64,000 nt of DNA, taken from positions 214,201 through 278,200 of the forward strand of contig JAGTXO010000049.1 in NCBI GenBank assembly GCA_019448385.1. The letters are read 5' to 3'. Below the pieces are notes generated by a model. It did not search any database, was not told the DNA's origin, and saw only the letters and a list, made by a program, of their open reading frames with translations. Both the position numbers and the translations under genes were made by a program. The DNA is from Diacronema lutheri (Eukaryota > Haptophyta > Pavlovophyceae > Pavlovales > Pavlovaceae). Shown here one piece after another: positions 1 through 64,000 of the stretch; position 1 is the stretch's first letter, and every line of letters starts with the position of its first letter.

Positions 1-1
1 C

Positions 2-118
2 CCGACTCCCGGTGCGTTGGCGAGAGCGGCCGCAGACGAGGCGACAGTGCGGGAGCTGCGCGCGCGTGTCCGCTTCCTCGAGAGCCTCGTGCATCAGCTC
101 GTCGCGCGAGACAAGTAG
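2..118 (+). CDS. C-terminal end of a leucine-zipper protein (partial)
   Basis: A reading frame enters from the left edge and stops with TAG at 116-118. Its last 24 residues (TVRELRARVRFLESLVHQLV, then ARDK) have Leu, Val and Phe at heptad spacing, which is typical of a coiled coil or the zipper of a bZIP-like factor. The upstream part lies outside the window, so the family cannot be named. It is convergent with the coiled-coil gene whose stop is at 304, leaving 185 bases between them with no gene. Confidence 0.4.
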   Translation, partial: PTPGALARAAADEATVRELRARVRFLESLVHQLVARDK

Positions 119-303
119 GCGCCTCGACTTCCTGGCTGTGAAGTCATATATAGGGAGCCTGTGCGCCCGACACAGTACCGATGTGACCGTGTGAGCGCCT
201 GCGTCGGACGCCGCCGATCACACCGAACAGCAGTCTCGCTGTGTGAGGTCGAAAGCGAAGCGGCGGGCGTGCAGCCCGCCCCTCTCCTGCGCCCACGCCG
301 TCA

Positions 304-2932
304 TCAGTTTGGCGCGGTGGGCGCCACGTCCTGCAGCAGCTTGAGGGCATGCGAGACCGGCGTGTCCTCGGGCACGCCGAGCGCCGCGCAGACGGCCACG
401 TGCAGCGCGTGCGCGTCCGCGTGCAGCAGGTGGACCTGCCAGATGCGCTCAAACAGGTCGTCGAGCTCGGGCACGTCGAAGAGGCGCTGGAAGAGCGCGA
501 CGGCGCGGTGGACGAAGTGCGCGGGCGCGGCCGCGATGTTGGCCTGCGCTGCCGAGAAGGTGCGCGCCGATGAGAGCAGCCGCTGCTCGAGACCCACCAG
601 CTCGTGCACGCCGTCGATGCACCACGCGCCCACGCTCTGCCCGCGCGAGACGAGCGGCGCGCCGCCGCCCGGCGCGAGGTGCGGCCGCATGGAGAGGTGC
701 TCAGAGATCGACCGCTCGAACGCAACAAGCTCGCGCACCGCCGCGACGATCTCGTCCGCCCCCCACAGCTCGGGCGCGGCCTGCGCAGCTGCGCCGTGCG
801 CGCGCGCGCCCGCCTTGGCAGCGGCCGGCGCGGCGCGCGCGGGCGCGGGCGCGTCCGGTCGGCTGCGCAGCGCGGCGACGAGCTGCGCGCGCAGCGAGGT
901 GAGCGTTTGCGCGAGCGCCACGTCCGCGGACCAGCCCGCGAGCGCTCGCCGCAGCTGCGTCGCGCGCGAGCGGGCGGGCGGGCGGTCGGTCGGTCGGTCG
1001 GTCGGTCGGGCGCGGGGCGGCGGTGAGCGGGTTTGGCGGGGCATGGGGGCCGACGGGCGCGGGGCGCGGGGCGCAGGGCGCGCGCGGCGGCATGCGGACC
1101 TCGTCGGGCGGGGGTAATGACACGTCGCCATCATGCGCGCGCGCGCGCTGCTGCTCGCCCGGCCCCGAGCGCGCGTAGGCGGAGATGTGCGCCTCCCACG
1201 CGGCCGCGAAAGCGTCGGCACACGCCTCAAGCTGAGGCAGCTGGCCGACGGTAGCGGCGAGGCGCGAGAGGAGCGGGAGCAGCTCGCGCGCGTCGGCGAG
1301 CTGCAGCGCGGCGCACGCCTCGCCCAGGATCCGCTCGCTGTCCGACGGCGGCGCGCCGCCATCGGCGCACGCGCGCGTGGCGCGGTCGGCGGCCAGCCGT
1401 GTGCCGCTTGGCCTCCGCGCGCGCTCGGCCCGGCCGGCCGTTGCGGCCGCGGGCGCGGCGCGCGCGGCGCCAAGCGGCACGGGCCCGGCGCGCGCGCGCG
1501 CGACGACGCGCTCGGCGCGCGCGACCGTCGCCTCCCACATCTGCAGCCGCGGCACCGCCGTCTCCGCCGCGCCCTCCGCGCGCCGCACGCTCGCGCCGAG
1601 GTCGTCGACGAGGCCGCGCATCCGCCCGAGGAGCGTGGCGTGCTCGTCGGCGGACGAGGTCGCGGCGGTTGCGCCGCCGCGCGCGCGCGCGGCGAGCTCG
1701 GCGTCGAGCGCGGCGAGCCGTCGGCCCATATCGCGCAGCCCGCGCGCGTACGCTTCCTCCGCGCGCGCGGCGCGCGCCTCGGCGTGCGAGCGGCCGTCGC
1801 CGCTCGCCGCGAGGCCGGCAGCGGCGCCGTCCGCCTCCCGCGCCGTCTGCATGAGAAGGCGTTCGGAGACGCGCGCGGCGGCTCGCTCGTCGTCGAGTTT
1901 GGCGCGCAGCTCGCGCGCGCTCGCCTCAGCCTCGTCGAGCGCGCGCCGCTGGCTCGCGATCCGCGCGGCGAGCAGCGCCTCGCGCTGCCGGACGCGCGCG
2001 AGCTGCTCGGCAAGCGCGCCCTCCTGCGCGCGCAGCCGCGCGTCGAGTCGCGCAGCCGCCTCGTCCTGCGCGCGCGAATGCTCGGCCTGCGCGCGGAGGA
2101 CCGCGCCGAGCTGCGCCGACGTCGCCTCCGCCTCGCGCCACCGCGCCTGCGCGTCGTGCAGCGCGGCGCGGAGCCGTGCGAGCTCGCCGTCGCGCTCCTC
2201 CGCGTGCGCCGACGCCGCGTCCGAGAGCACGAGGCCGACAGCGAGGGAGGAGTGGAGCGGGCCGAGCTGCTCGAGCAGGCCGTCGGCGGCGAGCTCGGTG
2301 CGCCGCGCCAGGATCGCACCTTGCACCGCCGCGTCCGCCTGTGCGAGCAGCCCCGCGCGCTCGTCCTCGAGCGCAGCGACGCGCGCGGCGAGGTCGGCCG
2401 CGCGCGCGTCCGCCGCGCCGCGCGCGCGCTCGAGGTCGGCGGCGGCGGCGCGCTGATGCTCGAGGGCGCGCTCGGCTCCAGCCGTCGCGCGCCGCGCCTC
2501 CTCGAGCGCGCCGCGCGCGCCCTCCGCCTCGGCGCGCGCGTGCCGCGCGGCGTCCTGCTCGGCGGCGAGCGCGCGCTCGGCGCGCTCGCGCGCCGAGATG
2601 GCGTCGCGCAGCTGCTCAGCAAAGCGGTCGCGCTCGCCGGCAAAGGCGGAGGCGTCGCCACCGTGCGCGGCAAGCTGCGCGCGCACCGCGGCGAGCTCCG
2701 CCTCAAGCTCGCTCGTCTCGCGCAGCGCGCGGTCGCGGTCGTCCTCAATCGCGCCGAGCCGCTCGCGTGCCTCCTGCTGGCGCGTCTTCTCGTCCTCGAC
2801 CTCAGCCTGGAGGCTCTCGATGGCGCGGCGTGCCTTGCGCAGCATCTGATTGCGCTCCTCGAGCTCGCGCGCCCCCTCATCGGCGCGTCTCGTCTGCGCC
2901 TCGAGCCGCGCCTGCAGCTCGTCGAGCTGCAT
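304..2932 (-). CDS. Long coiled-coil protein, two exons
   Basis: I read exon 1 as 2932-1100 and exon 2 as 954-304, about 827 aa. The start chosen ([13 protein letters not shown]) begins the coiled coil directly; an in-frame ATG lies a little upstream. Residues 1 to about 450 are almost unbroken Ala/Glu/Arg/Leu heptads, as in golgins, dynactin p150 or centrosomal rods. The second exon encodes a mostly helical globular tail ending [20 protein letters not shown]. The intron joins GAG|GTCCGC to GACGCAG|CTG in phase 0 and holds a CGGT microsatellite. A role in a cytoskeletal or Golgi scaffold is inference; I do not recognise the family. It is divergent from eL19, with about 300 bases shared. Confidence 0.7.
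983..1010. repeat. CGGT tetranucleotide microsatellite
   Basis: About seven tandem CGGT units lie inside the proposed intron of the coiled-coil gene. The open frames across it are artefacts of a simple repeat. Confidence 0.85.
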
Positions 2933-3238
2933 GGCGGGCGAGCGGCAAAAGGGCGCGAACCCCCAGAAGGCCAAAACGCCTTGTCCGGGCGGCATGGCGC
3001 CCCCACCCCAAAAATGAAAAATCCCCCTCCTTCCGGACTCGTCCTTTGCTGCGGTCGCGTGCCTGTCGCCCCGGACGAGGGAGGGACTCAAGGTGGGGCG
3101 GGGCGCGTCGCGTCGCCCTCGAGCGGGCGCGAGGCCTCCGTGTCGGGGCGCGGGCTGCGGTGCCGGCCCGCTCGCGCTGACCGTCGAACGCCGCCATGCT
3201 CCCACGCGCGCCCTGCTGTCCGTCGCGCGCACAGCACC
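2933..3238. promoter_or_regulatory. Shared divergent promoter region of the coiled-coil gene and eL19
   Basis: This 306-bp stretch separates the two outward-facing start codons. It has one A-rich patch (about 3010-3025, CCAAAAATGAAAAATCCCC) in otherwise GC-rich sequence. No TATA box or known element can be assigned. The regulatory role is inferred from position only. Confidence 0.4.
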
Positions 3239-4235
3239 ATGGGCATCTGCCTGCGCGTGCAGAAGCGGCTTGCGGCGTCAGTCCTCAAGTGCGGCAAGCG
3301 CAAGATCTGGCTCGACCCGAATGAGGTCACCGAGATCTCGATGGCCAACTCGCGTACGCATTACGCCCGCGCCCGCTGCTCTGCGCGCTGCCGCCGACCC
3401 ACGCCACGGCACGCAGCACGCGGCGCCCGCGCGGGCTGACGCTGCGCTCCTGGTCGGCACGCGCGCGCGGGCGCCGGTGGCGCGCAGGCCAGAACATCCG
3501 CAAGCTGCTCAAGGACGGCTTCATCATCAAGAAGCCGCAAAAGATGCACTCGCGCGCGCGCACGGAGAAGTACCGCGAGGCGGTGCGCAAGGTGCGGCGC
3601 GCTGCAACGGCGCAGCCGAGCCGCGTGGCGCGGCAAGGCGCGGCACGCAACGGCGCGGTGGCGCAGGGCGCCCAGCGGATGGGACTTGGTGGCAAGTAGG
3701 TCGAGCATCTTGGCCGGCAGCGTACCTCGCCCGTCCTCGCACTCGTCCGCCGCCTCGCTCACCGCGCGTGGCCGTGTCGCGCGTGCCGCGCCCCGCCTCG
3801 CCTCGGCGTCGGCATCGCGCGCAGGGCCGGCACACGGGCACGGGCAAGCGGCGCGGCACGGCCGAGGCGCGCATGCCGACCAAGGTGCTCTGGATGCGCC
3901 GGCAGCGCGTGCTCCGCCGCATGCTCAAGAAGTACCGCGAGCAGAAGAAGATCGACAAGCACCTCTACCACGACCTCTACATGAAGTCGCGCGGCAACGT
4001 CTTCAAGAACAAGCGCGTGCTCATGGAGTACATCCACGTCGCGAAGAAGGACAAGAACCGCGACAAGCTGCTCAACGAGCAGGCGGAGGCGCGCCGCGAG
4101 AAGAACAAGGCTGCACGCGAGCGGCGCGACCAGAAGCAGGCGGCGCTGCAGCTGTCCACCGCAAAGGTGGACGCGGCGGAGGAGAAGGCGCCGGCCAAGC
4201 CCGCCGAGGAGAAGAAGAAGAAGGGCAAGCAGTGA
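3239..4235 (+). CDS. RPL19: Large-subunit ribosomal protein eL19 (L19e), three exons
   Basis: eL19 is a component of the cytosolic 60S ribosomal subunit. Exons are 3239-3353, 3488-3591 and 3825-4235 and join in phases 1 and 0 to give 209 aa, close to the usual 190-210. Diagnostic stretches are [18 protein letters not shown] at the N-terminus, the NSRQNIRKL junction made by splicing, [16 protein letters not shown], and [16 protein letters not shown] lysine-rich tail follows (EEKKKKGKQ). Introns use GTACGC...CAG and GTGCGG...CAG. The gene appears intact and is highly expressed in all eukaryotes. It sits divergent to the coiled-coil gene. Confidence 0.97.
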
Positions 4236-4592
4236 GGTGGCCGCGCGCACCTGTAAATCTACCAGTTGGGACGGCGGCGGGCGTCGCGTCCGCAGCAGCG
4301 GTGAGCGCGCGAGGGGCGGAGGCACCGGGCCAGGGGTTGTCGGAAGGGTCACGGGCGCGGTCGAGCGGCAGCAGCCAGCTCTCGCGCCAGGCCAGCCGAC
4401 GACTCGGAGGCCGGCACCGCGAGCGCGCAACAGACTGCAGCGTGTCGTGCCCAACCGTCGCCAGACTGACGCGCAGAATGTCCGTCACTGACTGTTTCCT
4501 TGACCAAGTGCGACGGTCTTAACTTTTTAAATCACGGTGTCTTTTAATCACGTCTTCACTTTTTTTCCCGGAAGTTTCACAAAAAGCCAGCC
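4236..4592. other. Intergenic region, eL19 3' flank and next promoter
   Basis: These 357 bases hold no convincing exon. The last 100 bases (4495-4592) are distinctly richer in T (CTTTTTAAATC, CTTTTAATC, CACTTTTTTTCCC). They lie directly before the ATG at 4593, so they are the best candidate for a core promoter. Confidence 0.5.
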
Positions 4593-5660
4593 ATGCGCAG
4601 GAGGCCGAGCGTGCTTGACAAGGCGGTCGATCAACGGGACGTGACGCCCAACCTGCCGTCGCTCCCAGGCGAGACACGCGCGCAATACCTCAGGCGCACC
4701 GTGCTCGTGCGGCTTTCGGACTCGCGCGGCAAGAACATCGTCTCGCCCATGTCGTCGCTCGCGAACCTCGAGTCGGTGCTGAACGGCACGCCGCTCGCGA
4801 GCCCTAAGGCCCGCCGCGCCAACGGGCGCTTGCCCATCTCAACGAACGCGCCCGCGGATGACTCGGTGATGGCCACTTCGCTGGCCGGCCCGTCCGCGGC
4901 GCTGGCGGCCGCCGCGCCGGCGTCAGGCGACCCGACACCGTCATCGACCGCGCCTGCGCCGTCCGCGCCGTCCGCCGTCGCGCCGGCGGCGAGCGAGGCC
5001 GCGCCGCCGGCAGCTGCGCAGCCGCCGGCCGAGCGCGCCGTGTCACCGCCCTCGGCGGATGCGCCCGCCATCCTGCCCACCGTCCACGGCGGGGACGCGC
5101 GCGATGAGGCAACCGAAACGGCTGCGCCCGCCGCTGCAGAGCCGGCGGCCAACGTGCCGGTGCGCGAGGCGCAGGCCGAAGGCGCAGCGGCGGGGAGCGA
5201 GACGCCCACTGCGCTGAGCGTGGGCGGTGGCAATCCCGCGGCCAAGCCGACGCGCAGCAAGGCGCGCAAGCGTGCGAAAGGCTCGTCGGGCGTCAGCCGG
5301 CCGCTCCCGTTCTCGCTCACGTCGCCCGAGCTGCCCGCACCGCCCAACGCGCCGACGCCCCCCTCCGCTCCGTCCGCCCGGCACTTTGCGACGCTCGTGG
5401 ACATGCCGCCGCCAAGCTCGGCGCGCTCCAACGCCTCGGCGATGACGGCGATGACGCAGGCGATGGACGGGCTGACGCTCGTGCGGCTGTGCGAGTTCCG
5501 GCAGGAGGGCCTCCTCGATGACGTCGAGTTCGTTGTGCTCAAGGGCGCGATCATGGCCGACCTCTTCCAGCTGGACGAGCACCGCGCCGCCGCGCGGTTC
5601 AGTTCGCCGCCCTCCGACGAGTTTGCAGGGCGGCGAACTGAACCGCGCTGGCCTGAGTAG
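4593..5660 (+). CDS. Ala/Pro-rich protein with SHOCT-like C-terminal helix pair
   Basis: The 355-aa frame starts MRRRPSVLDKAVDQRD. Residues 1-80 are of mixed composition and may be folded. Residues about 90-270 are Ala/Pro/Ser-rich and probably disordered, with one basic patch (TRSKARKRAKGS) that could be a nuclear localisation signal. The C-terminal segment LTLVRLCEFRQEGLLDDVEF followed by VVLKGAIMADLF matches the short helix-turn-helix pattern of SHOCT-like oligomerisation domains. Cellular role is unknown. The last 20 codons coincide with a perfect inverted repeat, so the true 3' end or an unseen intron could differ. Confidence 0.65.
   Translation: MRRRPSVLDKAVDQRDVTPNLPSLPGETRAQYLRRTVLVRLSDSRGKNIVSPMSSLANLESVLNGTPLASPKARRANGRLPISTNAPADDSVMATSLAGPSAALAAAAPASGDPTPSSTAPAPSAPSAVAPAASEAAPPAAAQPPAERAVSPPSADAPAILPTVHGGDARDEATETAAPAAAEPAANVPVREAQAEGAAAGSETPTALSVGGGNPAAKPTRSKARKRAKGSSGVSRPLPFSLTSPELPAPPNAPTPPSAPSARHFATLVDMPPPSSARSNASAMTAMTQAMDGLTLVRLCEFRQEGLLDDVEFVVLKGAIMADLFQLDEHRAAARFSSPPSDEFAGRRTEPRWPE
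5592..5648. repeat. Perfect 22-bp inverted repeat with 13-nt loop
   Basis: The left arm is 5592-5613 (GCGCGGTTCAGTTCGCCGCC, then CT) and the right arm is 5627-5648, its exact reverse complement. The hairpin ends 10 bases before the TAG at 5658-5660 of the SHOCT-like gene. The stop of the convergent gene is at 5662. It could act in 3'-end formation for either transcript or be a small insertion. Confidence 0.9.
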
Positions 5661-5661
5661 C

Positions 5662-6930
5662 TCACGATTTTAGCGGTCTCAACTGTCGGCCGTGTGCCGG
5701 CGCGCCGCGCACCAGCCGCACGACCGTCTCGCCGGGCCAGTTGTGCGTCGGCACTGGCCGCGCCACACGGCGCTCGGGCCGAAAATCCGCGTCCGGCCCC
5801 GCGCGCACGCGCGACGTCGGCGCCGGCGGCTGCCGCTGCGCGCCACGCGCGCCGGTGGCGCCCGCTCGCGCCGACGTGCCATGTGCCGTCACGTTTGTGC
5901 ACGCGTCGCGGTGGAGGACGGAGGGTTGCAGCCTGCACGGCGAGCAGGGCACGTGGCACGGAGCGGAGCGAGCGCGCGCGCCGAAGCAAGCGTCCTCGAG
6001 AAGGTCGGCGACAGCGTACACCGTGACAGGCACCGCGCTTGACTTCGCCTCGTCGCCTTCCGTTTCGTCCGCGCGGCGATCACGGAAGGGGACGAGCTGC
6101 GAGGCGCTGTAGCGCGCGTACGTCGAGCGGCGCGTCGAGCGCTGCGCGTAGACGAGCCAGCCGCCGTCCGCGCGCGTCGCCGCGGGCTGCGCAGCGAGCG
6201 CGCGCGCCGCACAATCCCATTGGCGCTGCCGTGGCGGCGCGGCCGGCGAGGGCGCGCGCGGCGCGTCCAGCCGACGAGCCGGCGGGCCGGCGGGTGCGCG
6301 GGGCACGGCCAGTCCGTCTGCCGCCGCGCCGGCGCGCGCGCTCGCGTTTGCGGCGGCGCGCGGCGAGCGCGGCGCCGTGTGCGCTCGAGCGGCGCCGTCG
6401 GGTGCGAGCTTGCGCCGCACGCGCGTGCGCGCGCGAAGGCACGCGGCGGCGAGGTGGGGCAGTTGCTTCGAATCAACTTGCGCCGTGTCGAGCTTGCACA
6501 CGCGCCTGCCCGGGCAGTCGAGCAGAAAGAAGCCGTGGTCGGGCGCAAGCGAGGCGCGGTGGCATTGCCCGCGGTTGACGGACGAGCGGACGCATGCGTA
6601 AAAGGCGAGCCAAAAGTGGCCCGACGAGCCGTGCAGCCCGAGGCCCCATACCCTGCCGACGCCGATGGCCGAGCGGTGCGCGCGCACGATCGCGCGCACC
6701 GCGCGGACGAAGCCGACAGCTTCATCCGCGGACGCGCACGCGCCGATCCCGCCGGCCGCGCCGGCTGCCGTGAGCTCAGAGGACAGGTCGCGCACGATGC
6801 GGCGTGAGTCGGAGCTGCGGTCCCAGCAGCGGCGCAGGCACGCCAGGCACGCGCTCTCGGAGCAGCGGGGGTCGCCCGAGCCTCCACTTCGCGCCGCCGC
6901 TGCTGCCAGCGAGATGAGGAGGACGGCCAT
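5662..6930 (-). CDS. Putative secreted or lumenal protein, unknown family
   Basis: The frame gives 422 aa starting MAVLLISLAAAAARSGGSG, a short signal-peptide-like hydrophobic leader. A Cys-bearing region follows (CSESACLACLRRCWDRS), then a segment with aromatic residues (GLHGSSGHFWLAFYACVRSS, LDCPGRRVCKLDTAQVDSKQ) that looks folded. The C-terminal half is Arg/Ala-rich and less convincing, so an intron or a different end is possible. No family is recognised. Its start codon is only 31 bases from that of the divergent D27-like gene. Confidence 0.5.
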   Translation of the reverse strand: MAVLLISLAAAAARSGGSGDPRCSESACLACLRRCWDRSSDSRRIVRDLSSELTAAGAAGGIGACASADEAVGFVRAVRAIVRAHRSAIGVGRVWGLGLHGSSGHFWLAFYACVRSSVNRGQCHRASLAPDHGFFLLDCPGRRVCKLDTAQVDSKQLPHLAAACLRARTRVRRKLAPDGAARAHTAPRSPRAAANASARAGAAADGLAVPRAPAGPPARRLDAPRAPSPAAPPRQRQWDCAARALAAQPAATRADGGWLVYAQRSTRRSTYARYSASQLVPFRDRRADETEGDEAKSSAVPVTVYAVADLLEDACFGARARSAPCHVPCSPCRLQPSVLHRDACTNVTAHGTSARAGATGARGAQRQPPAPTSRVRAGPDADFRPERRVARPVPTHNWPGETVVRLVRGAPAHGRQLRPLKS

Positions 6931-6961
6931 TGGAGGGCGGAGGTTCAGGGTCACATTCGCG

Positions 6962-7831
6962 ATGGCACGCGCGTTGTGGCTGTGCGTGGTGCTATTCCTC
7001 GCCGGTGAGGAGCGCTGCTCGGGCAAGCTCGCGCGAGCTCACCGGCATCTGGCGCGCCTCCAGGGTCGCCGTGCTGCCATGTCGCTGAGCCGGGCGCCGC
7101 TCGCGTCGGTGCGCGACATGGGCGAGCGCGACGCGCCGATCGAGGACGGCCCTTTCGGGCTCGCGATGATCGGCGCCTTCCGGCTCGCGATGGGCCGAAT
7201 GGCCGGCTGGCAGTCGCCGCGCCCATTCGTTGAGGTTGAGCCCGGCGATTCGTACCGAGGGCTCGTCGACATCAGCCGCCGGTTGTTCGCCTCGTCGCCC
7301 GACGAGACGGTCGACAAGGTGCTCGGCGTGCTTGCGCAATTCCCGACCAAGCCGCAGCTGCTGCGTGACAATCGAGCGAGCGCCGAGCTGCTCGGTTGGT
7401 TGACGCCGCCGCTCTTCCGCTTCCTCGTTGGGCCGAGCACGACCGAGCGGTGGACACACCCGTCCGGCGAGCAGTGGCGCTCGCGCGTCGTGATTGAGCG
7501 ATGCCGCTTCCTCGAGGGCGCGGCGTGCAAGGGCATGTGCGTGGGGCTGTGCCAGCAGCCCACTGAGCGCTTCTTTGGCGAGGAGCTTGGGCTACCCCTC
7601 AGCATGGAGCCAAACTTTGCGGACGGCTCGTGCACGATGACGTGGGGCCAGCGGCCCCGTGCCGACGCGCTCGCCGAGCAGGAGCTTGGCTGCTTCCGTG
7701 AGTGCGCGCTCCGCTCGACGGCCGCCGCGGACCAACGACGCGATTCGGACGCGCCGTGCGAGCTCGTCTCGCAGCACGCCGCGATTACGCCGGATGGCGC
7801 AGGCGTCCCAGCGCGTGGCCCGATGGAATGA
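6962..7831 (+). CDS. D27-like carotenoid cis-trans isomerase (DUF4033), plastid-targeted
   Basis: D27 proteins isomerise carotenes at the C9 double bond; in land plants this feeds strigolactone synthesis, while in algae the role is less clear. The 289-aa frame starts MARALWLCVVLFLAGEE, a signal-peptide-like leader expected for a complex plastid. The family signature is clear: CKGMCVGLCQQPTERFFGEE, then LGLPLSMEPNFADGSCTM and a final CFRECALRS. These correspond to the conserved Cys-rich C-terminus of D27. Upstream residues include LLGWLTPPLFRFLVGPS. Several in-frame ATGs exist; I chose the one that begins the leader. Confidence 0.85.
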   Translation: MARALWLCVVLFLAGEERCSGKLARAHRHLARLQGRRAAMSLSRAPLASVRDMGERDAPIEDGPFGLAMIGAFRLAMGRMAGWQSPRPFVEVEPGDSYRGLVDISRRLFASSPDETVDKVLGVLAQFPTKPQLLRDNRASAELLGWLTPPLFRFLVGPSTTERWTHPSGEQWRSRVVIERCRFLEGAACKGMCVGLCQQPTERFFGEELGLPLSMEPNFADGSCTMTWGQRPRADALAEQELGCFRECALRSTAAADQRRDSDAPCELVSQHAAITPDGAGVPARGPME

Positions 7832-7933
7832 TGGCGGAAGCGACAGCGATTCGGATTGCTCGCGCATCCGACTCGCGACGAGCCGGTCTGCACCCAAGAC
7901 TGACGAGTGGTTCTCACGACTCGAGACGCTTTC

Positions 7934-8887
7934 TCAGACGTAGGGGCGGGGTGCGTCCCCGCAGTCCACGGAGACCTCGCCCGCGGCCGTGGCACCCGCT
8001 CCTTGCCCTGTTGACACTGACAGAGACCACCGCAGCTCCGCGACAGCCCAGACAATGTGCGCAAATCGGCGGAGGCGCTGCACGTGCGAGATGTCAAACT
8101 CGTGGCGCCGAATGCCGCCGCCAAGCAGCCGCACGCGCGGGAAGGCGCTCGGCTGGCGCAGGCGCGGCGTCGAGAACGGTCCGCCTTCGAGGGGCAGCGC
8201 GTCTGCGAACGCCTGCGAGCTCGGGATGTGCAGCGCGATGGCGTGGTGCACGCATCTCTCGAGCTCGGCAGTCGTCCGCCAGCGGCCGTCCTCGGTCGCC
8301 GCTCGCCCGTCTGTGGCGCGATTGGCGGCGGCCATCGCGCCCTGCAGCGCGAGCAGTTTGTTGTCGTAGCCACGGATGGGCCCGCGCTCGACCGTGCCGC
8401 CGTCGGCGCACAGGCCCAAGATGACTTGCGCCATGCCGCGGTGGATTCCCGCGCCCGTCCAATCGAGCAGAAGTGCGCCAAGCAGGCCGACGGGCACGCC
8501 GACCGCCAGGAAGAGCACGCCGGCGTATGCCGCCAACGCCGCGTGCGCCGGTGCAAATCCGCTCAGGGGCAGGCTCAATGGCGCGGCTGCCTCCGCGTCG
8601 ATCGAATCTCCGTACGCGGCCGCGGCCGACATCAGCTCGGCGCGCGACACCTCGCCACGTCGGAACTCGTCAGCAATGCGAAGCGCGACGCCAGTGCACG
8701 CGTGCACATTCGCGCGCGGGTCAAATGCGTGGGTTGACTGCGAGATCGCCTTGTCGCGCGGCCAATGCGTGTCCAAGCAGCCGAGCAGCGCGCGTAGCCG
8801 CGGCTCGTCGCATGCGCAGAGCGCGGCGTGCAGGATGGCGCGCGTCGCGACTGCGCCTGGTGAGCTGCCGTCCAGTCGAGCGCTCAT
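7934..8887 (-). CDS. Hypothetical protein with one transmembrane segment
   Basis: The intact 317-aa frame starts MSARLDGSSPGAVATRAILH. One strongly hydrophobic stretch near residue 120 (AGVLFLAVGVPVGLLGALLL) should span a membrane. The rest has normal globular composition (ELERCVHHAIALHIPSSQAF, FDISHVQRLRRFAHIVWAV). I do not recognise the family. It is divergent from chlM with only 39 bases between the start codons, so the two probably share promoter sequence. Confidence 0.7.
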   Translation of the reverse strand: MSARLDGSSPGAVATRAILHAALCACDEPRLRALLGCLDTHWPRDKAISQSTHAFDPRANVHACTGVALRIADEFRRGEVSRAELMSAAAAYGDSIDAEAAAPLSLPLSGFAPAHAALAAYAGVLFLAVGVPVGLLGALLLDWTGAGIHRGMAQVILGLCADGGTVERGPIRGYDNKLLALQGAMAAANRATDGRAATEDGRWRTTAELERCVHHAIALHIPSSQAFADALPLEGGPFSTPRLRQPSAFPRVRLLGGGIRRHEFDISHVQRLRRFAHIVWAVAELRWSLSVSTGQGAGATAAGEVSVDCGDAPRPYV

Positions 8888-8926
8888 CGCCTCCGCCCAT
8901 GCTGATGAACAAAAAACACGTGCTTA

Positions 8927-9721
8927 ATGGCGAATCCGCTGGTCGCGCTCTCGCTGCTCGCGCTCTGCGCGGCCGCGACCGCCTTCTCGGCGCCAAGCCG
9001 TGCCGTAGGGTCGCGCGTGGCGCGCGGCGCTGTGCACATGGCTGACGACAAGGCTGTCGTGCAGCAATACTTTAACACGGAGGGCTTCGACCGGTGGAAC
9101 AGGATCTATTCGGAGGATGGCGAGGTCAACTCGGTGCAGAAGGACATCCGCAACGGCCACCAGCAGACGGTGGACAAGATCCTGACGTGGATTGACGCTG
9201 ACGCAAACATTGCCGGCCAGACCATCTGCGACGCCGGCTGCGGCGTCGGCTCGCTCGCGCTGCCGCTCGCGATGCGCGGCGCAAAGGTGACGGCCTCGGA
9301 CATTAGCGACGCGATGGTCGAGGAGGCGGCGCGCCGCGCGCAGGCCATGGGTGGGCTAAAGGTGCAGCCGGCCTTCTCCCAGTCGGACCTCTCCGCGCTC
9401 TCCGGCCGGTATGACACCGTCACGTGCGTCGACGTGATGATCCACTACCCGACGGAGGAGATGGCGGGCATGGTGCGGCACCTCGCGTCGCTCGCCGATA
9501 AGAGGCTCATCATCTCGTTCGCGCCAAAGACGTGGTACTACGACCTGCTCAAGAAGGTGGGCGAGCTCTTCCCGGGTCCGTCGAAGACCACGCGCGCCTA
9601 CCTGCACCCCGAGGACGAGGTCGTCAAGGCGCTTGAGGCGTCGGGCTTCACGATCCAGCGCACGGAGATGACCGGAACCAACTTTTACTTCTCACGCCTG
9701 CTCGAGGCCGTGCGCGCCTGA
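8927..9721 (+). CDS. chlM: Magnesium-protoporphyrin IX O-methyltransferase
   Basis: ChlM transfers a methyl group from S-adenosylmethionine to the C13 propionate of Mg-protoporphyrin IX, the step after Mg-chelatase in chlorophyll synthesis. It acts at plastid membranes. The 264-aa frame is intact and without introns. The first 26 residues (MANPLVALSLLALCAAATAF) form a signal peptide ending at an Ala-Phe step, then a short transit-like stretch (SAPSRAVGSR), as expected for secondary red plastids. The SAM-binding loop is CDAGCGVGSLALPLA; VTASDIS and FSQSDLSAL follow. The family motifs YFNTEGFDRWNRIY and FAPKTWYY are present. Length matches the family. Confidence 0.95.
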   Translation: MANPLVALSLLALCAAATAFSAPSRAVGSRVARGAVHMADDKAVVQQYFNTEGFDRWNRIYSEDGEVNSVQKDIRNGHQQTVDKILTWIDADANIAGQTICDAGCGVGSLALPLAMRGAKVTASDISDAMVEEAARRAQAMGGLKVQPAFSQSDLSALSGRYDTVTCVDVMIHYPTEEMAGMVRHLASLADKRLIISFAPKTWYYDLLKKVGELFPGPSKTTRAYLHPEDEVVKALEASGFTIQRTEMTGTNFYFSRLLEAVRA

Positions 9722-9889
9722 TGAGCGCAGCGCCTGGCTGGCGGCTGGCGGGCGCTGCGTTCGAGCCGCGAAGAGCGGCTGTGCGCGGAGAGGCGAAGGA
9801 GCGCGGAAGGCGAGCTCGTCGTGGATGGTGAATGCGGAAAGCGAGCTCGTCGTAGGACGAGAAAAAGTGGTCAAGGGGAACAATCGCGG

Positions 9890-12591
9890 TCAGCGCATGG
9901 CCATGCGAGGGAACGTGGGAAGAGCGCGCTTCCCCTTCCGCTTCTGGGGCGAGTTCGTTTGGCGCAGCGCCTCCTGAATGCGGTGCATCGACACCCCGTC
10001 GATCTTGCCCTTGGCGTAGAGCGCTTTCACCTGCTGCAGGTCCACCTCGCCGTCGTCGTCCACGCCGTCGTCGTCCTCGGCTGCCATCATCGCGAGTTCC
10101 GCGCTGACGGCTGGCGAGTTGACGCCCGCCTTGCCCAGCGCGGCAACGTGCTCGGCGATCATTGTCTCGCTCTCGAGCTGGGCGTAGCACGAGCCAGCCA
10201 TCGAGAAGAAGTAGTCGCTTTGCGGGAAGTCGGCCGCATCGTACCCGAAGGGGTTGGAGAGCACGGCTGTGCGCGCACGCGCCGAGAAGGGGGTCGGGGC
10301 GTGAGTGTGTTAAAGTCGGGGTCGGGGTCGCATGCAGGGGGTCAAAGTCAAGGGGGGGGGGGGGGGGGGGGGGGGGGGAGGAGGAGGAGGGAGGGCGCCC
10401 CAGAGGAGGGGGTGCGGGGCGGGACAGGCGCGCGCTGCGCGGCGGTGGCGACAACTGCATCGCGCGCTGCGCGGCGGTGACGACAACTGCATCGCTCGAT
10501 GGACGCGGCGGTGGCGACGACTGCATCGCTCGATGGACGCGGAGCTCTGCGCGCGCACTGTGCAAGTCGAGGCACGCCTGGGTTGGCGGCGCGGCGGACG
10601 AGGCAGGTCGCGCGGTGCGAGCGGGTACGCGTGCGTGTTGAGTGCGTGTGAGTGCGAACGGGTACGCGTGCGTGTTGAGTGCGTGTGAGTGCGAGCGGGT
10701 ACGCGTGCGTGTTGAGTGCGTGTGAGTGCGAGCGGGTACGCGTGCGTGTTGAGTGCGTGTGAGTGCGAGCGGGTACGCGTGCGTGTTGAGTGCGTGTGAG
10801 TGCGAGCGGGTACGCGTGCGTGTTGAGTGCGTGTGAGTGCGAGCGGGTACGCGTGCGTGTTGAGTGCGTGTGAGTGCGAGCGGGTACGCGTGCGTGTTGA
10901 GTGCGTGTGAGTGCGAACGGGTTGAGTGCGTGTGAGTGCGAGCGGGTACGCGTGCGTGTTGAGTGCGTGTGAGTGCGAGCGGGTACGCGTGCGTGTTGAG
11001 TGCGTGTGAGTGCGAACGGGTACGCGTGCGTGTTGAGTGCGTGTGAGTGCGAACGGGTTGAGTGCGTGTGAGTGCGAACGGGTTGAGTGCGTGTGAGTGC
11101 GAACGGGTACGCGTGCGTGTTGAGTGCGTGTGAGTGCGAACGGGTACGCGTGCGTGTTGAGTGCGGCGCACAGCGCAGCCGCGGCGGGGATGGCGCGCGC
11201 GCATGCGAGCGCATCGGTACCTGATAGAAGATGGACCACAGACACACGCGCACAGTCTGGCAGATGATTCGCACCCAGTCGCCCTCGTCGTGCGAGATGA
11301 CGACCTGGCAGGCACGACGGACGGGCGGACGGGCGGACGGGCGGAAGAGCGCGCAGGGGCCGCAGGCGGGCGGCAGGCGGGCAGCACGATCAGCTGTGGC
11401 GCGCGATAACGACGGGCGCATTCGCTCGGCCGGGCGGTGTGCGCTCAGCCCATCCTGCGCCTGGCTGCGTGAGCGCGGCCAGCCGCGCGGCTGGCAGCGC
11501 GGCCGGCTGTGGGCGCTTCCGCGGACGCACGTCGAGCGCGGCGTCGAGCGCGATCACGAGCATCGTCGCCTTGACGATCAGCGTGATGAAGGCGGTGTAC
11601 GGCAGCGGGATCTGCACACCCACGTACCTATACGCGTGCTCGCCCGAGCACGACTCGCCGCGGCGTCACGCCGTGGCAGCGCGCCGCGGCGAGTCGCACG
11701 GGCGCGGCGCGGCGGCGGAGGCGGCGCGGCGCGCAGACGGGCGTGCGCGCACATGTGGCAGTCGGCGATCATACCGCGCAGCCGGAAGATCTGCTCGAGG
11801 AGCAGCTTGCGCTCTGTCTCGCTTTGCACGCTCGCCGTCTTGGAGAACTTGTCCATGTGGAAATGCCTGAGCAGCCAGCCGGCAACCGCCTGCGCCTTGC
11901 GCGGCAGCGCATCGAGGACAAACCGCTCCTCGCGCGTGAGCATCGCCGCGTCGACGTAGATCTGCAGGTCGTCCTCGCGCCGCGCCTCGGCGAACATGAG
12001 CGAGAAGGCGAGCAGGATGTACCGCAGCGTGCGCTTGCGCATCGCGCGCGAATGCGAATCCGTGCCCGCCCAGACGTGCCCCGCGAGGGTGCACAAATTA
12101 CTCGCCGCGCCGTACACGTTGCCGACGGCGTTGAGACGCAGGGTGGACCAGCGCTGCAGCACGAGCGAGATGAAGGCCGCGAGGAAGAAGGTGGCGAGAG
12201 CCTGCATCGCGAAGAGCACAGGCGCGAGCGCCTCCTCCTGCTGCACCGCGATCTCGACGCCGCCGTGCAACAGGCGCGCGTGCAGCATCCTGCGGCCGGG
12301 CCGGGCGGCGCGGGCAGGTGAGTGAACCGCAGGTTGGTGTGGAGGGCAAGCCGCAGAAACAAGGCACGCCGCGCGCGACACCTGCCCGCCGCGCTCCGAG
12401 AAGGAAACGAGCGTCTTCTCCTCGCCGCCCAGGCAGCCGCGTGTCCGGTCAAAGCACAGGCCGCCAGAGTTGCCCGTCATGCCAACATGGAGTTCGCTCA
12501 CGGGGGGTTTCGCCGCCTTGACCGTATCGCTGAGCATGATGTGTTCGACCGTCAAATGCGACGTTGCGTCGGCCTCCGGCGTGCTCGCCAT
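9890..12591 (-). CDS. Bestrophin-like anion channel, multi-exon
   Basis: Bestrophins are membrane anion channels; algal relatives pass bicarbonate or chloride. Recognisable pieces in order on the minus strand: WSTLRLNAVGNVYGAASNLC and RYILLAFSLMFAEARRE (exon to 11753), YVGVQIPLPYTAFITLIVKA (11627-11531), DWVRIICQTVRVCLWSIFYQ (11304-11221), and LSNPFGYDAADFPQSDYFF (10266-9890). The first two introns join with matching phases. The last junction does not match as drawn, so a small exon near the minisatellite is missing. The start at 12591 (MASTPEADATSH) and the region to about 12290 are uncertain and may include another intron. Confidence 0.65.
10352..10378. repeat. Poly-G run (poly-C on the coding strand)
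   Basis: The run lies within the bestrophin-like intron, about 90 bases upstream of the 3' splice site at 10267-10269 on the minus strand. Its position fits an expanded pyrimidine tract. Confidence 0.85.
10622..11166. repeat. 37-bp minisatellite inside a bestrophin intron
   Basis: The unit begins GGGTACGCGTGCGTGTTGAG and continues TGCGTGTGAGTGCGARC. About 13 units of 37 bp are interleaved with three 25-bp units lacking TACGCGTGCGTG. Because 37 is not a multiple of three, the array keeps several minus-strand frames open as a Thr/His/Arg/Ser-rich artefact. It lies between the exons ending at 11221 and starting at 10266, so it is intronic. Confidence 0.95.
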
Positions 12592-12730
12592 CCCGTTCAC
12601 GCGTACACGTGCGCGTACGCAATCTTGCGCGCAAAGCGGGAATGCACCCCTAGTTTGCAGGTTTGACCAATTTTCAGTCACGGGCGTTGTCCGTTCTCCG
12701 AGGTGACCCGTAGTGAAGGCAAAAAGAATA

Positions 12731-13544
12731 GAGGGCGTGCGCAAAACACAAAGGCCTTTTCGTCTCGGGCTTTTTCGTGGGCTTTTTCAAAAATGATCTG
12801 AGTTCCCTGTATTGGTCTTTTCGGGCGTGCGCATTTCAGGAAGACCGATATCGGCCTTTGTTGTGGGTATCTCGCGATGGTGTCGATCACGGTGCGCACA
12901 GCTTTTGAGACGAAGCGCGCACGGATGCGTTGCTCGTTCTGGTCGGTGGCTATGCTGGCCGCGGCGACGTGTGACCTCTGGCAAGAATCCCAGGTCTGGA
13001 GCACGCGAGGGCGCAGCGGCGGGCACGCACATCGGCGGCGCGTACGCACGGCGCGCGCGTGGTGGAGCGCGCATAGCGGCTTACTCGCGCCTTGGGGTAG
13101 GCCTTCCACGCCCTCTCCCCATTGCTTAACCACGTCCCGAGCGTGCTCAAGGAAGGCGGCTTCACGCCGTGCTCTCCGAACCGATCGTCTTGCTCGAGGA
13201 GCGCGTGGATCTCGCCCAGCTTAACAGTCTTCTGATTCGCCATGATCGCCTCGGGGAGGTCGTTGGCGAGGAACGACGCGAAGACGAGCTCGACGACGGC
13301 GGGTGTAGCCGAGGCCCAGTTGAGCTGCTTGAGCACGCCGGGCTTTGCCATGCGGGGCGCTGCTCACCGGTCGTCCAGGCGAAAATAGGCCGTTATCGTG
13401 ATCGGCTTTTCATCCCAAAGGCCGGGAAGGAAGGCCGGTATCGGTCTTGGCATTTCCTCTCCGTTACGACCCGCCGAGCGCCTCTTTTGAATAAGAACGA
13501 GAAAAAAGCCGCAAAGCCCGTTTCGGCGTTTTGCGCACGCCCTC
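12731..13544. mobile_element. 814-bp DNA transposon with 17-bp inverted ends, TA-flanked
   Basis: Both ends carry GAGGGCGTGCGCAAAAC as an exact inverted repeat (12731-12747 and 13528-13544). TA lies immediately outside on both sides (12729-12730, 13545-13546), the target duplication used by Tc1/mariner/IS630-type elements. The interior is less GC-rich than the surrounding genes and has further imperfect inverted homology (CCGATAYCGGCCTT near both ends). It sits between the bestrophin-like and TPR genes. It is probably non-autonomous, since its only frame is 133 aa. Confidence 0.75.
12950..13351 (-). CDS. Small protein inside the TA-flanked element
   Basis: The 133-aa frame starts MAKPGVLKQLNWASATPAVV. 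The first 85 residues look like a real protein (FLANDLPEAIMANQKTVKLG, EIHALLEQDDRFGEHGVKPP, SLSTLGTWLSNG). This part could be a helix-turn-helix DNA-binding domain of a deleted transposase. The remainder is Arg-rich and probably read-through. No catalytic domain is present. Function is inferred only from its location inside the element. Confidence 0.45.
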   Translation of the reverse strand: MAKPGVLKQLNWASATPAVVELVFASFLANDLPEAIMANQKTVKLGEIHALLEQDDRFGEHGVKPPSLSTLGTWLSNGERAWKAYPKARVSRYARSTTRAPCVRAADVRARRCALACSRPGILARGHTSPRPA

Positions 13545-13576
13545 TAATCACCCACTCAGCCACTCTGCCTTTCAAG

Positions 13577-14617
13577 TCACCTTGCGCCGAGCCCGACGGC
13601 AACGGGCGCGTCCAACAGGTCGCGCGCGCGCAGGGCGGGCGCGGCAGACGCCGGGCGCGCGCGCGCGGCCGGCGCGCGCGCGGGCGTCGAACGTTGCGCC
13701 GAGCCTGCCGCGCTCCGGCCGCTCGCGCTGCCGCCCACAAGCGGGGCGGCGAGCCCGCCGCGCGCGGAGGCGGAAGCGCCAAGGAGCGGCCGGCCGGCGC
13801 GCTTTTGCTCGCGCTCGTGCAGCTTGCGCTCAATGTTGCGCCGCGCGCTCGCGTACGCCTGCGCGAGCGTGAGCGTGACCGCGTGGCCCTCGCCGACGTG
13901 CAGCCGCGCGAGCTGCATCGCGCGCTTGTACGAGAGCAGCGCTGCCTCCCAGCGCGCGAGAAACTCCTGCTCGACGCCCATATTGTGGTATGCGATGGCA
14001 AGCACGGACATGCGCTCGGCGAGCGGCGGGAAGGGCTGTGTGCCGTCGAGCGTCGAGCGCGCGTCGTCGAAGAGCTCGTCGTGCAACATCACGAGCGCGG
14101 CCTGCGCGTGCTCGAGCGCGAGCTCGTGGCGGCCGAGCTGCGACTGGATCGCGCAGATGTTGAGGTGCGTGTCCGACGGGTTGTGCGCGTCGCTCAACGT
14201 CGACTCGATCTCGAGCGCCCTCGTGAGGAATTGCAGCGCCGTACGCAGGTGCCCTTGACGGCGGTGTACGCACGCGAGGTTGTTGTACGTGATCGCGCGC
14301 ACGCTGCTACCTGGCTCGGAGATGCCCTCCGCGCGGCGGAGAAGTGCCTTCGCGTCGTCGTATTCGTTCAGCGAGAGCCGCTGCATCGCGAGCGAGTTGC
14401 AGAGGTCCGCTACCGTACGCAGCGCCCGCCGGAGCCTCGGGCTGTCTGCGCGCGCGCCCTTGCCGCGCCGCACGCGCACGGCCTCCTCAAGGCAGTCGAG
14501 CGCCTCCTCGGTGAGGCCGGCGTGCTGCAGCTCCGCCGCCTGCTCCTCAAGCGCCGTCTCCTCCTCGTCGTCGGCCGGCGGCTCGGTGCCGCCCCCAGCC
14601 TGGCGCTCGGCGCGCAT
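13577..14617 (-). CDS. Tetratricopeptide-repeat protein
   Basis: The intact 346-aa frame starts MRAERQAGGG. Residues about 20-265 form helical TPR-type repeats, for example LQHAGLTEEALDCLEEAVRV, ITYNNLACVHRRQGHLRTAL, LNICAIQSQLGRHELALEHA and IAYHNMGVEQEFLARWEAAL. This arrangement resembles kinesin-light-chain or TTC proteins that scaffold complexes, often in cilia. The last 80 residues are Ala/Arg-rich and probably disordered. The partner is unknown. Confidence 0.85.
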   Translation of the reverse strand: MRAERQAGGGTEPPADDEEETALEEQAAELQHAGLTEEALDCLEEAVRVRRGKGARADSPRLRRALRTVADLCNSLAMQRLSLNEYDDAKALLRRAEGISEPGSSVRAITYNNLACVHRRQGHLRTALQFLTRALEIESTLSDAHNPSDTHLNICAIQSQLGRHELALEHAQAALVMLHDELFDDARSTLDGTQPFPPLAERMSVLAIAYHNMGVEQEFLARWEAALLSYKRAMQLARLHVGEGHAVTLTLAQAYASARRNIERKLHEREQKRAGRPLLGASASARGGLAAPLVGGSASGRSAAGSAQRSTPARAPAARARPASAAPALRARDLLDAPVAVGLGAR

Positions 14618-14717
14618 GGTTGAGGAGGTCCAGGTTGGGGCCTCTTTAGTAACCGTTTCTTCCTTCTATCATTCTACGACGCATGGGGGTAGGTCGAGGT
14701 TCGGCAGTTCTGAAGAG

Positions 14718-15221
14718 TCAAGACGATTCCTCGAGCCGGCACGCGAACGTGCCGTGCGTGTTCTCGAGCTGGTTGCGCCACGCGCCCGTCAGCACCGGCT
14801 GGCCATCCGGGCCTTGCGCCAGCGTGCCGTTGTACGTGACGCACAGGTCCTCTGACAGCTTGTCGTACCGCTTGACGAGCTCGACTTTGCCCGTTGGCAC
14901 GTCCCACGCGCCGCGCAGCGTGTAGAAGAGCACGGGCGATCCGGGAACGTCCGCCGCGTCGTCGAAAAAGCCGGCGCCAAACGCCGATGGCGAGGCAGCA
15001 GATCCGGGCGGCGCGTCGGCGGATCCGGGTGGCGCGTTGGCGGGTCCGGGCGGCGCGACGGCCGTGGGCTCGACGAGGGCGAGGGACCACTGGATGGGGT
15101 TCACCGCAATCTCGTGCGCAAGCTCAGGAGCAGGCACGGCCGAGCCGAGCCACAGGCCGCTGACGTGCCGGCGGGTGCTCGCCCCAGCTGCAGCCGGCCC
15201 AGCCGATCCAGACCCCGACAT
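14718..15221 (-). CDS. Small conserved-looking beta-rich protein, unknown
   Basis: The 167-aa frame starts MSGSGSAGPAAAG. After a Gly/Ala/Pro linker with GSADAPPGSA-type repeats, the C-terminal 75 residues look folded and beta-rich: FYTLRGAWDVPTGKVELVKR, YNGTLAQGPDGQPVLTGAWR, NTHGTFACRLEE. The spaced G-W and G-T-F pattern suggests a beta-barrel or sandwich, but no family can be named. It is divergent from the small membrane protein gene, 63 bases away. Confidence 0.6.
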   Translation of the reverse strand: MSGSGSAGPAAAGASTRRHVSGLWLGSAVPAPELAHEIAVNPIQWSLALVEPTAVAPPGPANAPPGSADAPPGSAASPSAFGAGFFDDAADVPGSPVLFYTLRGAWDVPTGKVELVKRYDKLSEDLCVTYNGTLAQGPDGQPVLTGAWRNQLENTHGTFACRLEESS

Positions 15222-15284
15222 GTCTTTGCTTTCGCATTCGCTCGAGAACGGAGGAGCCCGGCCAACCACGCAGCTTGGAAAAAT

Positions 15285-15639
15285 ATGTCGCGCAGGCGCC
15301 TGCTCGCGAGAATCCAGCTCGGCGTCCTCTACGCGGTGGGCATCGGCAGCATTGGCGCGAACGGCTACCTGCTCTACATGCAGCGCACTGGCCAGCTTGG
15401 TAGGGCACGCGCACTCGCCAGCTCGACATGCGGCGCGCGCGTGCGTTCGCCTGACGCGGCGCGCGCCGCGCGGCCCCGCAGAAAGAGTCGACATCCGGCC
15501 GGCGCAAACCGATCTGGCGTACCAGGCGCGCATGAAGCAGTCCCCCGAAGAGCAACTCCGCCTCAAGCTGGCGGCGCGGGGCTTTTCGGTCGAGCACTTG
15601 GACGACTCGCAGCCGCCGGGCGCGACGCCCGGGAGGTAG
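15285..15639 (+). CDS. 90-aa single-pass membrane protein, two exons
   Basis: Exon 1 (15285-15399) encodes MSRRRLLARIQLGVLYAVGI followed by GSIGANGYLLYMQRTGQL. Exon 2 (15482-15639) encodes a charged tail (LAYQARMKQSPEEQLRLKLA). The intron GTAGGG...CCGCAG joins them in phase 1 and the joined frame ends at TAG. The N-terminal arginines followed by one hydrophobic helix suggest a mitochondrial or ER membrane anchor, like many small respiratory assembly factors. That role is inference. Confidence 0.7.
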
Positions 15640-16060
15640 CGCCGCGCGCAAGGCCACGCGGTTGGCCGCCCAAAGCCCCGCGGCGACACGGCACCGTGCG
15701 GCAGCGCACGGACGCCGACATGTGCGCCTGGCCGCACGGTCTTTGGCACGGCCGGAGAGGAACAGCACGCGTCGAATTTGCGCGTGGCCGAAGCGGCGCT
15801 GAACGGGCGCGCACGCGCGCGCACGCGCGCGCACGCGCGCTTCTCCGCGCTTGGGCGCGCTGCACCAGCCAAGCTGTGCCACTGCCGCCGACCGCCGACG
15901 GTACATCGCTGCCCTGTGGCGGCCGCCGCTAGGCTGCGGCGCGGTGGTGCGCGCCGCTGCGCACTACCGCGGCGACCGCCCCCCGCCGGCGTGGGCGGCG
16001 CCTGCTCCGCCAACGGCCGAAGCCGCAGCGCGCTGCTCGCCCACCCGCCGCAACGCGCAC
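15640..16060. other. GC-rich region with no convincing gene
   Basis: Open frames here are short and Arg/Ala-rich on both strands. A GCGCGCAC tandem (about 15806-15840) is present. Part of it may be the 3' region of the tentative minus-strand gene to the right. Confidence 0.4.
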
Positions 16061-16539
16061 CGTTGTGCGTCTCCTTTACGCGCCTGCCAATCGAGAGGCT
16101 CCTCGCGAGGACCTCCCTCCCGGCTCCGAACAGCCGGGACACATGGGCGCCTTCTGCCCGCGCGGCCTCATCCAGCTCCGGCGCCTGCGCACGCGGCCAC
16201 GCCCACGAGTTGGATACGCCTGTGTATCCTTGCGCCCGACAAGGGACCCCCAACGAAAGACGACGGCGTAGTCGATGCGCGGAGCCGCGCCGGCCGCCGC
16301 CACCACCACCACTCGCTCTCGGCCGGCCGCTCGCGCCGCTGCGCCGCGCGCCGCGCCGCGCGCTTGGGCGCACATCGTCTTGACGACGCGCCTCGTCCTC
16401 CCGCGGTCCAAATGCGTGGCGAGGCCGCCCGCGCCCACGTTCTCGGTCGAGTCCCCTCAAAGCGCCCTGCCATCTTCGCGCCCGCCAGCGAGCCCGTGCG
16501 CGCCGGGTCGTGCCGCTCGCACGATGCGCTTCTCGGCGA

Positions 16540-16932
16540 GATGAGCGTGCGGAAGGAAGTCGCCTCGGGACGCGCACGCGCCGCTGCGCGGCGTGCGTCG
16601 GTGTTGCCCTCCTCCTCGGGCGGTATGATTGGGTTGATGCCCGCGGTGGGCAGCGGCGGCCGTGGCGTGCGCGCTCGCGGTGCCGACTCGCGCTTGGCGC
16701 GTATGTCGCGCTGCTGCTCGTAGAAGGCGCTCGGCCTGCATCGGCAAGTAGGAGAGCTACGCAAGCGCGTCCCACGCGCCGGCGCGCGACATGCCCACGG
16801 TGATCGCGCCCCGCACAGGTGCAGGCCGAGGCCGAGGCGGCTCGCCGCACGCAAGCGCTCGTCGTGCGCCGTCGCGCGGCGCTCATCGCGAAACTGATTT
16901 ACGGCTCGGCGGTTAACCGGCTGCGCGCGCAT
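16540..16932 (-). CDS. Tentative multi-exon gene, N-terminal exons
   Basis: Exon 1 (16932-16817) encodes MRAQPVNRRAVNQFRDERRA and on to LGLGLHL. An 81-nt intron (CCT|GTGCGG ... GATGCAG|G) joins in phase to exon 2, which encodes FYEQQRDIRAKRESAPRART and PLPTAGINPIIPPEEEGNTD. A further exon may lie near 16198-16070 (PELDEAARAEGAHVSRLFGA), but I could not fix that junction. Its start codon overlaps the start codon of the plus-strand gene at the CATG of 16930-16933, so one of the two starts may be wrong. Family unknown. Confidence 0.35.
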
Positions 16933-19900
16933 GGAGGCGGACGTGCGCCGCGCGCTCGCGGCACTCACGACGACGGCGGCCAAGCCCGCGAGCATGCAGC
17001 TCGAGGTGAGCCAGCTCCGCCACGACCTCCGCCGCGCCGTCGGGCGGCCGACGACGCGTGGCGCGCAGGTCAGCGCGGGCGCGGCGCTGCGCGAGGCGCT
17101 CGCGCCGGCGGACGAGCTGGCGCGCGGAGACGAGGCGCGATTGCTCATGCACGGCGCGAGCTTCGCGCGCAGCCGGTCGGCCGCCTCCTTCGCCCTCGCG
17201 CGCCAACGGCCGCGCTCCGCCACACCGGTGGAGGACGGCGCCTTCCGGCCGGGCGGCGCCGCGCGCGCGGATGAGGTCGCGCGCACGGCCGCGCTCCGCG
17301 CGCTCACGGCACGGCTACACGTGGGCAACCTGCCGCACACGTGTAGCGCTGCCACGATGCCGCGCATCGCTGACGGCGCCACCCTTCTCGCGCCATCCGC
17401 GTGCCGCGTCCGGCCCGCCTCGGCCGGTGCGGTGCGACCGCTCGCCGCGCGGCCGGCGCGGGCCGCGGCCGAGCGCGTGCGCGCGCTCGCGGCGCAGCGA
17501 GCGGCAGCGGGGCTTGACGATCCGCCGTCGGTGCGCTGGTCGCGGCCCTCGTCCGCGGCGGGCGGCCCGCGCGGCGTTCGCCGCATCGGCACAGGCGACG
17601 CCTTGGACGCGGACGGCTCACCGGACGAGCGCGCGCGCGAGCTCGGCGGCGGCGCGCCGGGCGCGGCCGCCGACGCGCGCGCGCGCTCCTTCGCTGAGGT
17701 GCAGGCGGAGCTACGCGCGGACGGTGGGGCGCGCGGTGGCGCTGTGCGCGCAGAGCCGACACGCGCGGGCGCGCTCGGCGTCGGTGGGCTAACGGCGGGC
17801 TACGTCGACGAGTGCGCGCCGGCCGCGGTGGAGGGCGCGGTGGCGGGCGCGGTGGAGGGCGCGGCGGCGAGCGCGGTGGAGGGCGCGGTGACAGGCGCGG
17901 CGGAGGGCGCGCCCGCGTGGCTGGCGAAGCTCGGCGAGCGGCTCGCGCGGCTGCCTGCCGGCGCAACGCCGCGAGGCGACGCGCGCGAGGGTGCAGACAA
18001 CGCGCAAGGCCGTGGTGATGCGCCCACCCCAGCCGCCGAGCTGCGGGTGGACCTGGCCGTTCTGCGCGCCCTCGACGCTGTGAGCGCCGCTGGCGTGGGC
18101 GAGGCGGCGCGCGCGGACGTCGACGCAGCGATGCGGCGGTGCTGCGAGGCGATCGTTGCCGCGTACGAGCAAGCGCTCGTCGTGGCGAGCGGCGAGGCGC
18201 ACGTGCCCCCGCCCACGCCCTCGCGCTCGCCCTCGCGCGCTGACGGCGGGCGGGCGGATGCGCGCGCGACGGCCGATCTCGCGCCTCGCTCGACCGCGCG
18301 CGCGCGGCGCGAGCGCGACGAGGCGCGGCTGCTGCTCGACGCGCTGCATGCGCGGGTGGACGCGGCGGCGTCGCGCCGCGCGAGCGCCGCGCACGACGAG
18401 CGCGATGCCGCCGAGTTCCGAACCTTCCGTTCCCGTCATTCCGATACGCAGCTGCGTGACGAGGGCATGGCGGAGGGTGCGCGCGCGGCCTCGCTCGCGC
18501 ACGCGCCAGTCGCGCGCCCCTGCTCCGCGCCGAGCGCGCGCACGTCGGCGGGCGGTGGCGCGTGCAGCTGCGCCGAGCGTGCGCCCGCCGTTGCGCCCCG
18601 CCAGCCGAGCGCCGCCCGCGTGCGCGCGCGCGTGTCGGATCGCGTGTCGGATCGCGTGTCGGATCGCGTGTCGGATCGCGTGTCGGATCGCGTGTCGGAT
18701 CGCGCGTCGGATCGCGCGTCGCGTGGCCGCGTGGCGCGCCTTTTGCCGCCGGCGTGCCGCGCCGCAGCCGCGACGACGGCCGCGGCAGCGCTGCGCCGCG
18801 CGCCGTGGGATGAAGAGGCGCCTGCCGCGCCGCGCGCCAGCGCGGCCGCAGCCGCAGGCGCGCGCTCCGCGACCGTCGAGCGTCCGCCGTCAACCGCCCG
18901 GCGCGGTGCGCAGTACGTCGCGGACTGCGTCACGCAGCCGGCGCGCGCTGGCGCCGTGCCGTCGGCCGAGCGGGTGGCGCGCGCGGTCGAGGCGGCCGCG
19001 CTGGCGGAGGGGCGTGTCTCCGACTTTTTGAGCGAGTTCTTTACGTACACGGGCGACAGGTTTGTCGAGCGCGCGGTCGAGGGCACGGCGAGCGCGAGTG
19101 GCGCGAGCGGCCGCCTGTCGTCGACCGAGCTGCTCGACGTGCTGCACGCCACGCCCGGCTCCTTCGCGCGCGAGATGCTCGAAGGCGTGCGGCGCGCGAG
19201 CGTCGCCGTCGCCGCCGCGTCCGCCGCGCTGTGCGGAAGCGATGATGACGATGGCGGCGATGATGGGGCGGCGGTGGAGGGCAGGGCAAAGGAGCCGGCG
19301 GCGGCTGGTGGAGGCCAATTTGTTGCCAGCGGCGGCGGGCTGCGCACGCCGAGCCTCTCCGCCGCGACCGCCTCGCCGCGCTACTCGGCGGCGAGCAGCC
19401 TCGCGCCGCCCACCGCCCCACGCCGCGGCGAGGCGGTGAGCACCAGCACCGCGTACCACACCGGCCACGCCGCTCATCCCGGCGCTACAGGCGCGCGCGA
19501 GGCGCCTCGTGCGCCGTCGGTGCCGCGCGCGCGCCACTCGCCGCCACCCGCGCTGCGTGCGGACGGCGCGGATGGCGAGCCCGGCTGGCCGTCGTGCGGC
19601 GCGTCCGCAGGCGCACGCGCAGGCGGTGCGCAGCCCGGACCACCCACGCGATCGTCCGGACCACCCACGCTATCGCCCGGACCAACCAACCTTAAGCCCT
19701 CCCGCCGCCACGCCCACCGCCTCGACCCGCGCTCCCTCGGCGCGGCAGTGCGCGCGCGCGGCGGCGGCCAAGGCGCGGGCGCGGACGCGGGCGACGTGCC
19801 GTCCGGTGAGGTCACGAGCGGCGGCATGCACGACATCTCGCGCATGGACGTGTCGGTGCAGCGGATGCACCTCCTCGCCATCGCCGCAGCGCGCCTGCCT

Positions 19901-22464
19901 GACCCGGACGACGTCGCCGCCGGCACAGACGACGGCGAGGTCGCGTGCGCGGCGGGCGCGGCGGTGGCGCTCGACGCGGCAGCGCTCGATGAGACGCTCG
20001 ACGCGCTGAGCGCGCAGCACGCGATGGTAGACGGGCTGCTGCGCGCGGGGCAGCGTGTCGCGCACGCCGCGCGCAAGATGGGCGAGGCTTGGCGCGCACG
20101 AGCAGACGCGGCTACTCAGGCGAGCGCGCCCGACGATGTCGGCGGCGCAGGCGCGGCGTGCGCGCGTGACGGCGACGCGGCCGCCGCGGCGCCGGCGGCC
20201 GCGCTCGCGCCGCCCGAGACCGCTTTAATCGGCTTCTGCTCGCACGATGGCGGCGCAGTTGGAGAGGCGGTGACGGCAAGGCAGCTGCTGATTGCGGCCG
20301 TTACATCGATTGGCGGAGCACTCTCGCCGCGGGGCAGCGCGGGCGAGAGCGCCGTTGGGTCGGGCGCGGCCTTCTCGGCTGGCAATGCGCTCGTGCGCGC
20401 TGTGCTGCTCGCGCAGCGCTCGACGCTCAACGCGCCCGTGCTCGTCGCGCAGGCCGACGCGCCAGTTGGCCTCCCGCCCGCGCCCGCGCCCGCGCGCGTC
20501 TGGCGCGCGCCGTTGGTGCGTGAGGTGTGGGCGCAGCTGCCGCCGCTGCCCGTGCGATGGAAGGCGGAGCTCGCCGCTTCGCACGAGCTCAACTCGCTGC
20601 AGCCGATGCGCGCCGCTGAGCTGTGCGCGCGGCGCGTCGCCGCGCTCGAGCTGTTGCGCCGCTGCGAATGCGCGCAGCGAGCCGTTTGGGCCCCGCTCAC
20701 CGCTGCGCGCGCCGCTCCTTGCGCGTCCTGCGGCTGCGGCTGCGGCTGCGGCTGCGGCTGCGTGTGTGCCTGTGCCTGCCTGCGCCTGCCTGCGTCCCCT
20801 CCCCTCCCCCCCCCCCCCCCTTCCCTTCCCACTCCCCTTCCCACGCAGGATGGGCACGAGCACCGAGCTGCTCCTCGCGTACGCGCAGCAGAGCGACGGC
20901 GTGGCGGACGGCCGGCTGCCCGAGCTGCACGACTTTGTCTCCGACTTTGCGATCCGGCGGTTTGGTGCGTGCGCGCCGAAGCGGCCGTGCTATGCCGTTG
21001 GCGCTCTCTCGCTCCTCCGGCGCGCGCCGGATTCGAACGACAAGCTCCCCTCTGCGCCATACCCCCCCCCCCCCCCCCCCCCTTCCCTTGCGCTCCTTGC
21101 TACCGCGCGCAGGCGTGCGCTCCGCCGCAAGCTCTTGGCTCGGTCGCCTTGTGCTCGGCATGGCGCAGCAAGAGGGCCTCAACTGCGCGCGGGCGAGGCT
21201 GCTCGGGCGGCTATGCGGTGTGCTCCTTCCACCGCACGGCCGCGTCTTCCCCAAGCCACGCCGCACCCAGCGCGAGCTCAACGGCCCGCCGGCGCGCGCC
21301 GTCGACGCTGGCGCGGAGGACCCGGCGGCCAACCAGCGCGAGCCGCGCGACGTCGTTTTGAGCGGCGAGGCAGCCGAGGCGCGCGCGCTCGGCGCGCTGC
21401 TCGTGACGGAGGTGCCCCTCGCGACGGACGTGCGCCCGCCCGCCGACGACCTCATCTCCCTCCTGCCCGAGCCCGAGCGCGCGCGCGCGGTGGCGTGCGC
21501 GCTGCGCACGGCTGCGGCGGGCGCGCGCGGCGGCGTGCGTGGCGCGCTCGCCGACGCGGGCTGCGCGCTCACCGACGACGGCGTGCGCGCGCTGATCGAC
21601 GGCGCGCTGCCCGGCGTCGGCGACGAGCGCGCAGCGCGGCGCGTCGAGGCGCGCGCGCTGCTCGCGCTCGCCGCGTGGACGGTGGGCGTCGGCGGCGTGC
21701 CGATTCTGCCCCTCGACGACGTGCTGCGCGCCATTGCGGAGGCGGCGCTCGCAGCGCGGATGGGCGAGGCGCAGCGCGTGTCGCACTACGTGGCGGCGAC
21801 CGCGCAGGCCCTCCGGCTGCGCCGCCTGTACCACGAGTGCGACCGCCATCGTGACGGCGTGTTCTCCCTCGCCGCCTTTGAGGCCGCCCTGCGACATCGC
21901 GCGCCCGACGTGCCGACCGCCCTCGCCGCGCGCGCCTTTGGCGAGATGAGCGCGCACGCGTCCGCCGACGACGCAATCCCGCCGGGCGTCTTCGTGCAGG
22001 TCTGCCTCGCCCATGCGATCCGCGTGCCCGAGCTGCCCGACGGCGCCGTCGCCGGCTACGAGCGGCTGCACCGCGACGCGCAGCCGCTGTCGCCGGAGGC
22101 GCGCGCGCTGGGCCGCTCGCTCCTCCCACCGCCGCGGCCGGGCGGCGCGCAGCCGGCGGCGCGCGCCGCTCTCGCCGCCGGCAGTGGCGGCGGGCGCAAC
22201 CGGCCGTCGCGCGGCAGCGGCGAGGCCCGCGCTGCGCCACCCTCGCCGCCCTCGCCGCGCGCGCGCGAGCTGGGCGACAGCGCGTCGCAGCCGCGCGTGC
22301 GCGTGGCTGACCTGCTCTCGCCGCTCCACGGCCTTACGGCCGTTGGCGAGAGCGCGCTCGCCGCGCCCGAGCGCGCGCGGCGCTCGTCGCTCGCGTCGTT
22401 GCTGCCGCCCACGCCCTCGACGGCCGTGCACTCGCCGCGCGACTGGCCCGCAGTCCGTCGCTAA
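16931..22464 (+). CDS. Very large Ala-rich protein with EF-hand-like segment, three exons
   Basis: Exon 1 runs from 16931 to about 20724-20763, exon 2 is 20849-20964, and exon 3 is 21113-22464. Exon 2 to 3 joins in phase 1 and both introns carry poly-C tracts before the AG. The product is roughly 1,750 aa. Most of exon 1 is disordered, with an in-frame 12-bp repeat giving RVSD units and an AVEGA-type repeat. Exon 2 (TELLLAYAQQSDGVADGRLP) and exon 3 look folded. Exon 3 contains YHECDRHRDGVFSLAAFEAA, an EF-hand-like loop. The size and composition recall axonemal or ciliary accessory proteins, but no family is recognised. The exon 1 donor is not fixed. Confidence 0.65.
18631..18727. repeat. 12-bp in-frame minisatellite
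   Basis: About eight copies of GTGTCGGATCGC encode repeated Arg-Val-Ser-Asp (the last ones Arg-Ala-Ser-Asp) within the large plus-strand protein. A unit length that is a multiple of three keeps the frame open, which supports the frame being translated. Confidence 0.9.
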
Positions 22465-22499
22465 GCCCGCGCGGCGCGAGGGCGGGTGGTTTCTTTTCC

Positions 22500-24814
22500 C
22501 TAGAGGCCTTCGTACCAAGACCCGCAGAATTGAGGCTGCGCCGCAGCCACAGCATCAAGTGCATCAGGCTCGAGCGAAGCCGGTCGCATCGCCGTCGCCT
22601 GCCGCGGCGCTCCATCCTGCGTGGGTGAATGGTGCCACGAGCGCGAGCGCGAGCGCGAGCGCCGGGACGGAGAGCGCAAGCCGGAGCGCGAGCGCGAACG
22701 CGAGCGCCCACCGTGGCCGTGGCCGCTCGAGCGTCCGCGCGCTGCGCGGCGGTGCGCCGGCGAGTTTGCAGTGGTCGCCAGCCCATCGGCACCGCGTGTC
22801 TGCGTCGGCTGGAGCAATGTCATCGCCGCGCCTGCCTTGTCCAGCAGATGGCCGTACAGCGCTTGCATGCGCGGGTCCGTGCTCTTCTCGATCATCACCG
22901 CACATTCGAGTGTTCCCTGCGCGACCGACGACGAACCCCGGCACGACGCGGGCGGGCGCCGCAAAGAGGGGACGCGCAGGCGCGTGGCGGAGGCGCGACG
23001 CTGTCAGCAGGGCACGCCGAGCACGCGCGACTAGCACGAGCTGCAGACACACCTTGAGGTACGACAGCGTCGTCTCGGGCGGCGCCGAGCTGAATCTGAT
23101 GGCGTCCGCAATCACCAGGGCGGCTGCATCGACCCCCTCAGCTCCGCCGTCCGAGGGAAGCGAGCGCGCCGCCTTGCGCGCCGTGCATCCGCCCCTCTTC
23201 AAAGGCGAGACTCCCCTTTGAACGAGGAGGTCTGCGCGCGCCAGGCCAGCAGCGCCCACGACCGAGCGGCGCGCGCCGCTCGCGGTCGCGCCGATGTCGG
23301 GCGCGAGCCCACCCAAAGCTTGGAACCAGCCGGGGAGAATCTCCGTGAACCGGCCGTCGGGTCCAAGCTTTGCCGACTCCTTGAAAATGTGGAAGATGTA
23401 GGCGATGAGCCGGTCATTGCAGAAGTTGGAGAAAGGGGCGTCGTTGTTGCCCGACTTCATCCAGTTGGCCGCCGGCACGGCGATCGCGGCCTTCACCCGG
23501 ACGTACTCCTCGTAAAGCCTCGCCGGATCGACCTGCGAAAAGTCCTGGTTAGGGTTTGGCGTGAGGGTCTCGTCGGACAGAAACGTCTCCTGAGCCATGC
23601 CTGCCGGGTCTTCAAACGTCGTGCTTCTGTCGTAGAAGATCTTGAGAATCGGGCTATCCCTGCGCGCGAGCGGCACCGGGCGCATGTGCAAGTGGGGCGA
23701 GTGATGAGCGCGAGCTGACCGCGCGTCGAGGTGCGCCGCAGGAGGCTGTGAGCGAGGCAGAGATGGTCAAGTGGGGCGTGCTTCTCCTGCCCACGAGGGC
23801 GGGGTACGGCGCCTCGTACCGCGACTTGAGAAGGTGTGCGGTCGACGGCCCCTTCCTGTCCAGCTCGTTGCGAGTTACGCCGCAGCGGAGCTGAGCCAGC
23901 TCCTCCTGGAGGGCCGGCATGCGCATGACCATGACGAGACGCGCGACTGCGTCGATCATCGACACTTTGCGCGGAGGCGCGGGGCGGAACGTGGCCATGC
24001 CGTGCTCCACCCACTTGTCCATGTTGACTTCGAGCCGATTGTTGCCCACCTGCGCGAGAGACGGCACGGGCGAGCGCGGAGGGCACAATGACGCGTCGCT
24101 GGGATACCGGACGCCTGCGCACGCGTGGAGCCGCACCTCCCTCGTGAGGCCGTGCGCGGTAACCAAGCCGCCGAGCGTGGCCTTGTGAGTGCTGTTGTTG
24201 AGGTCAAAGTCGCAGCGTAGGCTCTTGATCATCGCGCCCACCCGCTGCACGAGCTCGGAGACGTTGCCGGCGTCGCCGAACTGAAACGGCGCCCACCCCA
24301 GGACGGATTCCGCCACGCCGTCGCCGTCGTTGTCGTCGTCGCCGGCGAGGTCGACCGAGCCTCCGTAGGGCAGAATCGCCACAGCGTCCAGATCGGCGCC
24401 CATTGCCGCACGGAACGGCGCGTACACCACGAGGAACCTGGCGACGACGAGGCGCGCGTTCTTCGTGGAGGTGACTTTGTCGTCGCTCCTCAGGCCGAGC
24501 GCCCGTTGGTACACGCCCTCGTTGTTCTTGAACCAATGCTTCTTGTTGAGATCGTTCTGCAAAACCTTCACGCCCGCAATGACCGCTTGCCCCGGGTTGG
24601 GCTGCTGGTCAATCCACGCGAGCGCCTTCCTAAACTGCTCCCCGGTCGTGTCGACGGTGTCGACTGGCCTTTCTGCGGGCGCGGCACGTCGCGGAGCGGC
24701 TGGCGCCGACGGTCGCGGAGCGGCCGCAGACTGATCCATGACGGAGACGCCGACGACGCCGGCCGGGGCGCTCGAGCCGCCGCCGCCATCCGCGCCCGCA
24801 TCGTCGTCCGCCAT
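22500..24814 (-). CDS. 672-aa protein of unknown function, three exons
   Basis: Exons 24814-23820, 23659-23053 and 22916-22500 join with matching phases (AAGTCGCG|GTACGA...CAG|G and CTCAAG|GTGTGT...CAG|GGA). The first 60 residues are low-complexity. Residues about 50-330 are globular (FRKALAWIDQQPNPGQAVIA, DLNKKHWFKNNEGVYQRALG, NNRLEVNMDKWVEHGMATF). The middle exon has SPILKIFYDRSTTFEDPAGM and FCNDRLIAYIFHIFKESAKL. The C-terminus carries a short Arg-Ser repeat (GRSRSRSRSGLRSPSRRSRS) like splicing-associated proteins. The outer transposon repeat begins 160 bases upstream of its start, so it could be a host gene with an altered promoter or an element gene. Confidence 0.7.
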
Positions 24815-24972
24815 GCTCTCCTCGGCTCTCCTTGGCGCCACGATTTCGCGACGCAAAACCGAGACTGCGCCACCCCAATCCGCGACGTCGCGAAATCCCT
24901 CCCGAGACGTGTATTCAAAAATCGGCTCGTCGCGAGTTGCCAAAACGTAAACGTATGGGGGTATATTTTAAA

Positions 24973-25110
24973 GGGAGAATCGCACTTTTCGGCGCAAAAA
25001 ACGTGGCGCGCGCACTTTTCGGCGCACGATGGCGTCTGCGCCGAAAAGTGCGCGCTTTGCGCACTTTTCGGCGCATGGTGCGCACTTTTCGGCGCATGGT
25101 GCGTATTGCC
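24973..25110. repeat. Outer left inverted repeat and palindromic subterminal repeats
   Basis: Bases 24973-25026 (GGGAGAATCGCACTTTTCGG...) are the exact reverse complement of 33418-33471 over 54 bases. The motif GCGCACTTTTCGGCGCA occurs five times between 24982 and 25098 in both orientations, so pairs of copies can fold back. These are features of transposase-binding ends of DNA transposons. No clear target duplication was found outside. Confidence 0.8.
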
Positions 25111-25292
25111 GTTCCCGCTGCCGGCGTGCACAGGGTCGACGCCCTGATTTCGGCCTGATGTTGCGCGCGGCCTTTGCTCGCTCCCTCCGTCACGCCTCGG
25201 CCCCGTGCGCGCCGCTCCTGTAAGCGTCGTTAGTATTTTACGCCGCACGATGCGATGGTCTACAATTCGGCGCTCAGCGACTGTCGTGCGAT

Positions 25293-26063
25293 CTAGCAAT
25301 CGTGTGTGTACGATCCAGCTCGCCCATGGCACGCTGCATCATACCGCCGCTTGCTTACGAGCGCCCCTGACATGGCCCTTAAATGCCCCGGCGCTGAGCT
25401 GGACAGGGCAAGTGCGCATGTTGTGCCCCTGCTGCATGCAGTTGTGCCGCTGCTGCTTGCAGACTGTGCACGCCTGAAGCTGTCGGCTCGACGCCCCGCC
25501 ATGACCAGCACCAAGGCCACCAGCTCGGTGTGGGTCGCTGCTGTTTGTCCTTCTGCGCGCAGGGAGCGAAGTCGCTGTCGTCGCCGGCCGAGACGTCCAA
25601 AACTTCTGGCATACTGTCGGCCGCCACCTGGCGGGAGGTCACGCCAAGAACCATCCAAGTTGTTGAGGGCAAAGCAATGCGCACAAAAGAGCTCTCCCTC
25701 CTCGTCGCCCTGCCGTACATCTGGGCACCTGAACGCTGTGTGGATGTGGCACTTGCACACGGCGCACCTGCGGAAAGACTGCCAACTGATGCACATCTTC
25801 TCCTTGTCCTCGTCGCTCAGCGTCGCAATGCGGCCAGAAAAACACGACCACTGGGCGCCAATGGACGGCTCGCTTCCATCCGATGTGGATGGCCTCTGGT
25901 TGAACCCGTCGATCAAAACAGGCGTGCTTGAGCGCGCGACGAAGCCAGCGTTTTCGTTTGCAAAGCGATGCGGCGGGATTGCAGCAGGCAACCAGAGGCC
26001 ACGTGCTGCAGGTTGCGGATCTGCACGAGGAAGTAGCGCGTCGTGTGCCGGTTGTAGTTCCAC
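25293..26063 (-). pseudogene. Fragment with Cys-rich zinc-ribbon-like motif
   Basis: Within this frame, FRRCAVCKCHIHTAFRCPD followed by ELFCAHCFALNN has Cys spacing like the C-terminal Cys-rich domain of piggyBac-type transposases or another zinc ribbon. Preceding residues (SDEDKEKMCISWQS) look genuine; the rest is read-through, and the 5' part runs into the Fanzor-copy fragment. It is most likely a remnant of a transposase or regulatory protein. The family call is a guess from cysteine spacing. Confidence 0.3.
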
Positions 26064-28060
26064 CTATCCGTGGGCGTGCACCCGTAGTCGATGCCGTGGA
26101 GGACCATGTCGGGCAGGTAGTCGTTGAGCGCGGCGGGGCAGTTGGCGCGCGCGCCCGCCACGTCGCCACGCAGCAGCCGCTCGCACAGCTCGCGCACGCG
26201 CGCGTTTTGCTGCATCTCAGCGCGAAGAGCGCCTCGTCGCGCTCGACTGCCGCGCGGACAACGTCGCGGAGCAGCCCGTTTACGACGCGCGATGGGTGCA
26301 TCAGGCACGCGGTGGACACCTGCGTCGCCTCCTCCCTGAGGATCTGCGCGAGGCCCACCGCGCAGACGGGCTGGACGCCCTCGGCTATCTCGCCGACGGC
26401 GCGCGCCGTCGCCGCCTTGGTCTGCGCGGCGGCTTGCTCGGCGGGGGGGGGGGGGTGGGGGGGGGGGGGGGGGGGGGGCTGCACCGTACGTGCTCTCGTC
26501 CTTGTGCCAGCCGATCGCCGAGAAGATTGCGCGGACGGTTCCCCTGTCCATCGTGGTCGACGTGTGCACGCTGGTCGACGGGCCGCCCGACGCCGCGCCG
26601 GCGGCCTGCGCGCTCGCCACCGCAGCCTCGTCGCGCACCACCTTGTTGATGACGCGGTACGCCTGTGTCGTGAGCCTGTGCACGGCCGCCGCGATGCGCC
26701 GCTGCTCCTTCCGCGCACCGGGCTGCGCCGTCACCGCCTGCGACCCCGCGTTGAGCGTCGAGCGCCTGACCACGAAGCCTGGGAGCACGCTGCCGCGCGT
26801 GCGCGCCGTCGCGCCGCCGGCGGCGCGCGCGCTCGGCGCAGCGGGCTCGTCCACGCGCGCGCTCTCGACGCCGCGCGCGCGGGGAACGCTCGGCGCGAGC
26901 GCGCCCGCGGCGTCGCGCGCGCGCGCGGCGGCACCCGCCGCGGCGCGCTTGCCCGCGGCGCCCGAGACGCCGTGCGCGCGAAGCGGCGCCGACGCCAATG
27001 CCGACGCCGCGCCCGCGCCGCCGCTGCCGCTGCCCGATCCGCCCGCGCGCCGCTTCTGCTCGTCGCGCGTCTTGCGGAACTGGGCGACGAGGTCGCTGCC
27101 CACGTTGGCCTCAGGCTCCCACGTGTCGGCGCTCTCGTCGTAGCCCAGCCACCTGATCCGGAACTAAAAGCTCGCCGATGACCGCCCCGACCTCGTACGT
27201 GCGCGCCTCCTCGTCGACGCTCGCGCCCGCCGCGCTCGCGCCCGTGTCCGGCCAGCCAGCGACCGTGCCGCCCAGCCTCTCGGCGACCGCGCGCAGCTGC
27301 CGCTCGCGCTGGACGGCCGCGGCGCCTCGCGCGACCAGCGCGGGCAGCATGCCCGCGCCGCCCGCGAGGCCGTGCGCGCCGACGCTGGCGGTCATCAGCG
27401 CGTCGAGGCACGCGAACGTTGCGAGCGCACGCGCGCCATCGTCGCCGCCGCGCGGCTGCGAGCGCACGACGGGCGATGGCTGCGGCTCCCCCTCGGCCGC
27501 GAGCAGCGGCCAGATAGGATTGGCCAGCGCGACGGCATGCGCGCCGACCGCGACGGCCACGTCCGCGTCGAGCGGCGCAAAGTCGTAGCGCACGAGCGCG
27601 GCGGGGCGCGAGTCGTCCGTCGGCCGGTCGGCGACGAGCAGCCCGACCGGGCGCGGCGGCTCGCCGGACGGCGCGGCGACGGGCACCCAGGGGAGCACGA
27701 CGAGCAGGCGCGGCGTGCCGCCGAGCAGCGCGCGCGCGGCATCCGCCCCGTCGGCTCTGCCGCGCGCGGCCGCGGCGAGCAGCTCGGCCGCGCGCGTCGG
27801 ACGTTGGCGGGACAACCGAGCGGCATCGGGCGATCCACTTGAGCGGCTAGGTCCAACGCCTCGAGGTGCACGTACAGCTCTTCCCACCCGAGTGTCTCCC
27901 AGATGGCGCCCGCGGTGAGGCGCACGAGGCGCGATACCTGCGCGCAGCGTGCAGCGCACCAGGCCGCGGGCGCGTGAGCGTTTTAGCCGCATGGCGGCGC
28001 GTGTGGCGGCGCACGCAACGGCGGCGGGGGCGACAGCGGCAGCAGCCGCGCCGCGCGCAC
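25998..28060 (-). pseudogene. Truncated second copy of the chromodomain-Fanzor gene
   Basis: Bases about 25998-27803 align nearly base for base with about 35838-37646 of the giant gene (GGCTGGCACAAGGACGAG, LDALMTASVGAHGLAGGAG and many others shared). Differences break it: the chromodomain core has an internal deletion/substitution near 27160-27185, and a segment near 26440 is replaced by a long G run. Beyond 27803 a separate fragment (27820-28060) resembles the Fanzor segment after the PLR motif (VRLTAGAIWETLGWEELYVH against VRFAASAIWVTLSDDERKEL). The RuvC catalytic part is absent. It is a dead, rearranged copy lying between the outer and inner left repeats of the IS630-like element. Confidence 0.85.
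26439..26481. repeat. Interrupted poly-G run in the Fanzor copy
   Basis: About 40 bases, nearly all G with a single T, replace the sequence GGCTTGCCTCGGGGC seen at the matching place (about 36281-36295) in the giant gene. It adds a run of prolines to the frame. Confidence 0.85.
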
Positions 28061-29190
28061 CTCTCTGGGCAGGAGCCGCCACTCGCGCTCGCGCGCTCGC
28101 GCGGTCGCGCGCGGCGCGCGGCGTGTTGCGCTGGGCAGAGCAAGCTAAGCTGCGCCCAGCCCACGCGCGCAGACCATCAGCGCACCCACCGCGTGCCGCG
28201 CGCGCGAGGGCGCGGAGCAAGAGGCACAAAAAGTTAGCGGTGTCGAGCCGCCGTGCGCTGCAGGCATGTGCGTGCGCGCGGCGCGGCGGGGAGCGCGCGG
28301 CACGCTGCGCGCTGCGCAGACAGGAAGCACGCTAAGCAAAGACGTGTCAAACAGTCGCATCGCTGCCTCGCGTGATGGTCGACGACGCCGACGAGGCCTA
28401 TCTGGGAGCGCGACGTGGCGGCGGGCAGCGCGTCGACGCGGCGTATCGCGCTGCTGATCGCGCCCGAGTGCGTTGACTCCGACCAGCTCGTCGGCTCTGT
28501 CGTGCTCGACGTTTGCAAGCCGCCCGGATGCGAGCTGCTCAGCCTGCCCACCTAGTACACGTGTTCCGCGCTGTCGAGGAGGACCGTGCAGTGGTGAGCC
28601 ATCCTTCCCGCGAGCTCTCGCGTGCCCTGCACCCTCTTGACCACGTCGGGGGTAGAGCGCTTAGCTGCTGCTTATTTATCCACGTGCACGTGCACGCAGC
28701 GATGCGCGGCAAGCGCACGCGCGTTGTGCATGAATGTGCACAGGCGCACACCCTCGTGTCGCACGCGCGCGACTCGCACACGCACACCACGCGCGCGCGT
28801 GACCTCGTTCACGGCGAGTGCAAACACTCGAGCGACCACGCGCGCACGCGCAGTCGCGCGAGTGCACGTGCGCGCGCACGTGAGGTAATAGCCGCGTGCG
28901 CTGGTGCGAGGGGTCCATGCGCACTGCATCGCCCCTGCATCGCCCGCGCGTGCTCACCCGGCGCGCGCTCGCGCACTTCCCTGGCGCGCCGCGCCGCGCG
29001 AGCCGATACGGCTCGCGGAACGGCTCGCGGCTCGTGCGAACAACAAGCAACATGCGCTGCGAAAGCGTGGAGACAATGTCCCAGCCCACGCGTGCACCAC
29101 AACCCGCCTCGCTCGAAGCCACTGACTTGGCGCGACGCACCGCAAGTAAAGGCGCGCCACACCGTCTTCGCGCGCTTATGCGAATCTGCA
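28061..29190. other. Region without a confident gene
   Basis: Frames are short and Arg-rich. One plus-strand stretch at 28376-28555 reads IWERDVAAGSASTRRIALLI, continues to VVLDVCKPPGCELLSLPT and stops. It looks protein-like but has no start and may be a last exon or a fragment. CA/CACG-rich simple sequence occurs at 28680-28880. An inverted CGAGCC/GGCTCG cluster lies near 29000. Confidence 0.35.
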
Positions 29191-29226
29191 AGTTCTGCGC
29201 CGAAAAGTGCGAGTCCGAATCCGGAC

Positions 29227-29289
29227 TACTGCCCGTTGGGTCTGAGTTCGCGGACGAAGGAATAGGAGAGACCCGCGCGCGAAAAAGCG
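29227..29289. repeat. Inner left inverted repeat of the IS630-like element
   Basis: This is the reverse complement of 33325-33391 apart from a 4-base indel. Just outside, at 29197-29211, one GCGCCGAAAAGTGCG unit of the subterminal repeat remains. Confidence 0.85.
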
Positions 29290-29505
29290 CAAATGGCCGC
29301 GAGAGGTGCGCGCGCGCGTCGCGTCGGCCCCGCGGGAGGTGGCGCGGTGCGTATCGCGCTATGCGTGTCGCCGCTGCGCGTGGGGGTTCCTGACATACCC
29401 GGGAACCCCGCCCCCGCGGTCGCGACACGTGCAGGCAACGCATGCGGCAACGCAAGCGGTCGGGTGGTTGGCGTCGGTCGCGGGCGCCGTCTCTCGGTCG
29501 AGGTG

Positions 29506-30525
29506 ATGGAGATCATCCTCTGGCAGTACTATTTTCTCGGTAGGAGCACGTTGACGATCGCGGATGACCTCCAGACATCCACCAACACGCTCACGGAGTC
29601 GACTGTCCGCGCGACCATCAACCGGTACGAGGCCACCGGTATCGTCGACTACCCGCCGGGCAAGCCACGCGAGAAGCTCATGAGCGCTGACGACCAGGCG
29701 CTAATGCTCGCGATCGTGCAAGAGCAGCCGTGGCTTTACTTAAGTGAGATTGCGGCCGAGCTGCAGGCCGCCACGCACAAGGCGTTTACGCGCGAGTACA
29801 TCCATTACGAGCTCCACGCCGCCGGCCTCTCGCTGAAGACGATGCAGCGCGTCCAGGCGCAACGCGACAACGACCAACGGGCAGATTACTGGCAGGCCGT
29901 GCGCTCGTACGTCCGCGATCCGGCGCAGCTTGTTTTTGGCGACGAGACGGGCATCGACGGGCGGACCGCCCGTCGCAAAATGGGCTGGGGCTTACGCGGC
30001 ACGCGGGTCAACGTGATCCAGGTACGCCACCGCGGCGTGCACATCTCCATCCTCGCGCTGTTCGCACAGGAGGGCTTTATCAGCTTTAATTGGGTGCCGG
30101 GCGGGTACAACACGCACGCGTTCGTCGATGCGATGCGCCAGATGCTTCCCCAGGTCATGACGCCATACCCGGGGCCGCGCTCGGTCCTCGTGCTGGACAA
30201 CTGCCGCATCCACCACGCGGAGCGAGCCGAGCTCGACAGCATCCTCAACAACATTGATGGCGCGGGCGGCAGAGCGCTGCTCCTGTTCCTCGCGCCGTAC
30301 TCGCCCATCGACAACCCTATCGAGTTTGGCTTCAGCGTGCTCAAAAACTACTGGAGGAAACACTCGGTTGAGCTGGACGCGCTCGACCTTAACGAGGCCA
30401 TTCAAAGGTGTCTGCTGCAATGCTATCAAGACGGGCAGTCGGCAGACGCGGCGCAGCGCAATCCCTCTGCCGCGGCGACATTTGCGCACTGCGGTTATTC
30501 TGTTCCGGGTCTAAAACAGTTGTAG
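29506..30525 (+). CDS. DDE transposase of the IS630/Tc1-mariner superfamily
   Basis: The enzyme cuts and joins transposon ends at TA targets. The 339-aa product from MEIILWQYYFLGRST has an N-terminal helix-turn-helix region (LTESTVRATINRYEATGIV). The catalytic residues follow in order: first Asp in LVFGDETGID, second Asp in SVLVLDNCRIHH, and Glu in APYSPIDNPIEFGFSVLKNY, matching the DDE_3 pattern. The frame is intact to GLKQL. It is open upstream to 29293, inside the terminal repeat, so an earlier start is possible. It is convergent with the partner gene, 18 bases apart. Confidence 0.93.
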   Translation: MEIILWQYYFLGRSTLTIADDLQTSTNTLTESTVRATINRYEATGIVDYPPGKPREKLMSADDQALMLAIVQEQPWLYLSEIAAELQAATHKAFTREYIHYELHAAGLSLKTMQRVQAQRDNDQRADYWQAVRSYVRDPAQLVFGDETGIDGRTARRKMGWGLRGTRVNVIQVRHRGVHISILALFAQEGFISFNWVPGGYNTHAFVDAMRQMLPQVMTPYPGPRSVLVLDNCRIHHAERAELDSILNNIDGAGGRALLLFLAPYSPIDNPIEFGFSVLKNYWRKHSVELDALDLNEAIQRCLLQCYQDGQSADAAQRNPSAAATFAHCGYSVPGLKQL

Positions 30526-30543
30526 CGTCGGTCGCATACGGCC

Positions 30544-33321
30544 TCAGCGAGCGAAACCGCGATCATCGCGCCACCGCGCGCGTGCGCGAGGACGCGAGGG
30601 GAGATCGGGACGAGCGCCAGAAGGGTTAGAAGCGCACGTCGTCCGTACCTTGGCAACTTCCACCTCGTATTCCGCCGGGCTAAGGATGCCCTGGTTGCGG
30701 TAACCGAGCAGATCCTCGAGGCGCGTCGCAAACTTGGTGAAGGCTGACGACGAGCCAGCGGGAGATGCCATCGCGAGCGGCAGCTCGCGCCGCGCGAGCG
30801 CTGCGCCCGGCGCAGGCGCAGCGGCTGCGGCGCGGGTGTACGCGAAGGGCGGCAATGTGGTGGGGGTCGGGTGGGCGAGCAAACGCGTAAGTCTCGGGTG
30901 GATTGGCGGCTCGCGAGCGCGCTTTTCATCTGCGTGCGCGAGCTCACCTGCGATGCCGGCCGCGGGAGGGTCCGCCTGCTCTGCCACGTTTGGCGCTGCG
31001 GCGGTCGACAGCCCTGGCGTGCCTGGGCCCGCTGGAAAGGATGGCGCAGAGACACGGACGTCGCGGCGGCGAAAAAATCGCTCGGGCACGCGGGTGTGAG
31101 TTGGCGTGCGTGCACGTGGTGCGCGCTGCGCGCGCGCACCTCCCGCGGACGCTCCCTTAGCCCGCGGCACGTCGTTCGCCTCAAAGTCCGGCTTAAGCTC
31201 GGGGAGCACGTAGAGCGTCTCGGGCTTGCTGAGGAACAGCTGCTGGCGCTCGACGCAATGGTTGATGTGCGCGGCAGTTTTGATCCACGCTTGCGGAGAC
31301 GCGTCCCAGCCGGCTTTGCACGATTCGAGCGCAACCCCGACCTGCTGTGCGAGCGCAACCCTATGCGCCCCTGGCATAGAGGCACCATAAGCCTGCGGCG
31401 CCGGCATAGATGCGGAGCCCGCACCGAACGCGCCGGCCCAGCCCCCCGATGCCACGAGGCCGCCGCCGCCAACCTTGCCCAAGTGTTTGGGCGGAACCGT
31501 CACTTCGACGGCGAGGTGGAGGATGCGGAGGTCATGCTGCGTGCTGCTCGGCGCGTAAAAAGGGCGCGACACGTCATTATCGCCATTGACCAGCGTCAGG
31601 CGGTCGGACTGCGCGCGCCCCGTCCTCTCGCCGATCCCGAGCCGGAAGAGCCGGAGGAGCTGAGGCGGCGGCGGCAGGTTGCCGTTCGCCAAGTCGTGCA
31701 CCGAGCGCACGAGCTCGGTGATGGCCTCGCGGTTCGCGATCGGCGCGTAAAAGCCGACGGCTTCGCCTTCAACGACCGCCGACTGCCGCAGGACGACCGT
31801 CGTCGATCCGACCTTTGCGACGCCCGCCAGCTTGTACACGACAGAGAGTGCGTAGCGGCGCGAGCTGCCGTCGTCGTCCTCGCCCTCCTCGTCGTCCTCG
31901 CCTGTCGAGAGCGAGTAGCGGCGCGATGCGTCGCGCGCGCCGCCGGGCCGGCGCGCCGACACCTCGTCCGTCTCCGCCGTGCGCTGCTCGAGCTGCGTGG
32001 CCTTAACCTCCGCCGCCCTGGCGGCCGCCTCGTCCTTATCGGCTTTCGCCTGAGCCGAGCGCGCCTGCGCTTCCGCCTTCTCTCCCTGTGCGATTGCAAT
32101 CTTCAGCTTGTTCTCCTCGCGCACGCGATCCACCACCGACTTGGCGATTTCCGCGGCCTCCGCATTCTGCTGCATGGTGTGCTTGGCTCTCTTTGAGGCG
32201 AACACGCATGCGATCGCGATCTTGTCCTCCTGGGTCGGGCCCAGCTTGACGCACAGCTGCTCGCCCGGCTGAAGAGAGTTCGCAAATCTGCTGAAATCGT
32301 GCAGCTCCTTGAGGCGCATCACCGGGCACAGCAGCTTCTGATTGGCCTTTTTGCCCTTCTTCTTGTCCACGGCCGACGTGATGGTGATTAGCTGCGGCGG
32401 GAGGACGCCGTACGCAAACGGCGGATCGACGAGCTGGAACAGGTGTGCGTGCGTCAGCTGGAACGAGGCGATCAGCTCGTTCATGCGCGCCTCGATAAAC
32501 CTCGGGAAGTAATGGCCGTTGCCGACGTTCGGCTTGCACAAGGTGCCTGCCACTGTCCCCCAGAGCTTCCTATTCGGCGCGTCGGAGTAGTCAAAGAAGC
32601 GCGCCGCCTGCGGATCCAAATAGAGAGTGGCATCGTACACTTCGAAGGGCGCGAGGTACACGCGCAGCGTCTCCAGAGCCTGCTCCTCGGCCTCGGAGTC
32701 GTCTGATACCGACTTGGGAGAATCGCACGCGGGCGCCGACGCGGGCCCGCGCGCCGGCTCGCCCTCGCACGGCTCGACCGCTCGCAATGCGCTCGAGTTC
32801 TCGGCCGGCGCGCCGGCCCCGTTGCCATCGAACGCGCGCATCGAAGCCATCCGCTTGGATGCCAGGCTTGCATCGACGCTTAACTTGCGAGTCGAGCGCT
32901 GCGGTTGCGCCCCCGCCGACGACGGCGAGTAGATGGGACGCCGCGGCACTCGGTCGCGCGCGCTAGCCGGCGCCGACGTCGCGCGCGCGCACTCGACCTC
33001 GTCCTGGTCGGCCTTGCGCTTCGCTCGGCTAGCCTTGTTGGCAATCGCCTTGGCCAACATAACGTCGGCCGCATTGTCGGCGCGAGCTGCGCCAGCGCGC
33101 GGTCCCGCCGAGGGCGTGGCGGCGTCCCCGTCTGAGCGCGCGGCCGCGAGCGCGCCATCGCCTGCCAACTGGCGACGCGCGGCGGAAGTCGCGGCTGCGG
33201 CGGCGGGGTCCTGGCCATGCCGGGAACCCGCGGCCGGCACGGCGACATCACCATCGTCGCCGCCGTCCAACGCCAACCCCTGGTGCGAGGCGCTCCGCCG
33301 CGTGCTCATGCGCCTCGACAT
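30544..33321 (-). CDS. Accessory protein of the IS630-like element, SHOCT-like C-terminus
   Basis: The 925-aa frame starts just inside the right terminal repeat (MSRRMSTRRSASHQG). Residues 1-200 are disordered with a basic nuclear-localisation-like stretch (NKASRAKRKADQDE). A globular part follows (LYLDPQAARFFDYSDAPNRK, GNGHYFPRFIEARMNELIAS, AYGVLPPQLITITSAVDKKK). A coiled coil (about AKSVVDRVREENKLKIAIAQ) and a beta-rich domain (YALSVVYKLAGVAKVGSTTV) come next. The end reads FTKFATRLEDLLGYRNQGIL, SPAEYEVEVAKV, a SHOCT-like pair. The stretch around 30800-31160 is low-complexity and may contain an intron. The family is unknown; a DNA-binding or assembly partner of the transposase is a guess. 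Confidence 0.65.
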   Translation of the reverse strand: MSRRMSTRRSASHQGLALDGGDDGDVAVPAAGSRHGQDPAAAAATSAARRQLAGDGALAAARSDGDAATPSAGPRAGAARADNAADVMLAKAIANKASRAKRKADQDEVECARATSAPASARDRVPRRPIYSPSSAGAQPQRSTRKLSVDASLASKRMASMRAFDGNGAGAPAENSSALRAVEPCEGEPARGPASAPACDSPKSVSDDSEAEEQALETLRVYLAPFEVYDATLYLDPQAARFFDYSDAPNRKLWGTVAGTLCKPNVGNGHYFPRFIEARMNELIASFQLTHAHLFQLVDPPFAYGVLPPQLITITSAVDKKKGKKANQKLLCPVMRLKELHDFSRFANSLQPGEQLCVKLGPTQEDKIAIACVFASKRAKHTMQQNAEAAEIAKSVVDRVREENKLKIAIAQGEKAEAQARSAQAKADKDEAAARAAEVKATQLEQRTAETDEVSARRPGGARDASRRYSLSTGEDDEEGEDDDGSSRRYALSVVYKLAGVAKVGSTTVVLRQSAVVEGEAVGFYAPIANREAITELVRSVHDLANGNLPPPPQLLRLFRLGIGERTGRAQSDRLTLVNGDNDVSRPFYAPSSTQHDLRILHLAVEVTVPPKHLGKVGGGGLVASGGWAGAFGAGSASMPAPQAYGASMPGAHRVALAQQVGVALESCKAGWDASPQAWIKTAAHINHCVERQQLFLSKPETLYVLPELKPDFEANDVPRAKGASAGGARAQRAPRARTPTHTRVPERFFRRRDVRVSAPSFPAGPGTPGLSTAAAPNVAEQADPPAAGIAGELAHADEKRAREPPIHPRLTRLLAHPTPTTLPPFAYTRAAAAAPAPGAALARRELPLAMASPAGSSSAFTKFATRLEDLLGYRNQGILSPAEYEVEVAKVRTTCASNPSGARPDLPSRPRARARWRDDRGFAR

Positions 33322-33324
33322 TTT

Positions 33325-33471
33325 CGCTTTTTCGCGCGCGGGTCTCTCCTACTTATTCCTTCGTCCGCGAACTCAGACCCAACGGGCAGTAACCAAACGT
33401 GCGGCAAACACGTTCTGTGCGCCGAAAAGTGCGCGCGCCACGTTTTTTGCGCCGAAAAGTGCGATTCTCCC
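33325..33471. repeat. Right terminal repeats of the IS630-like element
   Basis: 33325-33391 pairs with 29227-29289. 33418-33471 pairs exactly with 24973-25026. Two GCGCCGAAAAGTGCG units lie in the outer part. Confidence 0.85.
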
Positions 33472-33474
33472 TAG

Positions 33475-33878
33475 TATAGATGGTCAAGCCAAATCCGATC
33501 AGGGGCACGATCGCGCCCCGAGTGCAGCGCGGGCCGTTCGGAAGGACGTCCTTGTGAGGGAGCTCTTCGCGTTTGGCGAGCGGGGGAGCACGACGCGCAG
33601 CGTTGCTGCGGCGGCGTGCGGGCGGCGAGCAGCGGTCGGGCTGCTCGCGACGAGGCCGGAGCAGACGGCGCCGTGGCCGCCGGCGCAGGTGACGCGCGCC
33701 GACGAGCCGTAGCGAGCGTCCGTGATCCGCACGGCGGTTGGAGCGGGCCGGCTGGTGCGGCGCGCTCGGCCACGGGTGGCGGCGTGCACGGTCGTGCCGC
33801 GCGCGGCACGCGTCGCCAGCCGCGCGCGACCTGGGCAGAGCCCGCAAAGCGTCGACCGCTGCGCGGCTCGGCCGTGCG
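33475..33878. other. 3' flank of the Fanzor gene
   Basis: These 404 bases lie between the giant gene's stop (minus strand, 33879) and the transposon end. On the minus strand one frame reads AVRITDARYGSSARVTCAGG and on to GLVASSPTAARR, so an alternative last exon is possible. In TnpB and Fanzor systems the guide (omega) RNA usually comes from the sequence at and beyond the 3' end of the nuclease gene. I see no structure I can prove. Confidence 0.35.
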
Positions 33879-36600
33879 TCAACGCCGGCCGCGCTTCGGC
33901 CCGCGCGCGCTGCCGCCGCCGGCACTGGCGCTGGCAGCTCCGCGGGCGGGGGTGCGGGCGCGAGAGCCGCCGCCGCCACCGCCGCCGCGCCCGCCGCCGT
34001 CGTCGCCACCGCCGTCGCCGCCGCCGCCTCCCCCGCCGTCATCGTCGTCGTCGCCGCCGCCGCCTCCGTCGCCGTCGCCGTCGCCGTCGCCCTCGCCGCC
34101 GCCGCCGTCGCCGCTGCCATCGTCGTCGTCGTCGTCGTCGCCCTCGTCGTCGCCCTCGTCGTCGCCGTCGCACTCGTCGTCGCAGTCGTCGCCCTCGCCG
34201 TGCACCATGCGCTCCTCACGCTCCCACACCTCGCCGCGCGCCCACCAGGCGAGCACGAGGGCAAAGCGCTCAGGCGTCGACGTGGTGTCGCGCCCGGCCG
34301 CGTGCGCCGCCATGTCGTGCACGTCGTAGAAGATGTTGCGCGCGGCGTTGTAGTCGCGGTGCACGGGCTTCTTGCCGCCGTTGCACGCCGGGCAGATGAC
34401 GAGCGCGTGCACCGTGCGCGTGCCGCCCTTTGCCACGGGCAGGCGCGGGTTCTGCGCGAGCTCCGCGCCGCAGCGCTGCAGCCTGCCGCCCTTGGCGAGC
34501 CGCGGCATCGAGCAGTGCATCGACGTGTACGGCTCGGGCACGAAGACGGCCGCGACGCCGCGCCGCCGCAGCTCGCGCAGCAGCCCCACCTGGAAGGCGG
34601 GCGGCGCGCCCTTGGGCTGCGCGCCCTTGTGGTCGCGCAGCCACTTGCCCACGCACACGAGCAGCCGGTCGCGCGTCACGCCGTCGACACAGTGCGCCGC
34701 GATGAGCGCCTCGGCGACGCGCGCCGCGTTGGACCGCCCGCCGCTGTCGCGCCGCCAGCGCTCCTTCCGGCGCGCCGGCGCGTCGTACACGTGCTCGGCG
34801 GCGCGCTCGCGCACCCGCGCGCTCTCGCGGTGGAAGGCGTGGAACTCGCCCTCGCCGAGCACCTTGGCGCTGTGCGCCTCGCCAAGCCGCGCCTCGTCCG
34901 CCTCCACGCTGAACTCCTCGCCGCGCCCGTCCTTGCGCACGCGCCGCCGCGCCGCGTTGGTCTTGGCCGTCTCGCGCGCAAAGCCCGCGGCGCGCGCGCG
35001 CGCGCGCTGCGTGAACTGCCGCCAGACGGCCGCCCGCCCGACGTGCGCAGAGTAGGTGGTGATGTTGCCCATGTTCGGGTCGGCCGCGACGACGACCGCC
35101 GCCTCGACGTCGATCGCCCGCCGCAGCTCGGAGCCGAGCGCGACGGCGATGCGCCCGTCCGGCCGGCGCCAGCGGTGCAGGACGCCCGAGCCGCCGGCCG
35201 GCGCCTGCGCCTTCGGCACGAGGACGGTCCCGACGGCGTGCACGGCGACGCCATCTGTCACCACCGACTTGACGGGCTGCCGGCCCGGGAGCGGCACGCG
35301 CGGCAGCGGCGCGAGGCCAACCCACGAGCGCCGCGCGTGCCACGGCAGATCGGCCGGCGGCCGCTCGCGCCCGGCGTAGTCGAAGACGCGGTTGGAGATG
35401 TCGAAGCGCGTCGCAAAGACCGCGTACCTGACGCGCACGTCCGACATCGGCGGGGTGTTGCCGTTTGTGCCTGTCCACTTGATCGGCTCGCCATCGTGGT
35501 CGCGCAGGTCCAGCGCCTTGAGCCGCGCGCGCAGCTCCTTGCGCTCGTCATCCGAAAGCGTCACCCAGATGGCGCTCGCGGCGAAGCGCACGTTGCGCGG
35601 CACCTGCGCGCAGCGCGCGGCGCGCGAGCGCGCGGGCGCGTGACCAACCTGGCCGCGGGGCGGCGCGCACGGCGGCGGCGCGCGCGCGCTTGGGCCCTCG
35701 GCGGCGGCAGCGGCAGCCACGCCTCGCGCGCACATTGTGCGTGCGCAGCGGCGCCACATTGTACCGCGGCGGCCGTCCGGTCAGCTGCGTGTGGATGTGC
35801 GCGAGCCGGCAGAGCAGCGCCTGCCCCTCGGCCACGTGCTGCAGGGTGCGGATCTGCACGAGGAAGTAGCGCGTCGTGTGCCGGTCGTAGTTCCACCTTT
35901 TCGTGGGCGTGCACTTGTAGTCGATCTTGTGGAGGACCATGTCGGGCAGGTGGCGGTCGAGCGCGGCGGGGCAGCCGACGCGCGCGCCCTCCACGTCGCC
36001 GCGCAGCAGCCGCTCGCACAGCTCGCGCACGCGCGCGTTTCGCTGCATCTCGGGCAGCGCGACGAGCGCCTCGTCGCGCTCGACTGCCGCGCGGACGACG
36101 TCGCGGAGCAGCCCGTTCACGACGCGCGATGGATGCATCAGGCACGCGGTAGACACCTGCGTCGCCTCCGCCTCGAGGATCTCCGTGAGGCCCACCGCGC
36201 AGACGGGCTGGACGCCCTCGGCCATCTCGCCGACGGCGCGCGCCGTCGCCGCCTTGGTCTGCGCGGCGGCTTGCTCGGCGGGCTTGCCTCGGGGCGCTGC
36301 ACCGTACGTGCTCTCGTCCTTGTGCCAGCCGATGGCCGAGAAGATCGCACGGACGGTTCCCTTGTCCATCGTGGTCGACGTGTGCACGCTGGTCGACGGG
36401 CCGCCCGACGCCGCGCCGACGGCCTGCGCGCTCGCCACCGCAGCCTCGTCGCGCACCACCTTGTTGATGACGCGGTACGCCTGTGTCGTGAGCCTGTGCA
36501 CGGCCGCCGCGATGCGCCGCAGCTCCTTCCGCGCACCGGGCTGCGCCGTCACCGCCTGCGGCCCCGCGTTGAGCGTCGAGCGCTTGACCACGAAGCCCGG
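33879..36600 (-). other. Fanzor (eukaryotic TnpB-like RNA-guided nuclease) domain
   Basis: Fanzors are RNA-guided DNA nucleases related to TnpB. The N-terminal part reads AAAVHRLTTQAYRVINKVV. Splicing out 35604-35733 creates YNVAPLRTHNVPRNVRFAAS, the expected PLR motif. RuvC-I is VVVAADPNMGNITTYSA (Asp 5816), RuvC-II is VFVPEPYTSMHCSMP (Glu 5998), and RuvC-III is HRDYNAARNI (Asp 6058). The zinc ribbon keeps ICPAC on one side, but the other pair reads C-S-M-P with only one Cys. The tail (about 110 aa) is almost pure Asp and Gly. All three acidic catalytic residues are present. Confidence 0.88.
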
Positions 36601-39600
36601 GAGCACGCTGCCGCGCGTGCGCGCCGTCGCGCCGCCGGCGGCGCGCGCGCTCGGCGCAGCGGGCTCGTCCACGCGCGCGCGCTCGACGCCGCGCGCGCGG
36701 GGAACGCTCGGCGCGCGCGCGCCCGCGGCGTCGCGCGCGCTCGCGGCGGCACCCGCCGCGGCGCGCTTGCCCGCGGCGCCCGACTCGCCGTGCGCGCGAA
36801 GCGGCGCCGACGCCAATGCCGACGCCGCGCCCGCGCCGCCGCTGCCGCTGCCCGATACGCCCGCGCGCCGCTTCTGCTCGTCGCGCGTCTTGCGGAACTG
36901 GGCGACGAGGTCGCTGCTCACGTTGGCCTCAGGCTCCCACGTGTCGGCGCTCTCGTCGTAGCCCCGCCACCTGATCCGGAACTGGAACGTCACCTTCTTG
37001 CCCGCCTTGCGGCGCTCGTCGACGACCGCCTCGACCTCGTACGTGCGCGCCTCCTCGTCGACGCTCGCGCCCGCCGCGCTCGCGCCCGTGTCCGGCCACC
37101 CAGCGACCGTGCCGCCCAGCCTCTCGGCGGCCGCGCGCAGCTGCCGCTCGCGCTGGGCGGCCGCGGCGCCTCGCGCGACCAGCGCGGGCAGCATGCCCGC
37201 GCCGCCCGCGAGGCCGTGCGCGCCGACGCTGGCGGTCATCAGCGCGTCGAGGCACGCGAACGTTGCGAGCGCACGCGCGCCATCGTCGCCGCCGCGCGGC
37301 TGCGAGCGCACGACGGGCGATGGCCGCGGCTCCCCCTCGGCCGCGAGCAGCGGCCAGATCGCACTGGCCAGCGCGACGGCATGCGCGCCGACCGCGACGG
37401 CCACGTCCGCGTCGAGCGGCGCAAAGTCGTAGCGCACGAGCGCGGCCGGGCGCGAGTCGTCCGTCGGCCGGTCGGCGACGAGCAGCCCGACCGGGCGCGG
37501 CGGCTCGCCGGACGGCGCGGCGACGGGCACGCAGAGGAGCACGACGAGCAGGCGCGGCGTGCCGCCGAGCAGCGCGCGCGCGGCATCCGCCCCGTCGGCT
37601 CCGCCGCGCGCGGCCGCGGCGAGCAGCTCGGCCGCGCGCGTCGGGCCCAGCGCCGTGCGCGCGTCCTTGCGCGCGCGTGCGCGGGCCGTGTACGCGGCGC
37701 AGGCGTCGTCGAGCACCGCCGCGCTGGGCGCGGTGCCAGTCGTCGCCCACGCGCGCAGCGCGTCGCGCACCCGCGTGACGATCGCCTGGTCGACCGCCGC
37801 CTCGCCGGCAGCGTGCGCCGGCGCGCACGCCGGCGGTGCGGCGGCAGGCGCGAGCGCGGGCGCGCCGTCGGCGCCGTCAACGCCGACGGCGCCGTCGGCG
37901 CGCCGCCACGCGAGCTTCGCCTCGATCTGCTGCCGGACGGCGTGGCAGTGCCGGTCGATGCCGCGCGCGTCGTCGAGCGCGGCCAGCGCGTCCTCAGCGG
38001 CGGGACGGCCGCTCGCGTCCGCGACGGCCTGCAGGCAGAGCAGCGCGGCCGCACGCGCGTTGCACGCGCTCTGCGGCTCGGGCGCGAGCGCGAGCTCGAG
38101 CTCGAGCGGCGACGCGCCTCGCGCCGCGGCGATCGCGTCCATCAGCACGTCCAACCGCTGCACCAGCGCCCTGTGCGCGTCGCGCGGCGCGCCCGTCGAC
38201 GGCGCGCGCGAGCGCGTCGCCACGAGCCCGAGCGCGCGCGCCGGCGCGCCCGCCGGCGTGTGCAGCACGAGCAGCGCCGCGCCCGCCAAGCTCGCGTTGC
38301 GCGTGACGAGCGCGAAGATGCGCGTCGCCTCGTGCGCGCCCACCGACGCCCAGATCGCAGCGCGATCGGCGTCCGTCTGCGCGTCGCACAGGTCGCGCAC
38401 GTCGTCCGGCGCGAGCAGCGCGCCGCCGCCGGCGGAGCGCGCGACGATCGCCCGCGCCTCCGCCACGAAGACGGCCTGCGGCAGGTCGGCGTGGCGCGCG
38501 TCGACGATGGCGCGCGTCGCGTGCACGCCGAGCTCCACGCCGCGGTAGAAGGCGCGCGCGTTGGCCGCGCGCGCGTGCGCCGGCCGTCCGTCCGCGTTGC
38601 GCCTCGCGCGCGCCTGCTTGCTCGTGCGCGCGAGGCCGTCGCGTGGCGGTGGCGGCAGCGTGGCGAGGAAGCGCGCGGCGGGCGGCGGCGCGCGCACGCC
38701 GCGCTGCCGCCGTGCGATGGCCGCGAGCCGCCGGCCCGCCGCGCTGCCGCCCGCGCCGACGTGCTGCCGGCGGCCGAGCGCCGCCGGTGGCGGCGGCGGC
38801 GGCGGCGCGGCGGCGGGCGGCGGCGCGACGGCGGGCGGCGGCGCGGCGGCGGGCGGCGGCGCGGCGGTGGGCGGCGGCGCGGCGGCGGGCGGCGGCGCGG
38901 CGGCGGGCGGCAGCGGCGGCGGCGCGGCGGCGACGGCAGCACCAGTCGGCTTGTCCGCCCACGCACCCGAGACTCTGTCCCAGACCTTGCCCCATGGCGC
39001 GCGCCCACGCGGCCGCGCGAACTGCCCCGGCTCGAGCGCCTGGCCGCGCTTGGCGGCGGCGGCGGCGGCAGGGGGCGGGCGGCCGGCGCGCCAGTCGAAG
39101 ACAGGTGCAACCGTGGCGGCAGGCGCCGAGTGCCGCGCGTCGGTCACAGAGCGCGTGGTGCGCGCGGCGACCGTGGCACGCCTGGCGGGCGGGCGGTGAG
39201 CAGCGCCCGCCGGCGCGCCGGCGGGCGCGGCCGCCTCGAGCCCGGCGGAGGCGCCGCGCTTGCGCTTGCGCGTGCCGCCGCGCGTGCGCCTGCGCGCGCG
39301 CCCGCCGCGCGCCCGTTCGGCCTGCGCGTCGCCAGCCGCGTCGCCGGCCGCGTCGCCGCGCCGCACGTAGACGACCGCGAACGCCTCCTCGCCGGTCCCG
39401 TCGACGCCGCCGCGCGCGCGGCGCAGGACCGACCGCCACTGCAGCCGCCGCGCGCGGCCGGGCTCGCACGCAAACCAGCGCCCACCGCGCCTGACGACGG
39501 CCACAAAGTCGTCGTCGCGCCGCCCGCGCCGGCGCGTGCGCAGCAGCACGCACTGCACGTCGAGCCAGCCCTCGTGCCAGTCGGCCGTGCTGGGGGCGAC

Positions 39601-42600
39601 GCGAATCGACTGCGGGAGCTCGACGCCAAAGCCGGCGAGCCGCACGATGTGCGCGACGATGACGCTCGAAATGGCGGGGGCGCTCGACGGGTCGCCCGCT
39701 GCAGCGAGCACCGCCCCGCCCCAGTGCTCACGCGTGACGCAATCCGCGTCCTCGACGTGCACGTGCGCCACGCTCGCGCCGAGCTGGTGCAGCAACGCGC
39801 AGATGTCGGCGTCGACCGTCCTCTCCTCCTCGGCCGCCTCGGCCGTGCCGCGGGCGGCGGCGTCGCCTGCCGGCTGCCCGAGGTACGCGATCGCCCGCTC
39901 GACGGCCGCGCGCTCCGCACGCGCTGCGCTGTCGATCGCCGCATTGCCGACGGGCGCGCGCAGCGCCGCGATCGCGTCTTGCAACGCCGTCGCGTCGCCC
40001 GTCGCCGCCGTCGCCGCCACCGCCGCCGCGCTCGCGGTGCCGTGCGCGACGGCGTGCAGCGCGGCGGCGCGCGCGGCGGGGATGCGCCCGTCCAGCGCGA
40101 GCACGAGCGGCGGCCCGGCCGGCGTCTGCTGCCGCCGGTGCCGCCGGCTCGCAGCCGGGTGGTCGGCGCGCGCGCGCTCGAGCCGCGCGCGCCGCTCGAC
40201 GACGCGCGCCCAGAAGGCCTGCACCCTCGGCTGCGCGAATGCAAGCCAGCCGACGCCGCGCGTCACGACGTGCACGACGATCCGGTCCTCGTGCCTGAGG
40301 TACTGCACGTAGAGCGCTTTGCGCACGCCGAGGACGTGCATGCCGAGCTGCAGCTGATCGCGGTGCGGCTGCGGCGGCCCGTCCTCGTGCGCCTTGGCGT
40401 CCGCCTTGGTGAGCGTCTTCACCTCGACGAGGACCTGCTCGTTGTCTTCGGGGAGGATGGCGAGCCCGTCCGGCGAGAAGGCGAACGGCGCGCTCTTGTC
40501 GTGCGGGTCCGCACGCACCATCGGCAGGTTGCACACGACGGTGATGCCGTACGCGGCCGCCAGCTTGCGCAGCGCGACGGCCTCGCCGAGGATGCCCGCG
40601 GTCGTCGCCTTGGTCCGCACCTCGCGCCGCCGCCGGTGCACGTACTCGTCGGTGAGCGTCTCGTGCGCGACGCCGGCGTTGTCGTTCACGACGTCGCCAA
40701 CCTTGCTGCCCGTGACCTCCTCCCATCGCTCGTCGTGCCAGCGCGGGCTGCGCTGCGCGGGCGCGCCCGCGCCGACGGCGTCGAGCACGCGGCGCAGCGC
40801 TGTGCCGTCGGGCGCAGCAGGCACGCGCGCGCGGTCCTGGGCCTCGCGAGCGTCGAGGACGCAGCCCGTAGTGGAATCTTGGGGTAGGTCGAGCTTGCTC
40901 GCCTCGCCGTAGCGGCTCTCCAGCTGGCGCGGTGCGTCGGCAGGGCCGCCGTCCGTGCGCGCACCCGACGCGCCCGCCAGTGCACGCGGCGCAGCGTCCG
41001 AGGCGCCCGCCGCGCCCGCGCCGCCGCCAATCGCGCCAGCGCACGCGCGCGCCGCGACCTGCGGACGGCCAGCCGCAGGGACCTCGTCCGCTCGGCCGGC
41101 CGCTGCGTCGGCCGTCCGCTTGGCCACCTCGCGCACGTCTCCGAGCGCGAGCGTGGCTGGCGCCGTCGAGCTCCCGTGGCGTTTGTTCCAAAACTCGAGC
41201 AGCCCGCCAAGGAAGGGCGTGCCCGTCGGGCGGTCCTCGGGCACCTCCGCCAGGATCGCGTCGACGCGCAGCGCGGCCGCCACATCGCAAAACGCGCGCG
41301 CGGCGCGCGCCATCCGCTCGGCGCGCGCGCCGCCGTCGTCCGCCGCGCGGCGGATGGCGTGGCTCACGTGCGCGACGCGGAGCGAGACGACGGCGTGCGC
41401 CGGCGCGTCGGCGCCCGTGCCGAGCGTGTGCCGCCGGATGGCCAGCTGCCCATCGCCCATGCGCGGCGGCAGCGACGCGCACGCCGCGACGGTCGTCGTG
41501 CCGGCCGCGCTGTCGCACAGCCAGCTCGCCTCGCCGCCGCCCGCAAACTCAAAGGTCGCGAAGCCCTCGCGGCCGAAAAGCGCGACGAAGTGGTCGAGCA
41601 CCGCCTTGTTGATCGCGCGCGCCGCCGGCCGCGTCGATGCGCCGCGGGCAGCGCCACCCGCCGCGCCGCGCGCATCGCTGCACGTCGCAGGGCAGGTGCA
41701 GCCGGACGCGCGCACGCCGTCCGACCGCGTCCGCGGCAGCTCGAGCTCGCGCACCTTGGGGCAGAACCAGAGCGGGTTGGACGCCTCGAGGCACAGCACG
41801 ACGAGCCGCCCGTCCGTGCCGGCCAGCGCGCGCGCGTCGCGCAGCAGCTCGACGGCGAGCTCGGACGTCGCCGCGTGCACCGCCGGCTCGCCCGTCGCGC
41901 GGTCGGGCGGGAAGAGGCCACCGCCGACGAGCGGGCTGGGGCAGCGGCCGAGCATCACGAGCAGCGGCGGCGGCGGCGTCTGCGGCGCCTGCTGCCCGAC
42001 CGCAGCCGCCGTCAGCCCGGCCAGGTCGGAGCTCGTGCGGAGGGCCTTGAGCGCGACGCGCGAGCCGGTGCCCGCCTGCTCGGAAAACGTGGCGAGCATG
42101 GCGCACGTGCTCGCCCTCGCGCCGCACTGCCAGCTGACGCGCGCGAGGAGGCCTTCCAGCGTGTCGTTTTCGCGCGGCCGCGTGACCGCGTCGAGCGCCG
42201 CCGGGCCGAGCTGGAGGCTGCCGGGCGTGACGCACAGCACCGCCTCGTGGTAGGCGCGCAGCAGCTCCCTCGGCAGCTGCTCGGCGGGCGTCGCCGCCTG
42301 CCCGCCCACCCACCGTGCACCGTGGCCGCCGTCGCCCGCGCCCGCGAGCCGCACCGCCGGCCCGCCCGTGATCGCCGAGGTCGGCGGCGTGCCGAGCGCG
42401 TCGACGAGCGCGCGCACGGGCGCGACACGCCTGCGCGCAGCGTCCGCGCCGACGGCGAGCGCGGCGATCTGAGCGCCCTCCCATGCGCGCTCCCTCGCGT
42501 CGTCCCGCGCGGCCGCCGGCGCGGCGCCCGGCCGCGCGCCGGGCGGCACCGCGCACGCCGCCGCGACGACCTCCGCGCGCGCGCCGGCGGCGTCGGGCGC

Positions 42601-44454
42601 GTGCAGCTGCGCGAGCGCGCCAAAGAGCGCGGCGGCCGAGCGGTAGCGGCCGTGCGCCGCGACGAGCGCGTAGAGCACGCGCAGCGCGGCCACGCCCGCC
42701 TGGTCGGGCGCGTCGCCAGCGATTTGCTCGACCTCCCACGTGCGCGTGGGCGGCGGGCTGCCGTCAGCCGGGTCCGGACGCAGCGCCCACGCGCGCTCGA
42801 CGATCGCGTTGAACACGCCGTGCGCGGCGCCCTCGTCAAACTCGGCGGCGCCCGCCGCGTGCGCGCACCACCCGTGCACGCGCGACGTGGGCGCGTCCAC
42901 GGCGCGCTGCACGACGAGCACCGCCGGCCGGTCGACGCAGCCGAGGCTCACCGCCGCGTGCTTGCCCTCGAGCAGCGCCGCCGCCGCAGCCTCGACCAAG
43001 GCGTCATCAGGCGCGTCGCCGACGACGACGGCACAGCCGTCGCCGTACTCGGCCTGCATCGCGGCGACGCACGACGCGACAAAGTCGCCGCCCGCGGCCG
43101 CCGCGTGTCGCGCCGCCAGCATCCGGCGCGCGATGGCAAGCCAGACGTACTCGGCCGGCGCGCGCGCGGCGCGCGCGCGAGGCGCGCCGGCCGCGCCGCG
43201 TGCGCCCGCGCGTGCGCCTCCAGCGGCCGCAACGGCCGAGGCGGCTGGAGCGGCGGTGAGCGTGCGCCGCGCGCGCTTCGCCGGCCGCGCGATGGGCGAT
43301 GCACCCGCCGTCGCACCGCCCGCAGCAGCCGGTGCGGCCGCCACAGCGCCCGCCGCGACGCCACTCGTCACGACGCCCGTGGCGGGCGGCGCGGCGGCGG
43401 ACGTGGCCGCCTCGACGGGCGTCGCGCAACTACCGCCAGCGGTCGCGGACGCGCCCGGCGACGCGTCGGCGAGGAGGTGGCGCAGCACGCCGCGCGCGAG
43501 CGCGACTCGCACGGCGAGCGTCAGCGCGCGCAGGCGGTCGGAAGGCGAGGCGTCGCGCTCGGCGTCGGCGGACGTGGCGGCAGCAGGCGGGGCGGCGGGC
43601 GGCGCGGCGGCGGACCGGGCGGCCGCCGGCGCAACCTCGTCGGCCTTGGCCAGCCAGACGAGCCCGGCGACTGCGAGCACGACGCTGTACGCGCCGACAT
43701 CGTCACCCGCAACGCGCGCCAGCCGGGCGTGGGCGTCGGCCTCGGACACGGCGACGCGGAAGAGCACGTCGTCGCGGGCAGCTTGCTCGGCAAACTGACG
43801 CAGCTGCTTGGCCATCGTCACGCCGGCGACGGACGCCTCGCCCGCCTCTGCCTCGACCTGCTCGTCCTGGCCGATGGCGGACGCGCCGGCCTCGGCGCCA
43901 CCGTCGAGTGTCCGGCGGCGCTCGAGGGCAAAGCCACGCACACAGACGCTCTGGAGGCCGCCGAGCGCGCCCGCCTTTTCGTGCAGCGCGCACGACAGCT
44001 CGACCACCGAGTCCACGCGCCTCGCGGCGGCGCCCCCCCGCTCGCCGCGCGTGGCCGCGCGCACGACGAACACCGTGAATTGCGCGCGCTTCGCCGCGCG
44101 CGCCGACGCGCACGCGTGCTTCAGGAGCCGGCAAAGCGCGGGCCTTTGCGCCGCTGCGCCCCGCGTGCACAGCAGCAGTTGGCCGCGCTCGTCGCCCAGC
44201 TCCTGCTCGACGGCGGCCTCGAGCGCGTCGTCCGTCAAATCGCCGTGCTCCGTCGAGGCGAGCGCGCGCGCAGCCGCGAGCGCCAGCTCGCCTGCGCCCG
44301 CGCGCCGCCGGCGGCGCGCACCGGCGGGCGCGTGCGGCGCCGACGCGTGTGACGACGCCGCCGCGTCCGCGCGCGCACACGCGGCGCGCAACGCCTCACG
44401 CGCCGAGGCGGCCGCGCGCGCCCTGGGCGCGAGCTTCAAGAACGTGCGCGCGGC

Positions 44455-44533
<79 letters not shown>

Positions 44534-47500
44534 TCGCCCGCGTCGCCGGCCGGCGGCGGCGGTGGCGGCGGTGGCGGCGCGGCCACGGCGGCGGCAGCAG
44601 CGGCGGCGGCGGCGGTGGCGGCGGCGGCGGCGCCCAGCGCGGGCGGCGGCGGCGTGGCGGCGGCGGTGGCGGCGGCGGTGACGCCAGCGGCGGCCTTGGC
44701 GCCGCGCGTCTGCGGCGGCGTTTCGGCGCCATCGGGGCTGCCCCCGCCGCGCACCGCGCTCGTGACCGCGCAGACGCCGCCCGGCGCACGATCGCCGGCC
44801 GCGCCGGTCAGCGCGACGCGGAGGCGCTCGCCGACAGCGTACATGTCCGCCACGCTGAACGTGCGCGGCGCGGACGAGCAGCCCGCCGCGGCGAGCGCGT
44901 CGTTGAGCGCGCCCACTATCGCGAGGCCGCACGTCGCGCCACGCTGCGCCGCCTCGTTGAGCAGCAGCGCGCGGCGCACGCGCGAAATGTCGAGACCCGC
45001 CGCGTGCAGCGTGGCAGTTATCGCCTTGGCGAGCATGAGCGCCTGCCTGCAGGGCGACGCGAGCGTGTCGACGAGCACCGCGTCGTAGCGATGCTCGCCC
45101 GCGCGCGCGACGCGCACAAGGCGCAACGCGGTGAAATGGCCGGAGGCGAGCTGCGCGCCGTCGTCACCGCCCGCGCCGCCGCGCTCGTCCGACGGGCTCC
45201 ACACGCCGATGACAGCCTGCGTTGTCGCCTCGCTGCGCAGGCGGTGCAGCAGCGCGGCGCGCTCGGCGTCGTCCTGAAACACCGCGGGTTGCGCGGCGAG
45301 CGGCACGTGGCAGACATGCCCGCCGCCGGCCTGCCCGTGCACGCGCAGCACGACCTCGCAGCACGCGTCGACGGTTGAGGCGAGCATGTCGCCGCTGGCG
45401 ATGCGCTCCACCTCTGCCTGCGGGAGGCCGGCGCTCGCGGCGGCGGCGGCCAGCCGGCGCGCAGCCGCGTCGCCCGCCCACGCAAGCAGCGCCGAGTTGG
45501 CGGGTTGGAGGGGAAGCTCAAGGGCGGCTGGTTCGGTGGCGGTAGCCTCGTTGGCAACGGGCACGTTGGCGGTGCGCGCGTTGGCGGCGGGCGCGGCGGC
45601 GATGGCTGGTGGGGCGGAAGACGCGCCCGCGGCGGCGGGCGCGGACGCGGCAGCGGCAGCGGCTAGTGGGGCGGGGAAAACGCCGTCGGTGGCAGGCGCG
45701 GAGGCGAATGCAGGAGCAACTAGTGGGGCGGGAAAATCGGCGGCAGGCGCGAAGGCGGATGCAGCAGCGGCTAGTGCGGCGGGGAAAACACCGTCGGCGG
45801 CAGGCGCGAAGGCGGATGCAGGAGCGCCCAGCGGGGCGCAGAAAACACCGTCGGCGGCAGGCGCGAAGGCGACAGCAGCAGCGGCCAGTGGAGCGGAGGC
45901 GCAGGGCCACGCGCGCGCCAGCCGTGCAAGCCCAAGCCGCGCGCGAGCGACGCACGCGCCGATGGCCGAGGCGGCGGCGCAGGCCACGATGTGGCCTGGC
46001 ACCGGTGTGGCCAGCCGCTCGCGGGTGTGCACGTCGAGCCGCGCCCCACGCCAAGAGCGGCGGCGCGCTGAACGGAGGCGCGCGACCCCGATCGATCCGC
46101 CCGCGCACGCGCGCGCCGGCTCAGTGTGGCCAACGCGCGCCGCTATGCAAGGCGCGCGCGCGATAACGGCGGCTGTCGGCCGTGGCGTGCGCGTGGCGGC
46201 GCCGCGGCGACGGGCGCGGCACACGAGCCGCTCGGGCGCGCCGCCGCCGCGCGGCACGATGTCGAGCAGCACGGTCACGCCGCGCGCGCGCGCGACCGCC
46301 GTGCACGCGAGCCGCACGGGCAGCGGCGGCCCGTCCGGGCGCGCGAGCGCCGCCACCTCGGCGTCGGTGAGGCTGTGCAGCTCGCGGCGCGCGCGCGCGA
46401 ACGCGGCGATGTCCGCGCGCAGCTCCGCGTCCGTGCCGAGCGCGGCACGCGCGTGCACGGGGAGCGACGCGCGCAGCGCGTGGAGCACGCCGCCGCGCGC
46501 GCCGCGCGGCGCCGGCGCGCGCTCGCGCTCAGCGCGCGCGGCGCGCGTGAGCTCGCGCACCGCGCGCGCGAGATTGCGCCGCGCGGCCGCGACGGGAGGG
46601 CTAGGTGCGCGCGCGCGCCGGTTGTAGCGCGGCCGCGCCGAGTCGAGGGGCGGCGGACGCGGTGCGTACGCCGCGGCGCGGCCCGCGCGCCAAAAGGCCG
46701 GCGGCGGGCGCAGCTCCGTCGCGTCGACCGCGGCCGCGAGCGCGCCGAGCGCGGCGTCGCTGTCGCCCGCCGCGTCGGCCGCGTCGACGAGCACGAAGAG
46801 CGCGCCGAGCGCGCGCGACGCGGCCGCCTGCGCGGCGGTGGGGCGGGCGCAGGCAGCGACGCATGCGGCCGCCATGCCGCGCGCCGCGGCGAACGCCGGT
46901 GACGTGACGGCCGCGCCGATGGCAACGGCGGCGGCGGCGACGGTGGAGGCGGCAGCGCCGGCGATGGAGTTGGCAGCGGCGGCGGCGCTTGCCATCGCGC
47001 GGCGCGCGAGACGCGAGGCGCCACCGACCGCCGCCGCCGCAGCGCGCGCTGCGCGCGCGCCGGTGGCGCGCATCGTCGCCGCGCCAGGCGCCGCCGCGCC
47101 GACGCCGCCGGCGCCCGCGCCGTCGCCGCTCTCGGCCGTGCAGGGCTCCGATGGCGAACCCGGCGTGCGCTGGCGCGTGATGCGCGCGCCGAGGCGCGCG
47201 CTCCGCGCCGCGCGGCCGGCGACGTCGAGGAAGCGCCGTGCGCGCGCCGCGCGCAGGCCACGCGCGCGCGGCGGCGCACCGACAGGCGCCGAGCGCCGCG
47301 GCGCGCACGCCGGCGCGTCGCTGTCGGGTTGCGCAGCGCGCGCGCGGGAACTCGGCGCGGCGTGTGCGGGCGGCGGGCGCGCGCCCGCGCGGCGCAGAGG
47401 CGCGAGGCGCCGGCCGCAGACGAGGCGTGTGCGCAACCAGGACGGCGAGGGCCGCAGGGCGCCGTCGACGTCGCGCATCGGCGGGCCGCGAGCCCGCCGC

Positions 47501-50500
47501 GCAGCCGTGCGGCGCGCGCGAGGCGCTCGGCGGCGCGCGCGCCGCACGGCGCGCGCGGCGGCGCGCACGCCAGCGACGGCTGCGGCCACGCCGCGCGCCA
47601 ACACGGCCGCGGCGTGCGCCATCGCACCGAGCACGGCGCGTGGCGCGCCGAGCAAGCGCAGCAAGCGCGACGCCGTCGCGCGCGCCGGCGCACCGTGTGC
47701 AGGGGCCTCGCCAGCGCCAGCACCGACGCCGCCATCGCCGCAGCCGCAGGTGGCGTCGCCGCCGCCGCAGGCGTCGCGACGGACGCCGCCGCCGCCGAAA
47801 CAACCGCCGCACACGTCGCCGCCGACGTTGCCACCCCAGCCGCCGTTGCGTGCGCAGGTGGCTGCGGCGCGTGCGTGCGGGAGGCGTGCCGTGCGGCGCG
47901 CATCACACGGGCTGCGCGACGCGAGCGACGCCGCCGGGGGCCCCGCTGCGCCAGGCGCGCCGTGCGCGCCAGCCTCGCCGGCCTCGCCGGCGCGCGGTCG
48001 CGCGCTCGCCTCGACGTGGCCGCCTCCGCCGCCATCGCCGCCGTCGAACCGGGCGGCGGAGGGCTGCCGCTCGAACCGCTCGTCGGCGTCGGCCGCCACC
48101 GCCGCCTCGCGCTCCGCCGCCGCGGCGGCCGCACGGCGCGCGTGGCGGAGCGCGCGGCCGCCGTCCGCTGCGCGGCGTGGCGGCGCGGGCGCGGGCTTCG
48201 GCGCGCGCGGCCCCTCGGCGCGCTCGCGGAGCACGGCGAGCGGCGTGCCCGTGGCGACGCTCGTGCAGACGCGCCGCAAGGCGGCGCTTACGCACGCGTG
48301 GACGACGCGCGCCGTCCGCTTGTCGGCGGCGCGCGCGGCGCGGCGCGCGGCCTTGGCGGCGGCCTTTTTGGCGCGCCTCTGCTCCGCCTGCTCCGACAGC
48401 GCGCGCGCCTGGCGCTCGGCTGCGAGCGCGTCCTCGGGCGAAACGGTCGGCCTCGGCGGCCGCGCGCGCGCGCTGCGACGCTGCGCGCTGCGGCGGTCGG
48501 ACGGCGGCTGCCGCGGCGGCGAGGACGGCGAGCGCGAGCTCGGCGTGGGCGACCAATCGCCGCTGACGGTTGCGAGCGGCGCAAACGGGTTGTCGTCCCC
48601 GCGACCCGCGGCGTGCGACAGTGCACGCGGCGTCGGGCGCCGGCCGACCGCTGGCGGGCCCCACTCGGACGGCGGCTCCGAGGGCGAGCGCGCCGTCGGC
48701 GCCGCGCGTTGCGCGGCCGGCGGCGCCTCCCGGTCCAGCGCCGCCTGCTCTCTCGCCGCGGCCTGCTCGTCACCCTCCGGCACGCCACGCGGCGCGAGCA
48801 CCGCGGTGGCGCAGCGCGTCGCGTTGAGCAACGCCGCCTCCATCTGCCGCACGCTGGCCTTGGCGCACGCCACACCCTGTCTCGCCCGGCGCAGCGCCTC
48901 GTGCGCGCGGCGCACTTCCGCGTCGGCATCTTCGCGCATGCCAAAGTGCGCCTGTTGCAGCCGCAGGTCCGCAGGGCGCCCCTGCGCGCGAGGGGCACGG
49001 GCGCGGCGGCGCGCAGGTGACGGAGCTGGCGCGCCGTTCTGCGCTGCGCGCACGCCAATCGACGGGCGCGCGCGCGGCGGGGCGCGCGCGCGCGCGCGCG
49101 CGCGCGCTGCCTACCCAGCCGCCGGCCGGCTCGCGCGAGCGCGCCAGCTGCTCCGCCGCCTCGGCGTCGAGCACGCGCTGCTGCGCCTCCTCCTCGCCCA
49201 GTGCAGCGAGGTGCAGCCGGCGGGCTGCCTTGCGGCAGTTGCCCTCCGCCTTGCCCACGGCCTTGCGCGCCGCGTCGACGGGGTCGTCGTTGGCTCTGGC
49301 GCGCCTGCGCTTGCCCTTGTCGGCGGGCGGCGGCTCGGCGCGCTGCAGCGTGCCGAGCGCGTCGTCGGCTCCGCGCGCGGCCGCCCGCGGGCGGCGGGCC
49401 CCAAAAAGCGCACCGGTCGCCGTGCGCGCCGCGCAAGCAACGACCAGCGCTGACATGCCGGCGAAGACCGCACCGCCCAGCGCCACGGTTGCCACGATGC
49501 GCAGCGTCCCGTGCGCAGGCCGCGCTGCCTCCGCCGCTTTGGCGGCCTCGCGCGCGCGCGCATCGGCGGCTCTCATCTCGTGCAGCAGCCCGGCCGCGCC
49601 GCTCGCGCCGTCGCGGCCGCGCGCGAGCTCGCACAGCACCGCCGCCGCGCGCCGCGTGGGCTCGCGCGCGAGCAGCTGCGCGCCGCCGTCGGGGCGCAGC
49701 TTCTCAACGAACTCGACAAACGTCGCGTCGCGCCAGAGGGACATGCGGAAGGCCCTGTGCACCGCCCCCTCGTGCTCGCGCATCCGCCGTGCCGCCCGCC
49801 TGCCGTCGCGCGCGTGCGCGTGCGCGGCCGCGTCGACTCCCGCGACGCCGCGCTGCGCGTCGCGCGCGGCCGACGACGGCGCCGCCGCGCTGCCCGCCAA
49901 GGGCGCCGCAGCGGCGACGCGCGCGTGCGGAGCGACGGGATCGCCGGCGGCCGGCGGCTCGGCGCGCTGCGGCGTGCCGTTTGCTCCGCGCGCGGCCGTC
50001 CCGGGGGAGATGGCCGCGATGGCGCCGCCAGCCGCGCCGCGCGCCAGCCACGCGCATAGGCTGCCGACGAGCTCGCCGAGACCCCCGACGGTCGCCGCGG
50101 CGGCGAGTGCGCCGGGCTTGCCGGCCGACAGCGGCTCGCGAGCGTCGTCGTCGCAGCCGCCGGCACCCGTCTTGGCGAGTGCGTCGCGCTCGCCCTCGAC
50201 GCCCGCCACGACCGCCGCCCCTCCGTCGTCCGCCGCGCCGGCCGCGCGCGCGGCCGGGCGCAGAGGAGGCGTGCCGGTGCAGCCGTCGCCGCTCGTCTTC
50301 GCCGTTTCCTCCACTTTGGTCACTCCGTCGCCACCTGCGCCATCTCCGACGCCGGGGCCCTTGGTCACGCTTGCCGCCATGCGCGCCGTGCCCGCCGGCC
50401 AGCCCGCCGACTGCTCGAGCGCGGCGGCGAGCGGCGCGACGCGCGTCGACTCGGGCGCGCTCTCGTCATCGGGCTCGAGCGCGTTGTGCAGGCGCGCGAG

Positions 50501-52789
50501 CGCGCGCTCGACGGCCGCGGCGCCACTGCCGGGGGCGCGGCTCGCCGCGCGCACCGCGCGCCGCCAGGCCGGCGCGAACATGAGCGCCGGCTCGAGCGCC
50601 GCGAGCGCGCGCGCCTCGCGCGCGTCGCTCGCGCCGAGGCGCGGCGGCACGCGCGCGGCTCCGCGCGGCGCGGTGCCTCGGAAGCGTGGGCTCAGCGTGT
50701 AGGCGAGGTGCTGCGGCACGCCGCGCGCCTCCGCGCGCGCGCGTCCGTCCTCGACCTCGCGCCGCGCCTTCGCGATCGCCGGCGTGGCGCGCGCGAGCCA
50801 GTCGGGGTCGGCGGGCAGGTGGATCACGACGAGAATCGGCGCCCAGTCCAGCCGCGGGTTCTTGTGACGGTCGGGCACGACCCACACGAGCAGCACCGTG
50901 CCCTCCGCGCCGCACGCCGCCTCGTAGATCCTGGGCTGCGAGCGCCAATCGGGCCTGACGCGCAGCGCCCGCGCGTGGTCGATGGCGGCGGCGCGGTCGC
51001 CATTGAAGTGAACCGTCGTCACCTCGCCGATGACGGACCGGCCGGACCGCCAGCAGAACACCGCGTCCGCCGACCCGCCGGCGATGGCCGCGAGCGATTC
51101 GGGCGCGGCGAGCCGCGGCAAGCCCTCGAAGGCGGCAAAGTCCTCGTGCGCATTGTACACGCCGCCCCAGCCGTCGTGCGCGTACGCGCGCGCGGCCGCT
51201 CGTACCGCGCGCGGCTGGTTCTCCACGCCCGACGTCATGTGCCATGTCGTCCCCGCGAAGCCGGGCTCGCCCAGCTCGGCCCGCACGACGGTACCGTACC
51301 CCGCGCCCTGCGTCGGGGCGGCGAGGTGGTGCATGCCCGCGCCGGTCACGCCCTCCGTGCGCTGCCGCGTGACGATCGTGCCCGTCGCGTGCGCGAAAAG
51401 CGTGTCGACCACGGCGGGCGCGCGCCCGCTGTTCGCCCGTAGCCGCGCCCTGCCCGCTTTTAGCTGCTCGGGGTCCTTGGCGTCGTACACGCGCGCGTCC
51501 GCGTCGCCCTCATCAGGCGCAGTGTAGACGCAGCGGCGTTCGAGCGGCGCCGAGCCACCGCCGTCCGCCGCCGCCGGCGAGGTTGGCGCCGCGCCCGCCG
51601 CCACCGCGCTCGTCGCCGCCGTGCCCGTCGCCACCGCCGCAGCCGCCGCGCCCGCGGGGTCGTCGTCCCCGTCCTCCGCGCCCTCCCCGTCGTCAGCGGT
51701 GGTGGCGTCGCCATCGTCCCCGTCGCCCTCGCCCCCGCCGAGGCTGCTGAATGGTCGGGGCCCCCACGCCGAGGCGGCGCGCCGCTGCGGCGCACGCGGC
51801 GGTGGCGCTCGCGACGGCGGCCTTGGCGCCGCCGCGCCGCGCGGCCTGGCCGCCGTCGACAGCGCGCGGCCTGCAGCGCCCGTGAGCGCGTCGAGCGCGG
51901 CCGTGCGTGCGATGCGGTCGTCGGGCGCGCGCAGCGCCGCCTCGACGGCCTGCAGCAGCCCGTCGGGCGCGGATCCGCCGACACTGGCATCGCACGCCTC
52001 GGCGAGCCGCGCGGCCTCGGCGAGCCGCGCGGCCTCGCGGGTGAACGGGCCGAAGCGCCTGGCGCGGTCGCCGAGCAGAGCGCCGATGGCGGCGCGGAGC
52101 GTGCGCGCGCGGGTCTCCTCGTACGCGGCCGTCGTGAGGCGCGCGAGGCGCGCGTCCAAAGCCTTCTTGATGTCGACAAGGACACTCGCGCGGCGGCCGT
52201 AGAGCGTCGATGCGCTCGCCACGACCTCGGCCGCGACTGTTGCCGCGGCGAAGCAACACGCGGCCCCACTCTGCGGGGGCGCCTTGAAGGCATCGATGGG
52301 CGGCGCTGTTCTGCCGATGCGCTGCGCAAGCTTCTTGATGAGCACGCCGGCCGCCGTGGCGTACGCCGATTCGCCGTTGCCCAAGGTGCGCGAATCGGCG
52401 AGCAGGGCGAGCGCGGCGCCGGGCGGCGCGCCGCGCTGCGCGGGCGGCGCGAGGAGCAGGTACGCCGCCGTCCAGTGCACGAGGCCGCTGGACGCGCGGA
52501 GGCAGAGCGGTAGCACGACCACGAGCACCTGCCCAAACCGGTCCGCATCCGCGCATGCTTTGCGCAGGTTGCGCAGCGCCACCTTGAGCGCATGCTGCGA
52601 GCACCCCGTGTCGCCCACCCTAACCCTGCTCGTGCCGAAATCCGCGTAACGCAGCAGGGCGATGAGGCAAGTGGATGGGACCACGTGGGGGTGGGTATCT
52701 CCCGGCGACAGAATGGTGCTGAGGGCCAGCGAGAAACTGTCCGAGCCGCCCCGCCCGCCGGGCAAAGCGTCCTTCACGGAGTCCTCCAT
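33879..52789 (-). CDS. Giant polyprotein: Ulp1-like peptidases, YqaJ exonuclease, chromodomain and Fanzor nuclease
   Basis: Exons 52789-49115, 48981-35734 and 35603-33879 join in phase 0 (TGG|GTAGGC...GCGCAG|GGG; AAT|GTGCGC...GCGCAG|GTG) to give about 6,215 aa. Domains: Ulp1-like peptidase about 30-200 (His105, Asp132, Gln173, Cys178); membrane-helix-like stretch near 1094-1120; coiled coil 1226-1290; long Ala/Arg-rich part; second Ulp1-like peptidase (His2507, Asp2530, Gln2571, Cys2576); YqaJ nuclease about 3970-4130; Pro/Ala repeat; chromodomain about 5201-5256; Fanzor about 5356-6100; acidic Asp/Gly tail. Over 13 kb the middle exon has no stop, so the gene is under selection or very young. 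A further exon (from ATG 52991, ending 52852) could join in phase through a 55-nt intron. A large mobile element gene is the best interpretation. Confidence 0.75.
36890..37057 (-). other. Chromodomain
   Basis: The sequence EARTYEVEAVVDERRKAGKK then FQFRIRWRGYDESADTWEPE, ANVSSDLVAQF is a textbook chromodomain: the YEVE start, the F.IRWRGY strand, and WEP with the C-terminal helix. The aromatic cage positions Tyr, Trp and Tyr are kept. Chromodomains bind methylated histone H3 tails. It lies about 100 residues before the Fanzor domain in the same frame with no stop between. Confidence 0.92.
40270..40760 (-). other. YqaJ-type (lambda-exonuclease-like) recombinase domain
   Basis: The domain starts SPRWHDERWEEVTGSKVGDV. 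The PD-(D/E)XK core follows: GILGEAVALRKL, FSPDGLAILP, VLVEVKTLTK, then RDQLQLGMHVLGV, which matches the Gln-rich motif of YqaJ/alkaline exonucleases. These enzymes chew one DNA strand to start single-strand annealing recombination in phages and many large DNA viruses and transposons. Catalytic Glu, Asp, Glu and Lys are all present. Confidence 0.85.
44451..44533. repeat. GGC trinucleotide run (poly-Ala coding on minus strand)
   Basis: About 27 nearly perfect GGC units encode an alanine run just downstream of the second Ulp1-like domain. Being a triplet repeat it keeps the frame. Confidence 0.9.
44900..45330 (-). other. Second Ulp1-like (C48) cysteine peptidase domain
   Basis: His in GHFTALRLV, Asp in VLVDTLAS, Gln and Cys in NEAAQRGATCGLAIVG follow the Ulp1 order with a Q-x4-C spacing. 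The same spacing occurs in the N-terminal peptidase of this protein. Activity could be against SUMO-like tags or the polyprotein itself; both are inference. Confidence 0.6.
52200..52600 (-). other. N-terminal Ulp1-like (C48) cysteine peptidase domain
   Basis: His105 in GLVHWTAAYLLLA, Asp132 in ALLADSRTLG and Gln173/Cys178 in PPQSGAACCFAAA give the His-Asp-Gln-Cys order of Ulp1/SENP and adenain-type peptidases. The helix between (TAAGVLIKKLAQRIG) fits the family. Ulp1-like peptidases are found in several eukaryotic DNA transposon groups. Confidence 0.7.
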
Positions 52790-52991
52790 CTGCAGACTGT
52801 GGGCACGTCAGTGTCCGGATGGCGGCCCGGATGATACTTGGGAGAATTTACATGATGCCCTGGAGAATGCCCCGCTCTCCCACAACCAGGACCCGCCAGC
52901 GCGCCGAGCCTACTCGTTTGCCCGCGCCGCCTCTCTTTGCGCGCCCGAGCGCGGCCTCCGAGCGCGGCCAACGTCCTCCGGGGGCGTGCAT

Positions 52992-54693
52992 CGTGGCTGC
53001 TCGGAGGGGCTGCGACGCGGCGAAAGCTCGCTGCGCGGCCGCAACGTGAGCGCGCGCGCGCGGCCGCGCGCCGGCCTGCGCTGCTCTGCACGGCCGCGCG
53101 CCGGCCTGCGCAGCCTCGTCGCGCAGCGTGAGCGCGAGCGCGCGCGAGGTGAGCTCGGCGGATGGGTGCGCGGCGGCGTTGGCGGCGGGTGCGGCGGCAG
53201 GCTGGGCGGCGGGTTTGGACGGAGAGTGTCGGGGAAGAACGGGGCGCATCCTGGCTGGGAGTTGGACGGCGCCCACCACGCGCTGGCGGATCCTGGTTGC
53301 CACCACCACCCCCCCCCCCCCCCCCGGAGACGAGGACCAGGGGCATGGCCGACTCGCTGCGCCGCACAGCGCGCGGCGCGCGGCATGCTGCGCGACCTCA
53401 AGCACATCCAGCCGCGCTCCGCCCACGCAACGCGCGCAATGCCGCGTTGCACTGCAGGTGTGCACGTGCGGCTCTCACGCGCACTGTGTTGCACGAACGG
53501 CATCACGCCACCGAGCTGCGTCCGGACCACGCGCCGCGCGCAGGCGACCACACAGGGGCGCGCCGCGCCGCGCGTGCGCGCCCTCGCAACCGTTGCAGCA
53601 CGCTCTGCCTTGCACTGCGCCGAGCCGCCGCGCGCTGTGCGCGTGCATGCAGGGCGCACGCGAGCGACGAAGCGCGCGCGCGGCGAGGCGCGCGGGCGGC
53701 TCGCTGCGCGGGCGGCAACGCGCCCAGCTGCGCCCAGGCCAGGCGCGCGCCCGCGAGTGCCACCGGGACGCACTGCCCCCGCCGGGGTCGCCGCGCGCTC
53801 TGTGTGTGCGCTCGCGCGCTGCGAGCGCGGCGGAACGTTCGTGCATGGCGCGAAGAGCGCGGCACCCGAAGACGGCTGCCCCGAGCCCGCGCCGGGTGGC
53901 AGCGAGCGGCGGCACCTCCTCGGCGAGCCCGCCCCGCGCCTTCCCCTCCACGTGGCGTTTTGAGGCAGACGGACACGCGCCCACACTGCGACTGGGCACG
54001 CTGCTCGAGGCAGACACGCACCCAACGCGCGCGCACCACGCGCCCGCGTCGGCGGGCCGGTGTGAACGAGCGAGAGCTCGGTGTCGCCAACGGGGGCACG
54101 GGCGCGACTTCGGTCCGCCTCTCGACGGACGCAGGCGACGCTGCCGGGAACTTCCCCGACGCCTGCACATCCAGGGCTTCGAGGTACAGAGCTGGGCAAC
54201 AGTGCCGCTCGTCACCGATGAGGCGGCCAAGCTCGCTATCCTTGCTGCCCTCGGCTCCACCAAACAGCCGGGCGACCCAACGGTTCGTGATCGCCTGGCC
54301 GCCAGGTGCGAACCGCGCCCGTGCAAGCGCTTCACCCGCATTCTCCGCCCCGCTGCGGACGTCCGCCTGCCGGCCGCGAACACGGCCGGTGCGCGTTGCC
54401 GCCTGGCCCAACACGAAAACCCGCCCGCCCCCGAGGCCGCAGGTCCTACCTGCCCAAGCGCAGCCCAACGGCACGCAGACAGCCCGCCTTGGCAACCGAC
54501 TCGTGCGCGAGCGCTCCGCCCTCCACAAGAGCCTGCCCCACGCCACCGCCGACGCGGAGCCAGCGCAGCCGACGCCCCTCCGCGACGCTCGCGCCGCAAG
54601 GCGCAAGGGCCCCGGCGAGACGGCGTCAACCAAGCCCGCCGCTGGCACAGCGCCGGCACCCGGAGCCCACCCCAAGCCCCCGCGCACGCCTCG

Positions 54694-54728
<35 letters not shown>

Positions 54729-55716
54729 ATCGGCGGACCGATTGCGTTTTGGTGCGCCAGGCTCAATGCGCCATCGCAGTGGCGGGCCCGCAGACGCAGA
54801 CGCTGACATGCCCAACGCTGGGCACTGAGGCCGCAGGCCGGCCCTCCTGGACCTGGCGGGCGAGCTGCCCGCGCAGCGGCCACGCGAGCCTCGCACTGAC
54901 CGTGGCGGTCGCTGCCACCGTGATAGCTGCGGGTGCGGCGGCCTTGGCCCCAACCCCATCATCCGTCTTCATCCCCGCCCTGCTCGCGCTCGCGGCCTAC
55001 GTCGGCAATCCCTGCACCGGGATCCGCCCCGCGAAGTCCACACAAGACTTATCCGTGCTGCACGCCAGCCGCGCGCGCCGACGCGCGCCGCTCCCACACG
55101 CTCACCTCCGTTTCCGCGGGCGGCCCAACGCCCCCCCCCCCCCCCCCCCCCCCTCCCCCCCCCCCCCCCCCCCGGCAGGCGGCCATCGAGCCGCATTAGC
55201 ACACCCGCCCGGGGCCTCCCGCCGCACCCGCAGCGGCTCGGCGCCTTGAATCCTCCCGTCCCCCGGGGTGAGGCCTTCAACCCGGGCCCAGCGCGCTCCG
55301 ACTGCCTCACGCGCGCCAGCGCCAACCTCGGCGGCATGGTAGACCCCGAGCGAAAAGCCGCACTTCTCGCCGTCCTCGTCAGGCGCAAGTACGTTATCCT
55401 GCTCCTACTGCCGACGCGGCTCCCGCGCGCGCGGACTACTACGCCGGGCAGATCGCCGCAGACGCACGTGAGTGCACACGTGCGGACAAGGCGCACACGC
55501 TCGACGTCCAGTTAGCGCACGTGCACGTGCGCGCCACTGGTCACATTTGAGCGTCCGTGCTCGCCCACAGCGTCGCCATCCACAAGATGCGCGCTGGAGC
55601 CATCCAAGCAGGGCTCTGCCTGCTCGGCTTCCGCAAGGCAATTTGGGCCGCGGACAGCGGACAGCGGACGGCGTGCGCGTGCGAGGTGCGAAAGGAGGAA
55701 GAAGGTAGGGAGAGTT

Positions 55717-55762
<46 letters not shown>

Positions 55763-55790
55763 CGGCCGCCGGAGACGAGGACGCACTCAC
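52992..55790. other. Unresolved region between the giant gene and the USP gene
   Basis: Both strands are open and neither wins clearly. Plus-strand candidates: FEVQSWATVPLVTDEAAKLA near 54178; a hydrophobic stretch LALTVAVAATVIAAGAAALA near 54890; DYYAGQIAADARECTRADKA near 55432, ending at TGA. Minus-strand candidate: FAPGGQAITNRWVARLFGGA near 54270. Poly-C runs at 53308-53325, 54690-54727 and 55131-55173 resemble the pyrimidine tracts of this genome's introns on the plus strand. A TG repeat followed by poly-G is at 55718-55757. Confidence 0.35.
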
Positions 55791-56957
55791 CGCTGTTGGC
55801 AATGCGCGCGTCACGGAGACAACTTGGCGGGCCTCGCACGCAGCTGGGCCGATCGCCGCCGTAGAGATGTCTGCAGCCGTCTCCGCGATGCCGATCGTCG
55901 CATCTGTTGGCACCGCTGCCATCTGCCGCACCCGCGGCCAGGCTGCCGGCAAGGTCGGCGCGTCGGGCTCCGAGCTCGGCCACGCAGGCGATGCGGCCGA
56001 CGGCGGTGACGCTGAGCCCAGCGCCGGGTCCAACGGCTCCACGTCGAGCCGGCTGTGAACGAGCATGCTCGCACCACTTGCCCACGCCAGCGCGTCGGAC
56101 TCAGGCACGTTGTAGATCTGCGCGGGCAACGCGCGTGCGTGCGGCAGGCGCGCGCGCGAGCTTTCAGGCCACGCGCGCGTGCCGCGCGGGAGGACGGGGC
56201 GGTCGCGGCTGCGCTCGACCGCCGGTCGCGGCACCGAGCGACCGTGCGCGCCGCCGCACGTTGTAGTCGTCGCACGGAAACCAAGCCTCGTTGCGGAGCA
56301 CGATGGCGACAAGGTGCCCGCTCATCGGCCCCTCGCCCACGTGCACCACGCCGGCGACGGGGAGGTGGTCGCGCCCGCCGAGCAGCAGCCGCGGCGCGCA
56401 CACGAGCGCGCGGTTGTTCTTGCACTGCGAGCCATTGCCGCGCGTCGTGCGCGGCGCCTCGACAGCAATGCTGGCTGGCGTGAGCACGCCCGAGTGGCCC
56501 GCGTTCGTGTGGCGATCCCGCGGCGGCCCAGCGGCGCCCCCCAGAGCGTGTGCAAGCGCGCGCGCCGCATCGCCGCCGACGCTGACGAGTACGGCGATGC
56601 CCTCGCCGGCCTCTGAAGGCACGGCGATCTGCTCGAGCACTGGCCCGACGCGTGTGTCGGCTTCAAAGGCCGCAGCGAGCCCGGGCACTCGGCCGAGCAG
56701 CAACCGGAAGAACTCAGCGGCATCCTGCGGCGTCCTTCGCGCGCCACGGCCCGAGATGACGTCGATGACGGACACAAGACACAGCCGTGTCGGCGCCCTG
56801 GTGTCCTCGATCAGCGTGCCAAAGTCCCGAAAACGCGCCCTCTCGACGCTGTTGGCACGGCGCGAAGCGGAGCGAAGCATCGCACGGAGCATGTTCAGGG
56901 CGAAGAGCGATTGCATAAGGACGGTCGTGTAGCACGCGCTGCCCTCGTTTTTCGCGC
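55791..56957 (-). CDS. Ubiquitin-specific protease (USP/C19 family)
   Basis: USPs cleave ubiquitin from proteins. Exon a (56957-56260) carries the Cys box GSACYTTVLMQSLFALN (Cys near 56934), then TPQDAAEFFRLLLGR like the QD box, and the His box SGHLVAIVLRNEAWFPCDDY. A 142-nt intron (AAC|GTGCGG...CAG|ATC) joins in phase to exon b (56117-55791), which gives YNVPESDALAWASGASMLVH, the usual end of the fold, and closes at a GTGAGT donor. The catalytic Cys, His and Asp are all there. Upstream and downstream exons are not fixed; an upstream one may end at 57097 (GPMWP|GTGAGA). Confidence 0.7.
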
Positions 56958-57099
56958 CTGCGCCGCGCCGCGCAGCGCCGGGTGTGCGGGGTGCGCACGC
57001 ACGGTTTGCGGCGGGATGGAGGGAGGCTGGCTGGGCGCGCGCCGAGCCCGGCAAGCCGTGCAGGCGCTCACCACGCGGCACGCCGGGCACTCTCACCGG

Positions 57100-58430
57100 C
57101 CACATCGGGCCGTCAAACGCGTCTTCCACAGGCTGCCGACCGACGACGTAAAACTTGCTCAAGGCGCCGCGCCGTGCACGCGCCATGCGCGCGCTGTTGC
57201 GGGCTGCGCAGCAGGGACGACGGGGGAATTGGCGAGCGAGGGTTGGGCGCAGATCAGCGTGGTGGCGCGGCAAGACGAGCGCGCGCCGGGCGCCTGGCGC
57301 GGAGGCGCCCCGCGCGAGGACGCGAGCCGCTTCTCGCACCGGACGGGCGCCCACGCGCAAGCCGGCTTTCGAGGGCTGGTGGATGGTGGCAGATGCCGAA
57401 ACGGACACATGGAATGATGCGTCGGCGGCGCGAGCGCGGGACGATCTTGCCCGGGCAATTTTGCGCACGCTGCCAGCGCGCGTATGCGTGCGCATGCAGC
57501 GGGCGGCGCGCACGTTGCGCGTGACGGGGCGCCGAGCGGCACACCGGCGGGGACGCGCTCGCCGCTGCCGTGGCATCGTACGCTGCCTGCGTGCTGGCCC
57601 GCACGCACGTTGCCGGCGCGAGGGGACGGCGAGTGCGCCTCGGCCGAACAGGCGCGAACGTTACGCCCGAGCGCGTGGCCGGGCCCCGCCGACTGCACGC
57701 AGCGCCGGCCCAGGCGCGCATCCGCCCGACGCGGATTTGGACGACGCATCGACCGGCACGCCGAGCGTCTGCGCCCGCCTCGCGGCCGGTCGCGCCGGCC
57801 CCTCTTCGGCCCGAGGCCGCACGTCCGCCGCGCGCCGCTTTGGCGCGCGGCGCGGCGCTCCCGGAACGCGCATGGCACACGCGCGGTGCGCGGGCACGCC
57901 CGCAACGCGCCATTCCAGCGCGAGCAGTTCGGCAAGCTTGCAGCGCGCGAGCAGCCGGGCATGTGCCGCGGAAACACAGTTCGCTGTGTGCGCCGGCCGC
58001 GACGACACGGCGTAGCGGCGCGAGGCTGGCCGCCGGGGCCACGGGCGTACTGCCGTGGCGCGACGCCATGGTATGAGCATTAAATTCATCGGGGGGTGGG
58101 GTGGGGGGGGGGGGGGGGGGGCGCGTTGTGCGCACTTGGCGCGCGAGTAGTGCGAGTGGCGGGCGAGCCTCGTCGCCCACGGAGCCCGCCCCCGGCTCGG
58201 CGGCGCGCCGCCTGCTCGCCGGGTCGCGCACCGCCGTCGCCGCCGCTGCGCACTTGCCCAGCTTGCCGGCAGGCGGCAGGCGGCGGCGACGGCGGCGGCG
58301 GCGGCTGCGGCTGCGGCGCGAGCGCGACGCCGGGCGGCGGCAGCGCCGACGGCACGCGCGCAGCGGCGACCCACGCGGCGGCGGGCAGCGCGCCAGCGTG
58401 AGGCCCCTGCGCGCCGGCCGCATTGGCGCC
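57100..58430. other. Region without a confident gene
   Basis: Minus-strand frames run through from the helicase and USP genes but are Arg/Ala-rich without recognisable domains. A poly-G run is at about 58096-58120. Near 57110-57150 a minus-strand stretch (ALSKFYVVGRQPVEDAFDG) may be the first USP exon. Confidence 0.4.
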
Positions 58431-58432
58431 GC

Positions 58433-58459
58433 CCTGCGCGCCCTAGAAGGGCGCGCAGG
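58433..58459. repeat. Perfect 12-bp stem hairpin with AGA loop
   Basis: CCTGCGCGCCCT, AGA, AGGGCGCGCAGG. It lies on the C-terminal side of the Pif1-like gene. The palindromes GGTGCTGGCGAGCACC and GGTGCTGGCCAGCACC follow at about 58486-58501 and 58547-58562. Confidence 0.85.
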
Positions 58460-58739
58460 TACGCGGGCCGGTCGCGCGGCGCGCGGTGCTGGCGAGCACC
58501 CGACGGCTGCGCGTCGGCGCGAGCGGCGCGGCGGGCGTCGCGCCGGCGGGTGCTGGCCAGCACCGCGCGCCGGCGGCGCGCCCGCCGCCAGCGCGCCGCC
58601 CGCCGCCGGCGCCGCGCGCGCCGTCCGCGCCCGCCGCCACCGCGCGCCGCCGCCGCGCATTCGCGCGCGGCGGCGACGGCGGCCGCGGCGAGCGCCGCCG
58701 CCGCCGCCTCGCCACCGCTGACCGCGCGGAGCACCTCTT

Positions 58740-61091
58740 TGAAGACGACGCTGCGCGTCACGAGGTCCGGGCCGAGCGCAAAGCGGACGCGCGACGTGTG
58801 CCCGACGCGCGAAGCGGCCACGTGGAGCTGGCCGTGCGTGAAGCACGGCTCGGCGAGCCACACGCCCGCGCACCCGAGCGCTTGCCCCTGCGCCTCGTTA
58901 CGCCGGCCGCACCGGGGAACTGGCGGCGCATCCGCACAAGCGCGAACGTGCCGTCGTCGGGCGAGTGGTGGTCGACACGCGCGACGAGCACGGTGCTGTC
59001 GCGCCCGGCGGCCGCGCCGGGGCGTGCGCACTCGAGCAGCCGGCCGCCGGCGCGCACGCCGCGCACGATCAGCCGCGTGCCGCCGCACAGCCCCTCGCCG
59101 GGCGAGAGGTTGCGCGGCAGCATCACCACCATCCCGGGCTTCAGGTCGAGGACGCGGTGCGGCATCTGCGCGTGCTCGAGCGAGTCGAGGAATTCGACCG
59201 ACGCCCGCGCAATCTGCTTGCCCGCCCCGTCGTCGCGCCAGCTCGTCCGCCGACGCGCACCTCGCCGCCGCGCCCGGGAAGCGGCCGATCGCCAGCCAGT
59301 TGATCCGCGCCACGTCCGTCTGCTTGGCGCAGAGCACCGCGCGGTCGCACAGCGAGCCGTCGTCGGTCCAACACGTCGCGCCGTGGACAAAGTCGTCACG
59401 AGCTCCGTCGGGTAGGCCGAGCCCACGCGGATGGGGACGCCGCCGACGGCCTCGGGCAGCTGCACGGGATCGAGCGGGAATGCGCCGGGCATGGCCCCGG
59501 CCGCCGGCACCGCCGCGGGAACGGCGCCGTCGCCGGGGCTGCGCAGCAGCTCCGCCCACTCGCCCGCGCCGAGCGCGTCGCCCGTGTCGCGCGCCGCGCT
59601 CGAGGCGCGAACGTTCTCGACCAAGGCGTGCTGCCGATCGTGCTGCCACGGCGCCGAGTACTTGAGGCAGGAGCGCACGATCTGCGCGCGCGAGCCGCGC
59701 CGCACCACCGGCAAGCACTGGCGAAAGTCGCCGGCGAGCAGCAGCGTCTCGCCGCCGAAGCGCTCGTCGACGCCCGTCACGTCGCGCAAACACCGATCAG
59801 GCGAGTCGAGGTGGCACCGCGTCTGCATCGGCGCCTCGTCCCACACGACCAGCCGCCGCGGCGGCCAGGGAGCGCCCGCGCTCGGAGCGCGGCACGCCAT
59901 TGAACGGCTTGCCCGTCGGAGTCGGCACCGCCGGGCACCTTGAAGGTCAAGTGGAAGGTGCGGCCGTCGGGCAGCAGCGTGGCGGCGACGCCCGAGGACG
60001 CGCCCACGACGACCGCGTGCCCATCCGCGCGCACGGCGGCGATAATGGCGCGCTCGACGAACGTCTTGCCCGTTCCGCCCGGCGCGTCGCAAAGATGCAG
60101 CCGGTTGCCCACGCCGCGCAGCGCCGATTTGACGACCGCGCCGTGGAGCGCGCACTGCTGGCCGCCCTCGGCCATCGCCGCGCGCGCCGCCGCCGCGCTC
60201 GCAGCCCGCTCGGCGCGATGGTAGCCCTGCGCGCGCGCGAGCTCGCGCCCGCCCGGCCCGGCCGGCGCGCGCGCCGTGCGCAGACCGGCCACCGCCGCGA
60301 GCGCCGCCGCGCGCTCGCGCTCGTCGGGCACGTACAGCCCCGTGGAGTCGAACGTGTCGGCCCAGGCGGGCACGCCGTACGAGGCGAAGGCGTCCGAGCC
60401 GGGCTGCGGCCGCTGCTCGGCGCGCTTCAGGAGCATGACCCCGCACACGTTCCACTTGGTGCCAAACATCGAGCCCGTGAGCCCCGTGTAGACGCGGTCG
60501 AGCTGCGTGGCGATGGCGCAGACGTCCTCGTGCCGGATCTCGTCGACCGGTTCGCGCCGCGCGTCGACGAGCGGCACGACGCGCTCGGAGCCCGCCCACG
60601 TGAACGTGCGCGTCGACATGTTCAGCCGCGTGGTGCGCGAGCGTGTCGTCCTCGTACTTGGGCTTGACGGCGGGCGAGAGCTTGCCGCGCACCTCCTCCT
60701 TCGAGAGGCCGCGCGTGTTGAGCAGCTCCTTTTGGCGCGCGTGCACCGTCTCGACGCGCTGATCGTCGATGGCGCGCAGGGCGCCAAAGTAGGCGTCCAT
60801 CTGTGCGAGCGGCGCGCCTTCAATCGGCAGCTCCTTGTCGGTCACGCCGGCCGTGTACGCCGCCTTGTCGACGTCCGTCGGCCCGTACATGGTGCCAAAG
60901 TTGCCGTCGCCCGTGAGCTCGGGCCAGTCGACGACGCAGGGCGGCGAGACGAAGGCGAGCGCGCGGCGCGACGGCCCGTAGCTCAGCTTGTCGACCGTGC
61001 GCGCCTGCTCGCTCGGCTTGACCGGCCGCGTGCTCACGATCTCGCAGTTGACGAGCGCCGCGTCGAAGGCGCGCAGGTCGATGGCGGCCAT
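58740..61091 (-). pseudogene. Pif1-family helicase, broken by several frame changes
   Basis: Pif1 helicases unwind DNA 5' to 3'; fused or free copies occur in Helitrons, Mavericks and large DNA viruses. From MAAIDLRAFDAALVNCEIV at 61091 the N-terminal domain includes DWPELTGDGNFGTMYGPTD. In order follow Walker A CDAPGGTGKTFVERAI (about 60070), GVAATLLPDGRTFHLTFKVP, Walker B VVWDEAPM, LAGDFRQCLPVVRRGSR, LVENVRASS, LDLKPGMVVMLPRNLSPGEG and motif VI AQGQALGCAGVWLAE, GQLHVAASRVG. To read them all one must change frame at about 60620, 59890, 59390, 59240 and 58900. No standard introns explain these, so I call a decayed gene; sequence errors are an alternative. Confidence 0.8.
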
Positions 61092-61682
61092 GGTCGTTTG
61101 TGCGCGGGAGATCACGCTGCAGGCGGCTCCACAGTAGGTTCGAGAAAAAAAAAAGCTGGGCCAACGGTCAGTCGAGCGCCACAAGCAATCCTCGGGAGCC
61201 GGTGGCCCAACCCAACCCAACGATCTTCGTCGCCACCCTTCGCGCGTTTTCCGTTCGCGCCCAAGCAGACAAGGAGACCACAATCTCGGTGGGCTGCTCG
61301 GCGCGATGATGTGCCTCAGCGCTAGGTTTGGGAGATCGTGCTCGAACGTGCGCGCGCGAACGTCGCGAGGTGCAGCACGGGCGCGTGGCGACGCCGCGCA
61401 TCATCCAGCGCCAGCTCGAGCTGCAGCTGCCGTGGGGCCGGCCGGACGAGGCATCCGTCGCTCGCGTGCCGAAACGCCGGGCGTCGAGGGCCGCTCGCGC
61501 TCGGTGCGCGACGCGGCGCCCGAGCCGGACCCGGACGAGGGCTACGTGCGCGTGGCGACGCGGCGTTCTGAGGCGCGCTACGACGTCGCCCAGCCGAGCA
61601 GGCCCGGGGCGGGGCGAGTCCGGCTGCGCGGAGGTCCGGCTCGAGCGGGGCGGCGCCATGCTCCGAGGCGCCGCCGCTTCTA
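61092..61682. other. Intergenic region
   Basis: An A-rich patch (GAGAAAAAAAAAAGCTGG at 61140) lies upstream of the helicase start and could be its promoter. A plus-strand frame at 61306-61683 includes EPDPDEGYVRVATRRSEARY and may be a gene fragment; evidence is weak. Confidence 0.35.
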
Positions 61683-61983
61683 AAAAGGGTGTAGGGTGTA
61701 GGGTGTAGGATGGCAAACAAGCCCCTCCCACATTTGGGTGCCCGACGTCATTCCTTCTTCTGTCCACAGCGGTCATTACTTCTCCCCCCTATGGACTTTC
61801 ATAACCGTACTTATCCTACCCCTACCTCACTATGCAAATACCTAGAGAAATAGATACATCCTACACTAAGTAAAGGTACTCGTATGTGAGTAACGTCACG
61901 GCTTCGACGAAGAGGCTGACGTCGGGCCCAAATGTGGGGGAGGGCTTGTTTTGCATCCTACACCCTACACCCTACACCCTTTT
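61683..61983. mobile_element. 301-bp MITE with GGGTGTA-repeat inverted ends
   Basis: Both ends read inward AAAAGGGTGTAGGGTGTAGG, GTGTAGGAT and continue with similar sequence (CAAACAAGCCC, CCCACATTTGGG, CCCGACGTCA) for about 65 bases with small indels. The 170-base core is AT-rich (TCCTACCCCTACCTCACTAT, AGAAATAGATACATC) and unlike the surrounding sequence. It has no coding capacity. A short flanking inverted match GGCGCCGC/CTT extends the symmetry. Confidence 0.85.
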
Positions 61984-62322
61984 GAAAGCGGCGCCGAAGG
62001 TGGGAGGATGCACCCGTATGCGCGCGTTTGAACGTGCGCGGACGGCCGTTGGCTTCGCGCCCTTTCGCCCACGGTTTGCGCGCCAACGGACCAGTCCTCC
62101 GCGGGCGCCGCGCATCGTCTCGGGGCGGTCGGTGTGGTACGCCGCGCGCATCGTCAGCGCCGCGGCGTCGAGCTCGGCGAGCGAGGGCGCGTACGTGACG
62201 CCGCTCAGCACCTCGTCCGCGCCCGCCCTCGTCGCGCTCGCCGCCTCCGCAGTGCGCGCAGGCGGCTTCGTGACGGCACGCGAGGCCACGCCGCGCGCCG
62301 CAGGTGCCTTCGCGCGCTGCAT
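61972..62322 (-). CDS. Hypothetical protein running into the MITE
   Basis: The 116-aa frame starts MQRAKAPAARGVASRAVTKP. ADEVLSGVTYAPSLAELDAA, LTMRAAYHTDRPETM looks like real protein. The last residues are encoded by the MITE end, so the original 3' end has been replaced or the frame is a fragment. Family unknown. Confidence 0.3.
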   Translation of the reverse strand: MQRAKAPAARGVASRAVTKPPARTAEAASATRAGADEVLSGVTYAPSLAELDAAALTMRAAYHTDRPETMRGARGGLVRWRANRGRKGAKPTAVRARSNARIRVHPPTFGAAFKRV

Positions 62323-62412
62323 CGTCTGTCTTGCCGGTCCGACGCGCTCTGCTCTGAACTGAACGGACGGCACGCCCGACGAGATCTCGTCAGCGTGCAC
62401 GCTCGCACAAGC

Positions 62413-63251
62413 ATGTACCCCCAGAACGTCTCCGAGCTGCTGCCCGACAGATCTTCGGCGACGAGCTGCTCGTCGACCGGCACTACCGCGTGCGCATCCT
62501 TCAGCGCGTCGCCCGCCGCCGCGATGCGGCCGAGGCAAACTTTTGGCTCGACGGCGGGCCCGCCGACTCGGTCGCCGGCCCCGCGTGCATGTGCGGGCCG
62601 AATCTACGCGCTCAGAGTGCATGGGCCGGCTTCGTCCGCGGCGCCCGGATCCTCGCGCTGCTGCGCAAAAATGTGGCGCTCGCCACGTGCCGCGCACACC
62701 TCATGGGCCACATGCTCCCAGCGCATCGTCGGCGACAGCGGCGTCGCGCGGCTGCTGCAGCTGGTTGCAGCTCGTTCGCGAGGATCACGACACGCTCAAC
62801 GCCGAGCACCAGCCTTGGAAGCACAGCATGACACCGGCCAAGTCATGCGACGGCATGTGCGCGCGCGCCGACGCGCTCTCCAAGGACCTCGCACGGGCGC
62901 ACGAGCACGCTCACAAGCTCGATGGCTATCTGGTGTGGTGCAGCGAGCGCCTCGGTTGAGAGTGACTCTTTCAACGGAGCGCTCGAGAACCTGAACACGC
63001 GGTGCAGCATGAGATGTGCTGGCTCCACGCCGAGATGTCGTCGCTCGTTGCGAGTTCGCCCGAGGCTTACGCGAACGACAGCGAGGCCACCGACTTCAAG
63101 GACCACGGCGTGTGCGTCGAGTTCGATGTCTTCAACCGCGACGGGGTCGAGGGCGCGCCCGTGCCCGCGACCGCGCCCACGAAGGCAGAGCCGGGCATCG
63201 AGTCCGAGTGCATCGCGCCCGCACAGGCAGAGCCGGGCAGCGAGTCCGAAG

Positions 63252-63284
<33 letters not shown>

Positions 63285-63462
63285 GGCAGAGCCGCGCACC
63301 GAGCCCAAGTGAGCCAACGTGCCGCCGAACTCGCCCAAGCTCTCGTCGGTCGACAGTCAGGCCACCGAGTACAAGACCTCCTACGCGAACTCACGTGCTC
63401 GCCACCTGCAACGCCTCGAGTTTACGCACGCGTTCGAGTCTGTGCAGGCCGAGGTCGCTTAG
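62413..63462 (+). pseudogene. Gene remnant of unknown family with many frame breaks
   Basis: A protein-like reading can be followed only by switching frames: MYPQNVSELLPD, then IFGDELLVDRHYRVRILQRV, NFWLDGGPADSVAGPACMCG, ILALLRKNVALATCRAHLMG; then LVREDHDTLNAEHQPWKHSM, LARAHEHAHKLDGYLVWCSE; then SDSFNGALENLNTRC; then CWLHAEMSSLVASSPEAYAN, FKDHGVCVEFDVFNRDGVEG; finally NSPKLSSVDSQATEYKTSYA, LEFTHAFESVQAEVA and TAG. The joins have no clear splice sites. A decayed gene is most likely. I do not recognise the family. Confidence 0.45.
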
Positions 63463-64000
63463 CCAAAGCGCGCCAAGGTTCCGGCCACCGGCGCATCCAG
63501 CCGCTGGCTGCGCAACACGGCGGTGCGCAACACCCGCAGCTCGGCCAACGGCAAGTAGCGCGCCGGCGCAGCGCACGGTATGCCGCGGCGAGCTCAGTCG
63601 CGAAGAGTGTCCGACTGGCCGCGCCCTCCACGGGTGCACGCGCACTCGGCGCGGTCCGGTCAGTCAGGGGGCCTCAGCTTGCGCGATGCCAGTTGCGAGC
63701 CCCCCGGAATCCGCCATTCTATTCTACTAGGCGTAAATCACCCAAGCCCTTCCGGTCGCCCGCATTCCGGGGTCGGACCCTCCGTCGGCCCGGCTCGGGC
63801 CCTCCGTCCGCCGCGCCCGCTCGACCCCGAATTCTACTCCAAATCGGCCGGTCAGGAGGGTGTCTCGGTCCTAGGCTCGTCATAAGCCTCGCCCCGACCC
63901 CTCGAGCGCTCATTGGCTGGCTTTTAACCCTTGATTGTACGACCCGGGTCGTACTCTCAGCCTTACACTGGCCGGACCAGCCCGGACCGCGCCTATATAA
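63463..64000. other. Non-coding right edge with palindrome and TATA-like end
   Basis: No coding frame is convincing. An 18-bp perfect palindrome GTACGACCCGGGTCGTAC lies at 63937-63954. The sequence is somewhat less GC-rich from 63700. The window ends in CTATATAA (63993-64000), which could be a core promoter of a gene to the right. Confidence 0.4.

What the first reader, a model, noticed from the sequence alone, without database searches (positions are those of the whole stretch)
33879..37057. Chromodomain fused to a Fanzor RNA-guided nuclease
A clear chromodomain (FQFRIRWRGYDESADTWEPE) sits about 100 residues before a Fanzor domain whose RuvC Asp, Glu and Asp are all present, in one uninterrupted frame plus one phase-compatible intron. 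Chromodomains read histone methylation, so this would tie an RNA-guided nuclease to a chromatin state. Chromodomains are known on some retrotransposon integrases; I know of no described Fanzor with one.
Basis: partly seen in the sequence, partly recalled or inferred. Interest (0 to 1): 0.92.

Follow-up and report, generated by a model that had tools for sequence, protein, structure and literature searches.

The report
Fanzor nuclease fused to chromodomain
A gene in this GC-rich, apparently eukaryotic DNA joins a histone-mark-reading chromodomain to a Fanzor-type RNA-guided DNA-cutting enzyme, which would let a programmable nuclease be steered by chromatin state, although binding and cutting remain to be shown.

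Summary
A classical chromodomain (PF00385, E 6.7e-13) lies 94 residues upstream, in the same open frame, of a two-exon Fanzor-type nuclease. Exon 2 carries the TNB zinc ribbon (PF07282, E 2e-6, just above cut-off), the published TnpB/Fanzor long motif, the relocated glutamate that marks Fanzors, and a D-x-N/E/D site like SpuFz1. Three methyl-lysine cage aromatics align to HP1. No in-frame ATG separates chromodomain and Fanzor start, and third-codon GC is continuous there. A decayed second copy 9.8 kb away (93.5% identical) repeats the order, arguing against an assembly chimera.

Best reading: a mobile-element-derived polyprotein whose chromodomain tethers an RNA-guided nuclease to methylated chromatin. 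Binding, cleavage, guide RNA, splicing and transcript are unshown; nuclease homology outside the TNB rests on motifs. My literature searches found no such fusion. New variant of a known kind.

The parts
36889..37041 (-). Chromodomain (classical; Y/W/Y cage aligned to HP1 Y24/W45/Y48)
   Evidence: PF00385 E 6.7e-13; 2dnt E 8.5e-11 and 1kna E 7.4e-9; cage residues named in PMC3350952 (passages)
36607..36888 (-). Ala/Gly/Arg-rich linker, 94 residues, same frame, no ATG
   Evidence: its 3' limit is set by eye
35734..36606 (-). Fanzor N-terminal half (WED/REC equivalent, inferred), end of exon 1
   Evidence: open frame with GC3 0.87-1.0; no profile hit of its own in Pfam, NCBIfam or PHROGs, so the domain name is inferred
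35604..35733 (-). Predicted GT-AG intron, 130 nt, phase 0
   Evidence: 3-base periodicity lost; remnant C matches from the first intron base through the acceptor
33879..35603 (-). Exon 2: RuvC and TNB zinc ribbon, then Asp/Gly-rich tail and stop
   Evidence: PF07282 E 2e-6; long Fanzor motif
35073..35081 (-). RuvC-I D-P-N (catalytic Asp; Asn two residues on, as SpuFz1 D383/N385)
   Evidence: SpuFz1 residues from PMC10432273 (passage)
34533..34535 (-). RuvC-II Glu in the Fanzor 'Ealt' position, six residues between it and the first zinc-finger Cys
34383..34514 (-). C4 zinc ribbon (Cys codons 34512-34514, 34470-34472, 34392-34394, 34383-34385)
34353..34355 (-). RuvC-III Asp in HRDYNAARN
35548..49110 (-). 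Giant open frame (4,520 aa stop to stop) whose 3' end carries the chromodomain and the Fanzor N-half
40189..40764 (-). RecE/YqaJ lambda-exonuclease-family domain in the same ORF, about 1,050 aa upstream of the chromodomain
   Evidence: phrog_434 E 6.5e-17; TIGR03033 E 6.6e-7, below its cut-off; PF09588 E 0.0017, below its cut-off
25997..27800 (-). Copy B: decayed duplicate of 35830-37644 (chromodomain, linker, Fanzor N-half), 93.5% identical
27848..28060 (-). Remnant C: about 72% identical to 35505-35733 (intron and start of exon 2)
24972..25027 (+). 56-bp inverted repeat, left arm (perfect match to 33417-33472); copy B, remnant C and the IS630/Tc1 element lie between the arms
33417..33472 (-). 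56-bp inverted repeat, right arm; about 400 nt beyond the Fanzor stop codon of copy A

Best explanation
Copy A (33879-37057, minus strand) is a genuine chromodomain-Fanzor fusion forming the C-terminal end of a very large, probably mobile-element-derived polyprotein that also carries a RecE/lambda-type exonuclease domain. Shown by sequence: domain identities, one continuous coding frame plus a predicted intron, intact active-site and cage residues, and a second, decayed copy with the same order. Inferred: an omega RNA guides the nuclease to the element's own target or empty sites. Inferred: the chromodomain, reading methylated histone H3 tails, concentrates the enzyme on silenced chromatin where element copies lie. 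Inferred: the double-strand break is repaired from another element copy, so the element is kept or spread, possibly with end resection by the exonuclease in the same chain.
For: Chromodomain E 6.7e-13 and TNB E 2e-6. Y/W/Y cage aligned to HP1 (cage residues per PMC3350952). TnpB/Fanzor long motif met; loose form in 1 of 20,000 shuffles; form with DP[GN] and the relocated Glu in 0 of 20,000. Relocated glutamate as in Fanzors (PMC10711439 section 23), against 0 of 14 bacterial TnpBs with Glu at that position (read by eye; several of the 14 are near-identical). D-x-N/E/D spacing 182/60 against 158/65 in SpuFz1 (residue numbers). Continuous GC3 and no in-frame ATG between 37194 and 36369. Copy B with the same domain order. 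RecE-like exonuclease in the same ORF, phrog_434 E 6.5e-17. Precedents: the MAGGY chromodomain binds H3K9me2/3 and directs integration to heterochromatin (passages of PMC3350952); the FRI domain of PpFz1 binds cyclophilins (passages of PMC11423790).
Against: PF07282 is only 2 bits over its cut-off. NCBIfam TnpB is weak (E 0.023, 14 bits against 100), PHROG transposase weak (E 0.13). With a profile of 14 fetched TnpBs the core scored 5.5 bits and one of 200 shuffles scored higher, 7.8. No Fanzor chain was hit in the PDB by sequence at E up to 10. The AlphaFold model of exon 2 without its tail is useless (pLDDT 36.5). No guide RNA: Rfam 0 hits; the 406 nt beyond the stop fold at z -0.8. No terminal repeats or target-site duplication delimit copy A in the window. 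Purifying selection on copy A cannot be shown: A/B differences are 22/28/20 over codon positions. No confirmed relative in IMG/VR, by a method that reaches close relatives only.
Confidence: 0.5

Rival explanations
1. The giant ORF is a polyprotein cut by proteases: the chromodomain stays with the upstream part (exonuclease and unassigned domains) and the Fanzor works alone, so the nuclease is not tethered to chromatin.
For: The frame is huge (4,520 aa stop to stop). The 94-residue linker is low-complexity Ala/Gly/Arg. Copy B's upstream break lies inside the upstream protein, about 600 nt before the chromodomain.
Against: No protease was identified in it: the whole frame gave no peptidase family in Pfam at E up to 1, and five sub-regions of it plus two of the upstream ORF gave none at E up to 10, the only hit being a sub-threshold ProSAAS match, E 0.053. 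My by-eye Ulp1-like impression is therefore unsupported. A separate ubiquitin-hydrolase piece does lie upstream at 56164-57660.
Confidence: 0.2
2. Copy A is a recently inactivated or untranscribed element copy; the fusion is real in DNA but has no present function.
For: Copy B is clearly dead (26-nt deletion in the chromodomain, further indels, no third-position excess of substitutions) and remnant C is older. No terminal repeats were recognised for copy A.
Against: The giant frame of copy A is stop-free over 13.5 kb with strong GC3, exon 2 follows after one plausible intron, and catalytic and cage residues are intact.
Confidence: 0.2
3. The gene has been domesticated: a host protein that uses the chromodomain to bring RNA-guided binding or cutting to heterochromatin, for genome defence or regulation rather than transposition.
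For: Classical HP1-like cage; apart from the TnpB-type zinc ribbon no transposase family was hit in the giant ORF; no terminal repeats around copy A in the window.
Against: Decayed extra copies among transposons fit mobility better; no orthologue could be tested.
Confidence: 0.1
4. The downstream domain is not a Fanzor but another RuvC/zinc-ribbon protein, or the join is a gene-model or assembly artefact.
For: Only the TNB passes a curated threshold, narrowly; other TnpB profiles are weak; the intron junction is one of 38 possible.
Against: Long TnpB/Fanzor motif and relocated-Glu fingerprint; copy B repeats the chromodomain-Fanzor N-half arrangement.
Confidence: 0.05

Closest known systems
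Fanzor1 (SpuFz1, GtFz1, PpFz1)
   Same: TNB zinc ribbon, D...[TS][TS]..C4..RD motif, relocated glutamate, D-x-N/E/D active site like SpuFz1; transposons nearby
   Different: N-terminal chromodomain and a giant upstream protein with a lambda-type exonuclease domain; D-P-N instead of the usual D-P-G; Asp/Gly-rich C-terminal tail; no guide RNA or target motif known. Fanzor1 rather than Fanzor2 is inferred from the SpuFz1-like residues, not from a tree
PpFz1 with the FRI domain
   Same: A Fanzor with an extra domain that contacts another protein (cyclophilin) (passages)
   Different: FRI is an insertion in RuvC; here the extra domain is an N-terminal chromodomain expected to bind histone tails
Chromodomain-bearing Ty3/gypsy integrases (chromoviruses, MAGGY)
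   Same: A mobile-element protein carrying a chromodomain; the cage residues here are of the classical type, as in HP1, to which the MAGGY domain is likened (passages)
   Different: There the chromodomain sits at the C-terminus of an integrase; here it precedes an RNA-guided nuclease
RecE/YqaJ lambda-exonuclease family
   Same: Profile match over nearly the whole domain (TIGR03033 positions 3-151 of 153)
   Different: Usually a separate phage or viral protein (recalled); here embedded in a giant eukaryote-like ORF together with a Fanzor

Membership tests
Fanzor (eukaryotic TnpB family) | D-X(125,275)-[TS][TS]-X-X-[C4 zinc finger]-X(5,50)-RD motif (PMC3627910, abstract) | tested here: met
   the Cys spacings allowed for the C4 part are my own rendering
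Fanzor (eukaryotic TnpB family) | TNB / OrfB_Zn_ribbon PF07282 above the curated cut-off | tested here: met
   28.3 against 26.3 bits
Fanzor (eukaryotic TnpB family) | Alternative RuvC-II Glu six residues upstream of the zinc finger (PMC10711439 section 23) | tested here: met
   EPYTSMHC; 0 of 14 bacterial TnpBs have Glu there (by eye)
Fanzor (eukaryotic TnpB family) | DPG in RuvC-I ('near exclusively' in Fanzors) | tested here: inconclusive
   DPN here; SpuFz1, an active Fanzor, coordinates metal with D383 and N385, so Asn at the third position has a precedent
Fanzor (eukaryotic TnpB family) | Overall RuvC/WED/REC fold | tested here: inconclusive
   single-sequence AlphaFold model of exon 2 without its tail, pLDDT 36.5
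Fanzor (eukaryotic TnpB family) | Omega RNA next to the 3' end and RNA-guided DNA cleavage | tested here: inconclusive
   Rfam 0 hits, fold z -0.8; cleavage not testable here
Classical chromodomain | PF00385 above the cut-off | tested here: met
Classical chromodomain | Three cage aromatics (HP1 Y24, W45, Y48) | tested here: met
   alignment to 1kna; residues named in PMC3350952; their place in the 1kna alignment is read by eye
Classical chromodomain | Predicted chromodomain fold matched to solved structures | tested here: inconclusive
   model pLDDT 67; top Foldseek hit is a chromodomain but E 1.5, and 0 hits at E 0.001
Classical chromodomain | Binding to methyl-lysine peptide | not testable with these tools
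   needs a binding assay
Lambda-exonuclease (RecE/YqaJ) family | Profile match over the domain | tested here: met
   phrog_434 6.5e-17; TIGR03033 6.6e-7 and PF09588 0.0017 are below their curated cut-offs
TIR DNA transposon carrying Fanzor | Terminal inverted repeats and target-site duplication around the intact copy | tested here: not met
   the 56-bp inverted pair encloses copy B, not copy A; no third copy at 60% or more in the window beyond weak self-overlaps, and no duplication seen

The most novel reading that the evidence does not exclude
A self-contained chromatin-aware homing machine: one polypeptide that reads histone methylation (chromodomain), cuts DNA under RNA guidance (Fanzor) and resects the ends (lambda-type exonuclease) so that the element is copied into silenced chromatin by homologous repair.
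Probability: 0.25. Interest if true: 0.92.

Novelty: new variant of a known kind. Interest (0 to 1): 0.77.

Why it matters
If the fusion is functional, nature has joined an RNA-guided nuclease to a reader of histone methylation. That gives a direct handle on an open question: what Fanzors do for the elements and hosts that carry them, and how they cope with chromatin. It would also be a natural model for chromatin-selective editors, and the exonuclease in the same chain would connect cutting to repair-based copying.

Tried and rejected
Own genome: not held, so copy number beyond the window, orthologues and taxon could not be checked. Relatives of exon 2, of the chromodomain-Fanzor N-half and of the exonuclease in IMG/VR: patterns matched 1, 8 and 4 stretches, none confirmed. 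DNA patterns for a recalled Fanzor motif (WNRD-x-NA) in IMG/VR: 32 + 20 = 52 loci; the script printed the peptide for 47 of the 52, and none of the printed contexts looked like a Fanzor to me. The one phage hit (H1, E 0.07) proved to be an unrelated HNH endonuclease, and its record has no TnpB match (0 of 1). Profile of bacterial TnpBs: 30 loci held (L055-L084), 14 kept by my motif filter and 16 dropped; core 5.5 bits, best of 200 shuffles 7.8, so no signal; none of these 14 has the Fanzor-type Glu, so this neither supports nor excludes a Fanzor. AlphaFold without an alignment: exon 2 pLDDT 36.5; chromodomain 67 with no significant Foldseek match. Guide RNA: Rfam nothing, z -0.8, 23 sliding windows from -2.9 to +3.4, the lowest inside the nuclease coding region. 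Ulp1-like protease domains that I thought I saw: no Pfam support at E up to 10 in seven sub-regions. The exonuclease domain has no meaningful PDB match by sequence. A TIR transposon around copy A: not found. Literature: Fanzor with chromodomain (3 papers; passages of PMC6338049 seen, no such fusion in them; only listings of the other two), Fanzor with 'chromo domain' (0), and (listings). In the passages of PMC3627910 the one word beginning with 'chromo' that I see is 'chromosomal' in a reference; PMC10711439 and PMC11423790 hold none. Another Fanzor survey, recalled by its DOI, is not held and was not seen, so earlier mention there is not excluded.

Full report
Observation. The minus strand of 33879-37057 was examined directly. 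Pfam finds a chromodomain at 36889-37041 (E 6.7e-13, 48.8 bits against a cut-off of 25.1) and the TNB zinc ribbon of the TnpB/Cas12f family in the downstream ORF (E 2e-6, 28.3 against 26.3 bits). The linker between chromodomain and Fanzor start (set by eye at 36606) is 94 residues. The chromodomain lies in a 4,520-aa stop-to-stop frame, 35548-49110; the nuclease continues in another frame. A 130-nt GT-AG intron at 35604-35733 joins ...APLRTHN to VPRNVRF.... It is one of 38 frame-compatible, stop-free GT/AG pairs of 60-299 nt in 35850-35300. I prefer it because 3-base periodicity vanishes inside it (0.86/0.88/0.86 against GC3 of about 0.94-0.95 on both sides) and because a diverged remnant at 27848-28060 matches copy A from the first intron base and keeps the GCGCGCAG acceptor.

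Is it one protein? In this very GC-rich DNA (0.64-0.83 per 2 kb) long ORFs arise easily; one plus-strand frame is also stop-free over 35734-37056. So I used other evidence. In the giant frame GC3 is 0.81-0.98 in the 300-nt windows that start from 49110 to 35910, except 0.78 at 46110 and 0.68 at 45810, and the periodic frame switches at the intron. In all 19 of the 90-nt windows from 37410 to 35790 GC3 is 0.87-1.0, without a gap at the chromodomain-linker-Fanzor junction. In-frame ATGs occur at 37194 and next at 36369, which lies inside the Fanzor N-half; an independent ATG start for the full Fanzor after the chromodomain is therefore absent. The linker itself is low-complexity and a further phase-compatible intron inside it is not excluded; that would not undo the fusion.

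A second copy. 25997-27800 is a 93.5% identical duplicate of 35830-37644 and carries the same order: upstream protein, chromodomain, linker, Fanzor N-half. It has a 26-nt deletion in the chromodomain and further indels, and substitutions fall 22/28/20 over codon positions 1/2/3 of about 595 sites each, as expected of neutral decay. It gives independent evidence that the arrangement is no assembly chimera; it also means that constraint on copy A cannot be read from this pair. Copy B stops before the intron, so the join to exon 2 is not confirmed by it. A third remnant (about 72%) matches the intron and exon 2 start. Around copy B lie a 56-bp perfect inverted pair (24972-25027 / 33417-33472) with GCACTTTTCGGCGCA subterminal repeats (8 in the window against 0.35 expected) and, between its arms, an IS630/Tc1 element at 29227-33391 with TA next to both ends (NF033545 E 1.8e-34). 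I saw no target-site duplication for the outer pair, and no terminal repeats for copy A.

Is the nuclease a Fanzor? PMC3627910 (abstract and passages) defines D-X(125,275)-[TS][TS]-XX-C4-X(5,50)-RD. Copy A meets it; with my rendering of the C4 part, 1 of 20,000 shuffles and 1 of 176 window ORFs of at least 200 aa (this one) match. PMC10711439 (section 23) gives two Fanzor fingerprints: DPG, and a relocated glutamate six residues before the zinc finger. The glutamate is met (EPYTSMHC); 0 of 14 bacterial TnpBs that I extracted have Glu there, read by eye (16 of the 30 held loci had been dropped by my filter; several of the 14 are near-identical). RuvC-I reads DPN, not DPG; SpuFz1 coordinates metal with D383, N385, E541 and D606 (PMC10432273, passage), and ours are D175, N177, E357 and D417 of exon 2. 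A combined pattern with DP[GN] and the glutamate matches 0 of 20,000 shuffles. A conserved Fanzor1 glycine 36 residues before a conserved Glu (G500/E536) may correspond to G319, 38 residues before E357, counted by eye. Against this: no other TnpB profile is strong (in one search one of 200 shuffles outscored the core), no solved Fanzor is hit by sequence, and the fold could not be modelled.

The chromodomain. Its best sequence relatives with structures are CDYL, CDY1, CBX5, HP1 and CDYL2, with MPP8 close behind. The three aromatic cage residues Y24, W45 and Y48, named as essential in PMC3350952 (passages), align with Y, W and Y here. In that paper plant group II retrotransposon chromodomains lack Y24 and usually Y48, whereas MAGGY's group I domain binds H3K9me2/3 and directs integration to heterochromatin. 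The present domain is thus of the classical, potentially methyl-lysine-binding type. The single-sequence model (pLDDT 67) gave no significant structural match.

Wider context. The same giant ORF holds a RecE/YqaJ lambda-exonuclease-family domain at 40189-40764 (phrog_434 E 6.5e-17; TIGR03033 E 6.6e-7 but below its cut-off; PF09588 E 0.0017, below its cut-off). Besides these and the chromodomain, Pfam scans of the whole frame gave no family at E up to 1, and overlapping pieces only a sub-threshold ProSAAS match. Upstream on the same strand lie PIF1 helicase and ubiquitin-hydrolase pieces. Whether these belong to one element is unknown.

Mechanism. Shown: the sequence facts above. Inferred from Fanzor and TnpB biology (recalled): an adjacent RNA guides cutting at element-related sites and repair from another copy keeps or spreads the element. 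Inferred from chromovirus chromodomains: the chromodomain holds the enzyme on methylated, silenced chromatin. Most speculative: the exonuclease domain resects the break to favour homologous repair. No guide RNA was detected.

Novelty. My searches for Fanzor with chromodomain or 'chromo domain' and related searches brought up no described fusion; most subscription papers are not in the library, and one Fanzor survey that I looked up was not held. I rate it a new variant of a known kind: a Fanzor-type nuclease with a chromatin-reading domain. Identity as a chromodomain-Fanzor fusion I hold at about 0.85; the tethering mechanism at about 0.5.

Noticed in passing
40189-40764 (-): RecE/YqaJ lambda-exonuclease-family domain in the same ORF as the chromodomain-Fanzor; by eye its G-x-E, S-P-D-G and E-V-K motifs (recalled) look intact.
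   Followed up: partly
29227-33391: IS630/Tc1-type element with inverted ends (93%) and TA flanks, transposase ORF 29266-30525 (NF033545 E 1.8e-34), plus a second 934-aa open frame 30544-33348 (-) without a Pfam hit.
   Followed up: partly
24972-25027 and 33417-33472: 56-bp perfect inverted pair with clustered GCACTTTTCGGCGCA subterminal repeats, perhaps the ends of a further transposon containing copy B; no target-site duplication seen.
   Followed up: partly
56164-61400 (-): PIF1 helicase pieces (E 2.6e-24, and 2.4e-14 in a second frame) and a ubiquitin hydrolase UCH domain (E 4.3e-8), upstream on the same strand as the giant ORF.
   Followed up: no
48770-52807 (-): 1,345-aa open frame just upstream of the giant ORF, with no Pfam hit at E up to 1; perhaps its 5' exon, which would raise the protein to roughly 6,000 aa or more.
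   Followed up: no
33882-34190 (-): Asp/Gly-rich triplet-repeat tail at the Fanzor C-terminus, followed by a basic end (PKRGRR); coding status less certain there because 3-base periodicity is weak.
   Followed up: no
10615-11165: Tandem array of a 37-nt unit (12.9 copies over 10615-11076, continuing to 11165), unrelated to the finding.
   Followed up: no
45630-45896: 57-nt tandem repeat (4.8 copies) inside the giant ORF, length a multiple of three.
   Followed up: no
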